Shown here one piece after another: positions 1-64,000 of a stretch of 64,000 nucleotides of DNA. This stretch comes from Silurus meridionalis (Eukaryota; Chordata; Actinopteri; Siluriformes; Siluridae). The DNA lies in assembly GCF_014805685.1 (NCBI RefSeq), contig NC_060886.1, positions 20,558,108-20,622,107 of the forward strand, given 5' to 3'. Position 1 is the stretch's first letter; each line of letters starts with the position of its first letter. A program made the position numbers and the translations under genes. Below the pieces are notes generated by a model. That model had not been told where the DNA came from. It worked only from the letters and a program-made list of their open reading frames with translations, and did not search any database.

Positions 1-1564
1 TGTCAGTTATAACACTGAGTTACAGCTGAGCACAATGAGACTTTACATAACTGAACATATATGATTAAAAAAAATATATTAAAATTTAAAGAAAATGGGT
101 TTCTAAATTTCAAGTCAGGTGTAGCTGAGTGTGATTTTTTCTACCAACTGTAAATTTACCAATAAGCTAGTAAGACTAGCTACTAAAAGTACATGTTGTG
201 AATCTCTCTTTTTTAGCAGATATTTGATGGAATATAATGTATATGTACACGACACCAAATGGCTTGTATGTGTTAGCCTCTATCAACAGCCATTACCTCC
301 TTGAGAGGAATTCAAACAAACAATAGGAAATGGACATACATAGAGGACTAAATCAATCAATTATTCAATCAATTATTCAATCAATCAAAGAAAAAAAAAA
401 ACAGAAATATACAGAGTTGTGATCTTTCTATGCTGTTCCTTGTTTAGGTGCACTGAGCTGGAATGTCCTCACAGTGGATGGAAAAAGACGAATTGGCGGT
501 GAGGACAATGGGTAAAGGCACTAAGATAAAACATGATCATTAAAGCACTCAGGTGAGATAAAGGTTAAAGCTAAAGAAGTGGTTAAATACTCTGTTCCTG
601 TGCAGGCAAAGTCTTCAGAAGTGGAGACATCACAGAAAACACCAAACTTTCCTGCAAATGAAGACACATACTGTAACATAGAATTGTACAAAATGGCCTT
701 TATTATATTTTTAAATGACCTGCAAAATTAAAATGAGCTTAGTTTAATACTTCTAAACAAAATGAACTAAAACATATAGCACTCATCACAATTACAACTG
801 TAAAGACTATACATTTAACATTATTTAAATTAGTATTACTGATAATACTTCAAAAAGCTTTAGGTATTTGTTATATACCGAAGTAAAACTGATGAAACTT
901 TAGATTGCTTTTAGCTGTTTTTTTACAGCATTCATTAATCATAAAAATTCTGTGAATTTTTTTGGACATTGCTCATTTCATGTGGTCAAATGTATTCATA
1001 AAAAGATGTATGTAAATGACACAGACAGTTTTTATTTTATTCTAGCCAATTTCAGCACTCTAACTGTCTATGTACTTGACATTTATATGTCAAAAAGACT
1101 AGATTAGAATTAGTTAAGTGTTTTAAGTGTTGATTAGATCTTCTCCTTTCATTCTATTTATATTTTTTTCTTGGATCTGGCATAACTATAGCTTGTCAAA
1201 TGCTTTATTATTGTTTGTCTCACTGTTATGACACCTGCATAAATTAGGGAACATTGATGTCAGGAACTGTTACCATGTAAATTTAGGTAGGTCATTTTTA
1301 GCTGAGAATCCCAAAAGGGGGGCACCTGGTAACAGGTTAAAACTAATATGTTTTATATGGGGGTAAACTGTGGTCATATGCATATAGTATGTAAAAACGG
1401 TCATATGGATGGAAGATTGTTACCACACAGCAGAGGCTAATGTATCAATTGCACTCTTTTATAACTGGTTTATAGCTGTTTCTTCAAATGCAAATTAATG
1501 TGTACATCTTATTGTATCGTTCTGTCTGCATTTATTTCTAAAGCAACGGGCACATTTTACTTAC
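1..1564. other. Sequence downstream of the last visible cobll1 exon; no gene recognised
   Basis: On the minus strand this follows the donor of cobll1 exon 12. I looked for the WH2 exon that closes COBLL1 in other vertebrates (pattern LL..I..G...LK) and did not find it in any minus-strand frame. Two short minus-strand open stretches near 605-652 and 440-505 have acceptor-like AG ends but no resemblance to the expected domain. A small AATCAATTATTC-type tandem repeat lies at about 350-385. Confidence 0.5.
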
Positions 1565-1702
1565 TCAGATGCAGTGAGCGGTAGGTCCGCTATTTGGAGA
1601 GAGTTCAGGTGTTCTCCTTTTCCACACATCCTCGTTTTCATCAACTGGAGAAGCATAGGAGTCACTGCTGCTCTTTCTCTGTCCATGCCCACTGTCCACA
1701 TC
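1565..1702 (-). CDS. cobll1: cobll1 coding exon 12, ending in an in-frame TGA
   Basis: The exon is 138 nt, 46 codons, phase 0 on both sides. The acceptor is actctgtag before GAT and the donor is GTAAGT at 1564-1559. It encodes a hydrophilic tail beginning [16 protein letters not shown] and ending [11 protein letters not shown], then TGA as the very last codon of the exon. The matching part of mammalian COBLL1, as I recall it, has an Arg at this boundary before the WH2-bearing segment, so a CGA to TGA change would explain the picture. That is inference. Confidence 0.75.
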   Translation of the reverse strand, partial: DVDSGHGQRKSSSDSYASPVDENEDVWKRRTPELSPNSGPTAHCI

Positions 1703-2571
1703 CTACAGAGTATATACACACATACACACATGCAGTTAGCGCTTACAAATATGTGTACTTATATACCCTTTTGTTCTGTCCCTCATAGAAAAATACTCCA
1801 GTATATAATTCATATCCACAAGTGTGTGCACATCACAAAAAAATAAAAAGGAGTGCACAAAAAGGCCTGTCGTGTTTATTATACACATAGAATGCGTGGG
1901 GTGCGGTCAGATAGCAGTTTAGTTCTAGATAACCAGATAATATGTTTTACATGAATACAGATGTAGATTTGCTGTTGTATAAAATATTAGGAATACCTTA
2001 GTGATATGGGCATGAGCATTAAGGGAGCAAGTAGGAAGCTTCCAGCTCAAGCACAGACCATGTTCATGTTAACTGTCATGCACTGATGTTCACTGCCCTG
2101 TGAGGATCAGTGTAATTTAAATGAAGCGATGAGACTGTTTATTTTGAGTTATAAGAAACAAACTAAATACTCTACTAAATACGCATATAAAATACATGGT
2201 GGGATTATATATGCATCTCAGAAGAGACGAATTATAAACTAGATCATGACTATCATGAAAAAAGCAGACAGTGCTGCTACCTCGTGCTAATGGGTATCAT
2301 GTACAGTAAACAAACCAATAAATAAATACAAATGGTTTAGATGCACAAATTATATTTAAATCCAAATAAAGACATTTGCAGCCATTAAAATACTACTACA
2401 TTCAGCAGCACTGAGTTACACCCCTCACATATACAGCAAATGCAAAAGGAGTAGGTAAATATTATGATGAAACAGCAGCCATGTCCTCTTGGAAATGATA
2501 GATAATTAAACACAGAATGTGTGAGCTGTGGAGTTATTCCTGACACTGATTTTACCCTTTCTCTCTCTCTA

Positions 2572-2633
<62 letters not shown>

Positions 2634-5600
2634 AGCTGTCCCTCAGGCAGCAGGCTGGTGATAGAGACATTGATACTGTGACACACCTCACATGCATGGA
2701 CATAAAGCAGAGAGAAACAAACACGCAGGATCATCTGTCAGTAAACACAATGGCACGCACACTCTATCCCATCATCAAACAAAAGCTTTTTTTTAGAGAT
2801 GTTGTGTTGTGATGCCACCAAGGAAAATGGCACATAAAAGGTTGAAAGAAAAGAACAGTGCTTTCCTCAGTTACAGAAGCTCAGAAAAGGTCTTTCCAGC
2901 AATTGATACACAAAATGGTTATACATCAGTCTAACAAACGCTATCACATTGACGTTGATGGATAATTGTGCAATTTGAGTGCCATTGTTTAACTATATAT
3001 ATTAGTAACAGTGGGGGAGGTGGTAGGCCAGTTGTTAAGGCATTAACAGGCTGCCACTCTTGGGCCCTTAAGCAAGACCCTTAACCCCAGGGGTGCTCAG
3101 TTGTTGGAATGGGGATAAAGTACACCGGTCCCAAGTCACTAACAAAACTAGGCCCTTGCCACCTCATGGCGAGGGAAAAATAATAATAAAAGATATATAT
3201 TAACAGTCCAAAAATATACAATTTTGAACCCTACACAAAACACATACTCACCCTGAAAGTGGGTAATTCAACAAACTCATCTGTCTCGCTGATCGCACAA
3301 CGTTTGGTCATTGACAAAGGCACCTTGTGGCTGCACAGCCTAGCAGGATTGTGGCTAATAGTCTGAGATCTCTTGACTGCAGTATTGACAGCCTGGGCAA
3401 AGCGTGATGGTGTGGACGAGGTGAATGGTTTTGGTGCTGCAAAACTCCGCAGCTTTTCCAGAGTCAGACCAGCAGTCGGTAAACTCGTTTGGCGGGCCAA
3501 AAGCGAATGCGCTGAGCCACCAAACACTTTCGTCTCCCTCGGAGAGGCAGCTGGACTAGAGCTTTCCATGTCCTTCTGCTTTAGTGGAGATGTTGGTGGA
3601 GAAATGTGCTGCTCCTCAGTAGTCTTCGTCTCCTTCTCCCACTGGATGGGTGGTGGAGGAGGGGGAAAGGTCTCCTGCAGAGGCCCATGGAAACTTTCTC
3701 TTTGCGGGCTAGCTAGTGGTTCTTTCTCCTCACTTAAACTCCTACTGCGCACCACTGCCGAGTTGACGTAACTTCCAGGTGTTTTTTTGTTTGGCGGTAA
3801 GCGGAAGGAAGCTGGTTTGGGCCTGGTTGCAGGTGGAACTTTCTTCTCCTTGGTCTGAGGAGTATGTGAGGAGTCTGAAGGAGATTTAGCAGTTGGGGAA
3901 ATTGACGGAGAGAGATCACTGGCACTATCAAGCCTGCGCTCAAATCTGGTGGGAGATGCCTCTGCTGCTGGCACTGTTGCTGTAGCTTTTTGACTTAAAG
4001 TCTCCACATTCACTTCCTGAACTCCAGGCACACTGGGAGCTTCGAGCGTCAGCTCCACCTCAAAAAAGCGCAGCTTGTCCAAGGACTTCGGAGGCACAAC
4101 CGTGTAGGTGGTCATGCCTACTTTAGGGATGTAATCACGGGTGAGTTCGTTTGAGGGCTTTGGCTCAGAGGCAACATAGTACTGTAGACTTCCAGGTTTA
4201 GTTGCTGAGTAAATCTGTGTGGACTTTTGATTTTTAAGATTGGGAGTCTGAATGGCTTTTGGGATTTCAGGGAGTTGAGTGGATGTGCATGCCTGTATAT
4301 TAAAATTTTGCGTAGAGGTTGGCCGAATTTCTTGTGTTTGGAACTCTTCTGTAGATGTGCCCATGTCTCGTTTTGGGCTCCATAAAGTTGCAGATGTAGA
4401 GACAACTGACTCCGGGACATGTATAAATTCAGTAGAGCTGCATATCTCTGTTTGAATTTCAGTGTGTGTCTGGCTATCACTAGTTGCAGTGAAAAAAGCG
4501 TTAGGCGTTGTTTGTACTGCAGCTACTGCATAACTAGGCTTAGTTGGAACCTGTGGCTCTGCTTGCTGAGTGTGTGTGACTTGCTGTATAGAATTCTGAG
4601 CTGCATCCAGTGGTGCAGTGCTCTTTTCCTTCATCACTGTAGAACATTCAGCAGTTAAACATGCCGTTTCAGTCTTCCCATCAAAATTGGCTGTATAAGA
4701 GAGGAAAATAAGAAAGTTGAGAAATCAGACCATAAACATTTCAATTTATAGGTACTTAACTGTAATAAAGTTGATTTTAAACATTTTTATTTTAGGGTTT
4801 AAAAAAAATTAAATGATATGGAAACACAACACACCATTGTTTGTTGACTTTAACAGGGTATTGGAATCAGTCTCAGTAAGATTTCTGTTGACCTCAGTGT
4901 CTGTCGCCAGCCTGTTAGGACAAAAATCATGTGAAGGTTTAGAAAACCAACCACCAATTCTACTATGTTTTTAAAACGAACTAAAGAGTAAACAGCCTTA
5001 TTTTCTTCAACTCAAAACTGTCGTACTTGCCATCTGTGGTCAGATCAGATGAAACTTCTTGTGAGCTCCCCCTAGGTGGAGCTACACTTTCCATCTCTGA
5101 ATCCTGAGTCGGGGAGGCAGTTTCTGCTCTGCCAGAGTCCAGAGACACGTCAACAGAAATGTTGACGCTGCTGTCATCCTCCAGAAGTTCTGGCAAAGGA
5201 CATAAGCTCTCATCAGGACTGGAGTGTACAGGAACGTCCGGAACCATAGGAGACTCCTGATTGTCTTGGACCTCTTTTTTTGTCAACCCTGCAACAATTT
5301 TTTAAATATGATAATTACATACTGTTCTGAAGGAAAACAGTTACGATAATTGCTGAACTATATATACATAAAACCTTTCTGAAACAAAACACTTAAGACC
5401 ATTTTAATTTAGTATACTATATCACCAGCTCTGCCAAGAACCCATAACTTGCCACATGCTTAAGTTTGTTTTATAATCTGCACTATCCAACATAATAAGA
5501 TATGTACACATTTGCAAACACACTGCTTGCAAAACATCTTAATCTTTTGTATTCATAATCTTTTCTGAAGCTGGCCTCAAGCTTTAGAACCTTGCAATGT

Positions 5601-8600
5601 GCATAGCATCAGTCTGATTTGCTCTTCCTACTCTTATGTATTTGCACTTCTGTACACCAGGCTGTGATGGGAAAACAAACATTTGAACACTGACACAATG
5701 AGCTCTTTTGAGCAAGGTGTACATACGGCCTCCCATCTTTAAAAGTTATTAGCGTTTTGTTTGATTAAACATGCCGAGTAAACATGGGTGGGTGTCCGCA
5801 ATGTCAGTCAAATGTCTCCTACTGCGAAAGTACTGCTTCTTGTGAATTAGTACTCCTCTAGTGTCAAAAATTAATAGGCTGTCTAGCAAAAGAGGGCAAA
5901 GGCATTCTTTCTTTAGTTCCCATTCACTTGATCCGTTTATTAAAATTGTGTAAAAAGCTACTTTCACTTGAAACTGTTAAAAAGGCTGATTTGACTCCAG
6001 GTTACATATTGGTTTTAATGTGTTCATTAACTTTTGAATCTTCGACTCAAATCGATGCCTTGATTATTCTGTGTCTGCTTCAGTTTTCAGAGTTGGCTCA
6101 GTGGCCATTTACAGCACGGGTTAATAAAGAGATCCGTATTCTACTCCTCGGCGGTGACCAGGAGCGGCTTACATAATGGGCTGATGGGAGCAGTGTTAGT
6201 GTGAGAGTGGAGCAGACAGGCCAAAGTGCTGCTGTGCCACATGGTTTTTCAGACTGAGTGGATCGCTCTTAATTAAGACATCACACTTCCCTGAGCCAGC
6301 CGCTGCATTCAGCACTTCAAGGGCTGTCGCTGGGGACTGGAGTGCAGAAGCAGTATTCAAAGAGAGCGCTTCTCTCTGCAGAGTGCTCTGTGATCGTTCT
6401 CTCTCTTCTCTTTCTCTTCCTGGAATAGTGAAGTGCCATAGAAATAGATAGTGGCGATAAAAGTCTGGGCTTTGCGCTCCTCTCCTACACAATTTATTTT
6501 TCTTTTATTTTAACTTTTTCTTTTTGCATTTTTACTTTTTCTTCATGCTCTATATCTTAATCTCCTTTTTTTGTCTTTTTTTCTTGCTGTCACCCTACCC
6601 CCCTGCATTTTTTCATGATTGTACTCCATGCCCCCCTCTCCTCCTATGTGAAGTTGATTATTGCTGTCAGCAGGGGAACGAAACAGCCCTGGAGACACAA
6701 GTGCTCAGAGACGATTCCAAACTTTGCCAACACTTTATTTCTGAGCCTTCAGAATCTACTGTTGAAATAATGTAAGACGTATCAAACTCTAATATCCTGA
6801 AAAAAAGGATATTAAAATGCAGCCCACAAACACAAAAAAGTGCAAATTGAGAGGGAAAATATTGTCGTGCAGAAGGAAAGTTGCAAAACCTTTTTTTAAA
6901 GATATATGCAGAAGAAGGCATACTCTTTAAAGGTTCTCTCCAGTCTCGAGAAGCTGCTTGTTTGTGGTTATGAACGACGAGCTGTGTCTGTCTGCAGATT
7001 CACATCCCTGATTAGAGTGCAATTACTCCCTAAAAGCAACGCCACCTTCACCCCTGTAGTTACTTTTTATTGAAAGTGCATGCTATCGCATCTAAGCAAA
7101 ACAATGCATTTTTACAAGAGCTTTTTGGCATAGGATCCCTGAGTATTTAATACATTTTGAAACGTAAAACATTCATGGTTACAATGAGAGCCCTTGTTAG
7201 GTCTCTTTCTCCTCACATTCTCTCACATTTGTCATATTAGTGCAGCGTTTGGAGGTATATCAATGCACACTCAAGTATAGTTCATCTCTTTAAAAAGACA
7301 TTTTAACTGCATTATTAATTGTTACTGCATTAGTACTCAGCTTGCAAAGCTCATAGTGCAGTCTTCTGTAGAAGCCACAAACACATGAGTCTGGCCAGCC
7401 ATCACAAACAAACAGACAACATCCTGGGTTGTTAAGTTTATATATTTGTTATCACAATTTGAACTGTCTTCCAGCTTTTAGTATTGACACCTACACTGAA
7501 ATGACTATGCAGCTATAGTATAACTTTCTTTCAGCTTCTCCCGTTAGGGGTCGCCACAGCGGATCCTCCGCACGTTTGATTTGGCATGTTTTTACGCTGG
7601 ATGCCCTTCTTAACGCAACCCTCCCCAATTTATCCGGGCTTGGGACCGGCACTGAGAGTGGCTGGGGATGGTTCCCTGACCGGGAATCGAACCCAGGTCA
7701 CAGCGGTGGGAGCGCTGCGTCTTAACCACTAGACCACCAGGGGACCGACTATGCAGCTATAGTAACAATTCCAAATGGACCATATCAGGTTTGGAGAACA
7801 GTGTGATTTCATTTCATACCCATTGAAATGTGGATTCTGTTCTGCAGTTTGTTTAAATTAGTTCAAAATCTTTCTAAACATTTCCAAACTAAATGTGAAT
7901 GCTTAATTTAATCTTTGAGTGAAGCAAGCTGAATAAGTTGTATGTCCAGGAATTGTAGATACAATTGTAAATAGAAAAAGTATCACAATTTTTTTTTTCT
8001 TTCAGCTTCTCCCATTAGGGGTCGCCACAACGGATCATCCGCATGTTTGATTTGGCACATGTTTTTGTGCTGGATGCCCTTCCTAACGCAACCCTCCCCA
8101 TTTATCCGGGCTTGGGACCGGCACTAAGGCTTGTGCAACCCTAATGGCTGGGGTTGGTTCCCTGACCGGGGATTGAACCCGGGCCGCAGCGTTGAGAGCG
8201 CCGCGTCCTAACCACTAGACCACCAGTCACTAATAATAATATCAATATTCAGTTCATTTAAATATAAGTCAACAATGTAAATAAAGGTGAAGGAATTATA
8301 AACATGACAACATGACATGCTAGCTAAAGTATTTGTTGTTCCTAAAATTTTTTTAACTACGACACCCCCCCATCCCAAATGTATAATTTATAAACTATAT
8401 AAGAAATAAAAGAAAATTATCTACACATAAAAAAAAAATCATGAGAAAAAGATACTGTTTGGAAAACATACAAACACTGGCATGAACATATAATTACAAT
8501 CTAAAGAAATGACAGAGAGAGAAAATGCTACCACATTGAGGTTGAGAAGCAACAACAAGCCAAGATGAAAGAAACCCCTTTTTGCTATATGCCCCCTTCT

Positions 8601-11600
8601 GGACAATATGTAAAGTCAAGTGCTTTAATTTCCTAGAGAAAAGAAATGAAAAAAGAAGAACTTCTTATCTTTTTCTCCATCATCTTCCTCTCATTATGTA
8701 GAAAATAAATTTAATATTAAACGATTAGTTGTAAAAACAGACACAGACTGTCTTTTAGAGGACGAAATAACATTAATAACAACTACCTAAAACCGCAGGG
8801 GAGCCCAAGCTACCACTTAATACCACAAAATATTTCTGTTAATCCACAAAAAGCATTTAATTACAACATACAAACACAGAATTTATAGTTCATAGATTAC
8901 AGCCTGTGGCCAAGACAATAATTCAAATTTGCTGGTGAAGCAATTTGATTATCTAGGTGTTTAATACATTTTAACAAATCCTATATATTTGCTGGGATGC
9001 TGCACTTGACACAAGGTAAAGTGTCTGTCGAAGGTTTGGAAACACCTAGTCTTTTAACATTTTTGAGACACATGCATATTTATTTTGTTTATATACAACA
9101 ATAATTTGTCACTGAATGACAGGAAGAAATAGTCTAAAATTTGAAATGTTTTTCTCTAACAGAAAAATGTAAGACAAAAGAGAAGATGTTAGCAGACCAC
9201 CTCACACCCACAGTCAAACATGAGGTGGAAGTTTAATGGTCTGGTGTTGTTTTGGAGCAGGGAAAGTTGGAGACTTATTCTGGGTGAAAGAAACACTAAA
9301 CCAACATGGCTTCCATTCCATAATTTAATGCAATGCAGTTCTGTCTGGACTGCTGCTAATTGGAACTAACTTCACCATACAACAAGACAATGAACTGAAG
9401 CATACATCCATGCTCTGTAAGCGTTATTCAGAAAGCAAACAGTGGGCTGGAGTGTTATCCTTCATGGAATGGCCTGCCCAGTCACCTATTGAACTGCTCT
9501 GGGATGAACTGGATCGCAACATGAGTATTTTAGCTGAATGTTTGAAGAAAAAAATTAAATAAAAGTTTCAATAAAAATAAAGTTTACCATCTGTACATGT
9601 ATTTATTTGTTTGGTTAAGGTAAATCTTCATACAGTTAAATCATCTAGTTTATTGCATATAAACAAAAGGAACATGCAAAAACAATCAAAGACTGGGTGT
9701 TTCCAAACTTTTGACAGCAATATATTTATGTAAATTCTATGGAATTTATTGACAGAGACTCTACTATTTCTGATTGGTTGGAGGGTGTTTCTATTATATG
9801 TAATATAAGTGATCGATATATGAATTATGAGTGTGAAATTGTTGAAACAGTGAATTTGTTTTAGTAGACAGCACAAAATGTAACCCAGCCATTAGGGTTG
9901 CACAATCCAGTGCACTCAGTGCAATCTTATTCAATCCCAGATAATTGGGGAGTGTTAGGAAGGGCATCCAGCATAAAACATGGCAAGTCAAATATGCGGA
10001 TCACAAACCTTATCTTAATTCCATACCGGAACAATCGAGGCACGGGTTACCAATGACCGCCGCAGGTTTTTCTAGTCAACAGGGTACTAATAAAAATTGG
10101 GCTACTGTTTGCCAAAGGAGGATAAGGAGAGGAGGAATACTTCAACAGAGACAGTAGGGAAAGGAGAAGTGTAGAAGAGTGGAGGTTTGGGTTTTTACTT
10201 TAAATGTTGGTACTATGGCTGGTAAAGGTGATAGCTGATATGATGGAGAGGAGAAAGGTAGATATGTTGTGTGTTCAGGAGAACAAGTGAAAAGGGAGTA
10301 AGGCCAGGAACATTGGAGTTGGGTTTAAACTGTTCTATCATGGTGTGGATGGAAAGAGAAATGCTGTAGGGGTGATCCTGTGTGATGAGGAGGTACAGAG
10401 AGTTTCTAAAAGGGAGATAAACGTGAAGCTGGAAGTTGAAGGGGTGCCTTTAGTGCCTATGTTCCACTGGTGAAACTTCTAGAAAGAGAAAGGAAGACAA
10501 AGAGACGTGGTGGTGGAATAAGGAAGTGCAGAAGAGCATTAGGAGAAAGAGGTTGGCGAAACAGAATTGGGATCGACAGAGAGATGAGAAAAGTAGGCAG
10601 GAGTTCAAGGAAATGCAGCATCAGGTGAAGAGGAATGTGGCCAAGGAAAAAGTATATGAGGCGCTGTATGAGAGGTTGGACACTAAGAAAGTAGAAAAGG
10701 ATTTGTACCTATTGGCCTGGCAGAGGGACCGAGCTGGGAAGGATGTGCTGCAAGTTAGAGCAATAAAGGATGGAGATGGAATTGTGTTGACTAGTGAGGA
10801 GAGTGTGTTGAGAAGGTGGAGGGAGTATTTGGAGAAGCTAATGAATAAAGAAAATGAAAGAGAAAAAAGGTTGGACAACGTGGATGAAGTGAAGCAGAAA
10901 GTGGATAGGATTAGTAAGGAGGAAGTGAGAGCAGCTATTAAGAGGATGAGGAGTTAAAAGTCGGTAGGACCAGATGACATACCAGTAGAAGCATGGAGAT
11001 GTTCAGGAGAGATTTGCAGTGGAGTTTTTAACAAGATTTAACAAGAATTCTGGAAGGTGGGAGGATGCCTGAGGAATGGAGGAGGAGTGTGCTGGTACCG
11101 GTCTTTAAGATTAAGGAAGATGTGCAGACCTGCAGTAACTACAGGGGAATAAAGTTGATCAGTCACACCATTAAGTTATGAGAAAGAGTAGTGGAAGCCA
11201 GGCTGAGAGAAGAGGTGACCATCTGTCAGCAAAGTATGGTTTCATCCCAAAAAAGAGCCCTACAGATACAATATTTGCTTTGAGAATGTTGATGGAGAAG
11301 TATAGAGAAGGTCAGAAGGAGTTGCATTGTATGTTTGTGGATATAGAGAACGCGAACGACAGAGTGGCGAGAGAGGAGTTGTGGTATTGTATGAGGAAGT
11401 CAGGTGTGTCAGAGAAGTATGTGAGAATGGTGCAGGACATGTATGAGGACAGTGTGACAGCAGTGAAGTGTGCAGTAGGAACGACAGACTGGAGGTTGGA
11501 CTGCATCATGGATCGGCTTTGAGCCCTTTACTGCAGTGGTGATGGACAGGTTGACGGACGAGGTCAGACAGGAGTCTTCATGGACTATGATGTTTGCAGA

Positions 11601-14600
11601 TGATATTGTTATTTGTGGTGAGAGTAGGGAGCAGGTGGAGAAGAGCCTGGAGAGGTGGAGGTACGCGCTGGAGAGAAGGGAAATGAAAGTCAGTAGGAGT
11701 AAGACAGAGTACATGTGTGTGAATGAGAGGGAGGGCAGTGGAGTGGTGCGGTTGCAGGGAGAAGAAGTGGAGAAGGTGGAGGAGTTCAGGTACCTGGGGT
11801 CAACAGTGCAAAGCAATGGAGATTGTGTTAGAGAAGTGAAGGAAAGGTTGCAGGCAGGTTGGAGAAGAGTGATAGCAGGAGTGATTTGTGATAGAAGAGT
11901 GAAAGGGAAAGTTTATAGGACTGTGGTGAGACCTGCATTGAGTAAAATACAGGAGGTGGAGCTGGAGGTTGCAGAGCTGAAGATGTTGAGGTTTTTGTTG
12001 GGAATGACGACGATGGTCAGTATTTAAAATGAGTTTATTAGATTGACAGCGCATGTAGTTAGTTTTAGAAACAAGGTGAGGGAGGCGAGATTGAGATGGT
12101 TTGGACATGTGCAGAGGAGGGACATGGGGAATATCGGTAGAAGAATGCTGAGGATGGAGCCACCAGGAAGGAGAAAAAGAGGAAGACCAAGGAGGAGGTT
12201 TATGGATGTGGTGAGGAAGACATGCAGTAATGTGTTTGAAAGAGGCAGAAAGAGGACAGGGGGGTATGGAGACGGATGATTCGCTGTGGAGACCTCTAAT
12301 GGGAGAAGCCGAAAGAAGATGAAGAAGAAGAAGAAGAAAAGGTCATTCTTTAAAAAGTAATGTTGACAAATTCATATATTAGCAAAGGGAATAAACACGT
12401 TTTGAAGGTGCTGCTTTTTAAAAAAAAATCACAGACAAATTTTGAGTGTTTTAACTCCTTTCTTAGATTAAATAATTTCAATCAACTCAAATATTTGCCT
12501 CAAGTAAAGGGATTCACACACTACACACAATCTAAAAGTTATCAAAACTGTATATCTAATGATACTATCTTGACCCGAATGGCAAACTATCAAATATAAT
12601 GTTTTGTTTTTGTCCCAATTTTATAACTAATAAAAGAAAAGCCCTTAGGATACTGTATGAAAAGAACAGTGGAAAATGTTTGTTCTAGTGGAAAATAGAA
12701 AGAAAATGTCTGTCTGTTGTTTAGTTTTTAAACATCACCAAAGCCTACTACATCCACTACACAAATTCCTGACTGGAACAACCAGCTCCCTGTAGCTGCT
12801 CAAGCTGTTCATGCCATAAATCTTCAGCATGATGCATTTGCTATACCTGTTTTGAATTTCTGTGTGTGCGTGTTTGTGTGTGAACTTGTCAAGCAATGTA
12901 GAAGCACACATTCAAATCTAGCGAAAGCTATTCTTCTACAACCGTTTATCAGCCCACAGCTTTAATAAAAACAGTAATGAAATTAAATCAATAGAACATG
13001 TTATCGAAAAACAGAAAAACACTCTAACTGGGGGAAAAAAAAGAAACATAGGACTCTCTAGGAGTTGTGCTTTCTCAAAAGAACCACTAGGAGGCAGAAT
13101 GTATACAAATTGAAGTCTTAACCAGTCTGCACTCTCAACATGCTCACTCACTGCTATGTCTCTCTGTTTACACGCAGGACAAAGTACAGCTGTTTATCTC
13201 TTTTCATGTGGGACTCTCAAAACTGTTTGCAGAGTAGTTAGATACCACCAAAAAGCAGATGACAAATGCATTTTTTAAATGAAATACATAACAACAAAAT
13301 AAATACAGGCTTTTGCAGATTATCCACTATTGCACTGTGGCTGAAAGGATGTTTTCAACACAGTGTACGGCAACAGCTTGGAAAACATGACTGGTGATAG
13401 ACTGTTCTAAGCTTTTACATCCTTAATAAATGCCTAAATGTTTACTAGCTGCCAGGGGACTGCAGACTCACCTGTTACAGTTGTATCCTGTGTTTTTTCA
13501 TCCTGGGTCACCGAGAGGCTGCTGGGAGAGGTTGGGGGTGGTGGAGCCTTTCTCTTACTCCTTTTCAGAGATGATTCGGTAGATAAACTTCGACCCAGGG
13601 ATGGCACAACCTTGACAATCCAGAGAAATAACTGACTACATTCACTCAACATAGAATTAGCCAGAATGATCTGGATTATATTTATTTAAAAATGACATGA
13701 ACAGTTTTGAGTGTAGTATGCAAGTGTAGTATAAATATTGTGTGTAGTATAGAAATAAATTCACACCCCAAAGATTGTAGCACACACTAATGCTGTTGTT
13801 ATTATTATTATCTAATTGTACAGGGTGTGCACTAATATGAAATGTAAATCTAAAGAAAAGTGTAATATAAGCATTGCATACCTGGTTGCCATCAGCATGA
13901 CTGATAGTTTGAGAGTTGCCGTTGTTATGGCTGAGGTCAGAGGGCTGCATCTGTGGAGGCAGAGGGGCCCGTCTCTTCTTCGGTGTGTCGGACGGCATAG
14001 TGTTCGAGTCGTACGTTGAAGAATGGATGCTGAATGAACTCATGCTCATGGGTCTTGATTTCCTGTTGGTTGGGGATGCTGGTGCACTCACAGTTGATGC
14101 CTTTTAAATGAAAAGAAATAGCAATTTCCTGACATTTACAGTCGTGCAAATAACCAATCTCTAACACTCGAACGCGGAATGAAATGAAGTCTTGGGGCCA
14201 GTTTTTAGACTGCAAAAGGCTGAATTTGGGTAAAAGGGCGAGGATGAACACAGACCAATGAAAAAGCTCAGGGTTTGTCCATGCAAAGCTTAAAGAGCAC
14301 CCAAAATAAACACGTCCTGAACTGCTTATGCAGTGGCAAACAAATTAGCAAAAAAAAAGCTTTGGAAATGCAGCTTTCTCTCTCTGTAGACTCTATAAAT
14401 ACTGTTTTAAACAATTTAACTACTAAACAATCTACCATCTTATGATATTAAACTGTTTTATATCAGCACCCACCTGATCAGGTTTCTTCTTGCTTCCTCT
14501 TCTGAACATGCCAAACAGTCCTTTATTTTCTTTTTCTTTCTGGAGTTTGTCCTTGCCAGGTTGCATAACATCTGGTTGAAAAATTCACGTTTATATAATT

Positions 14601-17600
14601 TATTATGAAATATTTATGTTTATATTGGGGGACAGAAACTGCAAAATGCATCATTTGTTAATTGTTATTGCACTATTTTATTGCACTATTGTATGTTGTA
14701 ATCTAATCTCAGACCCTCTAGATGAGTGTTGGTGTGTTTTGATCAATTGTGCCATTCACCTAATGCAGTCAAATGCAAATAATTTTAAGCAGAAGCAGTA
14801 CATCCAGGCCACATCCAGCCCAGTGATATGTTTTATCATCCTGTATGTGCAGCCTAATATGTATATATTAAGCAGACATTGTTATAAGTATATTACATTA
14901 CAGCTCATAATGACTGTTACCTGAATGAGTTGGCGATGGAGGGAAGTCTGTTGGACTGATAACTGTTCAAAGATGTACAGAAAGGTGAGTTAATAAAATA
15001 TCAGTGACAGCCAGCTAATCCTAGAGAACATAACTCTGAAGAAGTCAATATACTTCTGTGTTCAGCTGGATTTCTAATACGCCTTTAAAATTTCTAATAA
15101 GCCTTTTATATAAGCCTTTTATATTTCTAATAAGCCTTTGTTATTGTCATTACCCCGTGTGTCTCTGGCGTAGAGCTCCCTGAGGCAGAGGTCATTGAGG
15201 GAGTTCTTCAGGTCCAAAGGCTCCTGTGAGTGGACATTCTGCAGCAGCACGGTGCTCTGCACATCAAATTCACATTTCTCACAGATCGCGGGGAGCAGCT
15301 CCTGCAGAGCGAGCTTAGGGTTCACTCGCAAAATTGTCTTCTGGGTCCTTTTATAGTTTATTACTAGACGTACAGTAGCCTGAGGGAGACATGTGTGATT
15401 CAATGAATAAAAGAGATGAAAAGAAAAGGAGAAACAAAACTTGTGGATGTTTTCATTAAATACGATCAGAAATCAATATCTTATAAAGGCATTATAAATT
15501 TAATTAAACCATGACAAGTTTCTATAATTTATTTTCAAATGCAAAAAAATAATAATGTTTGCAGAATAATACATTTTGAGGATCCCTTAAAAAGATCTGA
15601 ACTTTACCTCTGGCATTTGTGGTCCAGTTTTCTTATTCTTGTCTTCCATGCCTTTGGGCTTGAGCAGAACTTTCTCAGCCTCCAGAGTTCCAATAAGAGC
15701 ATTGGGCTTGAATTTAATGTGGTTCTTGTTGGCAGAGACCAGCTCAATAGTGTGGCCTGATGGGTTGAGGTGGTACTTTGCACACAGCATAACGAGCAAG
15801 TCAATCATAGGCTTACTGTAAAAAACCACAGATTAGACTTTTATACACACATACACTTCTTATCTTTATAGTTTTACATTATCTCCACTGGATGGAGCTC
15901 TTGTGGAGGCAATGGTCTAGTGTTAAAATGAAGCTGCACCTCTTCACTTTCTTACATTATTATCTTTTTTTTTAATTTAAACATCAATAGTGGATTCTTT
16001 TTATTATTCCATGCAAAACACAATAATTGACCAACATAATAAAACTAAGAGACATTCAAAACTAAGGAGTTATGCATATAGCCAAAATTCTGAAATCTTT
16101 TTTCCTAACAATGACAGTGTTCTCACACAGGTCTGAGACAAAACTTCAAGTAAAATGTAAACATAATGTCGTTTTAAAGGTCATGTGGTCAACATGGCTG
16201 CTTGAATTAACAACAAGTAAATAAAGGCATTGTGCATTTGATACTCCAAACACTGTGCGCGTCAGCAAAAAGATGTTTAGCACACACGGTGTATTCATTT
16301 GCATGCAAAATGTCATACTAGTTGAAATAATCAAATTTTATGAAGCCTCTGGGTTTTAACCAAAAAACAGTCCTGTTTCTCTCAGGTTCAATCTTCTAAA
16401 CTTTAAACATTGTTGAAGCCCTTACACTTACAATACATTCCTCACTCTTACAGATGCCCATCTTATATACATATTAGTTGCAGATTATACTTTGAAATAA
16501 ATGCTTTGAATCATTAGCTGAGTTTAAGCAGCTAGCATGTAAGCAAAGTCAGCAATTTATGCTGCAAATAAGCTGTAGTATGTATGTATGGATGCTGCAT
16601 ACACTCCTATGAAGTGGAGGAATGTTTCTGCCATACAGGAGCATACTGAGTGTGGAAAATCCTTTAGTGACACAGAATGAGCAACATGATGCTTTCCAAC
16701 TGCTGCTGGAATGCCAGAATCTGAGAAGCTTTTGGAAATATACAGCAGCTACAGTTAAATCCTGAGGAAGAAAAGGTTGGGGACACTGCTAGCATCCCGG
16801 CAGAAAAGATGGGAAAGAATTTGATGCTTAATCCACCTAAACTGAACGTTTTTTCAGTTTGAGCCTAACAAGAGCAACAACATTTTAGTTCATTTGGTTT
16901 AATTAAAAACATGTTTTGCTCTTTGCTTAATTCGATTTTTTTGCAATGCAGAGAACTAAACCAAGACAACAGCACCATCAGTTGGCAAAAGAGAAAGCAG
17001 CACGTAGCTAATGAACGTTGATCACTTCGGAGAAGAAGATTAAAACAAAACAAAAGAAGATACTGAATTTTGATGGCTAAATTGCTGTAGTGTAAAAGGA
17101 ACCCATTGACCTCTAGACCTGAATCTGTTTGAAACCCGCTTTCATTTTCCAGCCTTTCCTTGGTGTAGCACCACCCATGTGACTCAGAAAAGGGAGCAAT
17201 TTCAGCTGTTTTAACACTGATGTAATGCACTGGTGACCTTAATGATCTCACTTATGTCTTTACAACTAAACTTCAATGAAGAATGCTTGGGAATATAAAT
17301 ATAGGGATTATATACAGTATAGGTGGGTCAGTGTTTAGCTTAAGCAAGACAATTAATGAAATTATTCTCCATACTGACTCCAAAATTGATCAGAATTTGA
17401 GATTAAAGACCCAATAAATATTGCATTAAATATTACAAACTGGCAAAAAGTATTAACTTCTCTCTAGTTGACTTTGGTAATGAACTTAGAACATGGTTCA
17501 GTTTACTGCAGTTCAAAAAAGTAATCAAAGTTATATGTATGATATAGAAGACTATATAGCACATTTTAAGGAAAAGGTAGCTAAGAGTTAACAACATTCG

Positions 17601-20600
17601 GTCACACAGGATACAGTCTCGCAGCTCCTTCTTAAGCAGCTCCTTATTGACAGTGTGTCATAAAGTATGTGTGTATTGTTACAATGTGCAAGACAAACAC
17701 AAAGCTCATATCATTATTCATGGTTGCCAAGTTCATAAAAAATTCAAAAATATGGATATCAAGATATATAGCTATAGAGTTGTTCTTACATTATACTGTA
17801 TACTGTATTGTGGAAAAACTATAAATTTTTCATCAATATAACATCAGATTTGGCTTAAAATATGAAACCTAAAAGAAAAGAAGTGAAGCCAGTTTCACAA
17901 TATGCACCTTTACCTGGAATGTACAAATCACTGTGGCCTCTTAAAAAATGTTTTAGCTGTATTGTGTGGAAAATGTCTGTTACTTAATATTAATTTCTTA
18001 TTTATACTGAACTGAAGTTATATTACACATACAACCATGCTGTGATATAGATACTCGCATGTCTGCAATTTCCTGCAGCACCAGACCTGTGGTTCTGTAC
18101 CTATGTACCTATACTTTTAATTGTATTTACCTATACTTTTAATTTATGTGAATGCATTATCTTAAGATTTGCTCATTTGCATTACCTTGGAGATTCCTTT
18201 TGAAATGAGCTTCTATTTGTGCTTGTGCAGTTCTTATTTTCAACCACTAGGTTTACTAATAATTTTACAGTATGTGGGGCAATGAACAGGATGATCTGTT
18301 CGCTCAACGTCTTAAAAAGCCAAATATAAGACTTAAATAAAATTTACCTTATTGATCACTCAAAAGTAGTAAAATTGAGCACCTTCTAGCTGTGAATTCT
18401 ACTCATGTAGAACGAGCTGCTAATGAAAGCACTTCTCTGGCAGCAGTTGAGTTTCATAACTATTGCAATTAGCTCATAGATCTGTGTTACAAAAGAATGA
18501 CTCCTTCATTACAAGCTGCCACCGAGAAAATGATTAAGTATCTGTTATTAATAACTACCGTAATTGCTTTAGTTCCCCAATGTATCCTATGTGTTTTAAA
18601 CCTAACTTTTGGAATACAAAAGACAGCCCATCGACAATCTGTACAGGACTGTCATTGAAGTTTATGCTTGCTTGTAGAACATGTGATTGACTGAGAGTAA
18701 AGTCCATTAGGAAGGACACTTCTTATTGCAAAACTTGTGTGCACATACATGCATATGTAGCATTGCATCAGAGTGACTACTAATTGCAGCATGTTATATT
18801 CTTACCCTTTTATGTGGTCTCTTTAAATGCAAAAATGGCAGTCTTTCCTGTCAGAGGATTATTTGGCTATAAATATTCAATTTTACTCCATATGTCATCC
18901 AAATCCTTCTCTGTTCATCAAAAAATGAACAGAATACCTTCTATAGCTAGGGTATCACTATTTGTGTTTATTTTTACTGTATAATATACCATTGGGCTAT
19001 GAATTCCTTATACTATATATATATTAAGTTGTCTGGAAGGCCATGGATTGAGAGGGTTAGGGTTAGAATACAAATATAAATTGAAAATTTATAAATTGAA
19101 AATACAAATATAAATTGATTGGTTTAATATTGGTGACAATCATTTTTTAGCATATTTTTATAAAAGAAATGTGAACAATGTGAAGAGGAAATCAGCATCA
19201 CTTAAGTCTAGTTGATAAATACATTCTTAAGACTACAAATTTTTATAGAAGCACTTCATAAAGCACATCAAGCAGCACCTGACTAATCATCCGCATAAAT
19301 CATCCACTTATTATCAGAGAAAACACTTTATCAGTGACAAACCATTTAAAGATATAAGGTCAGAAGTAATGAGAACCTGATCTTGAGGAGAAACTGATCA
19401 GCTCCACAGCACTACTGAATCTTCTGACATATTTTCAAGTGGCAGTCCCAGTACCCCGCTTATGACCATTCTCTGGTCTGAGTTAAATTCAAGCCTTGAG
19501 AACTTTACTAACAAAAGGTCTGAACTCAAATCCTGTACTGTCTCACTTCTGTAAATTTCTCACACAAGTCCCATGCAAATGCTGTACTGTCTTTGAGGTT
19601 GCATTGGGCTTCAGGGGAAATTAAAATACAGGAGTGCTGGATTGACTCACCTGGCATGGACCATTGTGGTCTTCTCCACTCCCTCAGGCAGCACAACTGT
19701 CAGTAACAGTTCTTTCTCCAGCATGTTTTCCTCCTGTTCCATGGTAGTGTGTGTTACTGCAGGGGCACGAGAAGACACCACTGCTGGAGGAAGAGGGGCC
19801 TTGTTTTTAGATGACCTCCTACAAAAGACAGAGCTAATGTTTAGGGCTGCAACAACTAATCGATAAAACCTAAAATAATCAATAACAAAATTCCTTGTCA
19901 ATGAATTGCGTTATCGATTAGTTGGGCTGCTCAAGTTACAGGTTAGTGTGATGGCAAGATAACACAGCCGCTTGCGAAATAGCGAAGAGAACAGGGTCAA
20001 CCGGCAGCAGGAAAAGTGTACGTCCCAAGTCACAGATGAAGGTGAAACATCAGCAAAAACTGTATATCCTTATCGTGTAAAAACTGTATATCCTTATCGT
20101 GTAAAAATGGTTCGTGATTCACTGCGGCTTTACTATGTCCTAATAAATGTTTTCAATGTTTGTATATTTCATTTATGCATAGATTATTTAATTATTATAC
20201 AAAATCATATTATTATATATTCTAAATGCTTATATCTATTTTTTAAACAAAAAATGTCAACACAATGTTATATTATATTTTATATAAATATTTTTAAGCA
20301 TGGTGGTCAACTTGCCATCTGCAATTATTATTAAAAATAATACAAATGTTGATTTACACAAATTGATTCACTTTACATACTCAAATGCTGTTATGTTTTT
20401 TTTGGTTTTGTTTTTTTTACAGAAAGAAACAACCCAGCATGAGCGAATTTGTTCAAAGGAGAAATCCCCAATGCACACCTCAACAAGCAGCCACTATAAG
20501 CTTTAAAAAATTTACAAATGAAAGATATTTAAACTCAAAATGTGGCCTTTGCATTTTTAAGTGCACTTTCATAAATAAATATGCTGAACTGCAGATTTTA

Positions 20601-23600
20601 TATATCTATAATAAGCAAAACATACTTTTTTTATATCCAATTAATCGATTATAATGTGATTGCTAATAATGTGATTTTGGCCTGAGATACACAAGAGTAT
20701 AGACACTGCTCTGATTATTTCAATACACATCTCTTGTGTCTTGGCTAAAAGCAATTATTAAGTGTGTTTAATCTATTATATCGTATGGAACTGAACTTAT
20801 GCAGCGGTCTGGCCTCTGATGATGAATGATCAAGTACTTGACTGGACTCCACCACTGAGCTAAGCATTTGTGGACAGTAAGAGAATATATCACACACAAT
20901 GTTTTCATCTTTAGATCATTTTGCTTTAAATTGGGATCTCCATCAATTAAGGGTAGTACTCATATTTTATATAACCTTAATACTGAAATACTTTGTGAGG
21001 TCCAAATACAGTACAAATATAATTCAAACTCATGCAGAGAGGCCCCTCAAAATATACACATACCAACATTACATGTATACAATATTGATAGTATGTATGT
21101 TTAAGTCATGCTTCAAGATCAAACTCATGGGAAAGTGTCACATAGAACACCATTTCAATGAACAATGAACAGCATATGGTATAGCTTAGATTTGATTTAT
21201 AGACTGCAGAGCAGTGTTGGGCAATAACGCGTTACTGTAACGCAGTTACTTTTGACAGTTACTAATACTGTAATGCATTACTTTTAAAATAAAGTAACTC
21301 CGTTACCGTATGGTTCGTTGACCGTTACTTTTATAAATGAATTTTGGCTGAAGTGTAGCCTACAGTCTAACCTGTTTACAGCAGCGACGCATTGTACGAT
21401 TGGTGGATGAACCACTGTTAACACACAGAAGACTCACTGTGGGCATGTCTCTGTTTATTCAGGTCTGTGCGGCAGTAACGGCGAGTCAAGGCGAGAGCAA
21501 GACGAGTTTCTCAAAGTGAAAATATGTTCATTATTTCAGTTTAGTTGAGCATAAAAACAACAACTTTTTAGTCAAATGTAAGCTGTGTCTTTCTGGTTTG
21601 AAGGTCGAATCTACTGCGATAGCAGCACCTTGAGAAACTCCATGCCTCGACGAAGCTAGAAGCTAGAAGCTAACCCGGTGTTGTGTTCTACATTGTTGAT
21701 AGTTTTCATACTTAAGCTGTGAAAGGAACATTTTTAAGAGCTTAACACAACAGCATTTATGATGCAGAAGCCATTTTTGATTGTGAATATATTATTCAGC
21801 TTGTTTTGATATTCATTTCAAAAATCCTTGTGATATATTCAGTTTGTGCTGGTCTGACTTTAATAAAATAGTGTATTAAAATTACTTTTTGTTTAAGTCA
21901 GTTTTGTGTTTGTATAGACCATAACGCATAAAAGGGCATTAATGGGAACGTTAAAGAACATTCTTTAAAAACTAAAAAGTTACTTTTAACAGTAACGCAT
22001 TACTTTTTGGTGTAAGTAATCAACTAAGTAATTGAAACTAGCAAAACACTGTTGCAGAGTTTGTATTTTTTGAAAAAATGTAAACAATCTGCAGCACATT
22101 CACGCTTCAGTAACTGGGTTAACTTAAACTGCTGCTAAAATAAGTAGCAAGTTCTTGTATTAGTTATGCTCAGCTTTTGTATTGGTCAGTCTTTCTGTTT
22201 GGTGCAACACTGAAATGTATTTTGTATGTGTCAACAGGCCATGTGACTGAGAGCAAGCCGGTAATTCCAGGAAACAAAAGATATTATTTACACATTGCTA
22301 CAACTTGATATACACAATCAATTCAAATGTCATCTACATGACTAATCGCAAATCTAGACTCCTTTCTCTGTAGAGCTTTTTGGCTTATTACAGAAAACAG
22401 TCTGATCTGAATAAACTCTGGGTGAAATGGGCTGTAAGTGATCTTTTATTTAAGACCCAAAGCCCAAAGCACTATTAAATGAAAAAGCCTGGCTCCACCT
22501 TACAAACAAGTTACAAGACATTTGAATGAAGTGATTTATTTAGGAGGATGAAGAAGAAAAAAAATGGGGCAGTTGATGAAAGCACAACAAATAAGATCCA
22601 TGCTAACTTCTTTAAGACCATACTTATGATAAACCCAGCTATTTAACACAACACTGGATTATAGAATACTCTGTGTTACTGTTGAAATATTTAGTTTAAA
22701 GGTTGAACAATGCAGACTTTATCTGTCAGTGGGGACCAGAGGAGTTGGTTGATATGCCTGAATAATCTAAACATGACAAAAGAGCAACTGGACATGTAGC
22801 ATATAGATATAACTCAAATTCCAAAGAAACATCTGCTGATCTGCTAACTCCAGCGTGCTATATATTATTTTAATGACATGACTGTGATCTGATTTAGTGG
22901 AATCCCTGTAGAGTCCTTCACTGAGAAGTAAATATCCTCCTGCTGGGGACAGAAAGCTCCAGAACATGTATATGTTTGGGCTTCAAGTTATCTTTAATTT
23001 GACTAAAAGTGAGAAAAAAAGTAAGCCAAAGCAAACACGTGATTTTTGTAGGAGTATAAGAGCAGAACATTAGATTTCATTTCAACCTTTAGACAGGAAA
23101 CTTATGGAACAAGTAGATTTGCTGTGTTCAAGATACAAAGACTCGCAGTGCTGCACATCTGCTTTATTTCCACGCATCTATTTTAGGAAACTTAAATACA
23201 AACATAAATTAGGCATGATGAATGTCTTCAGCAGCTAGTCACAGTACAATAACAATGTTTTAACTGCAGGAAGACAAACTGGTTTGACTTCTAAACCAGG
23301 ACATCAACTAAAAGTTGCTTTGGTTGTATATTAGGCTGTGCCAATATTCTACTGAAATTACGAGCTGGGTTTTCTGTGTAATAAATCTTCCTTGTTCTTT
23401 TGAACAAATTCAGTCATGTCTATCCTCTATCAGATTTGTTCGATGATGAAACTCTAAACCTGGATGTTCAAATTTAATTACTTTTTCTTTTGTGTGTGTT
23501 TTTTAGCTTTCAGGAGACGAATAACTAGAAACAAATTACTTTTGGAATAAAGTCCAATCTAGGCATTTGGATCTTAGAAGCATTAACAATAAAAAGAATA

Positions 23601-23641
23601 CATAAACCATTTTAATTGTCTTCAGTTCTAAAAATGTACTA

Positions 23642-23711
<70 letters not shown>

Positions 23712-25884
23712 TAACTCCTCAGATCATAACCGCGTGGGCGTGTCAGTTCACATACTGATTAGCAGCGGCGTCTCCCTGGCAATGTAAACAAGTTGGGAAC
23801 AGTGCTAACAAGTAAAAATGACAAAGCAAAGTTTCCACAGTGTGAATCATTGCATGGTGTGTATGGCATTTTGTCCAGATTTCTAGTGAAATGGTACTCA
23901 TAAAACAGCGAAATTAGGTAAGCCTGTGGCTTGTATGCTCTTTACTGCCATGCTAATTAAGAAAGCTGTAAGTATAAGAGTGGGCATAGGACATCTGTTT
24001 TAGTAAAATAATTTAAAATTAGCTTTTTATGTTGCCTAATATACTTTGCTACACTAAAAATGCTACAAATTCAGCAGATGCTTAATTCTGATTGTAACTG
24101 TGGTACACCTAAGGAGGATCATAAATCTTCTCCCTTTTTTACACCCTCACACAGTTCAACACTGCCCTACTGAGAGCGTCCAGAGTGGCTGCATTACTGT
24201 CTGTTTTGGCAGCTGAACTGCCACAAATGACCAAGCCCTGCAAAATGTGGTATTACAGCTAAATGAAATACAGTCAGGGACGTTTCCATCTAGTAGGAGC
24301 CTTCAAACTAGGCGGTGCAATCAAAGACAAACAAGTTGAGCAACAATTTTTATTTTCAGGCCATCAAACAACTAAATAACTGTGTGCTACTTTAAGAATG
24401 TTAAATGTTATCTAATTTCTCACTGTATCACTGTATTCTAAATACTTACTGTTAAACTCTACTGCTCTTTTGACTGTATGGACTCATCATCAGTTGCTCT
24501 CTAAGAAAATACTGCATACATTCACACTGTAATATTGTATTCTATACTCTATTTGTATTCACTGAAATGATCTCTTCTCGTCTCTTAAATGCTACTGGCA
24601 TACTGGGCATGTGACAAATAAAATGATTATTTTATAGTTGTATAGTTTTTTAATAATAAAACGATTCTAATTATACTAAAGGATCAACAACAAAAAAAAA
24701 TCGGCAAATAAATAAGTACATCTACAAAATATTAAACATATTAATTAAACACTGTCTAAATTTGTCAGCAATAATGATTCTAAAAAGAGGTTACGATGGC
24801 GCAATTTCTGCGGTCTTATTGGCTGAACACGTGCTCAAACACAGGTTCATTCTGTAAAGTTCCAAAGAGCCACAGTTTTGACAAATCCTCACCCTCTTTA
24901 CTGCAAAACTGGCATTAAACTGAAATGACGTACACTATTAATTTAGCTAAAATAATACCCTCCCCTCAAACGCCCGCACGCAACTGCTGCCATTAATAAA
25001 CGTCAAATAACAATCATAGAGCAGAGATGATTGCACTCATGTGAGTCAAAGAGACTCTGTGGACTGATGAAAAGTGATCGAGACTTTGGATGATAAATGT
25101 TTACTTTGAAAAATACCTCTGAAAGACATAGAAGCTTCCCGGTAGTGCTTGGTAAATGAGTTCAGTTTGCTCAGTGAAAGAGCTCTGTTTACCCCTCTGG
25201 CTCTAATATTCAGACAGGCATTTAAGTGCAATACACATGTGATGGGGCACCTCACACAAAGCCCTATTTGCACACAGTGGCATTGTGCTTTTTCAACACC
25301 TGACATGTTCCAGCCTGATGTGCCGGAGGCCTGCTCCTGCTCCAACTGGCTAACACCAAGATTTGATCACTGCACACTCATTCATCACCGACACACCTAA
25401 TTTCAGAGCAATCCTAACCGAAAATTGGCATTAACACTCTGATGGGAAAAAAAAACAATGCCATGAGACAAATAGTTTTCTCACACTTTTTCCTCATTAG
25501 ATTTATTGACATTTCAAGAACTTGTGAAGAACTATTGTATGACTGATACTCACTGAGTACAATAAGTTGTACAGTCAGTATAAAAAGGATGTTTCCCTTT
25601 GCCCACAAGTGCTTGAGTACTTCTTGCCGTTACACAGAATGTACCAATGCCAACTAAGCTCGTCGCACACAGTGCCACAGTAACATATGGTAACAGATGT
25701 TTGGTGGGCATTGGGCCTGCTTTGTTTCAGAAACACCTGGTGCTGGAAGAAGTATGCAGCACAGCTGTAGATAGTTTGCATGCCCTTAAAAGAAGGGCTC
25801 AGGAGCCAAGACCGCATGCAGAAAGCTGCTAAGAGCATGCAGCGTTCAAACACCTATAAACGCAACAAACAAGTACTAATGATT

Positions 25885-25966
<82 letters not shown>

Positions 25967-26972
25967 CGGTATATTCCTGAGTCTATTCCTGAAATAAGCT
26001 CAGCCCTAATGAATTAAAAAGAAAAGAAGCGACACAACAGTATAAGCCAGAATACTGGTGAACACACAAATCAGACGTTTATTGCTTTATTGCTTCTGGA
26101 ACTGAATAGGAGTTTACCAACAAAACAATCATTTTGCAGGATCAAAAAAATTTCACATAAATTCTACAAGTGAGCTGTAAAATGCTCTATATTCCTTTAA
26201 GAAAGGAGAGACAGGTTCACTCTCAGGTCAAAAACCATTAAGTTATGCTACATAGGGTTATGTGCTATTTGCATAGCAAATATCATGTGATGAGGCAGAA
26301 ATGTACTCTCAGAGATTAATATGATCCAGGCCTCACCATAGCATATACCTTTAGTTATTCCACTTGTGCTACTGTTTCTGCATTTGGAACTAGTCACCAC
26401 TGTTAATCACCCATGAATGGTGGAATAATGCATGATTTTCATGTCTCCACTAGCCCTTAAAATCACTGATAATGGTTTCATTCATCAGGAATGGAAAAAG
26501 CCCTTACATTCCATTTATTAGGTTAAATTACTTCCTCTATTCATCAACTGAAGCATGCATCCAGTAAGACGGATCTGATTTTAGCCACTAGCCGTGAGGA
26601 ACAGGGCAACCCGCCCATTTTCAACAACATTAATAAAGTAGGAGAGGACTGAGGGAGGCTAAGGAGTGACTACCGTGATCCTGATTAATGTTTTTATTAC
26701 TTACTCAGCAAAGATGACTTGACTTTTCACATCTTGTGTAAATATACATTAATTAAAATTCATGAAATCCAGACCAGCATAAGGTATCTAAGGTCAAATA
26801 TTGAAAGCAGGCAACAATAGATCTTGTGTGGATTCCATACATTCCAGCTCACATTATTACAGCTGGTACGTTAGAAATACTGTTAGAAATCAATACCGTT
26901 ACATCATGCCATTGTAGAAAACTTTGAAAAAGCAAAAAGCTAAATTTAAATAAAAAATATTTTACTTTTCGA

Positions 26973-27064
<92 letters not shown>

Positions 27065-30000
27065 AGACAAGGTCGTGACCAAATACTAGAGCATACTCTG
27101 GACTAAAGGCTGTGAAACAACTGACGGTTGCACTGCTTCTGTAAAGTGTGTAAACCACTGCTCCACTAAGGAAAGGTGGGTTTATATTCTGAGTTTGAAC
27201 AATGCACCAAAACTGTCCTGAATCTCCCGGACTACACCCAGAGTATTTTTGGAACAGTTAAAAATTGCAAAACAGTCCATTGGGAATTATCATATTCTCT
27301 TTCATATAAATAAAATAGAATAAAGTATTTTGTTAAACTTGTTCAACATTATCATACTCTGTATTCAATTCTGCATGTCTTTAGACATGTAAAGAAAGTA
27401 ATACACATACTAGTATTCCACTTAATCAGTGCAATGTAGCTTTAACAGTTTTCAGTGAGTAAAATAAATACTTGAGTTAAACAATCTAGAAGCCAATCAA
27501 ACAAAACCTTATAAAAACACCAAAGGATCTTTTAGCGTTTTTTCCCCCCATTCATTTTCTCTTACCTCCTGATCCACTGGATTATGTTCCCCTGTTTACA
27601 AAGCTGTCATAGTCCACAAATCCAGATGGAAGGTCACAAACAGTCAGCTTCAAACTGCCTGTACACACCGTACTACCTTAATGCCACGCCTCTGCTCGTG
27701 ACATCAGAAAGCTTGTCTCCGCATACCTCTCTCACTCCAGCCAGCTGTCATGGAGAACTCCTCCACTGCTGAAAAGATGTGTGCGCATGTGTCTGAGAGT
27801 GTGTGTAAGAGTAACTGAGCTCAAGCAATTCTAAGCAGACTAGTAATCAGCTTTGACTGTGTGAAAGGTGGATAAATGACAATGCTGTGACCCTCTCAGC
27901 ATTAACACACTTATCTATTATATTGTGTTTGACACCAGGGAGGCTGGACTTGCACTAATTCAATCAGGCTTTATCTATAGCGGTTTCACCTAAGCATGGG
28001 CATGTGCATTCTTGCAGCTGAATTTTACACAATACCAGCACCCCCCCACACACCCCACCCCCTGCCTTACCTCGAATGTAGTTGATCAGCCAAGACATGT
28101 TTGATGACTGAAGTCTGCTTTTTTAGTTTGCACTAAACCTACAAGGCTGCTGTTGTTAACAAGTAATAATACAAAATAAAATCAAACTGTATTGCTTCAT
28201 TTTAGTCTAACCATGTCACGTTTTTCTCAATTTCAAATAATATAGGCGGAGATATGCATTCCATCTAGGACTCCATGAGCACTCAGGCAAAACTGGTCAT
28301 TACAAGAGGCATTACTAGGATGCCTTTTTAGGGTGGGCTAAAGCCTAAGTAAAAAGATGAACTGAAAAACCTTTCTGTTGGCAAGTACAAGCAAAGAAGC
28401 AAATAATCTTTAATATTATTAAAATTATTATTTTGAGTAAAGCTCAAATGGCTAGACATTAGAAAACCCCTTATTACTGATAATTTTTACAAGTATTATT
28501 GAATGTGCATTTTGTATTGTTTGACTGTTCTTATATGCTGATATGCAAGATCCAACTGGTGTACACTCGATAAATATATTGTCACTTAGGCTACCATCAA
28601 ACCCATACCCATCCTTCAATTGAACCATTACATAAATATATACAATCTGACTATCACACACAATATAACGTGATAAAGCTGAAGTGTGAAGATAAATTTC
28701 GTCTCTGAGAACTGAAACTGAAAAGCCGTACTCTTCACTTCACTGCAACAGCATGATGTATGTACTCACATTCCTGTGCAGGCATGTTGGGCCCCAGTGG
28801 TGTAATTAAATCATGTGACAAAAAGATGAATTTACCCAGCCTGTGCTTTTGAAGTGCAAAGTTGACAGGCTTGATATCTGAATAGCCCATCAACAAACAA
28901 CACCATCTGAGTGGATTAATTACCCTCTGTTTCGATGGCTGATTTAATGATCACCAATTAGACAAGACAAGTTTAAAATCATATGAGCCAAATAGTCATT
29001 GTAATCAGTCATTGTTCTCTGAATACAGATACAGCTGCTGTGGCTGGTCAGACAGTTTATGCATCACCCTTTCTTTCTTGTATTATCACATTGGCATATG
29101 GCAGAGTTGTGCTGTCTAAGCGCTGATACTATAATCATAAAAAGACTTTCCTGTAGTTCTCCTAGGACAATTGTTCATATATGATACCAAAAGGTTATTT
29201 TAACACAATAAATATGGTTGTTGTTTTTTTGTCACTCAGAAACAATGGGTTTCTACTTGCATCTGGTTCTTCTCAAAATGTATTCCTCATGGATTTATTT
29301 GACATTGTTGCCTCTGCTCACTAAGAATGTAAATATATGCCTGGATTTCTTTAAAATTATTTTTATGTCTAGTGTTCAAAAATTCTTTATAAATCAAGTG
29401 GAATTAAATGAATCATAGTTTGAAAAATGTATCATAAAACTAAATAACCAGTACTTAACCAAAACATAAATTAAATAAAGTTATAACCGGCCAGGACTCA
29501 TAGCTTCTCAAAGAAGATTTATTTTATTTGCAGTCTCACAAAACAACAGTTCTGACTTAAGAAATAGTACTAATTACAGTACCACAATAACAGTTTCATC
29601 CATAACACTGTGTAATTCAAGTCTATAGGTCTAATAAAATGTGCATACAATGTCAACTCTTTAAAATATATTGTACTGATTTGTGAATTGCTTTGTAGTA
29701 CCTAAGGTGTATTTAATCTAATGCTGTGAATGTACCAAGCTCTAATACATTCGTTATAAATCTACAGTAGACACTTTGTGGTCAGGCTGGTCAGTGGTCT
29801 AGCCCAGGAACAATAGATGAAGAAGAACAAGGATGCTAGACCATTACAGGTCATACACAAATATACACACCCAGAGGAATTTAGAGTAGCCAGCATGGAT
29901 CTGGGAGGTGGAAACCAGAGTAGCTAGAGGAACCCAGGACCGGGTTAACAAACTGATGTGCCAGCGTACCACCCTGATCCAGGATCCAGTACGCATCTTT

Positions 30001-31604
30001 ATTGTTATTTATATAATAAGGTGCTGAATTACTATTTGGTTCGATTGGTTTGACATCCACTGTACAGCATATATGTTTTAAGCATGGTCTGTGAAGGCCG
30101 GTATTTGTGATGTGTGCAGAATAACAAGATGATGCTTGGACAGCTCAGGAAAAAGCGTTGGATGAACTAAGCTGGGCCAAGCCAGCTGTAGCTCTTTAAA
30201 CCTGTAGACAGATGGGCTGCTGACACATTGATCACGAAGGCAACCAGGCAGAGAGAAACTGTGGGAGAGTATATGCAGCCAGCCGCATCATCTTCAGTCT
30301 CACTCAGCTGCTGTTACTATTCATTATATTTTATATTGAACTTGTTGCACTGATATATAACCAAAAGCCTTCAGAGTTTGGCTGAATGAGCTAATGTCTG
30401 AGCTAGTCAGCAACACCCACTCTGCTTTATTCCACAAAGTGCAAACAAGGAAATCAGCAATGGAAATTTACCGCCATATCAGTATACTGTACCTATCATC
30501 AAATACACAGTCAACATTGGGATTTGCTTTATATACAGCTATAGTCACAGCATATTTTACACTGTACACATTTTCATAGTGTAATAGAGACATATCTTCC
30601 ATGTTTATTTTGCTTACTTTATTTAGATTGTTATACTTGGTTATACATAACTTTTGTAGATGTAGATGTAATTCAGACTGTCAGTGCTGAAATAAGAAGA
30701 ATACAAGAAAAGAATGAATATCACCGAAATAATCAATTAACCAAAAAAAGGAGGGGGAGGTAAAAAAAAGTATTTGTATCCTCTTAACACGCTAATCCTT
30801 TAAGAAGAGATTACACCCTCATGTTCAAACATGACCCATAATCTCACTGGAGTTTACACAAAAAATAATATTTAACGTATTTCATGGAGCAGGCTGTTTG
30901 GACTTCTGAATCATTGTTTGCAGTGTGGAAAGTTTTGTTCAGCAAGCTGAATAGAGAGCGGCAAAGCATAAAGGCAGGAAGGGGTGACCTTGAGATCACA
31001 GCGGTTGCTCTCTTATCCAGAGTGCGAGTAAAGCACAACTACATGGTTAGTGGGGTCTTTTTGTTCTTCAGTAGTTTCCATTCCCCTCGCCCCAGTCTGC
31101 AGGACAATGTTGATCTTGCTAGTTTTCCTGTCTCCTTTAGAAAAAAAAGGGGGCAATGTTAAAAACATGCTGTGCTGAAGAGGTCTGTCGACAAAGCTGC
31201 GTGCAAGGTGCAATGACCACACGTTTTTGGGATTGCTAAACAGAGCAGCATTTTTTGAACAAATACTATTTCATTTCCATTGCTTTTAAGCAAAATCTAG
31301 TCTTTCAGAAAAGCTTTGGCTGCTATGGCAGGTTTCAGTGATGTGTGTAATACTGTTGTGTTTTGAAACCTTTATATGTATAGTTATAAAGCCGGATATT
31401 TGACAGGAGGTAAGGCAGCAGAGGAGTGTGTGTAATAAAGATAGAGATATTCCCAATGGAAAGACAAAGCCCAGAGCCAGGGCCACAGCTGGTAATATTG
31501 TAAGAAAGGTCACTAACAGTAAACAGAGGCTTCTTAGGGAAAGTCTGGGAAGACCATTACTCCAATAACACTGTGTGCATGAGGGGGGGTAAAAGAGAGA
31601 AAAG

Positions 31605-31663
<59 letters not shown>

Positions 31664-32430
31664 GAGGATGAGAGATAGACATTCTGTATGTGAAACCACC
31701 ATGTCCTCTGTGCATCCCCCCTTATTTTACCAAAACAAAATCCTTTTTTTCCCACACTGCACCCCTCTGCTCCCCCCAAAACCCTACTAGCACTTTCTCA
31801 CTCTCACGGAGGAGAGATAATCTCAGCGAGATTACAAAATACACACATACTTATATCCGCCTCTACAACAGCTCTGTGATATCAATCAGTCCATTCCACT
31901 CAGTAAATAATGCGATACAAATTGGGGCATTGAGGGCAGAGATCTAAGGTTCTTTCTATTTTGAAAGCAATACATTGGATTTAAATGCTAAATCTGAAGG
32001 TGCAAATAGAGTTCACAGAAAGAATGAATTAGGTTAAGTAGAGAATTTGTAGTAGGCGATCACCACTAGGATTCACATTACACAAGTGCAGGCAGAGGTC
32101 ATTATACTCTGATTCCGAAATGGATAATATCATGTATTTTGTATCTCTCGCACTGTAAGTATTAAATCATATCTTCCATTTGCTGGGTATGAATACAATA
32201 TCCAGCATTAACATTGTTTCTCCAGAGAGATCTGTTCATGCTCATTTTTAAGGAGAGGTTTCAATGAATTGTCTTGTAATGTAGCATCCGGTTAAGGTCA
32301 AAAATGGGTCTCTCCCTGATGGACGGCCACCCTGTCATTCACCCGTGTCTTCTCCTGGGCCTAATACATCCTGCACACTAAGTTCCCAGCACATACACAG
32401 ACACAACAAGCCAAGGCCAGCTGAAATCTT

Positions 32431-32517
<87 letters not shown>

Positions 32518-35500
32518 CTCTCTGGATACTGGTTAGAGTATCTGCCAAGGCTTTAGATAAAGAAGCAGCAGGAAACATGTTCCAATCAGAAATTAACTCA
32601 AATATCATGTGTTTACAAGATAAGCCAACTACAATCAGATGTTCTTTGTGCTACACTAAAGACTCCCAACAAACACATGCCTTAAAATAACTATTTGTCA
32701 GTCAATAGGGGAGGAAACATGTCCAAATAAAAGTATGTTAGTAAAAAGCCAACATTTACATTGATGCGGGAAAAAAAAACACTATTGCGTCTAGAGTCAT
32801 AATTACAACCATTACACAGCATCCTTTCTTTAAAGACAAAGGTGCATTGTGTGTGCCCAAGAAACTGCAGCTAGTAGCAGATCACATGCTTAGTGGCTTC
32901 AAATGAAAACACAGAACAGACAAAATTCCACAGTTCACTAGGACGGTTTTTATACTAAAATACCAAATTAGTGTAATTGGATCAAACAGTAATGTGTATT
33001 TTTGGTCATAGGAATGGGACAAAATATAGACATACAGATAATTATTACTTTTCCTAATACTCAGCTCCACAAGGATACCACTTGTTCCACTATATACACG
33101 ATTTACTTCAAACGTTTGTAATATACAGTAAATAAATTCACATTTTGAACAGAAAATGCTTGCCTGCATGACAATATACATGAACAACTGAAAATCATGC
33201 TTGCCAACCACACATTCAACACAAATTATTTATGGGGACACACTGTCACCTGACATCTCCAGGGCTACTATATTGTTTCCTATGTTCTCTTTGTATCAAT
33301 GTAGGATTCACTTGCAACTCTAATAATTATAAGTAAGGTTTAGGCTAGGCATGTGTGTGTATGTGTATTTACTGCTAAGCGGGTTGTACAGATACATGAG
33401 ATAAATCACAGGCTCTTGTAGTGCTGCCAAAAAACACACGTCACACACAAGGAATTTAAGCACACGTTAAAATCACACATGGCATCTTTAAGAATGTAGT
33501 TATTAGCTGTGTCTTTTTCTGAAACCCTATAATTTCCATCCAGACCATGTGTAATGCTACCTAGCTTTACATTCATTATTCTGCATCCAACAGCGCAACA
33601 CAAACAGCCCAGTCTGGACTAATGTCACCTCATTTTCTCCCAAAATAAAACCTTCTTCCCCTCTAATTAACACTAAGTTATTCCCCCCCCAAAAAAATCA
33701 TATTTATTATAATAAACGTCTACTAGATTTCTTTGCTTCCAAAGGCAAGAGAATTCAGCATAGAACCTTGTAATTCTGCTCAGACATCCGAGTAAAACAG
33801 AATGAGCATCAACACCTTGAGCAGAACAGAAGAACACACATACATTTACACTCTATTTTAGGGTCCATTGGGGTCTATGAAAATGTTTTCCTTCATACCT
33901 CAGGAAAACAGTACCAGACCTGGTGGTGTTAAATGGGGCTATTGAGAGAGAGGATGGGAGGAGAAAAGTCTATGTGCATGACTTTATGGTATGTGGAGGA
34001 GTCATGACATATGGAATGTACTGTAGATGTATGGCACGTGCAGACCGAGTGAGCATTATTGCAGAATTCCCAAAGAGGTTTATTTGCGTGCACCTCTGTA
34101 ACTTATGTTAGTATATTAAACCTATATTTCATGATCTGGAAATAATTTTTCCATGTGCTTAAAATAAGTTTAAGAGACACTAAAGACCTGCAGACACTTC
34201 AGGCAAAAATCTTTTTTTAGATTTTCTAAATGTCTAAAAAAAAACCAATAGTTTCACTAGTTTTTTAATATATAGTTTTTTATATAGTTATATATATAAA
34301 GTTTAGAAACTATAGTTTAGTGTTCTACAACCTAACCTTGTGTTGTAGGATTTTACATGCAGAAAACCAATGTGAATGATGCTAGAGTATAAAACTTTAT
34401 TATTTCTATGAATCATCACATATTTTAAAATCTTTTTTTATTATATTTTTCTATATTAGCATTTGTTATTTTATCAGAAATGTTGTTAATCAGTGCAAAA
34501 TATATCAATAGTTAACTACAGAATTGCCATCGATGCTAACAAGAAAGTCCTAGCAGTCAGAGAGAAAACATTTATTTTACCACAAAAACTTGTCCATGTA
34601 AATAGACAATACAACGATATGTGTTTTTTTCTTGGTACAAAGCAAAATAAAGACCATGGAGAGGCAAAAGTACAAACTAAGGAGACTGATCCCATCCACT
34701 AACGCAAAGCAACCAATAACCAAGTAACCAATAAATCTTTAATACAATTGTGTTACAATGGAATTATGTGCATTGTAAAACTATTTGGTCATAAGTTATT
34801 AGTATGTATAATAAATAGAGCTACCATAAGTTCATCTGTGGTCAATACATAATAGTATGTATAATAAATAGAGCCACTATAACCAAAGATAGGCAACAGT
34901 GTCAGAATTTTTCATTAAAACTGTGTGGCCATTGCTACAAATTGCTTCATCAACCATTCAAACATAGACCAATAATATGCAATAATGAACTACTGTCACG
35001 TCACTACAGTAGTGGCGGTGTACCAAGTCATGATGACAGTAATTGTCTTTAATGATCATCCTTTATTTCTGGACTGAGCATAATGATTTAGATAGTCTGC
35101 CTGCTGTTTTATCTGTAAAGGCAGGAAAGTAGGTTTTTATGTCTCCCCATCACTGTCAATAATCCTTATTGCCAGGCGTGAACTGTAGATGTTGCCACTT
35201 TTAGAATTTTAGTGCAAATAGAAATAGATTATTTTCCACATTCTTACTCTTACCTCACATTTACCACTTCACGTTCACAGCAGTCAACATTATTGAATTA
35301 GAGCATGTGTGTGAACAACTACGCGGAAAATGTGCAAACAATTCTAAAAATGAAAACATCATCAAGTAACCCAATGCCTTGTGCTGTAGTTCACAAATAA
35401 ATGTATCCATGGTAATCTTTTGGTACTGAGAAAAAGAATAAATGACATCATACGTGAACAATAGCCCACACTTTTGGCTTTCTCATCGGCAAATTCCACG

Positions 35501-38370
35501 ACCAGCTGTCGAGCAGGAGAGCCTGCCAGCTCCAGCAGTGCGAAATACATTTCATTACCCAGACTCCTTTCCAACACCTGAAGTTTCACACATGGGGCTT
35601 ACATAAGTGATGGCACAGTAGTTAATCTGTCTTGATTTTAGAAAACCCAGTCATCAAAAGACGCTGACCTGGAAGCAGCACCGACAGGAGTGTGTGTGCG
35701 GTAGTGCAGCACAGACTAAGCTGGATGACTAAGGCCTGTTTGGATTTCCACATAGTTTCACCATAGTCAGCATTGGGTAGTAGTTCCAAAGGCACCAAAG
35801 CTCTGTACCCATATTACACATTCATCTCCTTGCCAATTAGGGCATGTGTTACAAAATCTCTTTCTCCCACTAGAAGTCCCCTGACAATGAACATCAGACA
35901 TTTCTACAAACAAAAGTAGATTCTTATGAAAACATCTAAAACCTCCTCTTTACAGTGGACTGACAATGATAGAGGTGGACATATAGGAAAGAATAGACAA
36001 AGCATAAAAGGAGTGGTTTCTCTAAAAATGTATGACCCATTTCTGACAACAAATATAATCAACAATTCACATGACAAATAGCAAAACTAAAATAGCATTT
36101 CTAGTCTTTCTGGATAAACTTCATAGAGTGACAGCCGTTTGAAAGCCACTCCCAGAAAACATGCTTCCAGCTACTGAACTGCTAACAGCTTACTTCATTC
36201 TCAGCAAGCTGAACCTGAGCATTAATTACAAACATACTGACTTGTATTTATGACCATAAATGTTGAATTATTCAGCCAACTTCACCTCCAAGCGTTTGAA
36301 ATCATATCTTCTTCATGTAGATAATGCTTCATTCAGCTTCTTTGGTCTATTGGAATGCTAACAATATTATCTGCCGTGTGCACTTCCTGTATAAACAAGA
36401 AGTTGTGTGATTTCTGACCATCTTTGTAGAAATTATTTTCCATTAAATAAGACATATCTTAGAAGCTTAATTAAAGGTTATTTTCCTGAATATGGACAAG
36501 CTAAAAGAACTACACTGGATGTAATGCCATTATTCCTGCCTCTCTTCCATATGGTCTGTTTCCCATGATCTCCCTTTGCTCTGCATTGGGGCAGGAAACA
36601 GGGAAAAGTCAAAGGTTGTGTAAAAGCCTGCAGAAACTGGGATGTTAATTAAAGCTAGAAACAGCAACATGACCAGATAATGTTGCACAACAAACATTCA
36701 CACCACTTTATAGAGTTATCTTTGAACACTCTTGACCTCACTGACAAGTTTTGTTTATGCATGTGTGAGAGTCAGAAATGTGTAACAGACTTAAAGACAA
36801 AGAAAACAAATTGACTGATGATAACAGTGTATTTGATTATATGCTGAAGCCATTTCTTTCCATTTTGAGGCTTTACACCTTTAGGTCTTAATCCATAAAC
36901 AAAATATTGAGCATGTTATTTGAATATGTGAATTATGTCATTGCAGTGTCTTTTCCTTACAGTAGACCTCACATTGAAAGGTCTGCTACCTTGTTGGAAA
37001 TAGATCGTTTTGTCAAATTAAGTGTTGAAGCAAAGACAGATATGTAATAGGTTTTGTTAATACATACAGAACACTGAAACATCAATTGCAATTTCCAATG
37101 TAGAAAGCTAGAATTGCACTGCAAAAGTATGCTGGATAAAACACCATATTGCAATTATTATGGATACATATTGTGACTGAAATTATACTATGCTTTGCAA
37201 TGGATATGTTGCTTTGCAAGACCAACAGTATATTAACCCCCTAAATCCCGGTTTGTAATATAGTTATTTCATATATCATTTAGTAACTACTTTCAATTAT
37301 GATAAATCCATAGAAGGGTCATGGAAGTTTTAGGGGTAAAAGATTATAACCTAATCATCAAAACACCAGTCATACATGCTAAACATGCTGAAATATCTGG
37401 ACCAAGAGATGTGATCATTAATAACAATATATAGTGCAGAACCACAGGTGGCAGTAAGCAACTAGTCCAGGGGCTCGGGGGTCATTTTATTTCTGTTCCA
37501 CCTGGCCAGGATGAAATTCACAAACAATGGGTGTCCAGCAAAGTCCAGGAAAGGTAGAAACAAGGTAAGCAAACACTATTTAACAACAAACACTTTATTC
37601 GGAAGCATTTTTTTGTTGTTGCAAAATTAGGTACAATTCGTGAATAATAGTGAATTCATAACCCATTGTTTCATTAGTCTACTGTTGTGTTAGATATTAC
37701 TTTGTTGTTATTTTGAAACATCCTGTTGTTTACTGGTCTGCCTACTCTGCCATAGAGTAGAGACTAAAGCTGGATTAGTATTTTATTTGCCCCACCTTTT
37801 TTTACTACCACTCTAATAAAATCCCTGGGTAAATCCTGGTCATGCCAGTGTGCCTCCACCCTGCTGTAGACAGCTGATTACTTTGCTCAGGTGTGTTAGG
37901 AGCTGCAACAAAATATCAAGCATGGGCGTTTCTAAGAACCGAAATGAGAGGCTGTGCATTACACCACAATGTGTCCAGATGACAGGACATTAAATGAGTA
38001 CAAAAAAAAGTTGTCTACCGTCTGTGCATTGACCGGCTGTGTTGGGCGTCCTGACAAGCATCTCCATCCATTCTTCTGCTCGGCTGCATGCCTTTTACAG
38101 AAACTCAGCCAGACTGCAAAACAAAAATAAGTCTGAAAGAAGAACAGCACGCACACACACACACTTTCTTGACTGCGCAACTTGTTTTTAAAAAGAAAAT
38201 GCAACCCGGCAGGAATAGTGAGCTGAGCTACAGTGTTAGTGATGGGGGAAATATTCTAATGAGCATAACTTGAATTAGCAAAGAAAATATGGGACACGTT
38301 AGAAAACTTACCCGGCTCCTCCTAGATCCTCAGTACGCTTCTCAACGCGCATCAGTCTCTCCCCGTTCAT
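1565..38370 (-). CDS. cobll1: cobll1, cordon-bleu WH2 repeat protein-like 1 (12 coding exons, start to stop)
   Basis: Coding exons in order: 38370-38312, 19818-19651, 15815-15608, 15379-15154, 14962-14921, 14571-14474, 14100-13882, 13610-13472, 5288-5027, 4911-4835, 4690-3252, 1702-1565. They total 3075 nt (1024 residues plus stop) and all phases agree. COBLL1 is an actin-associated cytoplasmic/cortical scaffold related to Cordon-bleu. Seen: lysine/proline KRAP-type motifs (KNKAPLPP near residue 25, KKRRAPLPP near 310, KRKAPPPP near 360); two ubiquitin-like COBL-domain segments (residues about 76-220, with [27 protein letters not shown]); the COBLL1 signature [17 protein letters not shown] near 685; a low-complexity Ser/Pro-rich C-terminal half; and FVELP at the end of exon 11. 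These match COBLL1 rather than COBL. A start at 38370 is chosen because its exon ends in phase 2, as exon 2 needs. A second in-frame Met in exon 2 (MEQEEN) could serve isoforms. Odd: no WH2 domain, and TGA is the last codon of exon 12. Very confident of the family; whether this is cobll1a or cobll1b is unknown. Confidence 0.95.
2573..2631. repeat. (CA)n microsatellite
   Basis: About 29 uninterrupted CA units, preceded by a short CT run. It lies in cobll1 intron 11. Long open frames of alternating Thr/His or Cys/Val here come from the repeat and are not genes. Confidence 0.97.
3005..3180 (+). mobile_element. Fragment of a common fish tRNA-derived SINE
   Basis: The stretch has CCAGTTGTTAAGG (A-box-like) followed by the body 'tgccactcttgggcccttaagcaagacccttaacccc', abbreviated here as GGGCCCTTAAGCAAGACCC. 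That body belongs to a widespread fish SINE whose members read ...TTGGGCCCTTGAGCAAGGCC... A second member sits at 59058-59315. Both ends are degraded. Confidence 0.55.
3252..4690 (-). CDS. cobll1: cobll1 coding exon 11 (large exon)
   Basis: The exon is 1439 nt, entering in phase 1 and leaving in phase 0. The acceptor cttatacag precedes CCAATTTTG and the donor is GTGAGT. It encodes residues about 500-979, the Ser/Thr/Pro-rich region. It includes the family-specific block [19 protein letters not shown], a proline run ([11 protein letters not shown]), and the C-terminal [13 protein letters not shown] and FVELP blocks that align with the end of mammalian COBLL1 before its WH2 segment. The frame begins at CC after the splice, not at the internal Met near 4634. 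Confidence 0.95.
4835..4911 (-). CDS. cobll1: cobll1 coding exon 10
   Basis: The exon is 77 nt, phase 2 in and phase 1 out, reading [20 protein letters not shown]. The acceptor is cctaacag. The donor GTGTGTTG is weak but is the only one that keeps frame with exon 11. This region is variable in the family, so support comes from phase and open frame rather than similarity. Confidence 0.75.
5027..5288 (-). CDS. cobll1: cobll1 coding exon 9
   Basis: The exon is 262 nt, phase 1 in and phase 2 out. It starts after ttgttgcag with [19 protein letters not shown] and is rich in Ser, Asp and Glu. I place the donor at GTACGA (5026-5021), inside a longer open frame, because only this leaves the two bases (AA) that exon 10 needs. 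The frame running on to 4981 is then intronic. Confidence 0.8.
7503..7764 (-). mobile_element. tRNA-derived SINE with perfect 18-bp target-site duplication
   Basis: The element body is 7521-7746, flanked by identical copies of GACTATGCAGCTATAGTA at 7503-7520 and 7747-7764. Read on the minus strand, it begins with a tRNA-like head carrying an A box (TAGTGGTTAAGACGC) and a B box (GGGTTCGATTCCCGG). A body and a tail follow, the tail ending GGGAGAAGCTGAAAG. The tail matches the 3' end of the RTE-like LINE at 9888-12345, so it probably moves with that LINE's machinery. The intact duplication suggests a fairly recent insertion. Confidence 0.92.
7995..8228 (-). mobile_element. Second copy of the same tRNA-derived SINE
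   Basis: Same layout as the copy 250 bp to the left: LINE-like tail at the left (CTTCTCCCATTAGGGGTCGC on the plus strand), shared body, and tRNA-like head at the right with minus-strand boxes GTGGTTAGGACGC and GGGTTCAATCCCC. Sequence differences from the first copy indicate a separate insertion rather than a duplication. I could not find clear target-site duplications. Confidence 0.88.
9025..9717 (+). mobile_element. Internally deleted Tc1/mariner element with transposase remnant
   Basis: Terminal inverted repeats of about 26 bp differ at only three positions (GTCGAAGGTTTGGAAACACC at the left; GGGTGTTTCCAAACTTTTGA at the right). Between them are broken plus-strand coding remnants of a Tc1-type transposase: a [12 protein letters not shown] stretch and [17 protein letters not shown], the usual WPSQSPDLNPIE.LWDEL block with a deletion. 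No intact frame. Confidence 0.85.
9888..12345 (+). mobile_element. RTE-like non-LTR retrotransposon (LINE), decayed
   Basis: A fish LINE with reverse-transcriptase blocks in successive plus-strand frames: an N-terminal charged region (10526-10957), a finger/palm start with FVDIEN and [20 protein letters not shown] (11178-11522), the active-site block [19 protein letters not shown] (11536-12027), and a C-terminal block [15 protein letters not shown] (12043-12279). Frameshifts and stops separate them, and the front, including most of the endonuclease, is missing or unreadable. The 3' end reads GGGAGAAGCCGAAAGAAG followed by a (GAA)n tail. The first 130 bp share sequence with the SINE bodies at 7521 and 7999. 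RTE is my best clade guess. Confidence 0.85.
13472..13610 (-). CDS. cobll1: cobll1 coding exon 8
   Basis: The exon is 139 nt, phase 0 in and phase 1 out, with acceptor attgtcaag and donor GTGAGT. It reads [20 protein letters not shown] then KAPPPPTSP, the third KRAP-type motif. This is comparable with RRTKRKAPSPP in mammalian COBLL1. Confidence 0.92.
13882..14100 (-). CDS. cobll1: cobll1 coding exon 7
   Basis: The exon is 219 nt, phase 0 on both sides. It reads [19 protein letters not shown]... and [20 protein letters not shown], the second and most conserved KRAP-type motif. Mammalian COBLL1 has [13 protein letters not shown] at the same point. Confidence 0.95.
14474..14571 (-). CDS. cobll1: cobll1 coding exon 6
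   Basis: The exon is 98 nt, phase 1 in and phase 0 out. It reads [20 protein letters not shown] then [12 protein letters not shown], matching the family's KEKENKGFFSFFQRSKKK basic stretch. The donor is GTGGGT. Confidence 0.95.
14921..14962 (-). CDS. cobll1: cobll1 coding exon 5 (42-nt microexon)
   Basis: The exon is phase 1 on both sides, reading [13 protein letters not shown] between split codons. An acceptor 7 nt further in (after ttatcag) would give 35 nt and break frame with exon 6, so the acceptor ctttgaacag is chosen. The donor is GTAACA. Because it is a symmetric 42-nt exon, it could be skipped without a frameshift. Confidence 0.8.
15064..15142. repeat. Short degenerate tandem repeat (TTTCTAATAAGCCTTTTATA-type)
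   Basis: Three to four imperfect copies of a roughly 20-bp unit around TTTCTAATAAGCCTTT lie just inside the start of cobll1 intron 4, about 10 bp beyond the exon 4 donor. Confidence 0.7.
15154..15379 (-). CDS. cobll1: cobll1 coding exon 4 (second half of the COBL ubiquitin-like domain)
   Basis: The exon is 226 nt, phase 0 in and phase 1 out. It reads [20 protein letters not shown], then [13 protein letters not shown] and [14 protein letters not shown]. These match the COBLL1 block [20 protein letters not shown] / LYAMD closely. The acceptor is ctccctcag and the donor GTAATG. Confidence 0.97.
15608..15815 (-). CDS. cobll1: cobll1 coding exon 3 (first half of the COBL ubiquitin-like domain)
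   Basis: The exon is 208 nt, phase 2 in and phase 0 out. It reads [20 protein letters not shown], then [20 protein letters not shown]. The split Ser codon completes the family motif SKPMxDLL. It is strongly conserved with mammalian COBLL1. Confidence 0.97.
15816..19650 (-). other. cobll1: cobll1 intron 2 (3.8 kb)
   Basis: The donor GTGAGT is at 19650-19645 and the acceptor ttttttacag at 15816. A short direct repeat of AATACAAATATAAATTGA occurs at about 19065-19122. Nothing else is recognised; the scattered open frames here have no exon-like borders. Confidence 0.7.
19651..19818 (-). CDS. cobll1: cobll1 coding exon 2
   Basis: The exon is 168 nt, phase 2 on both sides. It reads [19 protein letters not shown], then [20 protein letters not shown]. 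It aligns with KAKAPLPP... MEQKENMIDKDVELSVVLPG of mammalian COBLL1. The internal MEQ is a plausible alternative start for shorter isoforms. Confidence 0.95.
19843..20660. mobile_element. hAT-like non-autonomous element or remnant
   Basis: It starts TAGGGCTGCAACAACTAATC, a typical fish hAT end, with an inverted partner ATCGATTAGTTGGGCTGC at about 19914-19932. TTAATCGATTAT recurs near 20640. A 22-23 bp unit (AAACTGTATATCCTTATCGT) is duplicated in tandem at 20058-20105. The right boundary is uncertain. The insertion lies about 25 bp upstream of the cobll1 exon 2 acceptor. Confidence 0.5.
21204..22059. mobile_element. Non-autonomous hAT element with 8-bp target-site duplication
   Basis: The body is 21212-22051, with ends CAGTGTTGGGCAATAACGCG and AGCAAAACACTG. 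The flanks are CTGCAGAG and TTGCAGAG (7 of 8 identical), as expected for hAT. The interior is rich in GTTACT/AGTAAC sub-repeats (GCGTTACTGTAACGCAGTTAC) and has no transposase frame. Confidence 0.85.
23645..23705. repeat. (AT)n microsatellite
   Basis: About 30 AT units, nearly pure, in cobll1 intron 1. Confidence 0.97.
25891..25962. repeat. (AT)n microsatellite
   Basis: About 36 AT units followed by ACACCGG, in cobll1 intron 1. Confidence 0.97.
26975..27064. repeat. Compound (AT)n(GT)n microsatellite
   Basis: About 35 AT units run straight into about 9 GT units. It lies in cobll1 intron 1. Confidence 0.97.
29780..29990. repeat. Degenerate copy of a dispersed fish repeat
   Basis: The blocks AATTTAGAGTAGCCAGCATG, GGGAGGTGGAAACCAGAGTA and CTAGAGGAACCCAGGACCG match a very common fish interspersed repeat (consensus-like ...TTTAGAGTAGCC...GGAGGAAACCGGAGTACC...). 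Two more decayed copies lie at 50460-50710 and 58480-58620. I cannot name its class from sequence alone. Confidence 0.6.
31608..31657. repeat. (GA)n microsatellite
   Basis: About 24 AG units within a purine-rich stretch in cobll1 intron 1. Confidence 0.95.
32433..32514. repeat. Compound (TC)n(AC)n microsatellite
   Basis: About 14 TC units joined to about 26 CA units, in cobll1 intron 1. Spurious frames on both strands come from this repeat. Confidence 0.97.
35472..35577 (-). other. Orphan exon-like stretch, unidentified
   Basis: This 106-nt minus-strand stretch is bounded by an AG acceptor (gaaacttcag) and a weak GT donor (GTGTGG). It reads [20 protein letters not shown], then [15 protein letters not shown]. 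Its amino-acid content is protein-like and its base composition is richer in G+C than its surroundings. It ends in phase 1, so it cannot join directly to cobll1 exon 2. I do not recognise the family. It could be an alternative or poison exon, a remnant of a processed gene copy, or chance. Confidence 0.3.
38312..38370 (-). CDS. cobll1: cobll1 coding exon 1
   Basis: The exon has 59 coding nt from ATG at 38370 to a GTAAGT donor at 38311. It reads [19 protein letters not shown] plus a split Gly, ending in phase 2 exactly as exon 2 requires. It opens like the mammalian isoform MDGR... that runs into KAKAPLPP. No upstream in-frame ATG is evident. Confidence 0.8.
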
Positions 38371-38720
38371 TAAAATGCCACTTACATGAACCATAAAACA
38401 CTTACACTTCTCTGACCAACTTCTTTCCACATCATTCACTCATTCCCTTTGAAACCCTCTTGCAGTCCCGGCCCACTCAACAGTCGCTCCTCTGTTTCGG
38501 ATCCCCGCCTGCACACACTTGGTCTTTAGCTCTGCACTGGAAGGAAGACAGCAGAGTACATATTCCAGTAATGACACGATGGACCGTGTGTGTGTGTGTG
38601 TGTGTGTGTACGCGCCCCCCTGCGCTCTTCTCTGACACAGGCGCTTTTCTCAACGCGTCCACGCGGCACATGTACTGGGAAAGGGGGTCGTATTCTCCGC
38701 CCCAGCAGAGATGACCAGTG
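38371..38720 (-). promoter_or_regulatory. cobll1: Presumed cobll1 promoter and 5' UTR region
   Basis: Upstream of the cobll1 start, CpG density rises well above the surrounding AT-rich DNA (ACGCGCCCCC, CAACGCGTCCACGCGGC, CTCCGCCCC). A (GT)n run lies inside it. A CpG-rich start region fits a broadly expressed vertebrate promoter. The transcription start is not visible from sequence. Confidence 0.4.
38587..38608. repeat. (GT)n microsatellite in the cobll1 promoter region
   Basis: About 11 GT units (CA on the cobll1 strand), about 220 bp upstream of the cobll1 start codon. Confidence 0.9.
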
Positions 38721-39619
38721 CATAATGCCCCAGAGTTTAAAGCCCACACACAAGCACGAACAATATGCAGGACACACAGAGGAGCAGCCAATGCATGCCA
38801 GCAGTGTCACTGCTTATGCGCGCCTTCATCTCCATATAAATTCACTGCTTATGGACATCTCGAAATGTCACACTTTTCATGCACTCTTCAAAAAAACAAC
38901 TTTCCGATGTTTGTGCATCTAACACGGTGTAATATAGGAAAATACGTTTCAATAAAAGTTCTCGCAAACCTGACTCGAATAAAGCCCATATGCAAATACA
39001 GGAAAAGTTTCGTGAAAACGGAAAGGGTTGCTCGTCACGTTTGTCCCATATAAAGATTTAGGTGAATTTCTGGCACAACAGCGACATCTTGTGATCAAAA
39101 GGTTGTAGCACGACTTTGGTCTAGAGTAAAGTTATTGGCATGGAGCCTCACTGCACTCTACATTTTCATGTTTTTTCATGGTATTTATGTGAGATTTTTT
39201 TTATTAGTTTCGCAGGACTGAAAACTTTGCTGAACAGTTGAGTAACAAGACCTTAAAAACCTGAGAAACTGTTGTATAATAGTGTGATTTGTTCTCGAAA
39301 ATGCACTCAAACAACCACACATTTCTCTTTGTTACGAGTTTATAAGTATAATCAATAAGATGAGCAGAGTGCCAGCTGTAATAGCCTACAGAACAAAACA
39401 TGGAAGTAAATAAAAAGGAAAAATAAACCTTGCAATCTCCCATCTTTATTTACTTTGTAGTCAATATTGTATATCGTGTTTTACTGCTTTATTAAATTGT
39501 GACTTGACATGATATGATATGATGATATATGAAATAATATATTACGAGGTGACCTGTAGGCCATGTTGTCCCTCTATCACTGATTAGATGTGAAACTTCT
39601 CTTCTCTGCATCAATGTTA

Positions 39620-41109
39620 TTCAAACATAAGTGTCCAGTGAAAAGATTGTAGCACAGCAGTTATGAGGACTGAGTGAAAAGAATAACATTTTTGAAATGT
39701 ATCAGTCAGGATTTAGGACTCATCATAGCACAGAGCACAATAATTCATATTAATTAATTATTAATTAAGATCCTCCTTGTTTGACAAAAAAATTGAAATA
39801 AAGGGAACAGCTTTTCCCTAGCTTAGGTCTTATTTGACTGATTGTTATCAGTTTGTTGATGTAAATGTGAGTTCTCTTCACTCTCTGAGGTAAAGTTTGG
39901 TGTTCCACAAGGATCTGTTTTAGGCCCACTGCTTTTCTCTTTATATATGCTGCCTCCGGGTGAAATTATACATTAACATGCTATTAGCTTCCGTTGTTAT
40001 GCTGATGATACACAGTTGTATGTTTCAGTTAAAACCGGTTGCCAGAGATCACTTTAAAAATGTTGAGGATTGTGTAAAAGACATTAGACAATTAATGCTT
40101 GATAACTAACTTCTGCTCAACTTGGATAAGACGGAAATACTTACTGTATACTAGAATTACATGCAACTAGCAATACACTTTTGGATCACGTAGCATCTCT
40201 GGATGGTCTTATCTCAGTGTGTACAGCAGTCAAAGAGTTTGGTGTGATTATTGATCCTAGTCTTGGAGGATGTGAAAAACGTTACCAGGATAGCGTTCCT
40301 TCAGCTTAGAAGAAATATTGCTACAATTAGGACATTTATGTTGTTAAAGGGTGCAGAAAAACTAGTTCATGCTTTTGTTACATCTAGATTAGAATACTGT
40401 AACGCTTTAGTGTCTGGGTGTTCGAGTAAGTGCATAAATAAGCTTCAGTTAGTTCAAAATGCAGCAGCAAGAGTCCTCACTAGATCTAGAAAATATGAGC
40501 ACATCACTGCTGTTTTAATCAGTCTACACTGGCTCCCAATTAAATCTCGCATTTATTATAATATACTACTACTGACGTATAAAGCACTTAACAGTCTTGG
40601 GCTACAGTATCTTAGTTTACTTCTGTACCATTATGACCCCCCAGACCTACTTAGTTTTTAATGATCAAAATGCACATTTGTTGATACCTCAAAAAAAGAC
40701 TCCTGCAGGAGGCAGATCTTTCTCTTATAAAGCCCCACAGTTATGGAACAGGCTTTCATTTAGTGTTCAGGACTCAGACACAGTATCAGTGTTCAAGTCG
40801 AGGCTAAAAACATATTTATTTAGTAAAGCCTTTTATCGGTAGGCTTTTCTTAAGTAAAGGAGCAGATCTAGAGGGATCATGAATATAGAGTGAGAGATAT
40901 TTATTGAACTGGGATTATTGTACGCTGTCATCCCCTCACTCTCACACAGGTTTCTCTTATCCCAGAGATCCCTAACGTCTGTGTTACCTTCTGGCTCTCC
41001 TTTTTAGTTATGCTGCCACAGCAAGTCTTGCCAACAAGTGAGTCCCCAACTGCACAATGTCCTTAACTTTTATACAAGGATACTTAATAATCCATATTTC
41101 TCTCCACCT

Positions 41110-41162
<53 letters not shown>

Positions 41163-41648
41163 GGGCTAGTTAAACATGCACCAGAGGTTCCTGCCTCTCC
41201 TCGGATCTGCCCGCTTTTTTGGATGGTGTTCTCTTTGATTAGAGGATTAGAGGATGTTTCATATATACGGTCTGAGGATAAATGCAATTACAGAGTAACA
41301 CAGGAGCTTTGAGAATAGATTTGAACTGTACTTAAAGTTAGCAGTCTGCTACACTGTCTCAGGACTACAGTTTGCATTTGATCACTATCAGTGCACACCT
41401 CAACATCATTTAGCTGTAATAAATGGACATTTGGTGCCACCCAGATGAGAATGGGTTCCCTCTTGGTTCTGGTTTCTGTCAAGGTTTCTTTCTTGTGCCA
41501 TCTCAGGGAGTTTTTCCTTGCCACAGTCGCCACCGACTTGCTCATTAGGGACAAACTTATTCATTCTTTATTACTACATTATCTGTGTAAAGTTGCTTTG
41601 AGACAATGTCCATTGTTATAAGCAATAAACAAATATAATGAATTGAAT
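39620..41648 (+). mobile_element. L2-like LINE, decayed, with 3' end
   Basis: Reverse-transcriptase traces run along the plus strand: a QSGFRTHHS-like stretch near 39700, [18 protein letters not shown] near 39895, and YADDTQLYVS near 40000 (the active site). The C-terminal block KLQLVQNAAARVLTRSRKYE and LHWLPIKSRIYY follows at 40251-40842. The 3' region has GTTTTTCCTTGCCACAGTCG, then TTGCTTTGAGACAATGTCC and a TGAATTGAA-like tail. Stops and shifts break the frame. The 3' terminus is typical of abundant fish L2-type elements. Confidence 0.85.
41113..41158. repeat. (CT)n microsatellite
   Basis: About 23 CT units inside the 3' part of the L2-like LINE. Confidence 0.95.
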
Positions 41649-42369
41649 AAAAATGTAATGTTAACAGTTCCAAGGAATAAATCTAAATTCTATAACCTGC
41701 GAGAGGACATGGAAATTCATAAAGAAGAATGGATTTCTTTGATTAAGACTAGCGTCTGATATAAACCCAAGAAAAACACAATAGTGTAAACCTAGAAATC
41801 AAGAAGAACCTTATTTAGTCAAACACTCTGCCTATTATGAATAGTATAGTTATAAACCTTTAGTTTGTGGGTCATCTATGCTACAAATATTACTGTTTGG
41901 TGATACTTGGTGTTTAATGTGTGTGTGCATGGGCTACTGCAATAGACTCTGACTAGCATAATGAAGATTATTGATGAGTAATAAATAACTGAGATTCTCA
42001 TAGGATACTATCAGTGAATCAGACAAATGAGGTATAATCAAATTAAAATTAAGCATAGCTGTTAAGAAATAAGTGCAGGTGATATGTCAGTGTTGTTTGG
42101 GATGCTGCGATAATTAGAAATAGACAGAAATAAGTGGAATTATTGTTCCTTTCATGTTCTATGTTCATTTATTGTGTTCATTTATTGTGTTTATTTTGTA
42201 TGTGGGCACTTTATTCAATATTTTTGCACTTGCACCCTCTTCCTATTCATTACATGGCACAAATAAAAGCAATGATTAGATTTTACAAATGTAATTATCA
42301 CACCTTCATGAGCTACATGTAATTCAAGCACTTTGTTTTGTAGGATGACATGGTGAATGGCATTATGTA

Positions 42370-42565
42370 GTGTTCAAATTCAAATTAAATTCAAATTCAA
42401 AATTAATTTGTCACATGCACATTCATACAAAGTACGACATGCAGTGAAATGTTTTTTACGGCTGTCCAACATTTAAACATAAAAAAAGAAATAGAATATA
42501 GAGATAAAAAAAAAATAAAAAAAGTATAAAGTATAAAGTAGAGGAAAATATATGTATATACACAT
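42370..42565. repeat. Dispersed-repeat fragment with AAGTATAAAGTATA tail
   Basis: Contains TTTGTCACATGCACATTCAT and ACATGCAGTGAAATG, a block found repeatedly in fish genomes near LINE ends, followed by an A-rich tail. Class uncertain. Confidence 0.4.
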
Positions 42566-43015
42566 AAAGAATCGGCTCCCTCACCAAATTTATTATCCCT
42601 GGTTTAATCCTGAGCTCCAGTTACACATGTGGTGTCTTTTTGGAATTATTTTCTCTTGTCAGTTTCTGGTTTTCTTGATTTGCATCCAACTTTTCACATA
42701 TTCATGCTGTGTAAGTGTGCAAGTGATCACTTATCAGCAGAGAAAAGTCATTGCCTTACCAACAAGTTTCTCACTCTTGCTCTCTCTCACCTGCATTTCC
42801 TCATGGCATCAATGTGATGGACTGGTATCCCATCTACGTAGGGTGTATTACCTCCTTGTGCTTAGTGATTCTGTCCACAAGGCCTCAGCAACCATTACCA
42901 AAATAAGGCAGTTACTGAAGATGTATGAATTACATTTCACTTAGCTGTAGAAACAAACTAATATAAAACCATTAAACAAAGATTGCATGCTAGTAGACAT
43001 GTTAATAACAGCCTT

Positions 43016-43054
43016 TGCCTCATATATGAACATTCTGTGTTCATATATGAGGCA
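43016..43054. repeat. Perfect 17-bp inverted repeat with 5-nt loop
   Basis: TGCCTCATATATGAACA at 43016-43032 is the exact reverse complement of 43038-43054. The loop is TTCTG. Confidence 0.95.
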
Positions 43055-43669
43055 TATCTGTGAGAATATGTGCAGAATAAATAATACTTAAATGCAAACT
43101 TTAGATAAATAACTAATTTGTGTTGGAGCTGAAAAAAGAGTATAAACCATTCAGTTCTGTGGAACGAGGAAATAAGAAACATGTTAAATCTACTCTTTCC
43201 CATCAGTGTGTGTATAAGCAGGTTCTGGGTTTCGCCTGTCATGTACCTGATAAGTACTTGATTAATGCTTTTGTGGTAGATTAATACACAGGTGAGGTGC
43301 AGATCCCAATGTGTTATACAATACCTAATCAAATCTAAACACATATCTTCCCACACTGTTCTATGTCAATCACAGTACTTTGGTTTGCATCAAGGTACAC
43401 GGCTCTCGTTTTTATTTAATCAATCAGACTTAATTAGTTAGTTGTTTATTTAGAAGGTCAATTTGAGAAAGTAATGAACTACTATCCAAAGCTTGCCAAA
43501 TGAATAATTAGGATTTTTTTTTATCAGTCATAATGTTTAAGTGATAGGCTTACTTGGTTTCATTTCAAAACAGTACCAAATTAATATGGAACAAAGAAAA
43601 AACAATAATTTATGTGTTTATAACTAAGAGACATGAATCAAAAATTCAAAAAAATTACCTTTTTAAGAA

Positions 43670-44493
43670 AAAAATTATTTTGAATTTGATGGCTGCAACA
43701 TGTCCCAAAAAATCTAGGATGGTGCAGCAAAGTCTGTAAAAAGTATGTGTTATTTAAATGAAATATTTGTAGGAGAACTTTTCAACTAATTATGTTAATT
43801 GACAACAGGTCAGTAAGATGATTGGTTATAAATAATGTATCTTATAGAGACAGAGTCTATCAAAAGTAAAGATGGGCAGAGCTTCACCAATCTGTTAAAG
43901 ACTGTGTCTAAAATTGTGGAGCAATTTCAGAATAATGTTCCTAAACATGAATTTGCCAAACAGTTGAATACCTCATCATTCATACAATACATAATATCAT
44001 CAAAAGCTGCAAAGAATCAGGAGAAATCTTAAGAAACCTGGGAAAACAGTTCTGTGGTCAGACGATTTGAAATTTGTATTTCTTTTTGCGAGTCATGGAC
44101 ACCATGTCATCTGGACTAAAGAGGAGATGGAACATCTGACTTGTTATCAGAACACCCAGAACTTTTGCTACAATCAGCTACAATCCTGTGTCAGACACAT
44201 ATAAAACAACATAAGCCAAAACTTTAGCAACTGGTCTCCTCAGTTCTTAGATGTATACAGAAGACATGATACTACAAAGTAATAAATATGGCCCTGTCCC
44301 AACATTTTTTTGACCTGTTGCAGCCATCATATTCAAAAGAACCTTTTCCTTAAAATGTTTAGTTTAAACATTTAATATGGTTTATTTTGTTTCATTGTGA
44401 ATAGAATAGTGATTTATGAGCTTTGCAAATCATTGCATTCTGTTTTTATTTATGTTTACACAGTGTCCCATCTCTTTTGAAATTAGGGTTGTA
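43670..44493 (+). mobile_element. Internally deleted Tc1/mariner-like element
   Basis: A plus-strand remnant of a Tc1-type transposase begins with the helix-turn-helix part (43835-44032: KIVEQFQNNVPKHEFAKQLN, then SSFIQYIISSKAAK). It resumes near 44048 with the KTVLWSDESKF-like block as ACAGTTCTGTGGTCAGACG. The end TTTTGAAATTAGGGTTGTAC is typical of this fish family. Most of the catalytic region is deleted, and the left terminal repeat is too decayed to place exactly. Confidence 0.75.
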
Positions 44494-44568
44494 CTTTAAG
44501 AGTCAGTAATGAAACTTGGGTATTGCAAGTACCCATGGATGTACAACATGGGAATTGCAAGAAGTGCA

Positions 44569-44652
44569 ATTTACATTACATTTGCATCTGCATTACATTT
44601 AATCTCCTTAATGGGAGATTAAATGTAATGCAGATGCAAATGTAATGTAAAT
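44569..44652. repeat. Perfect 39-bp inverted repeat with 6-nt loop
   Basis: The left arm 44569-44607 and right arm 44614-44652 are exact reverse complements, separated by TTAATG. The arms are built of TTACATT/TGCATCTGCA motifs. Direct partial copies of the right arm continue to about 44680 (GTAGATGTAAATGTAATGCA). Confidence 0.97.
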
Positions 44653-45012
44653 GCGCATGTAGATGTAAATGTAATGCACATTCCTTTGAGTGTTCATATT
44701 CTAATATAATATTATCCAGATTTTAATAAGTTATGCAAAAAAAAAAATGTTGAATTGGAAAACTATCCACAAGTTTGTAGAATATTTATTAAAGTAATTC
44801 AAAAACCATTCAGAAACTTCTATTCTGTGTGTTTATCAACATATGCTACAGATCTGGTAGGCACTTTGATTAAAGACCACTGAAGTTTTTTTTTTACTTT
44901 TGTGTGAATGTGCAGATTACCCAGCGGCTGATATACTTTATACTTAATATTTTATATCTAGTATATTCCACAGAATTGAATGTAAAAGAAAATTGTACAA
45001 AAGTGTTCATTA

Positions 45013-47115
45013 AATTCTTCTTCTTCTTCTTTCGGCTTCTCCCATTAGGGGTCGCTCAGCGGATCATCCGTCTCCATATCCCCCTGTCCTCTACATCTGC
45101 CTCTTTCAACCCAACTACCTGCATGTCTTCCCTCACTATATCTATAAAGCTTCTCCTTGGCCTTTCATTTTTCCTCCTTCCTGGTGGCTCCACCCTCAGC
45201 ATTCTCCTACCAATATACCCCATGTTCCTCCTCTGCACGTCTAAAGCATCTCAATCGTGCCTCCCTCACCTTGTCTCCAAAACATCCTACATGCGCTGTC
45301 CCTCTGATAAACTAATTTCTAATCCTGTTAATCATCGTCACTCTTAACGAAAACCTCACCATCTTCAGCTCTGCTACCTCCAGCTCCACCTCCTGTCTTT
45401 TACTCAATGTCACTGTCTCTAAACCATACAACATCGCAGGTCTCACCACTGTCCTATAAACTTTCCCTTTCACTCTTACAGATACCATTCTATCACAAAG
45501 CACTTCTGCCAAACTTCTCCAACCCACTCTACCCTGCCTGCACTCTTTTCTTCACTTCTCCAACACACTCTCCATTACTTTGCACTGTTGACCCCAGGTA
45601 CCTCAACTCCTCCACACATGTACTCTATCTTACTCCTACTGACTTTCATTCCCCTTCTCTCCAGCATGTTTCTCCAGCTCTCCACCTGCTACCTACTCTC
45701 ACAACAAATCACAATATCATCCGCAAACAACATAGTCCACGGAGACTCCTGTCTGACCTCGTCCATCAACCTGCCCATCACCATTGCAAACAGGAAAGGG
45801 CTCAGAGCTGATCCTTGATGCAGTCCAACCTTCACCTTGAACCAGTCTGTCGTTTCTTCTGCACACTTCACTGCTGTCACACTGTCCTCATACATGTCCT
45901 GCACCACCCTCACATACTTCTCTGACACACCTGACTTCATCATACGTTACCACAACTCCTCTCTCTGCACCCTGTCATACACTTTCTCTGAATCCAGAAA
46001 CACATGATACAACTCCTTCTGACCTTCTCTATACTTCTCAATCAACATTTTCAAAGCAAATAATGGGTCTGTGGTGCTCTTCCTAAGCATGAAACCATAC
46101 TGCTGCTCACAGATGGTCCCTTCTTCTCTCAGCCTGGCTTCCACTACTTTTTCCCATAACTTCATAGTGTGACTAATCAACTTAATTTCCCTGTAGTTAC
46201 TGCAGGTCTGCACATCTCCCTTATTCCTAAAAACCAGTACCAGCAAACTCCTTCTCCATTCCTCAGGCATCGACTTTTCATCCTCTTAAGCACTGCTCTC
46301 ACTCCCTCCTTAATAATCCTATCAAATTCCTTCTTCACCATCTCCACATCATCCAACCTTCTCTCTCTCTCAATTTCCTTGTTCATCAGCCGCTCAAAAT
46401 ACTCCCTTCATCCTCTCAACGCACTTTCATCATTAGTCAACACATTTTCACCTCCATCTTTTATTGCTCTAACTTGCAGCACATCCCTCCCAGCTCGGTC
46501 CCTCTGCCTGGCCAATCGGTATAAATCCTTTTCTCCTTCCTTAGTGTCCAACTTCACATACAGCTCCTCATATGCCTTTTCCTTGGCTTTTTCCACATCC
46601 CTCTTCACCTGCTGCCGCATCTCCTTGTACTCCTGCCTACTTTTCTCATCTCTCTGCCGAACCCAATTCTGTTTTGCCAATCTCTTTTTCCTTATGCTTT
46701 CCTACACTTCCTTATAACACCACCATGTCTCTTTGTCTTTCTTTCTATTTCCAGAAGTCACACCAAGTACCTTTCTAGCTGTCTCCTTTATCACTTCTGC
46801 AGTAGCAGAAGTAACAGTAGTCTCCAGCACCTCTTCACCACCACCGAGCCCCTGTCTGACCTCTTCCCTGAATCTCTCTCTACAGTCTTTCTCCTTTAGT
46901 TTACACTATCTTATTCTTTTTTCAGTCCTTACTCTCCTCCTCTTATTCGTCACCTCCAAAGCCATTCTACAGACCACCATCCGATGTTGTCTAGCTACAC
47001 TGTCCCCTGGCAAAACCTTACAGTCTCCAATCTCCTTCAGGTTGCATCTCCTACATAGAACATAGTCCACCTGTGTGCACCTTCCTCCACTCTTATACGT
47101 CACCCTATAATCCTC
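45013..47115 (-). mobile_element. Second RTE-like LINE copy, opposite orientation
   Basis: Read on the minus strand, it starts inside the endonuclease (near 47100: YKSGGRCTQVDYVLCRRCN and SVARQHRMVV). It passes a charged linker ([20 protein letters not shown]), then RT blocks ([54 protein letters not shown]), and finishes with YIGRRMLRVEPPGRRK and a GAA-rich tail. It is better preserved than the copy at 9888-12345 but still broken by stops and shifts. It is 5'-truncated. Confidence 0.88.
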
Positions 47116-47420
47116 CTTTTTAAAAAAAATAAGTATCAATAAATTTTGTATTAGTTTATTAAATTATTAGTAAATACAAAATGTAATTATTGTTTACATT
47201 TTGATTAGGAGTAGTAAAGGCATCACACCACCGTGTTTTTGATGCATTTTCTATAATGACACCCACATACACGTTTTTTGGTGTGAATTGCCTAATATTT
47301 GAAAACTGTTCAATAATATACAGAAATAAAGCTAAGAAATAAAACACATTCTGAAGTAAACATACTGATTGTTTTCTCTGTGTTCTAGCTGGAGTATAAT
47401 ACATACATATACATATATAC

Positions 47421-47462
47421 AACTGTATAATATACAGTAGGTCTGTATAATATACAGTAGGT
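47421..47462. repeat. Tandem duplication of a 20-bp palindromic unit
   Basis: CTGTATAATATACAGTAGGT occurs twice in a row, and each unit contains the palindrome CTGTATAATATACAG. Confidence 0.9.
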
Positions 47463-47464
47463 TT

Positions 47465-47757
47465 ACTGGCAGTGCTATTTTGTGTTTTGTGTATTTGTCC
47501 TACACTGTCTTGTGTTATCTTTGCACTGTCTATCTTGCAATGTTTGCACCAGCTTGCACACGATGCACTTTATGTGGCAAGGACGCTTACTAGTCCTTAG
47601 CGCTGTTTTTCTGTTATGTAGCTTTATGTTGTTTTATGTAGCACCAGGGTTCTGGAGGAACGTTGTCTCATTTTGTTCTGTACTGCGTCAGCTATAAATG
47701 GTTACAATGACAATAAAAGCTTCTTGACTTGACTTGACTTGACTTGACTTGCGTGTT
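47465..47757 (+). mobile_element. 3' fragment of a LINE with (ACTTG)n tail
   Basis: The block TTGTTCTGTACTGCGTCAGC, then GGTTACAATGACAATAAAAG, ends in five tandem ACTTG units. This is the usual 3' terminus of a fish non-LTR element. There is no coding part. Confidence 0.6.
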
Positions 47758-47821
47758 CAATCTGTGTGATACAGAGAGATAAAACAAGCATTTAAATTTG
47801 TAAAGTCTACCTCTATAAATA

Positions 47822-48736
47822 TACAGTGGAACCTGGTTATGTCGATGTCCTAGGGGGTCGCCAAAAAAGCATCGAGATAACCAATGATCGAGATAAACGA
47901 AAATCAAAATGGCGGCAATATATAACGTGCTTGAAATTTCTTTATGTACATGATGTGCGTTAATAAATGAGAATGTGCATGCACGTGTTTTTGAAGTTTT
48001 TTTTTTACACATCAGCGTTGCCGCGATTTGTTTGATGAAGGCATGCTATAAAAATACATACAGTACATGTTTATCTGTCAGGAATCCACCTGCCACGCCC
48101 CCTTCGGCCCCCTTCAGCGTGTCAGGTGCTTTCTCGGCCGCTTTCTCTGAAGCTCCCAGCTTCAATCGCGCACATATGGTGCTCGTTTAGCATCATCACC
48201 AGCTCCTATTTAAACTTCCACACTCTCACTGTCCGTTATTGTTGGTATATGTTGGTTCACGGCGGTCGTTGTTATCGCTCATGTGTATCCCGGTACGTGC
48301 CATTTCCACCGGCACTCTCTTAACGGCTGCTCTTTTCTTCCCAAAGCGCACCGCGGATTCCCCCCCGATCCTGCCGTTGTTCATTCTATGCTTTTGCTGC
48401 TCATCCCACGTTCCGCGCCGCCAAGCGGCTTCGCCTCCGTTCATCGCATAAAATTTAACAACAAAAGGCATATGTGCACTAACTAACAGCAGAGATTCAC
48501 CAGTATACAATACAACACCCGCGAGTTCTTCTGCGGCTGCACCGAGATAACCGATGTTAAATGGCAAATTTTTCCCCCCTTGTGCTCGAGATATCAGGGT
48601 TCGGCGACATAAAAGAATCGACATAACCGATAAAAAATGCTAAGACAAAGCGAGAATTTGCCGGTTCCACTTCAAAAACGTCGACTTAATAGGGTTGTCG
48701 AGATAACCGAGGTCGAGATAACCGGGTTCCACTGTA
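47822..48736. mobile_element. pogo/Tigger-like DNA element with TA duplication (911 bp)
   Basis: The ends CAGTGGAACCTGGTTATGTC and, inverted, CAGTGGAACCCGGTTATCTC form terminal repeats of about 22 bp, flanked by TA at 47822-47823 and 48735-48736. The motif CGAGATAACC and variants recur near both ends. The G+C-rich centre (48080-48440) carries no transposase I recognise, so the element is probably non-autonomous. The pogo/Tigger assignment rests on the end sequence and the TA target. Confidence 0.75.
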
Positions 48737-49574
48737 TATTTCTTTGAGAATTTTCCTCATTCATTCAGTTGTTTCTGTTGAACTTGGCTTACATACACAA
48801 ACTTCAAAAATGAATCTTTAGCTGACTCTTGTCATATTTTTATACTGTCTTTAGACTTTACACAATCAAATTGTATACATCTATGGCTTTATCTGAACTT
48901 AACAGCTGTTTAGTTGTACTTGGCTTAAATATCATCACACAATTTTGTGTTGTTATAAACATGGGAAAACTATTATAGTTTATTTATTTCCTCATTAGCT
49001 TAATGGCGGTTGCCTCCTTGCTAACTCTCTCCTGGGGCTATGCTTTAGGTACCACTACAGAATCTGCATTCATTAATGCAGGGCTTTGTCAAAGAACACT
49101 GTAACACAGACCAGATTCAGTGTTGCTGCCTTTTTGCTGATATGAGAGCTGTTTTACTGATATGACAAAAGCCACTTAGTGAGAGCTGCCTAATGATACA
49201 AGCATTTACCCAGCTACTTACGTCATATCGTTTGACTTTTTGTACCCTGCAAACAAGGTGTTGTTAGTAAGTAAGCTGTACCATCATGCACAGTGTGGCT
49301 AATACTGGGTATTACTGGATGAATTCTATTCTGATTACTTTTCTAAAACTCTGATGGCACTATGAGATGTTGGCAAAGCCGGTTTGGGCACATACAAGGT
49401 GTGTTATGGTAAATAGTGCAGTTTTTAGTGTACACAGTCTGAGCTCCATCACAGAGCGTGTGTGTTTGTGTGTGTGTAAGAGAGATACTTGTTTAAAATT
49501 GCTTGTTGGAAGAGCATTTCTTTTCCCCCTGATGATTACTGAGATCAAATCCTGAACAGATCCTTTCCAAAGCT

Positions 49575-49602
49575 TTATCTCACACTCTCTCTCTCTCTCT
49601 CT
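49575..49602. repeat. Short (CT)n run
   Basis: About 12 CT units between TCTCACA and CACACCC. Confidence 0.85.
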
Positions 49603-50459
49603 CACACACCCATGTTTCTCTGTTGAAAAATGACTGTTATCAACTCCATAAAACAGTCATTTATCAATCACAGAGATGCATGTTGGAGAAAAAACCTACA
49701 CGGTTGCTCCACTACACTAGTAAAGATTACTATAAGATTGAGATACACAAACATCCTAGATCACTGTCCTGTCCTTATTCCAAGCAAAAGTGGCAGTAGC
49801 TATAAAGAGCTTCACGAGAGAACCGGAATTACGTCAAATGGATTATGTATAAACACATTTGTCTGATAGAGCAGCCACATCTTTCCCTCTTTCACATACC
49901 CCTAATACGTAATACATAAGTGTGTGCAATCAGCTTCTTGTGTTTGTGTTGGTTACTGGGGAGGGGCCAGAACAGCAATAATCTCTATCTGCTAATCTCT
50001 CTACTGTTTACAGAGGGACAGAGAACAATGACAGAAGGAGAACTTCCTTTGCATTAGAGTAGATACCATGAGTAAAGTTGATTACACCAATACACTACTA
50101 CAGAACATCTGAACCAGCAATATGGTAGTTGTTGTGTTATAAGGAAAAACTAGCTAGTGGGTCAGGACTGGTGAGGACAGTATCCAGATACAGAACAACA
50201 GTTAGTGCCAAGTTTATGGCACCCAACATTAGATTTATAGCTGCACTTTACAGATTTTCACCTTCAGTTATTTTATAAGTAAGTGTAAATTGAAATGACC
50301 TTTACTCTCTCATGTCTTTCAGTGGCTCCAATTCAATGTCCTGCACGTTGTCAACTATACCTAGATACATGTGCCTAGAAAATATATCAGCACAGTAAAC
50401 AGAATTCAGTCACTATTACAAACGTTTTATTGATTGTTAAGTAAATGTCGCTGTTTTGG

Positions 50460-50710
50460 GTTTGCAGTGTATTCAGAGTCTATCCTGGATCACTAGGCGC
50501 TAGGTTGGGATACAACCTGGATGGAACGACAATCAGTCACAAGGAATTATGCACATAGAGTACATTCACATATAGGGGTTAGAGAAAAACAGTTCATACC
50601 AGTACTTTTTTTGGGGGGAAGGTATGAAAGAAACCAGATAACCCAGTGAAAACCTATGAAGACATCACAAAACCAAACACACCAGTAAGGTTAGAACACA
50701 GGTGTCAGAA
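50460..50710. repeat. Degenerate copy of a dispersed fish repeat
   Basis: The blocks TCAGAGTCTATCCTGGATCA, ACATAGAGTACATTCACATA and AACCCAGTGAAAACCTATGA belong to the same family as 29780-29990, more decayed. Confidence 0.5.
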
Positions 50711-50806
50711 AGAATGTAGGAGAATATTACAAATAATAGTTTCTCAGAGTTTACTGTGAGGCAACAGGTGGAATATGATATTTATATCACCTTTATTATA
50801 AATATA

Positions 50807-51873
50807 TACACTCACCGGGCACTTTATTAGGTACTCCTTTCTAGTACCGGGTTGGATCCCATTTTGCCTTCAGAACTGACTTAATCATCCATGATGCGAA
50901 TCTCCTGTTCCACCACATCCCAAAGGTGCTCTATTGGATTGAGATCTGGTGACTGTGGAGGCCATTTGAGTACAGTGAACTCATTGTCATGTTCAAGAAA
51001 CCAGTCTGAGATGATTCACGCTTTATGACATGGCGCGTTATCCTGTTGGAAGTAGGGTAAACTGTGGTCACAAAGGGATGGACATGGTCAGCAACAATAC
51101 TCAGGTAGGCTGTGGCATTGACACGATGCTTAATTGGTACTAATGGGCCAAGAAAATATCCCCCACACCATTACACCACCACCACCAGCCTGAAACGTTG
51201 ACACAAGGCAGGATGGATCCATGCTTTCATGTTGTTGACGCCAAATTCTGACCCTACCATCCGAATGTTGCAGCAGAAATCTAGACTCATCAGACCAGGC
51301 AACGTTTTTCCAATCTTCTATTGTCCAATTTTGGTGAGCCTGTGCGAACTGTAGCCTCAGTTTCCTGTTCTTAGCTGTCAGGAGTGGCACCCGGTGTGGT
51401 CTTCTGCTGCTGTAGCCCATCCGCCTCAAGGTTCGTTGTGTTGTGCGTTCAGAGATGCTTTTCTGCATACCTCAGTTGTAACGAGTGTTTTTTTAAGTTA
51501 CTGTTGCCTTTCTATCAGCTCGAACCAGTCTGGCCATTCTCCTCTGACCTCTGGCATCAACAAGGCATTTGCGCCCACAGAACTGCCGCTCCCTGGATAT
51601 TTTTTCTTTTTCGGACTATTCTCTGTAAACGCTAGAGATGGTTGTACGTGAAAATCCCAGTGGATCAGCAGTTTCTGAAATAAGCAGACCATGTTCAAAG
51701 TCACTTAAATCACCTTTCTTCCCCATTCTGACGCTCGGTTTGAACTGCAGCAGATCGTCTTGACCAGGTCTACATGCCTAAATGCATTGAGTTGCTGCCA
51801 TGTGATTGGCCGATTCGAAATTTGCGTTAACGAGCAGTTGGACAGGTGTACCTAATAGCGTGGCCAGTGAGTG

Positions 51874-51875
<2 letters not shown>
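50807..51875 (-). mobile_element. Tc1-like DNA transposon, nearly full length, defective
   Basis: The body is 50809-51873 with TA at each side and terminal repeats CACTCACCGGGCACTTTATT and, inverted, CACTCACTGGCCACGCTATT. The transposase reads on the minus strand. The longest intact piece (51468-51130) carries the HTH-to-catalytic region RRMGYSSRRPHRVPLLTAKN, the first catalytic Asp in AWSDESRFLL, and GGGGVMVWGIFSWP. The front half (51720-51480) and the back third (51125-50900) are present but shifted or with small deletions, so it cannot make a whole transposase. Confidence 0.9.

Positions 51876-51876
<1 letters not shown>

Positions 51877-51915
<39 letters not shown>
51877..51915. repeat. 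(AAT)n microsatellite
   Basis: About 13 ATA/TAA units directly after the right end of the Tc1-like element. Confidence 0.95.
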
Positions 51916-52910
51916 TTTACACACCAACCCCCAAACTTTCAATGAGCTACCACTTTCCACGTATACTTTTCCTGACTTCTGTAATAGCTGTGTATGCACA
52001 GTGGCACAGCATGTATAGTGTTAAATCAGAGACAACAAAGTCAGGCTTCTAATGTGTTGCCGTTCCTCTGTGTTCTATGTTTTCTCCCATTGTCCAAAAC
52101 AAGTAGGTAAACAAACTGCCCGGTAAATACATTTCCTATAGGTGCAAAATGAATTAATGAATAGTGATTTGATAAATGTAACACACTCAATGCTCTTCTT
52201 CGGTTGTTCTTAGTATGTCTAAAGGTTAAACGCAAACACTATTCCATGAGAATTCCCAATTTTCTCCAAAATAAGAGAACAGCAGTGAGTAACCACCTGA
52301 GACCCAGAGAGTATGATTTAGATCATAGTGAAACTCATTACATTAGTGCTCCCTTGCAGAAGCGCACACAAGGTTAGCAGTAATAGATTTATTTAGGATG
52401 ATTGCTTGTCTGGTCTTACAAGGTGACATAAATAATGAAGGATGTTTGAGGAAGTCGGAAATCACTGTGACCTACCAGTTTTTTCTTCTTCCCTATTTAG
52501 GGGATGGGGCCGAGGGAGGGATCAAGGGTTCAAGGTACCAAGAAATGGGAAGCGACTCGGACTGTATGATATTCACATGACGCTGCCTGTATGTAACACG
52601 AGCTTCCAGTCGGTCAAATAATCCAGGATCTTGTGGTCAGTGATCGAGTACGGGATGTAATCGAATCTTCGAGTACAGGATGCGATCACGTTTCATGGTG
52701 GACGGTTTGAAGGGATTGCCATTTTAACTTCTTTAAGTGTAAAGCTGTGATTTGTTCGACCTGGACAGATGTTCATCACACATCCATGCGAGAGACAAGC
52801 CTAGAAATGTCCACATGGGTTTTTGAGAAGACATGCGTGCTATTTCGAGAAGGGAAGGTTAACATCTGTGCAGCAGGAACAGCTGAGAGCGGCGCTTTAA
52901 CTCCAGCATA

Positions 52911-52970
52911 ATGAAGCTTTCAAAGTTTCACAGAGCTGCAATAGCGGCTCTCCTCACCTTCTGTACACCT
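52911..52970 (+). CDS. sctr: sctr exon 1: signal peptide
   Basis: The exon is 60 nt, leaving in phase 0 at donor GTGAGT. It reads [20 protein letters not shown], a basic start then a hydrophobic core. ATG at 52911 is the first in frame with the next exon. Confidence 0.85.
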
Positions 52971-54388
52971 GTGAGTTATTTATCATATTATGAAATTATT
53001 TTTCTGCAGTTTATTGAGTAATAATGCGTATTTAATGGCAAATATTGCAATGAAGTCCACAAGTAATCAGATGGTTTATAAATTGTCTGTATTATACAAC
53101 TTAGTAATTTTTTGACACCTTTTTAAGCAACTGTTTTGAGCAGCATTTATTAGGACATTGCTTTTAGTGTCGAATACCTTAAAACAACACGTTTTCTTTG
53201 TGGCTTCTTATTTGCAGCTTGGCCAGAGGTTATTGTATATGTTTAATATAATTCAATTAAAAATTACCTTCAACAACGAATACATAATCCAAAAACACTA
53301 CCCAAAACCTCTGAAACGAACAGTTACATTGTATGTGCAAGCCCACATTTATTGCATATAATATAACCAGGAAAATAAAATCAAATTATAATTGCGTCAC
53401 CACATCGTAACTTACACATGAAGAAACATTTATATAAATCTAGCTCGCCTCAAACATCTTGTATTAATTTTGCTATTATGAAATATGCACTTTTGTTGAA
53501 CAATTTCTACTATAATAATCTAATGAATATTTAATATTTCTTTATTTTTTTTACTTTTTATGTTTTTTTTTTTGTCTAATAGTTTGAATATGATATTTTC
53601 CCCTCATGGTTATTGATATACAAAGTTTGCGCTTGATTTTGCAAAACCAATATTTGCCCAGCTTTATATGTAATGTGGTAGCATCTAAAATATCTAACAT
53701 GTATTAAGCTAAAAAAACGCACACAAACATTTAAGACTGGATCCTTAGGGTCAGAAATTAGATTATTTTAAAAATTCATATTGAATGACTACCTAGCAGT
53801 CTAATATAAATGATTGTTTTTGTGTATGCAGGTAAAATCCATCCCTTTAGAGTGTGATCCAGAGTACATGTGGCTTCAGGAGGAGGAGAAGTGCAACAAC
53901 ATCATCCACCAAGAAAACATTACACACACTAACTCCACAGGTATTTCATACACACTTTTACATATGTGTGTATTAAATACTAAATACTTGAATGCATTAG
54001 TAAGGTGGATAAACAATACATTTTGAGTTATATTTTAAATATGTACAGTACACATATATGGTTAGCAAATATGCTAAATAAACACCATAATGCATTGTTA
54101 TGATATTAAACATGTACCCTCATTCACCCCAACCGGTTCCCATGCCCAACCTGAACATTGTCACTGAGTCAGTATTTCCTTAGACATTTACAGGATATTT
54201 AATTTCTGTTGCTGCATTTATTGTTGTTGAAATGCAATAATAAAAAATTAAATATCCTGTAAATTCTGCATAAATTTCATATTTAGACCTGCATAATTGT
54301 TACTAGGGCTGTCAGCAACCAGGCTTGTACACACACTATAAATACTGATCTGTCAGTGCATTGACATTAAAATAACACTAAAATGCAA

Positions 54389-54451
<63 letters not shown>

Positions 54452-56068
54452 CATCACATATATCATCCAAGACAGAGAGATCCACATTTATTTCAACCTG
54501 TGTGAAACACACTTACAATAACAAGCTGCCTGTGTATTCCTGCTATACATCAGAGAACCAAGATGTTACAGCAGTAGAGAGAATGGTTGAATCCTTAATG
54601 TCTGCTGTCTTAAAAGGAAAACATTCATCAGCATGTGAATGACTCCTCTGGGTTGATTGATACTGTGTGTTGTTGTGTATGTGTGTAGTTCCTGATTCCT
54701 TCTGACTGATTGTATCTTCTGGCTGGCTTACCCAATTACAGCTACTACACATGAGGAGACTATTTAGATTGCATTATCGGTTATCACATTATTGTATATG
54801 ATGCACATGTTTAGGGCTAAATATTAAAGTGAATAAAAAAGTTTCAGAGGAGTTTTGGAGATTCACTTGTAAGATATTTTTGGCTGATGTAGAGATATTT
54901 ATTTCCTGTAAGCATTATCGGCAAAAAACATTTTGTTTATTTCTCATCATTCTGAACAAAAACATAATGTTTTTTTTTTCATTATTAACCTATGAACTTT
55001 AAAAAGCAAAGCATGTCTGCCAAATGGTAAACATTCTGTGCTCATAATGTTCAAAGACAATTAATGCTAATGCAATCATCTCTCCTTATATAACCCCTGC
55101 AGGCTGCAGTGCATTATGGGATGATGTGAACTGCTGGCCTCATGCAAAGATTGGAGATGTGATTTCTCAAAAATGCCCAACCTTTCTAAGGGTCAAAGGT
55201 TAGTTTCTTGGTGCTTTTTCGTAATTAAAATAATTCAGCACAGATATGTTATTATAGATGATGTATGCATTTATCCAAATGAACAGGAAGTATAAGGAGA
55301 AATTGTACAGAGAATGGCTGGTCTGATCCGTTCCCACCGTATATGCTGGCCTGCGGATCTGAGAATGGCATAGTGCACCCTCCCTCAGAAATGGTATGAT
55401 TACCACAACCTCAGACATAATACTGGTTTAAAGTAATTTGGCAGCATTTTCAACCTAATCTTGATGTGTGGTGTACTAGCTTTGATTACTAGAGACAAGA
55501 ATTTCAACAAATTGATTTGTTCTGAAAACACTCATTCTTGTTAGTTGAAACTCGCGTATAGGGTTAAAATCTGTTCATTTTCATCAATATTTTTCCAGTT
55601 ATCTTCAGCAGACACAATATTCTGTCCTTTTTAATACTTTTAACAATGCACAAAGCAGCTTAACAGGAATAAACAGATTTATGAATACACATTTAAATTT
55701 CATAAATGTATCCCTAATCAACAAGCTAGAAGCAATAACGGCAAGGAACTCAATTAGATGTGTGAGGAAACCTGAGGGAAACTTACACAATAAGAAATTC
55801 ATCCTCATCTGTGTGGACATTCATTCATTATAGTTTAATCATTTCTGAAGTTATCAGCTGTTCACTGATGGTCACAGTAGCAAAACTGTCAAAAGTCCAA
55901 AGCCATCCTCATGGTAAGTTGTACCATCGTGGGAAATCTGTGTAGAGCCATCCTCAGCAGCAATGAAATAGGGCATCAGGGTGGATCCAGCAGTTCTGAA
56001 GAGCAGAATGGGACAGTATAGTACTTTAGTAGCAGGTTATGCTCAACAATGGGAGAAAGAGAGAGTGT

Positions 56069-56105
<37 letters not shown>

Positions 56106-57101
56106 CTTTGGAAAATCTAAATCAGTCCAAATGAATGAATTTTCAGTTCATTGCTGTAAATATATTGCTAAAAATACTTGACCTTGCTTCATGTATAGGG
56201 AATTATCCATGAATTTGTCATCATGTTTAGACTATGGCATTCCTTGTTTGCTTGCATTAGTCATGGAGGCCTGGCTTGTCTGGAGCCTGTCAGGAATGAG
56301 TAAACGTAAGGAGCACTTTACTTCAATTGTGGTGTCTGTGGTTTTTTTTGCAGACACGTCTGGGTAGTTTGAGTGATTTATTATTCCAAAACACTAGCTG
56401 GTGTCATGGTTCCAAAAGGCTTTCAAAAAAAGATACATAAAATCTTGTAGCAGATGTTTCCCAATTTTAATCAACTAACTGTCTGTGCTGAGGTTGAAAT
56501 TCTGGAAAACACCTTCTTTTAAGAATTTCAGCCAGGAATATTCATACGTCATAAATGTTTTAATGTTGTTAAAATTCTACAATAGTTCTGGCCCGCCTTC
56601 ATTGGCTAACAATGAATTTCCTTGATAAATTGTAACATGCTAGTGATAATGTACTAGACATTGCATGGTGAAGGTGTTAAATATACAGTAATCCCCTGTT
56701 TATCGTGGTGGTTATGTTCCAAAACCTTCCCGCGATAAACGAAAAACCGCAATAAACTGACCCAAAAATGCTATTTGTACTGTACTGTATAAACATTTTA
56801 TAATCAATAATTATATTTTTATTAAAACATTTAATTATTTCAACATAAAACTCCATAAAAACAATTCCCTATAAGTTTTTTGGTCTATCGTGCTATCCGC
56901 AAGAGAAATGCAATTCCGCGATAAACCAGGGCATGAGATTCGAACCGAGGTAAAGTGGGGGATTACTGTATTTCTGAATTGCTGTTTGCTTAATAACATA
57001 AGGAGCTAGAATTCCTAAATAAATAGAGAAAAAAAATCATGCATAGTTTTCATTCTTTGCTGCAGATGTAGTAGACTGATATCAGCTTGAAAAAAATAAT
57101 G

Positions 57102-57169
<68 letters not shown>

Positions 57170-57254
57170 CTATTCTGCCCTAATCCATAAAATCAGCATA
57201 AAAACCTGTGATATTTATGACTTGTTTAGTCTAGTGTATGTGTATATGTGTGTG

Positions 57255-57287
<33 letters not shown>

Positions 57288-58093
57288 AGATGCTGGTGTC
57301 ACATGAGTACTTCATATGGGTAAAGATCATGTACTCATTGGGGTACAGCATCTCTGTGATCTCCCTCACCATTGCTATCATGCTGCTGTGTGTGTTCAGG
57401 TACAGCCTTGTAAGTGTGTGTATAGTACCTTTAATATAAGCCTAATAAATCTGTCATTAACAAAAATACATTACGGAATGTTTCCTTTTCTCAGAAAACT
57501 CCACTGCACACGGAATTTCATCCACATGCAGCTCTTTCTGTCCTTCATTTTGCGAGCTGTTTTCATTTTCATCAGAGATGCGGCGCTACACAAATCACAG
57601 GATTATTACCACTGTGAATCTCACCCGGTACACACAGCACTCTTTTGCATAAAATATGCCCACATAAATTAGGAATACACCAGTGGTGGGCGGTCAGCGC
57701 CAGCAAAGCCTTCTCTGCTGGCCTAAACACTATCAGAAGCACTGACCTACATTTACAACTTAAATTCTAATATTTGTTCCATAAAATTGTATTAATTTAT
57801 TTCCAACAGGTAATTCTCTTCATTTTGTAGTGTTTCTTTTGGCTGCAATGCTTCCAGTACGTGTATGTGGATGTTAGATGTTTTTGTCCAATCAGATTTT
57901 AGCCTCTATATGCTGCCATGTCAATCTAATCTGCCCAGTACCTTTAAAGTCAGTACTGCTGGCTCTTTTACCATAGAGAATATTATCAATGGGTCTGTTT
58001 CTTTAACCAATCAGATTTCAAATTTGCCTCACAGTTGTAGTGTAGAGGTTTGGAGTCTTAACTGGGTTTCTTGCTTTAGTAAAATGGTTTTCA

Positions 58094-58140
<47 letters not shown>

Positions 58141-59184
58141 CACTGAAGGCCCAGGTACCAAATGCACGGCCCGCCACTGGAATACACATTATAGTTATAG
58201 CAATATATAATTTACATTATCAGTTAACATAGATAAATGTGTTATTTACTGACTGTAAATTATGAATTTGTAATTTCTTTCAGGTTGGCTGTAAGGTTGC
58301 ACTGATTTTTTCAAATTTTGGCATACTGGCCAACTATAGCTGGTTGCTGGTAGAGGGCCATTACCTGCATAGCCTCATTCACCTGTCTTTACATTCCCCA
58401 AGAAAACGCCGGCAGTGGTACATCAGCTTTGGCTGGGGTATGTCACAATAAATTACTTCTGTAGCTCATCCAACTAATGACCCAGAGGTTTTTGATTCAA
58501 CATGGATATGAACATGCAAAACTCCACCCAGACAATAACCTAAGAAACAAACCAGAGGCCCTGGAGCAGTCAGATTAATGCTACTCACTGCACCACCAAT
58601 TGCTTTCTGACTACAGAAAATCTTGTTGACCAGAAATGAAGTTATTAAGCAAGTAAAATCTTACTGGCATTGATAAACATGCAGTAAACTAAACAAGAGA
58701 CAGATGATTGGTATACAATACTTTCTTCTGTAATTAATTAAATGTATTTAAAAATATTAATTTTAGGAAGGCGATAACATTGAATCACGTAATTTAAAAA
58801 AACATCACCGTATAAAAATATTTTAGGTTCAATTTAAAGAAAAACGATTTTTTATTTAAAAAAAAAAAAAATGTTGCTCCTTTTCAAGAAGGCTGCCAAT
58901 ATTTGCCCTGTGGATTCCAGAATCTCTTTTTGCACATTTCTCTCAAATACGCTAGCAAACATTAAAATCTCTTAAGCACACATACAAATATGTACATGGT
59001 GTTTTGTTCTTTTAGCAACAATTCACTATTATTTAATGTTATAATAATTAATTAGACTGGCATGTGATAGATCAGTGGTTAAGGTGTTGGATTTCTGATC
59101 GGAATTATGTTTTTATTTATTTTTTAATCCCAGCATCACCAAGCTGCTACTGTTGGGCAGCAAGGACATTAATCTTAAACTTCT

Positions 59185-59245
<61 letters not shown>

Positions 59246-60669
59246 TTATAACTTATCATAATTGCAAGACGCTCTGGATAGTGTTGTAATGCCATAAATA
59301 TAATGTAAATGTGAATGATAAATGTGCAATCTTGTACTGCTGAGATAAACTTTGGCTGTGTTCATTTTCACTCAGGCACGCCTATGTTCATCGTCATTAT
59401 GTGGAGTGTCGCCAAATATCTGGAGGAGGATGAAGGGTGTGTTCAGACAAACCATCAATACAACATAGTGCCACAATCATGTAAAGCATTGACAGAAGTT
59501 CAAGCTTAAGTTTCCAAATAGTTGCAATGTCCTCATTTGTCTGATAATTTGAACTGGCAAACACAATACATGTACATATACACATATAGTTTCATGTTCA
59601 CTACATTACACGTCATTTATTACGACATATACTGATTTGTATCGTTCTGAAATTTCGCATATTGCCAGATTTATTATTATTAGATTTCTGCAAAAAAATA
59701 TATTTATCTGCCTACCATTAAGCGAATCAAGGTCACTGTTTGGATTGAAGTCAGTTATTACCAATAACAGCATGTTACAGTGTTTTATTCATATCACAGC
59801 CTTTAAGTAAACCCAAGACACCAGACATATTTCAACACAGTCACACACCATTTTGTTATATAGTTACAAGTTATAATCTATTGATTTGTGTTAATGGATA
59901 CGAATTTCCCTTTTTTTCATGTCATTTAGCATGACTGGCTCCATTTGGCTCCGGCACCATAGCAGTGGAGGCTAAGGATCATATGTAAAGCTGACAAAAA
60001 TGCCAAATGTAATCTTTTTTTATCAGAGAATAAGGCAGAAAATATAGGATTAGGGTTAGGATTAGAGTTATACTGTAATAAATGTGTATTTCTCTAATTA
60101 ACGCAGTCTCCTTAATTAACATGGAGAATATATTGACTTATTTTGACTGGAACAAACCACAGACGATGGTTTATAACAGCGAGTATCTTACAGAATATAA
60201 TGCAATAAAAATAAGGATACAATCTCCTGATTAGATGTTGAGTTATAGTGCTTGAAGATTAAAAAATCAATAACAAATGAGAAAAGAACATGTGAAAAAA
60301 AAATGGCCGAACACCAAAAATACTTCTTATTGAAATACATTGCGTGGAAAGTCATGCTAAGTGACATGAAAAAAAGGAAATTTGTGTCCATGAACATGAA
60401 TCAATAGATTAAATTTTGTGACTATATCATGAAATGCTGTGAGACTGGGCTCCATTTTTTGACTGACTGCCTACATATGAAGTCATAAGACAATTGTGAA
60501 AATATAGGAAAATTACACCCCTTAATACATAACCTGCATGTTGCAAGATGTGACAGTAAAATGTTTTGTATTGCAGAACTGATTGATATTACTGGCAACT
60601 GATGCATGTGCTGGAAAATGAAACCCCCTTCACTTGCACCTCATTAAATGGAGTAATCTTGGTGATATT

Positions 60670-60752
<83 letters not shown>

Positions 60753-62807
60753 ATTTTCAGGTGTTGGGAGACAAGAAGCAGAGGCTGGATCTGGTGGATT
60801 CTGAGAGTTCCTGTAATCCTGTCCATTACTGTAAGCAAAATATAGACATGCTTTCACACAGTCGGAAGAACTTGTATCTGTCATCTTTATAATTGGAAAT
60901 CTTTCACCTGTCACATTTCATCTACTCTCATCAAAAATATATACAAGATCTAAATGACATAAATATTGATAGCTTATTGTTGTTGTAATTGTTACATTAC
61001 CATATAAATAGCATGTTTATTTATTTCCTGAATTGGCTAAAGTTTGTTCGCTGTGTTTGTTTTCATTCGACATCACTCAGGTGAACCTCCTGTTTTTCCT
61101 GAGAATCATACAGACAATTGTAAGCAAGATGAGAGCTCCGGACATGATTGGAAATGAGTTTAAACAGCACAAGTAAGTTAAACAGCCAGCACAGAGAGCA
61201 ATATAAAAATGCAATGTTCCAGGCAAACAGGAAAGAGGAAAAAGACACAGAACAGATGGAACAATTCTGTATTTTAGTTTTACATACTTTTGTGATGCTG
61301 TTCATCTGCTGTATTGCATGAAGGAAGCTGGCCAAGTCCACACTGCTGCTAGTGTCACTGTTTGGTGTGCAGTACGCCCTCTTCACTTTTTTCCCTGATG
61401 GAGTTGACATCCTTACCTTCCAGATCTGGAACGCCATCGAGCTTGCCCTGGCCTCCACACAGGTGACGGCTTATACAGTTGCTAACTAAAATATAAAACA
61501 TGACTGGGTAGGCTGTAATAAGGCATGGCATTAAGTTATACCACAGCCTACACGTTATTTTTCAATTACATCATGGTACCAAAGTGTCCAATACCACAGC
61601 ATATTTGGTTTTAGGTTGTGTCTCTGGAAGATTCATTTTTAGGACTATAACAATGAGTGTTTGAATGTTTATTAGATTTACTGTCTTTGGAAATGTCACT
61701 ATAAACAGCAGATGGAAATCATTCCAAAAAGGCACAAGGTCATGGCAAGGTCAAGTGTCTGAAATAGTTTTTTTAAAGCAGTTTCTTCCTTTAAACTGCA
61801 AGTGTTAACGTCACCATATCAAAGACTACAAGACTCATTTTTCTTTAAAAAATTACAAATATTTTCTTTCATTTTAATCTATTTAATACTCTTAGATCAT
61901 GTGGGTCATCTACCATGTATAGCAATAGAAACAATAGCGTATTAGAATGACCATATTCATATCAACCTGTGATTTGCCTTGAAGTTGACACTGTTTGCAA
62001 GGGCCTTCTTGTGCTGGAAAATTAAATATGAGAAATCAACATTGTCTTGCTAACACATCCACCTAGTATACATTCATGCAATTTGCTTTTGAATACTCCA
62101 ATATGATTAGGTAACACCTATCATACCCTATCATTGTTTATTTAACTATATAAGCATGTCCTATTGTATTTTATTCATAACAGCTCTACAGATTTTTTTT
62201 TTTTTTTGTACCAATGTGCAGATGTTTTTACACCAGGCATTAACCATAAACTAGTTTAAAAAACTTTGGCTCATGCACTGAGAGAATTGACTGTTTGTGT
62301 ATCTCTTCTATTGTGCAGGGCTTTATAGTAGCACTTCTATACTGCTTTCTTAATGGAGAGGTAAGTGTCTCTGACCTATGTTTACTCAGTCATTAAATAT
62401 TTCTATCTGGAGGTTGAAATAAGACCAATAGAGCAGGTGATTAATAAGAATTAAGTGGATAAATCAGAGAACCTGAAGATATTCATCTTCAAATATATAT
62501 TTTTTTCTGTAGTCAGCACAATTCATTATTCAACAAACAGCACTAACTATAGTACTTATAAATGTTACACATTTAGCTCCTTTTCATCTTTGATTTCTTA
62601 TTTCATTTTTATTATAATACACTTATTCAATACTTCCTAACTTTTGACCTTTGGTAGGTTCAGCACGAGATTACGCGGCGCCGGAGACGGTGGCGTCTAA
62701 AGCAGCGCGTCCATGGTGACATCAGACCACACCACGGTTCCCTTAGCCAAAGTGGCCTACCCCTCACTCAGATCTCACTGTTAGCCAGAGTTAATAACAT
62801 ATCCTAA
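52911..62807 (+). CDS. sctr: Secretin-family (class B1) GPCR, best fit secretin receptor (13 exons, complete)
   Basis: Exons: 52911-52970, 53832-53940, 55103-55198, 55287-55393, 57290-57399, 57495-57627, 58284-58437, 59376-59436, 60761-60830, 61081-61172, 61324-61462, 62319-62360, 62658-62807. They total 1323 nt, 440 residues, with all phases consistent; the 61-, 70-, 92- and 42-nt exons are standard for class B1. It is a plasma-membrane peptide-hormone receptor, expected to raise cAMP through Gs. Seen: hydrophobic N-terminal signal (residues 1-20), an extracellular hormone-binding domain with its conserved Cys (ECD, CN, GCS, NCW, KCP, NCT, ACG), seven hydrophobic segments, the TM3-loop 2 Cys pair (about 208 and 278), LHCTRN in intracellular loop 1, and a short basic tail. 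GNE before [16 protein letters not shown] and the 440-residue length favour [14 protein letters not shown] recalls VIPR1, and some loops recall GHRHR. The adjacent tmem37 supports SCTR by synteny. Confidence 0.85.
53832..53940 (+). CDS. sctr: sctr exon 2: start of hormone-binding domain
   Basis: The exon is 109 nt, phase 0 in and phase 1 out. It reads [20 protein letters not shown], then [16 protein letters not shown]. It holds the first two conserved Cys and two N-glycosylation sequons (NIT, NST). The donor is GTATTT. Confidence 0.92.
54186..54264. repeat. 20-bp inverted repeat with 39-nt structured loop (hairpin)
   Basis: The arms 54186-54205 and 54245-54264 are exact reverse complements (ATTTACAGGATATTTAATTT and its partner). 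A smaller inner stem (TGCATTT / AAATGCA) lies within the loop, so the transcript could fold to a pre-miRNA-sized hairpin of about 79 nt. It lies in sctr intron 2. Confidence 0.85.
54395..54449. repeat. (TC)n microsatellite
   Basis: About 27 TC units in sctr intron 2. Confidence 0.95.
55103..55198 (+). CDS. sctr: sctr exon 3: hormone-binding domain
   Basis: The exon is 96 nt, phase 1 on both sides. It reads [20 protein letters not shown], then KCPTFLRVK. The WDDVNCWP motif is the class B1 signature of this domain. The acceptor is acccctgcag and the donor GTTAGT. Confidence 0.96.
55287..55393 (+). CDS. sctr: sctr exon 4: hormone-binding domain end
   Basis: The exon is 107 nt, phase 1 in and phase 0 out. 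It reads [20 protein letters not shown], then [23 protein letters not shown] is the conserved class B block, carrying an N-glycosylation site and the last Cys pair. The donor is GTATGA. Confidence 0.95.
55595..56040 (-). mobile_element. Decayed LINE 3' fragment, minus strand
   Basis: Minus-strand text near 55820-55605 parallels the 3' region of the L2-like LINE at 41400-41640 (TQMRM... LLIRD order in the conceptual frame; GACACAATATTCTGTCCTTT at its end). The adjoining 55860-56000 block (CCATCCTCATGGTAAGTTGT) belongs to the same fish repeat group. Confidence 0.5.
56073..56103. repeat. (GA)n microsatellite
   Basis: About 15 GA units in sctr intron 4. Confidence 0.92.
56684..56970. mobile_element. 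pogo/Tigger-like short DNA element (283 bp) with TA duplication
   Basis: The body is 56686-56968 and the ends are CAGTAATCCCCTGTTTATCG and GTGGGGGATTACTG, flanked by TA. The internal CCGCGATAAACG motifs are inverted near both ends (GCGATAAACC). The CAGTAATCCC terminus resembles Tigger-type elements. No coding capacity. Confidence 0.8.
57104..57163. repeat. (AT)n microsatellite
   Basis: About 30 AT units in sctr intron 4, about 130 bp before exon 5. Confidence 0.96.
57248..57287 (+). repeat. (GT)n microsatellite forming the exon 5 acceptor tract
   Basis: About 20 GT units with one CG interruption run directly into the AG at 57288-57289 before sctr exon 5. Confidence 0.95.
57290..57399 (+). 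CDS. sctr: sctr exon 5: TM1
   Basis: The exon is 110 nt, phase 0 in and phase 2 out. It reads [20 protein letters not shown], then [16 protein letters not shown]. VKxxYxxGYS is the class B TM1 pattern. The acceptor follows a GT repeat; the donor is GTACAG. Confidence 0.95.
57495..57627 (+). CDS. sctr: sctr exon 6: intracellular loop 1 and TM2
   Basis: The exon is 133 nt, phase 2 in and phase 0 out. It reads [20 protein letters not shown], then [26 protein letters not shown] and FILRA are class B hallmarks. Confidence 0.97.
57673..58187. mobile_element. Non-autonomous hAT element with perfect 8-bp duplication
   Basis: The body is 57681-58179, between identical GAATACAC copies at 57673-57680 and 58180-58187. 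The ends CAGTGGTGGGC and, inverted, CAGTGGCGGGC form terminal repeats. It has no transposase. A (CT)n run lies near its right end. It sits in sctr intron 6, 46 bp after exon 6. Confidence 0.92.
58095..58138. repeat. (CT)n microsatellite inside the hAT element
   Basis: About 21 CT units close to the right end of the hAT element. Confidence 0.95.
58284..58437 (+). CDS. sctr: sctr exon 7: TM3 and intracellular loop 2
   Basis: The exon is 154 nt, phase 0 in and phase 1 out. It reads [20 protein letters not shown], then [18 protein letters not shown]. It has the TM3 Cys that pairs with loop 2 and the class B block [12 protein letters not shown] (His in place of the usual Leu at the variable position). 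The donor is GTATGT. Confidence 0.97.
58480..58620. repeat. Degenerate dispersed fish repeat
   Basis: The blocks ATGAACATGCAAAACTCCAC and CTACTCACTGCACCACCAAT are of the same family as 29780-29990. It lies in sctr intron 7. Confidence 0.5.
59058..59315 (+). mobile_element. tRNA-derived SINE interrupted by an (AT)n run
   Basis: The A-box-like GATCAGTGGTTAAGGTGTTG, the body CTGCTACTGTTGGGCAGCAA and the 3' tail GCAAGACGCTCTGGATAGTG, then TGCCATAAATATAATGTAAA, make the same fish SINE family as 3005-3180. The (AT)n run sits at 59188-59238 inside it. Confidence 0.7.
59188..59238. repeat. (AT)n microsatellite
   Basis: About 25 AT units inside the SINE, in sctr intron 7. Confidence 0.96.
59376..59436 (+). 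CDS. sctr: sctr exon 8: TM4
   Basis: The exon is 61 nt, phase 1 in and phase 2 out, the standard class B length. It reads [19 protein letters not shown]. The donor GTGTGT at 59437 is chosen over the longer open frame because only it joins to the CWE of exon 9. Confidence 0.93.
59437..60760 (+). other. sctr: sctr intron 8 (1.3 kb)
   Basis: Apart from the (GT)n run at its 3' end, I recognise nothing here. Confidence 0.75.
60674..60751 (+). repeat. (GT)n microsatellite next to the exon 9 acceptor
   Basis: About 39 GT units end 9 bp before the exon 9 junction (gcattttcag). This leaves only a four-T pyrimidine tract outside the repeat. Confidence 0.97.
60761..60830 (+). CDS. sctr: sctr exon 9: extracellular loop 2 and start of TM5
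   Basis: The exon is 70 nt, phase 2 in and phase 0 out. It reads [20 protein letters not shown], then SIT. CW and WWI.R.P are the class B loop 2/TM5 hallmarks. The donor is GTAAGC. Confidence 0.96.
61081..61172 (+). CDS. sctr: sctr exon 10: TM5 and intracellular loop 3
   Basis: The exon is 92 nt, phase 0 in and phase 2 out. It reads [20 protein letters not shown], then [10 protein letters not shown]. Loop 3 carries the basic K/R residues used for Gs coupling in this family. The donor is GTAAGT. Confidence 0.96.
61324..61462 (+). CDS. sctr: sctr exon 11: TM6 and start of TM7
   Basis: The exon is 139 nt, phase 2 in and phase 0 out. It reads [20 protein letters not shown], then [20 protein letters not shown]. 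The usual TM6 PLFG Pro is Ser here (VSLFG) and the usual GxH is GVQ. Both are departures from motifs widely kept in class B1 and worth confirming. The acceptor is gcatgaag; the donor GTGACG. Confidence 0.95.
62319..62360 (+). CDS. sctr: sctr exon 12: TM7 end
   Basis: The exon is 42 nt, phase 0 on both sides, reading [14 protein letters not shown], the highly conserved QG..VA.LYCFLN.EV motif. The acceptor is tattgtgcag and the donor GTAAGT. Confidence 0.97.
62658..62807 (+). CDS. sctr: sctr exon 13: cytoplasmic tail and stop
   Basis: The exon is 150 nt including TAA at 62805-62807. It reads [20 protein letters not shown], then [20 protein letters not shown]. It has a very basic membrane-proximal helix 8 region, then Ser-containing tail sites that could be phosphorylated. 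Confidence 0.93.
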   Translation, partial: VQHEITRRRRRWRLKQRVHGDIRPHHGSLSQSGLPLTQISLLARVNNIS

Positions 62808-63600
62808 AGCAGACCATAACACAGCTGTTAAAATATTATACACACGATTTACTGTAAAGCCAAAAAAACATTAACTCTTGCTAATTACAAACATGACCAA
62901 ATAAATCAAACTATAAGAATGAACAGTCTCAGTGTAGTTTGAGTGCAGTTTTACTTGCCAGGTTTCTGTCCCATTAATCAGTTAATATAATCTGTTAATA
63001 GAATAATAGTTGAGTGAGGAATCCAAGCATTTCTGCTGAAAACACTGCAATATAAGGAAAATGTTTTATGCTGTATTTATATGACACCATGAAGTGGCTT
63101 TAAAGCTAAAACAGCATACTCTAAATAAATGGTAGATTATTCATTTTTCATATATAAAGCTTATATTATGTGGTTTTAAATTATCTGTGTTTTTGCAAAC
63201 TGATTTTGCTAAAAGTTTTTAAAAACTGTCTTAACTAACCTGAACTCTCCAAACTGTATATTGTTTAAATTATATTGGACAATCTTGCATCATGTTCCAC
63301 TGTCATTGTTTATCATAGTTTTTAGTTATATATTCCTAGCCAAAGGCTTGTTTACAAAAAAGATCCCTTTTAAAGCACTAAAAAGCCCTCATTCTCTAGT
63401 TTCAATACCATTTACAGAGCTCGTTGTGTCTATATAAATGGTATGATGTACTGACATTTGAAAAAGAAGTAAAACTGATTATAAAGCACTGAAGGAGATA
63501 TTAATGATGCTGCTTCTGTTGCTATTGTAGTTCTGTATTTTTGTTGCTGCTGCTTAGTACAATTGATTTTGAACATTATTAAAGTCTAAACATTGTGAAT
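62808..63600 (+). terminator. sctr: sctr 3' UTR with candidate polyadenylation signals
   Basis: AATAAA occurs at 62900-62905 and 63124-63129, and ATTAAA at 63578-63583. Which one is used cannot be told from sequence. The last lies within about 90 bp of a minus-strand AATAAA (63669-63664) that could serve tmem37. Confidence 0.4.
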
Positions 63601-63840
63601 TGTGTGAAACATATATGATATGGTACGTCAAATATACACGATAGAGTGAAATTGTGGAACTTTTTTATTAAGACGTTTTCAAAAAAGAATCAGATGTATT
63701 TAGTTAACTTTTAGATTCTGCCTAATTACACAGATAAACTATTACGATCAACAAATGCAGCTTTTATAATAAACAGATTAAAACTTTTTATGTGAATGTT
63801 GTACATAACTCAGCAGTGGTAAGCAAAAATTAGCAAATGT

Positions 63841-64000
63841 CTATGGTTTCCATACATCATTAGTGGAGTGTGGAAAATACTCCATGCTCTGGATGTGCCG
63901 TGCTGCCATGCCATTGAGGAAGAAGAGGAATGTTGCAGTGAACTGGCACCAGAAAGTGAGCGTGAGCCCCAAAGGTGTAGCAAAGTCCCAAACAAGAAAC
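63841..64000 (-). CDS. tmem37: tmem37-like membrane protein, last exon (partial, cut by window edge)
   Basis: The minus-strand frame enters from the right edge and stops at TAG (63843-63841). The 52 visible residues include LGLTLTFWCQFTATFLFFLN, then GMAARHIQSMEYFPHSTNDV and the terminal WKP. This matches the last transmembrane segment of TMEM37 as I recall it (FTLMFWCEFTASFLLFLN, then a short tail). TMEM37 is a four-helix membrane protein related to calcium-channel gamma subunits. It adjoins SCTR in mammals, so sequence and place agree. It converges with sctr. The longer frame in another register (63995-63810) is its shadow. Confidence 0.75.
   Translation of the reverse strand, partial: FLVWDFATPLGLTLTFWCQFTATFLFFLNGMAARHIQSMEYFPHSTNDVWKP

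What the first reader, a model, noticed from the sequence alone, without database searches (positions are those of the whole stretch)
1565..1702. cobll1 terminal exon ends with an in-frame TGA placed exactly at the splice donor
The exon is 138 nt, phase 0 in and out, followed by a consensus GTAAGT donor, so it is built to be spliced onward. Yet its last codon is TGA. Family knowledge: COBLL1 normally goes on to a WH2 actin-binding segment, and its mammalian sequence has Arg near this point, so CGA to TGA (a CpG transition) is the simplest history. The result would be a COBLL1 lacking its WH2 domain, or a lineage-specific ending.
Basis: partly seen in the sequence, partly recalled or inferred. 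Interest (0 to 1): 0.75.

Follow-up and report, generated by a model that had tools for sequence, protein, structure and literature searches.

The report
Ordinary conserved stop of catfish cobll1b
The stop codon sitting right at a splice-donor-like site looks like the normal ending that this actin-related gene has in many catfishes, and the actin-binding piece it seemed to cut off appears to have been lost in far older fish ancestors.

Summary
The exon is real: 138 nt on the minus strand (1702-1565), phase 0, last codon TGA, followed by GTAAGT. P0002, [quoted passage not shown], on a contig of the window's contig length, ends at exactly this TGA. Of 11 catfish proteins listed, 7 end at the aligned codon (H-C/Y-I/L/V), 1 two residues earlier, and 3 are other models. 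So it is an old shared ending, not a fresh CGA-to-TGA hit. Nor did it remove WH2. Among 185 proteins fetched (capped lists), a WH2 profile rings strongly in 6, all sturgeon or paddlefish (4 built it). Gar has a copy lacking key residues; the next best scores 3.8 bits. The profile recovers three WH2s at the presumed cobl locus of this genome, but nothing above chance level at presumed cobll1a or here. An exon-like stretch downstream (651-583) resembles an older tail and is in frame if the 138-nt exon is skipped. If GTAAGT is used, it makes a stop-proximal 3'UTR intron, as in 861 zebrafish genes. Low interest. Splicing is untested; 5 kb beside the window is withheld.

The parts
1565..38089 (-). 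cobll1b gene, coding part of the annotated model P0002 (1028 aa)
   Evidence: tblastn of P0002 against the window
3252..4690 (-). large penultimate coding exon (1439 nt), ends ...ELPTF AGG|GTGAGT, phase 0 out
1565..1702 (-). 138-nt exon, last coding exon of P0002
1565..1567 (-). in-frame TGA, the stop codon of P0002
1559..1564 (-). GTAAGT, splice-donor-like hexamer directly after the stop; use untested
1531..1536 (-). AATAAA, 29 nt after the stop; possible poly(A) signal of a composite terminal exon
583..651 (-). presumed relict or alternative last exon, TTTGCAG|GAAAGT..., ESLVFSVMSPLLKTLPAQEQSI*; in frame if the 138-nt exon is skipped
   Evidence: local score 46 against the Hemibagrus guttatus tail, 200 shuffled tails mean 32, maximum 42; a Colossoma tail does not single it out; in-frame junction

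Best explanation
The TGA is the normal stop codon of cobll1b in catfishes. SHOWN: this species' annotated protein ends there, and relatives from both catfish suborders end at the aligned codon; the exon is about as conserved among 8 catfish as the neighbouring part of the protein; the WH2 profile finds no match above chance in the teleost COBLL1 proteins fetched or at this locus, while sturgeon proteins have one. INFERRED: in a catfish ancestor this exon came to end in its own stop, so the older tail exon (now 651-583) is 3'UTR in the main transcript and coding only when the 138-nt exon is skipped. If the GTAAGT donor is used, the intron starts 0 nt after the stop. That is a stop-proximal 3'UTR intron, usually spared by nonsense-mediated decay because the terminating ribosome displaces the junction complex (recalled rule; a minority of such transcripts are sensitive, PMC7310861). 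WH2 was lost far earlier, on the line to teleosts, so this ending costs the protein no actin-binding domain.
For: P0002 [Silurus meridionalis], on a contig of the same length (33,553,502) as the window's, ends ...GPTAHCI. Of 11 catfish proteins, 7 end H-C/Y-I/L/V at the aligned codon and 1 two residues earlier; the 3 others are an exon-skipping model, a fusion model and an early-ending model. Two of the seven were checked as Siluroidei and Loricarioidei. Mean pairwise identity over 8 catfish is 0.71 for this exon, against a median of 0.69 for 549 windows of 45 aa in residues 390-983; the last 10 residues are less conserved, 0.56. WH2 profile on 185 proteins: 6 at 61-81 bits, all acipenseriform (4 of them built the profile); gar 16 bits with TLL changed to TSL and LKK to QKN; next best 3.8 bits. 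In this genome the profile finds three WH2s at the locus that I take to be cobl (9.8-15.7 bits), best 4.8 bits in 30 kb of the locus that I take to be cobll1a, and only chance-level hits at this locus. Stop-proximal 3'UTR introns: 861 zebrafish genes (PMC7310861, passages).
Against: No RNA evidence: whether GTAAGT is spliced, and whether the exon is skipped, is unknown. The relatives are protein models, many automatic, 90% clusters, and only the best 120 of 1378 and of 426 hits were listed; longer isoforms may be hidden. No DNA of relatives was available, so their exon borders are unseen, and MAFFT aligns the catfish ending with the start of the characiform tail. The profile has limited power: the best hit in the window is 8.8 bits (other strand, 40 kb), close to the weakest presumed cobl WH2 (9.8), and gar scores like a cobl WH2, so 'decayed' rests on its changed residues. 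The 5000 bases left of the window are withheld. Three of 11 catfish models do not end here. No tetrapod COBLL1 was retrieved, so 'WH2 is ancestral' rests on sturgeon plus the literature.
Confidence: 0.87

Rival explanations
1. Composite terminal exon (compatible with the TGA being the normal stop; it concerns only how the 3' end is made): the 138-nt exon runs on into 3'UTR and is cleaved after the AATAAA 29 nt past the stop; GTAAGT is a weak or decoy donor whose U1 binding might tune polyadenylation against splicing.
For: AATAAA at 1536-1531; the donor's exonic half is non-consensus; cyprinid isoforms ending MGTWV could be comparable run-on past a donor (inference from proteins).
Against: GTAAGT is a perfect intronic half, and in 7 of the 8 characiform and gymnotiform proteins aligned the related stretch goes on to a further tail (the eighth is marked partial). 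AATAAA is common here: 101 on the minus strand of the window.
Confidence: 0.4
2. Recent nonsense mutation (CGA to TGA) truncating COBLL1 and removing its WH2 domain in this fish.
For: TGA is one transition from CGA; mouse Cobl-like has a single C-terminal WH2 (PMC8282341 passages).
Against: Same stop in 7 of 11 catfish models; no Arg in that alignment column; no WH2 above chance in the non-acipenseriform proteins fetched except the altered gar copy; none between this exon and the stretch at 651.
Confidence: 0.03
3. Exon skipping is the main form: the big exon joins 651-583 directly, giving ...ELPTFRESLVFSVMSPLLKTLPAQEQSI*, and the 138-nt exon is a minor switch exon.
For: The junction is in frame; the Hemibagrus guttatus model P0009 has this form; its tail aligns above shuffles.
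Against: 8 other catfish models include the exon, and its sequence is as conserved as its surroundings; P0009 is a 'hypothetical protein' and no Silurus record of this form was seen.
Confidence: 0.12

Closest known systems
Cordon-bleu protein-like 1b (cobll1b) of teleosts; Cobl-like/COBLL1 of mammals
   Same: Cobl ubiquitin-like domain (PF09469, E 1.2e-33), KRAP-type stretches KKRRAPLPP and KRKAPPPP in the sequence (motif named in PMC8282341 passages), and exons that I take for grb14 downstream on the same strand (by recall and by models P0127 and P0176)
   Different: No C-terminal WH2 detected; the catfish ending replaces the tail seen in characiform and gymnotiform models
Sturgeon/paddlefish COBLL1 (P0123-P0126, P0184, P0185)
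   Same: Same protein family and overall order up to the tail
   Different: Keeps a WH2-like segment (IRNTLLDAILSGDGAAKLKKV); one Huso huso model lacks just that segment (P0128)
Genes with a stop-codon-proximal 3'UTR intron (861 in zebrafish, PMC7310861 passages)
   Same: A donor-like site within 50 nt of the stop
   Different: Here at 0 nt and with splicing unproven

Membership tests
COBLL1 (cobll1b) | Cobl ubiquitin-like domain PF09469 | tested here: met
   115.8 bits, cut-off 25
COBLL1 (cobll1b) | Full-length similarity to named cobll1b proteins | tested here: met
   P0002-P0008 at 74-98% identity over 97-100% of the query
COBLL1 (cobll1b) | Single C-terminal WH2 as in mouse Cobl-like | tested here: not met
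   profile; Pfam, which also misses the sturgeon copy; the same holds for the other teleost cobll1b proteins fetched, so it does not exclude membership of teleost cobll1b
COBLL1 (cobll1b) | Next gene grb14 on the same strand | tested here: inconclusive
   GRB14-like exons at window coordinates about -34860 and -38800, recognised by recall and by likeness to fusion models P0127 and P0176; no family search was run on them
Stop-proximal 3'UTR intron gene | Donor less than 50 nt after the stop | tested here: met
   GTAAGT at 0 nt, as sequence only
Stop-proximal 3'UTR intron gene | Intron actually spliced in mRNA | not testable with these tools
   no RNA reads
Recent nonsense allele | Stop absent from close relatives | tested here: not met

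The most novel reading that the evidence does not exclude
COBLL1 lost its only actin-binding WH2 module near the origin of neopterygian fishes (intact in sturgeon, altered in gar, not found in teleosts, in both presumed cobll1 copies of this catfish, while presumed cobl keeps three). Teleost Cobl-like would then act on actin only through partners, and the free C-terminus has since drifted, in catfish to a stop placed exactly at a splice donor that toggles between two short tails.
Probability: 0.45. Interest if true: 0.4.

Novelty: already known. Interest (0 to 1): 0.13.

Why it matters
It removes a false lead: the apparent truncation is the annotated, shared end of the gene. The by-product matters more. 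The teleost COBLL1 proteins fetched seem to have no WH2 domain, so zebrafish cobll1a/b mutants may not model the actin role of mammalian Cobl-like. I saw no statement of this in print, but only in the listings of four searches and passages of three papers, so that is no claim of priority.

Tried and rejected
WH2 exon left of the window: 40 kb fetched (L002-L005), but the 5000 bases next to the window read N. In the other 35 kb the best profile hit is 5.1 bits, and exons that I take for the start of grb14 begin about 7.5 kb to the left (by likeness to the tail of P0010 and recall).

PF02205 was a poor tool: Pfam does not report it even in three sturgeon/paddlefish proteins with the segment, and its 24 genome hits at E <= 1 lie neither at this locus nor at the presumed cobl locus. 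I therefore used a profile from four acipenseriform sequences, with the presumed cobl locus as positive control; that locus is called cobl because it has the Cobl domain and these three WH2s, so the control is partly circular.

A search with the sturgeon WH2 for other relatives returned 7 proteins of 65 candidates, all acipenseriform.

My first joined model read one small exon in the wrong frame; P0002 shows the right reading.

In the draft I called the last nine codons of the exon a catfish extension without counterpart. The alignment does place outgroup residues there, so it is now only an inference that this ending is new.

Idea that the final residues HC(I/L/V) form a sorting or PDZ motif: not pursued, no fit to a motif that I recall.

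Full report
What is there. On the minus strand, 1702-1565 is a 138-nt open stretch flanked by CTCTGTAG and GTAAGT, in phase 0 after a 1439-nt exon (4690-3252) that ends TTC AGG|GTGAGT; its last codon is TGA. A stop triplet in front of GTAAGT occurs at 3 of the 24 GTAAGT hexamers on both strands of the window, this one included.

Which gene. The window is G000:C3:20558108-20622107 on a 33,553,502-base contig. The best protein hit, P0002, 'cordon-bleu protein-like 1b isoform X1 [Silurus meridionalis]', sits on a contig of the same length, maps exon by exon to 38089-1565 on the minus strand, and ends ...[11 protein letters not shown], that is, at this TGA. It has the Cobl domain PF09469. To the left, on the same strand, lie exons that I recognise by recall as grb14; two fused models, P0127 (named as a GRB14) and P0176 (named GRB14), support the reading.

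Is the stop a lesion? Of 11 catfish proteins in the list (best 120 of 1378 hits; Silurus, Pangasianodon, Hemibagrus wyckioides, Neoarius, Tachysurus, Clarias gariepinus, Trichomycterus) end H-C/Y-I/L/V at the aligned position. Ictalurus furcatus ends two residues earlier. The other 3 are Hemibagrus guttatus (skips the exon), Clarias magur (a fusion model) and Bagarius (ends early). Trichomycterus is Loricarioidei and Silurus is Siluroidei. The exon is as conserved among 8 catfish (0.71) as windows of the same length elsewhere in residues 390-983 (median 0.69 of 549 windows), though its last 10 residues are less so (0.56). In 7 of the 8 characiform and gymnotiform proteins aligned, the related stretch runs on to a tail such as ...SSGSVVSPVICPVPKSSPDAAQCQEE; the eighth (Prochilodus) is marked partial. 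In the alignment column after the Silurus end, 8 rows have Pro, 1 Ala and 5 a gap, while the 8 catfish rows have ended; none has Arg. So this is an old catfish ending, with no support for a recent CGA-to-TGA change. Exon borders of the relatives were not seen.

Where did WH2 go? Mouse Cobl-like has a single C-terminal WH2 (PMC8282341, passages). Sturgeon and paddlefish proteins carry a WH2-like segment directly before the last ~24 residues. A profile from four of these, run on the 185 proteins in hand (the window's own 45-aa exon among them), gives 6 strong matches (61-81 bits), all acipenseriform; four of the six built the profile and match by construction. Of the 9 acipenseriform proteins the other 3 are a partial, a fusion to GRB14 and a Huso model lacking just that segment. 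Gar has a changed copy (16.3 bits; TLL to TSL, LKK to QKN), and the next best protein scores 3.8 bits. Pfam's WH2 model does not report even the sturgeon copy, so absence of PF02205 alone means little. In this genome the profile recovers three WH2s (9.8, 11.1 and 15.7 bits) at the C4 locus, which I take to be cobl: a fair but partly circular control. In 30 kb after the Cobl domain of the C1 locus, which I take to be cobll1a, the best is 4.8 bits. In the window the best is 8.8 bits (E 0.4, plus strand at 40 kb), not far below the weakest cobl hit; in the last 3300 bases on the gene's strand the only row is 4.4 bits (E 9.4) at 1556-1512; in the unmasked left flank the best is 5.1 bits.

The presumed old last exon. 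At 651-583 on the minus strand, after CTTCATTTGCAG, is ESLVFSVMSPLLKTLPAQEQSI*. It scores 46 against the tail of the Hemibagrus guttatus model; 200 shuffles of that tail, searched over the same minus-strand segments, gave mean 32 and maximum 42. A Colossoma tail does not single it out. It is in frame with the large exon if the 138-nt exon is skipped. In sturgeon the WH2 lies before the last tail, so its place in Silurus would be 1564-652, fully inside the window. The homology of this stretch with the sturgeon tail itself is inference along a chain of diverging tails.

How it probably works. Main form: translation stops at TGA. The transcript either splices from 1565 to a downstream exon, making a 3'UTR intron 0 nt after the stop, or is cleaved after the AATAAA 29 nt past the stop. 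Neither is shown. Stop-proximal 3'UTR introns are common, 861 zebrafish genes by one count, of which 3.5-8% of those detectable rise at least 1.5-fold when the junction complex or UPF1 is lost (PMC7310861, passages). Minor or alternative form: skipping gives the other tail. Either way the protein loses no WH2 that its teleost relatives still have.

Limits. No transcripts; relatives only as proteins from capped lists; 5000 bases left of the window withheld; no tetrapod COBLL1 retrieved. Passages of PMC11898890 and PMC11063382 and the outline and abstract of PMC8555832 were also seen; they do not bear on the catfish ending.

Noticed in passing
P0010, P0127, P0176 (protein models); left flank L002-L005: Three models in different fishes (Clarias magur, Acipenser ruthenus, Polypterus senegalus) run from COBLL1 into what is or looks like the neighbouring GRB14; P0127 and P0176 join to the same GRB14 stretch (VIKVYNE...), P0010's tail is GRB14 by recall only. 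Annotation run-through or real read-through transcripts.
   Followed up: partly
P0085 (Lepisosteus oculatus), residues about 1058-1101: Changed WH2 in gar COBLL1 (HKTSLEAVQSGDVAAKQKNV), an apparent intermediate in loss of the domain.
   Followed up: partly
window 10450-12030 (+ strand reading), inside the cobll1b intron 13472-5288: Decayed reading frames that look like a non-LTR retrotransposon reverse transcriptase (recognised by eye).
   Followed up: no
window about 8220-7990 and 7740-7540, minus strand: Two copies of a tRNA-like repeat (GGTGGTCTAGTGGTTA...), probably a tRNA-derived SINE (recalled).
   Followed up: no
G000:C1 locus taken for cobll1a (L036-L038), end of its large open frame: The large frame runs into ...GCACAGTAAGTC: its in-frame TAA lies inside a GTAAGT, so if that donor is used the stop appears only when the intron is retained. 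Splicing not tested.
   Followed up: partly
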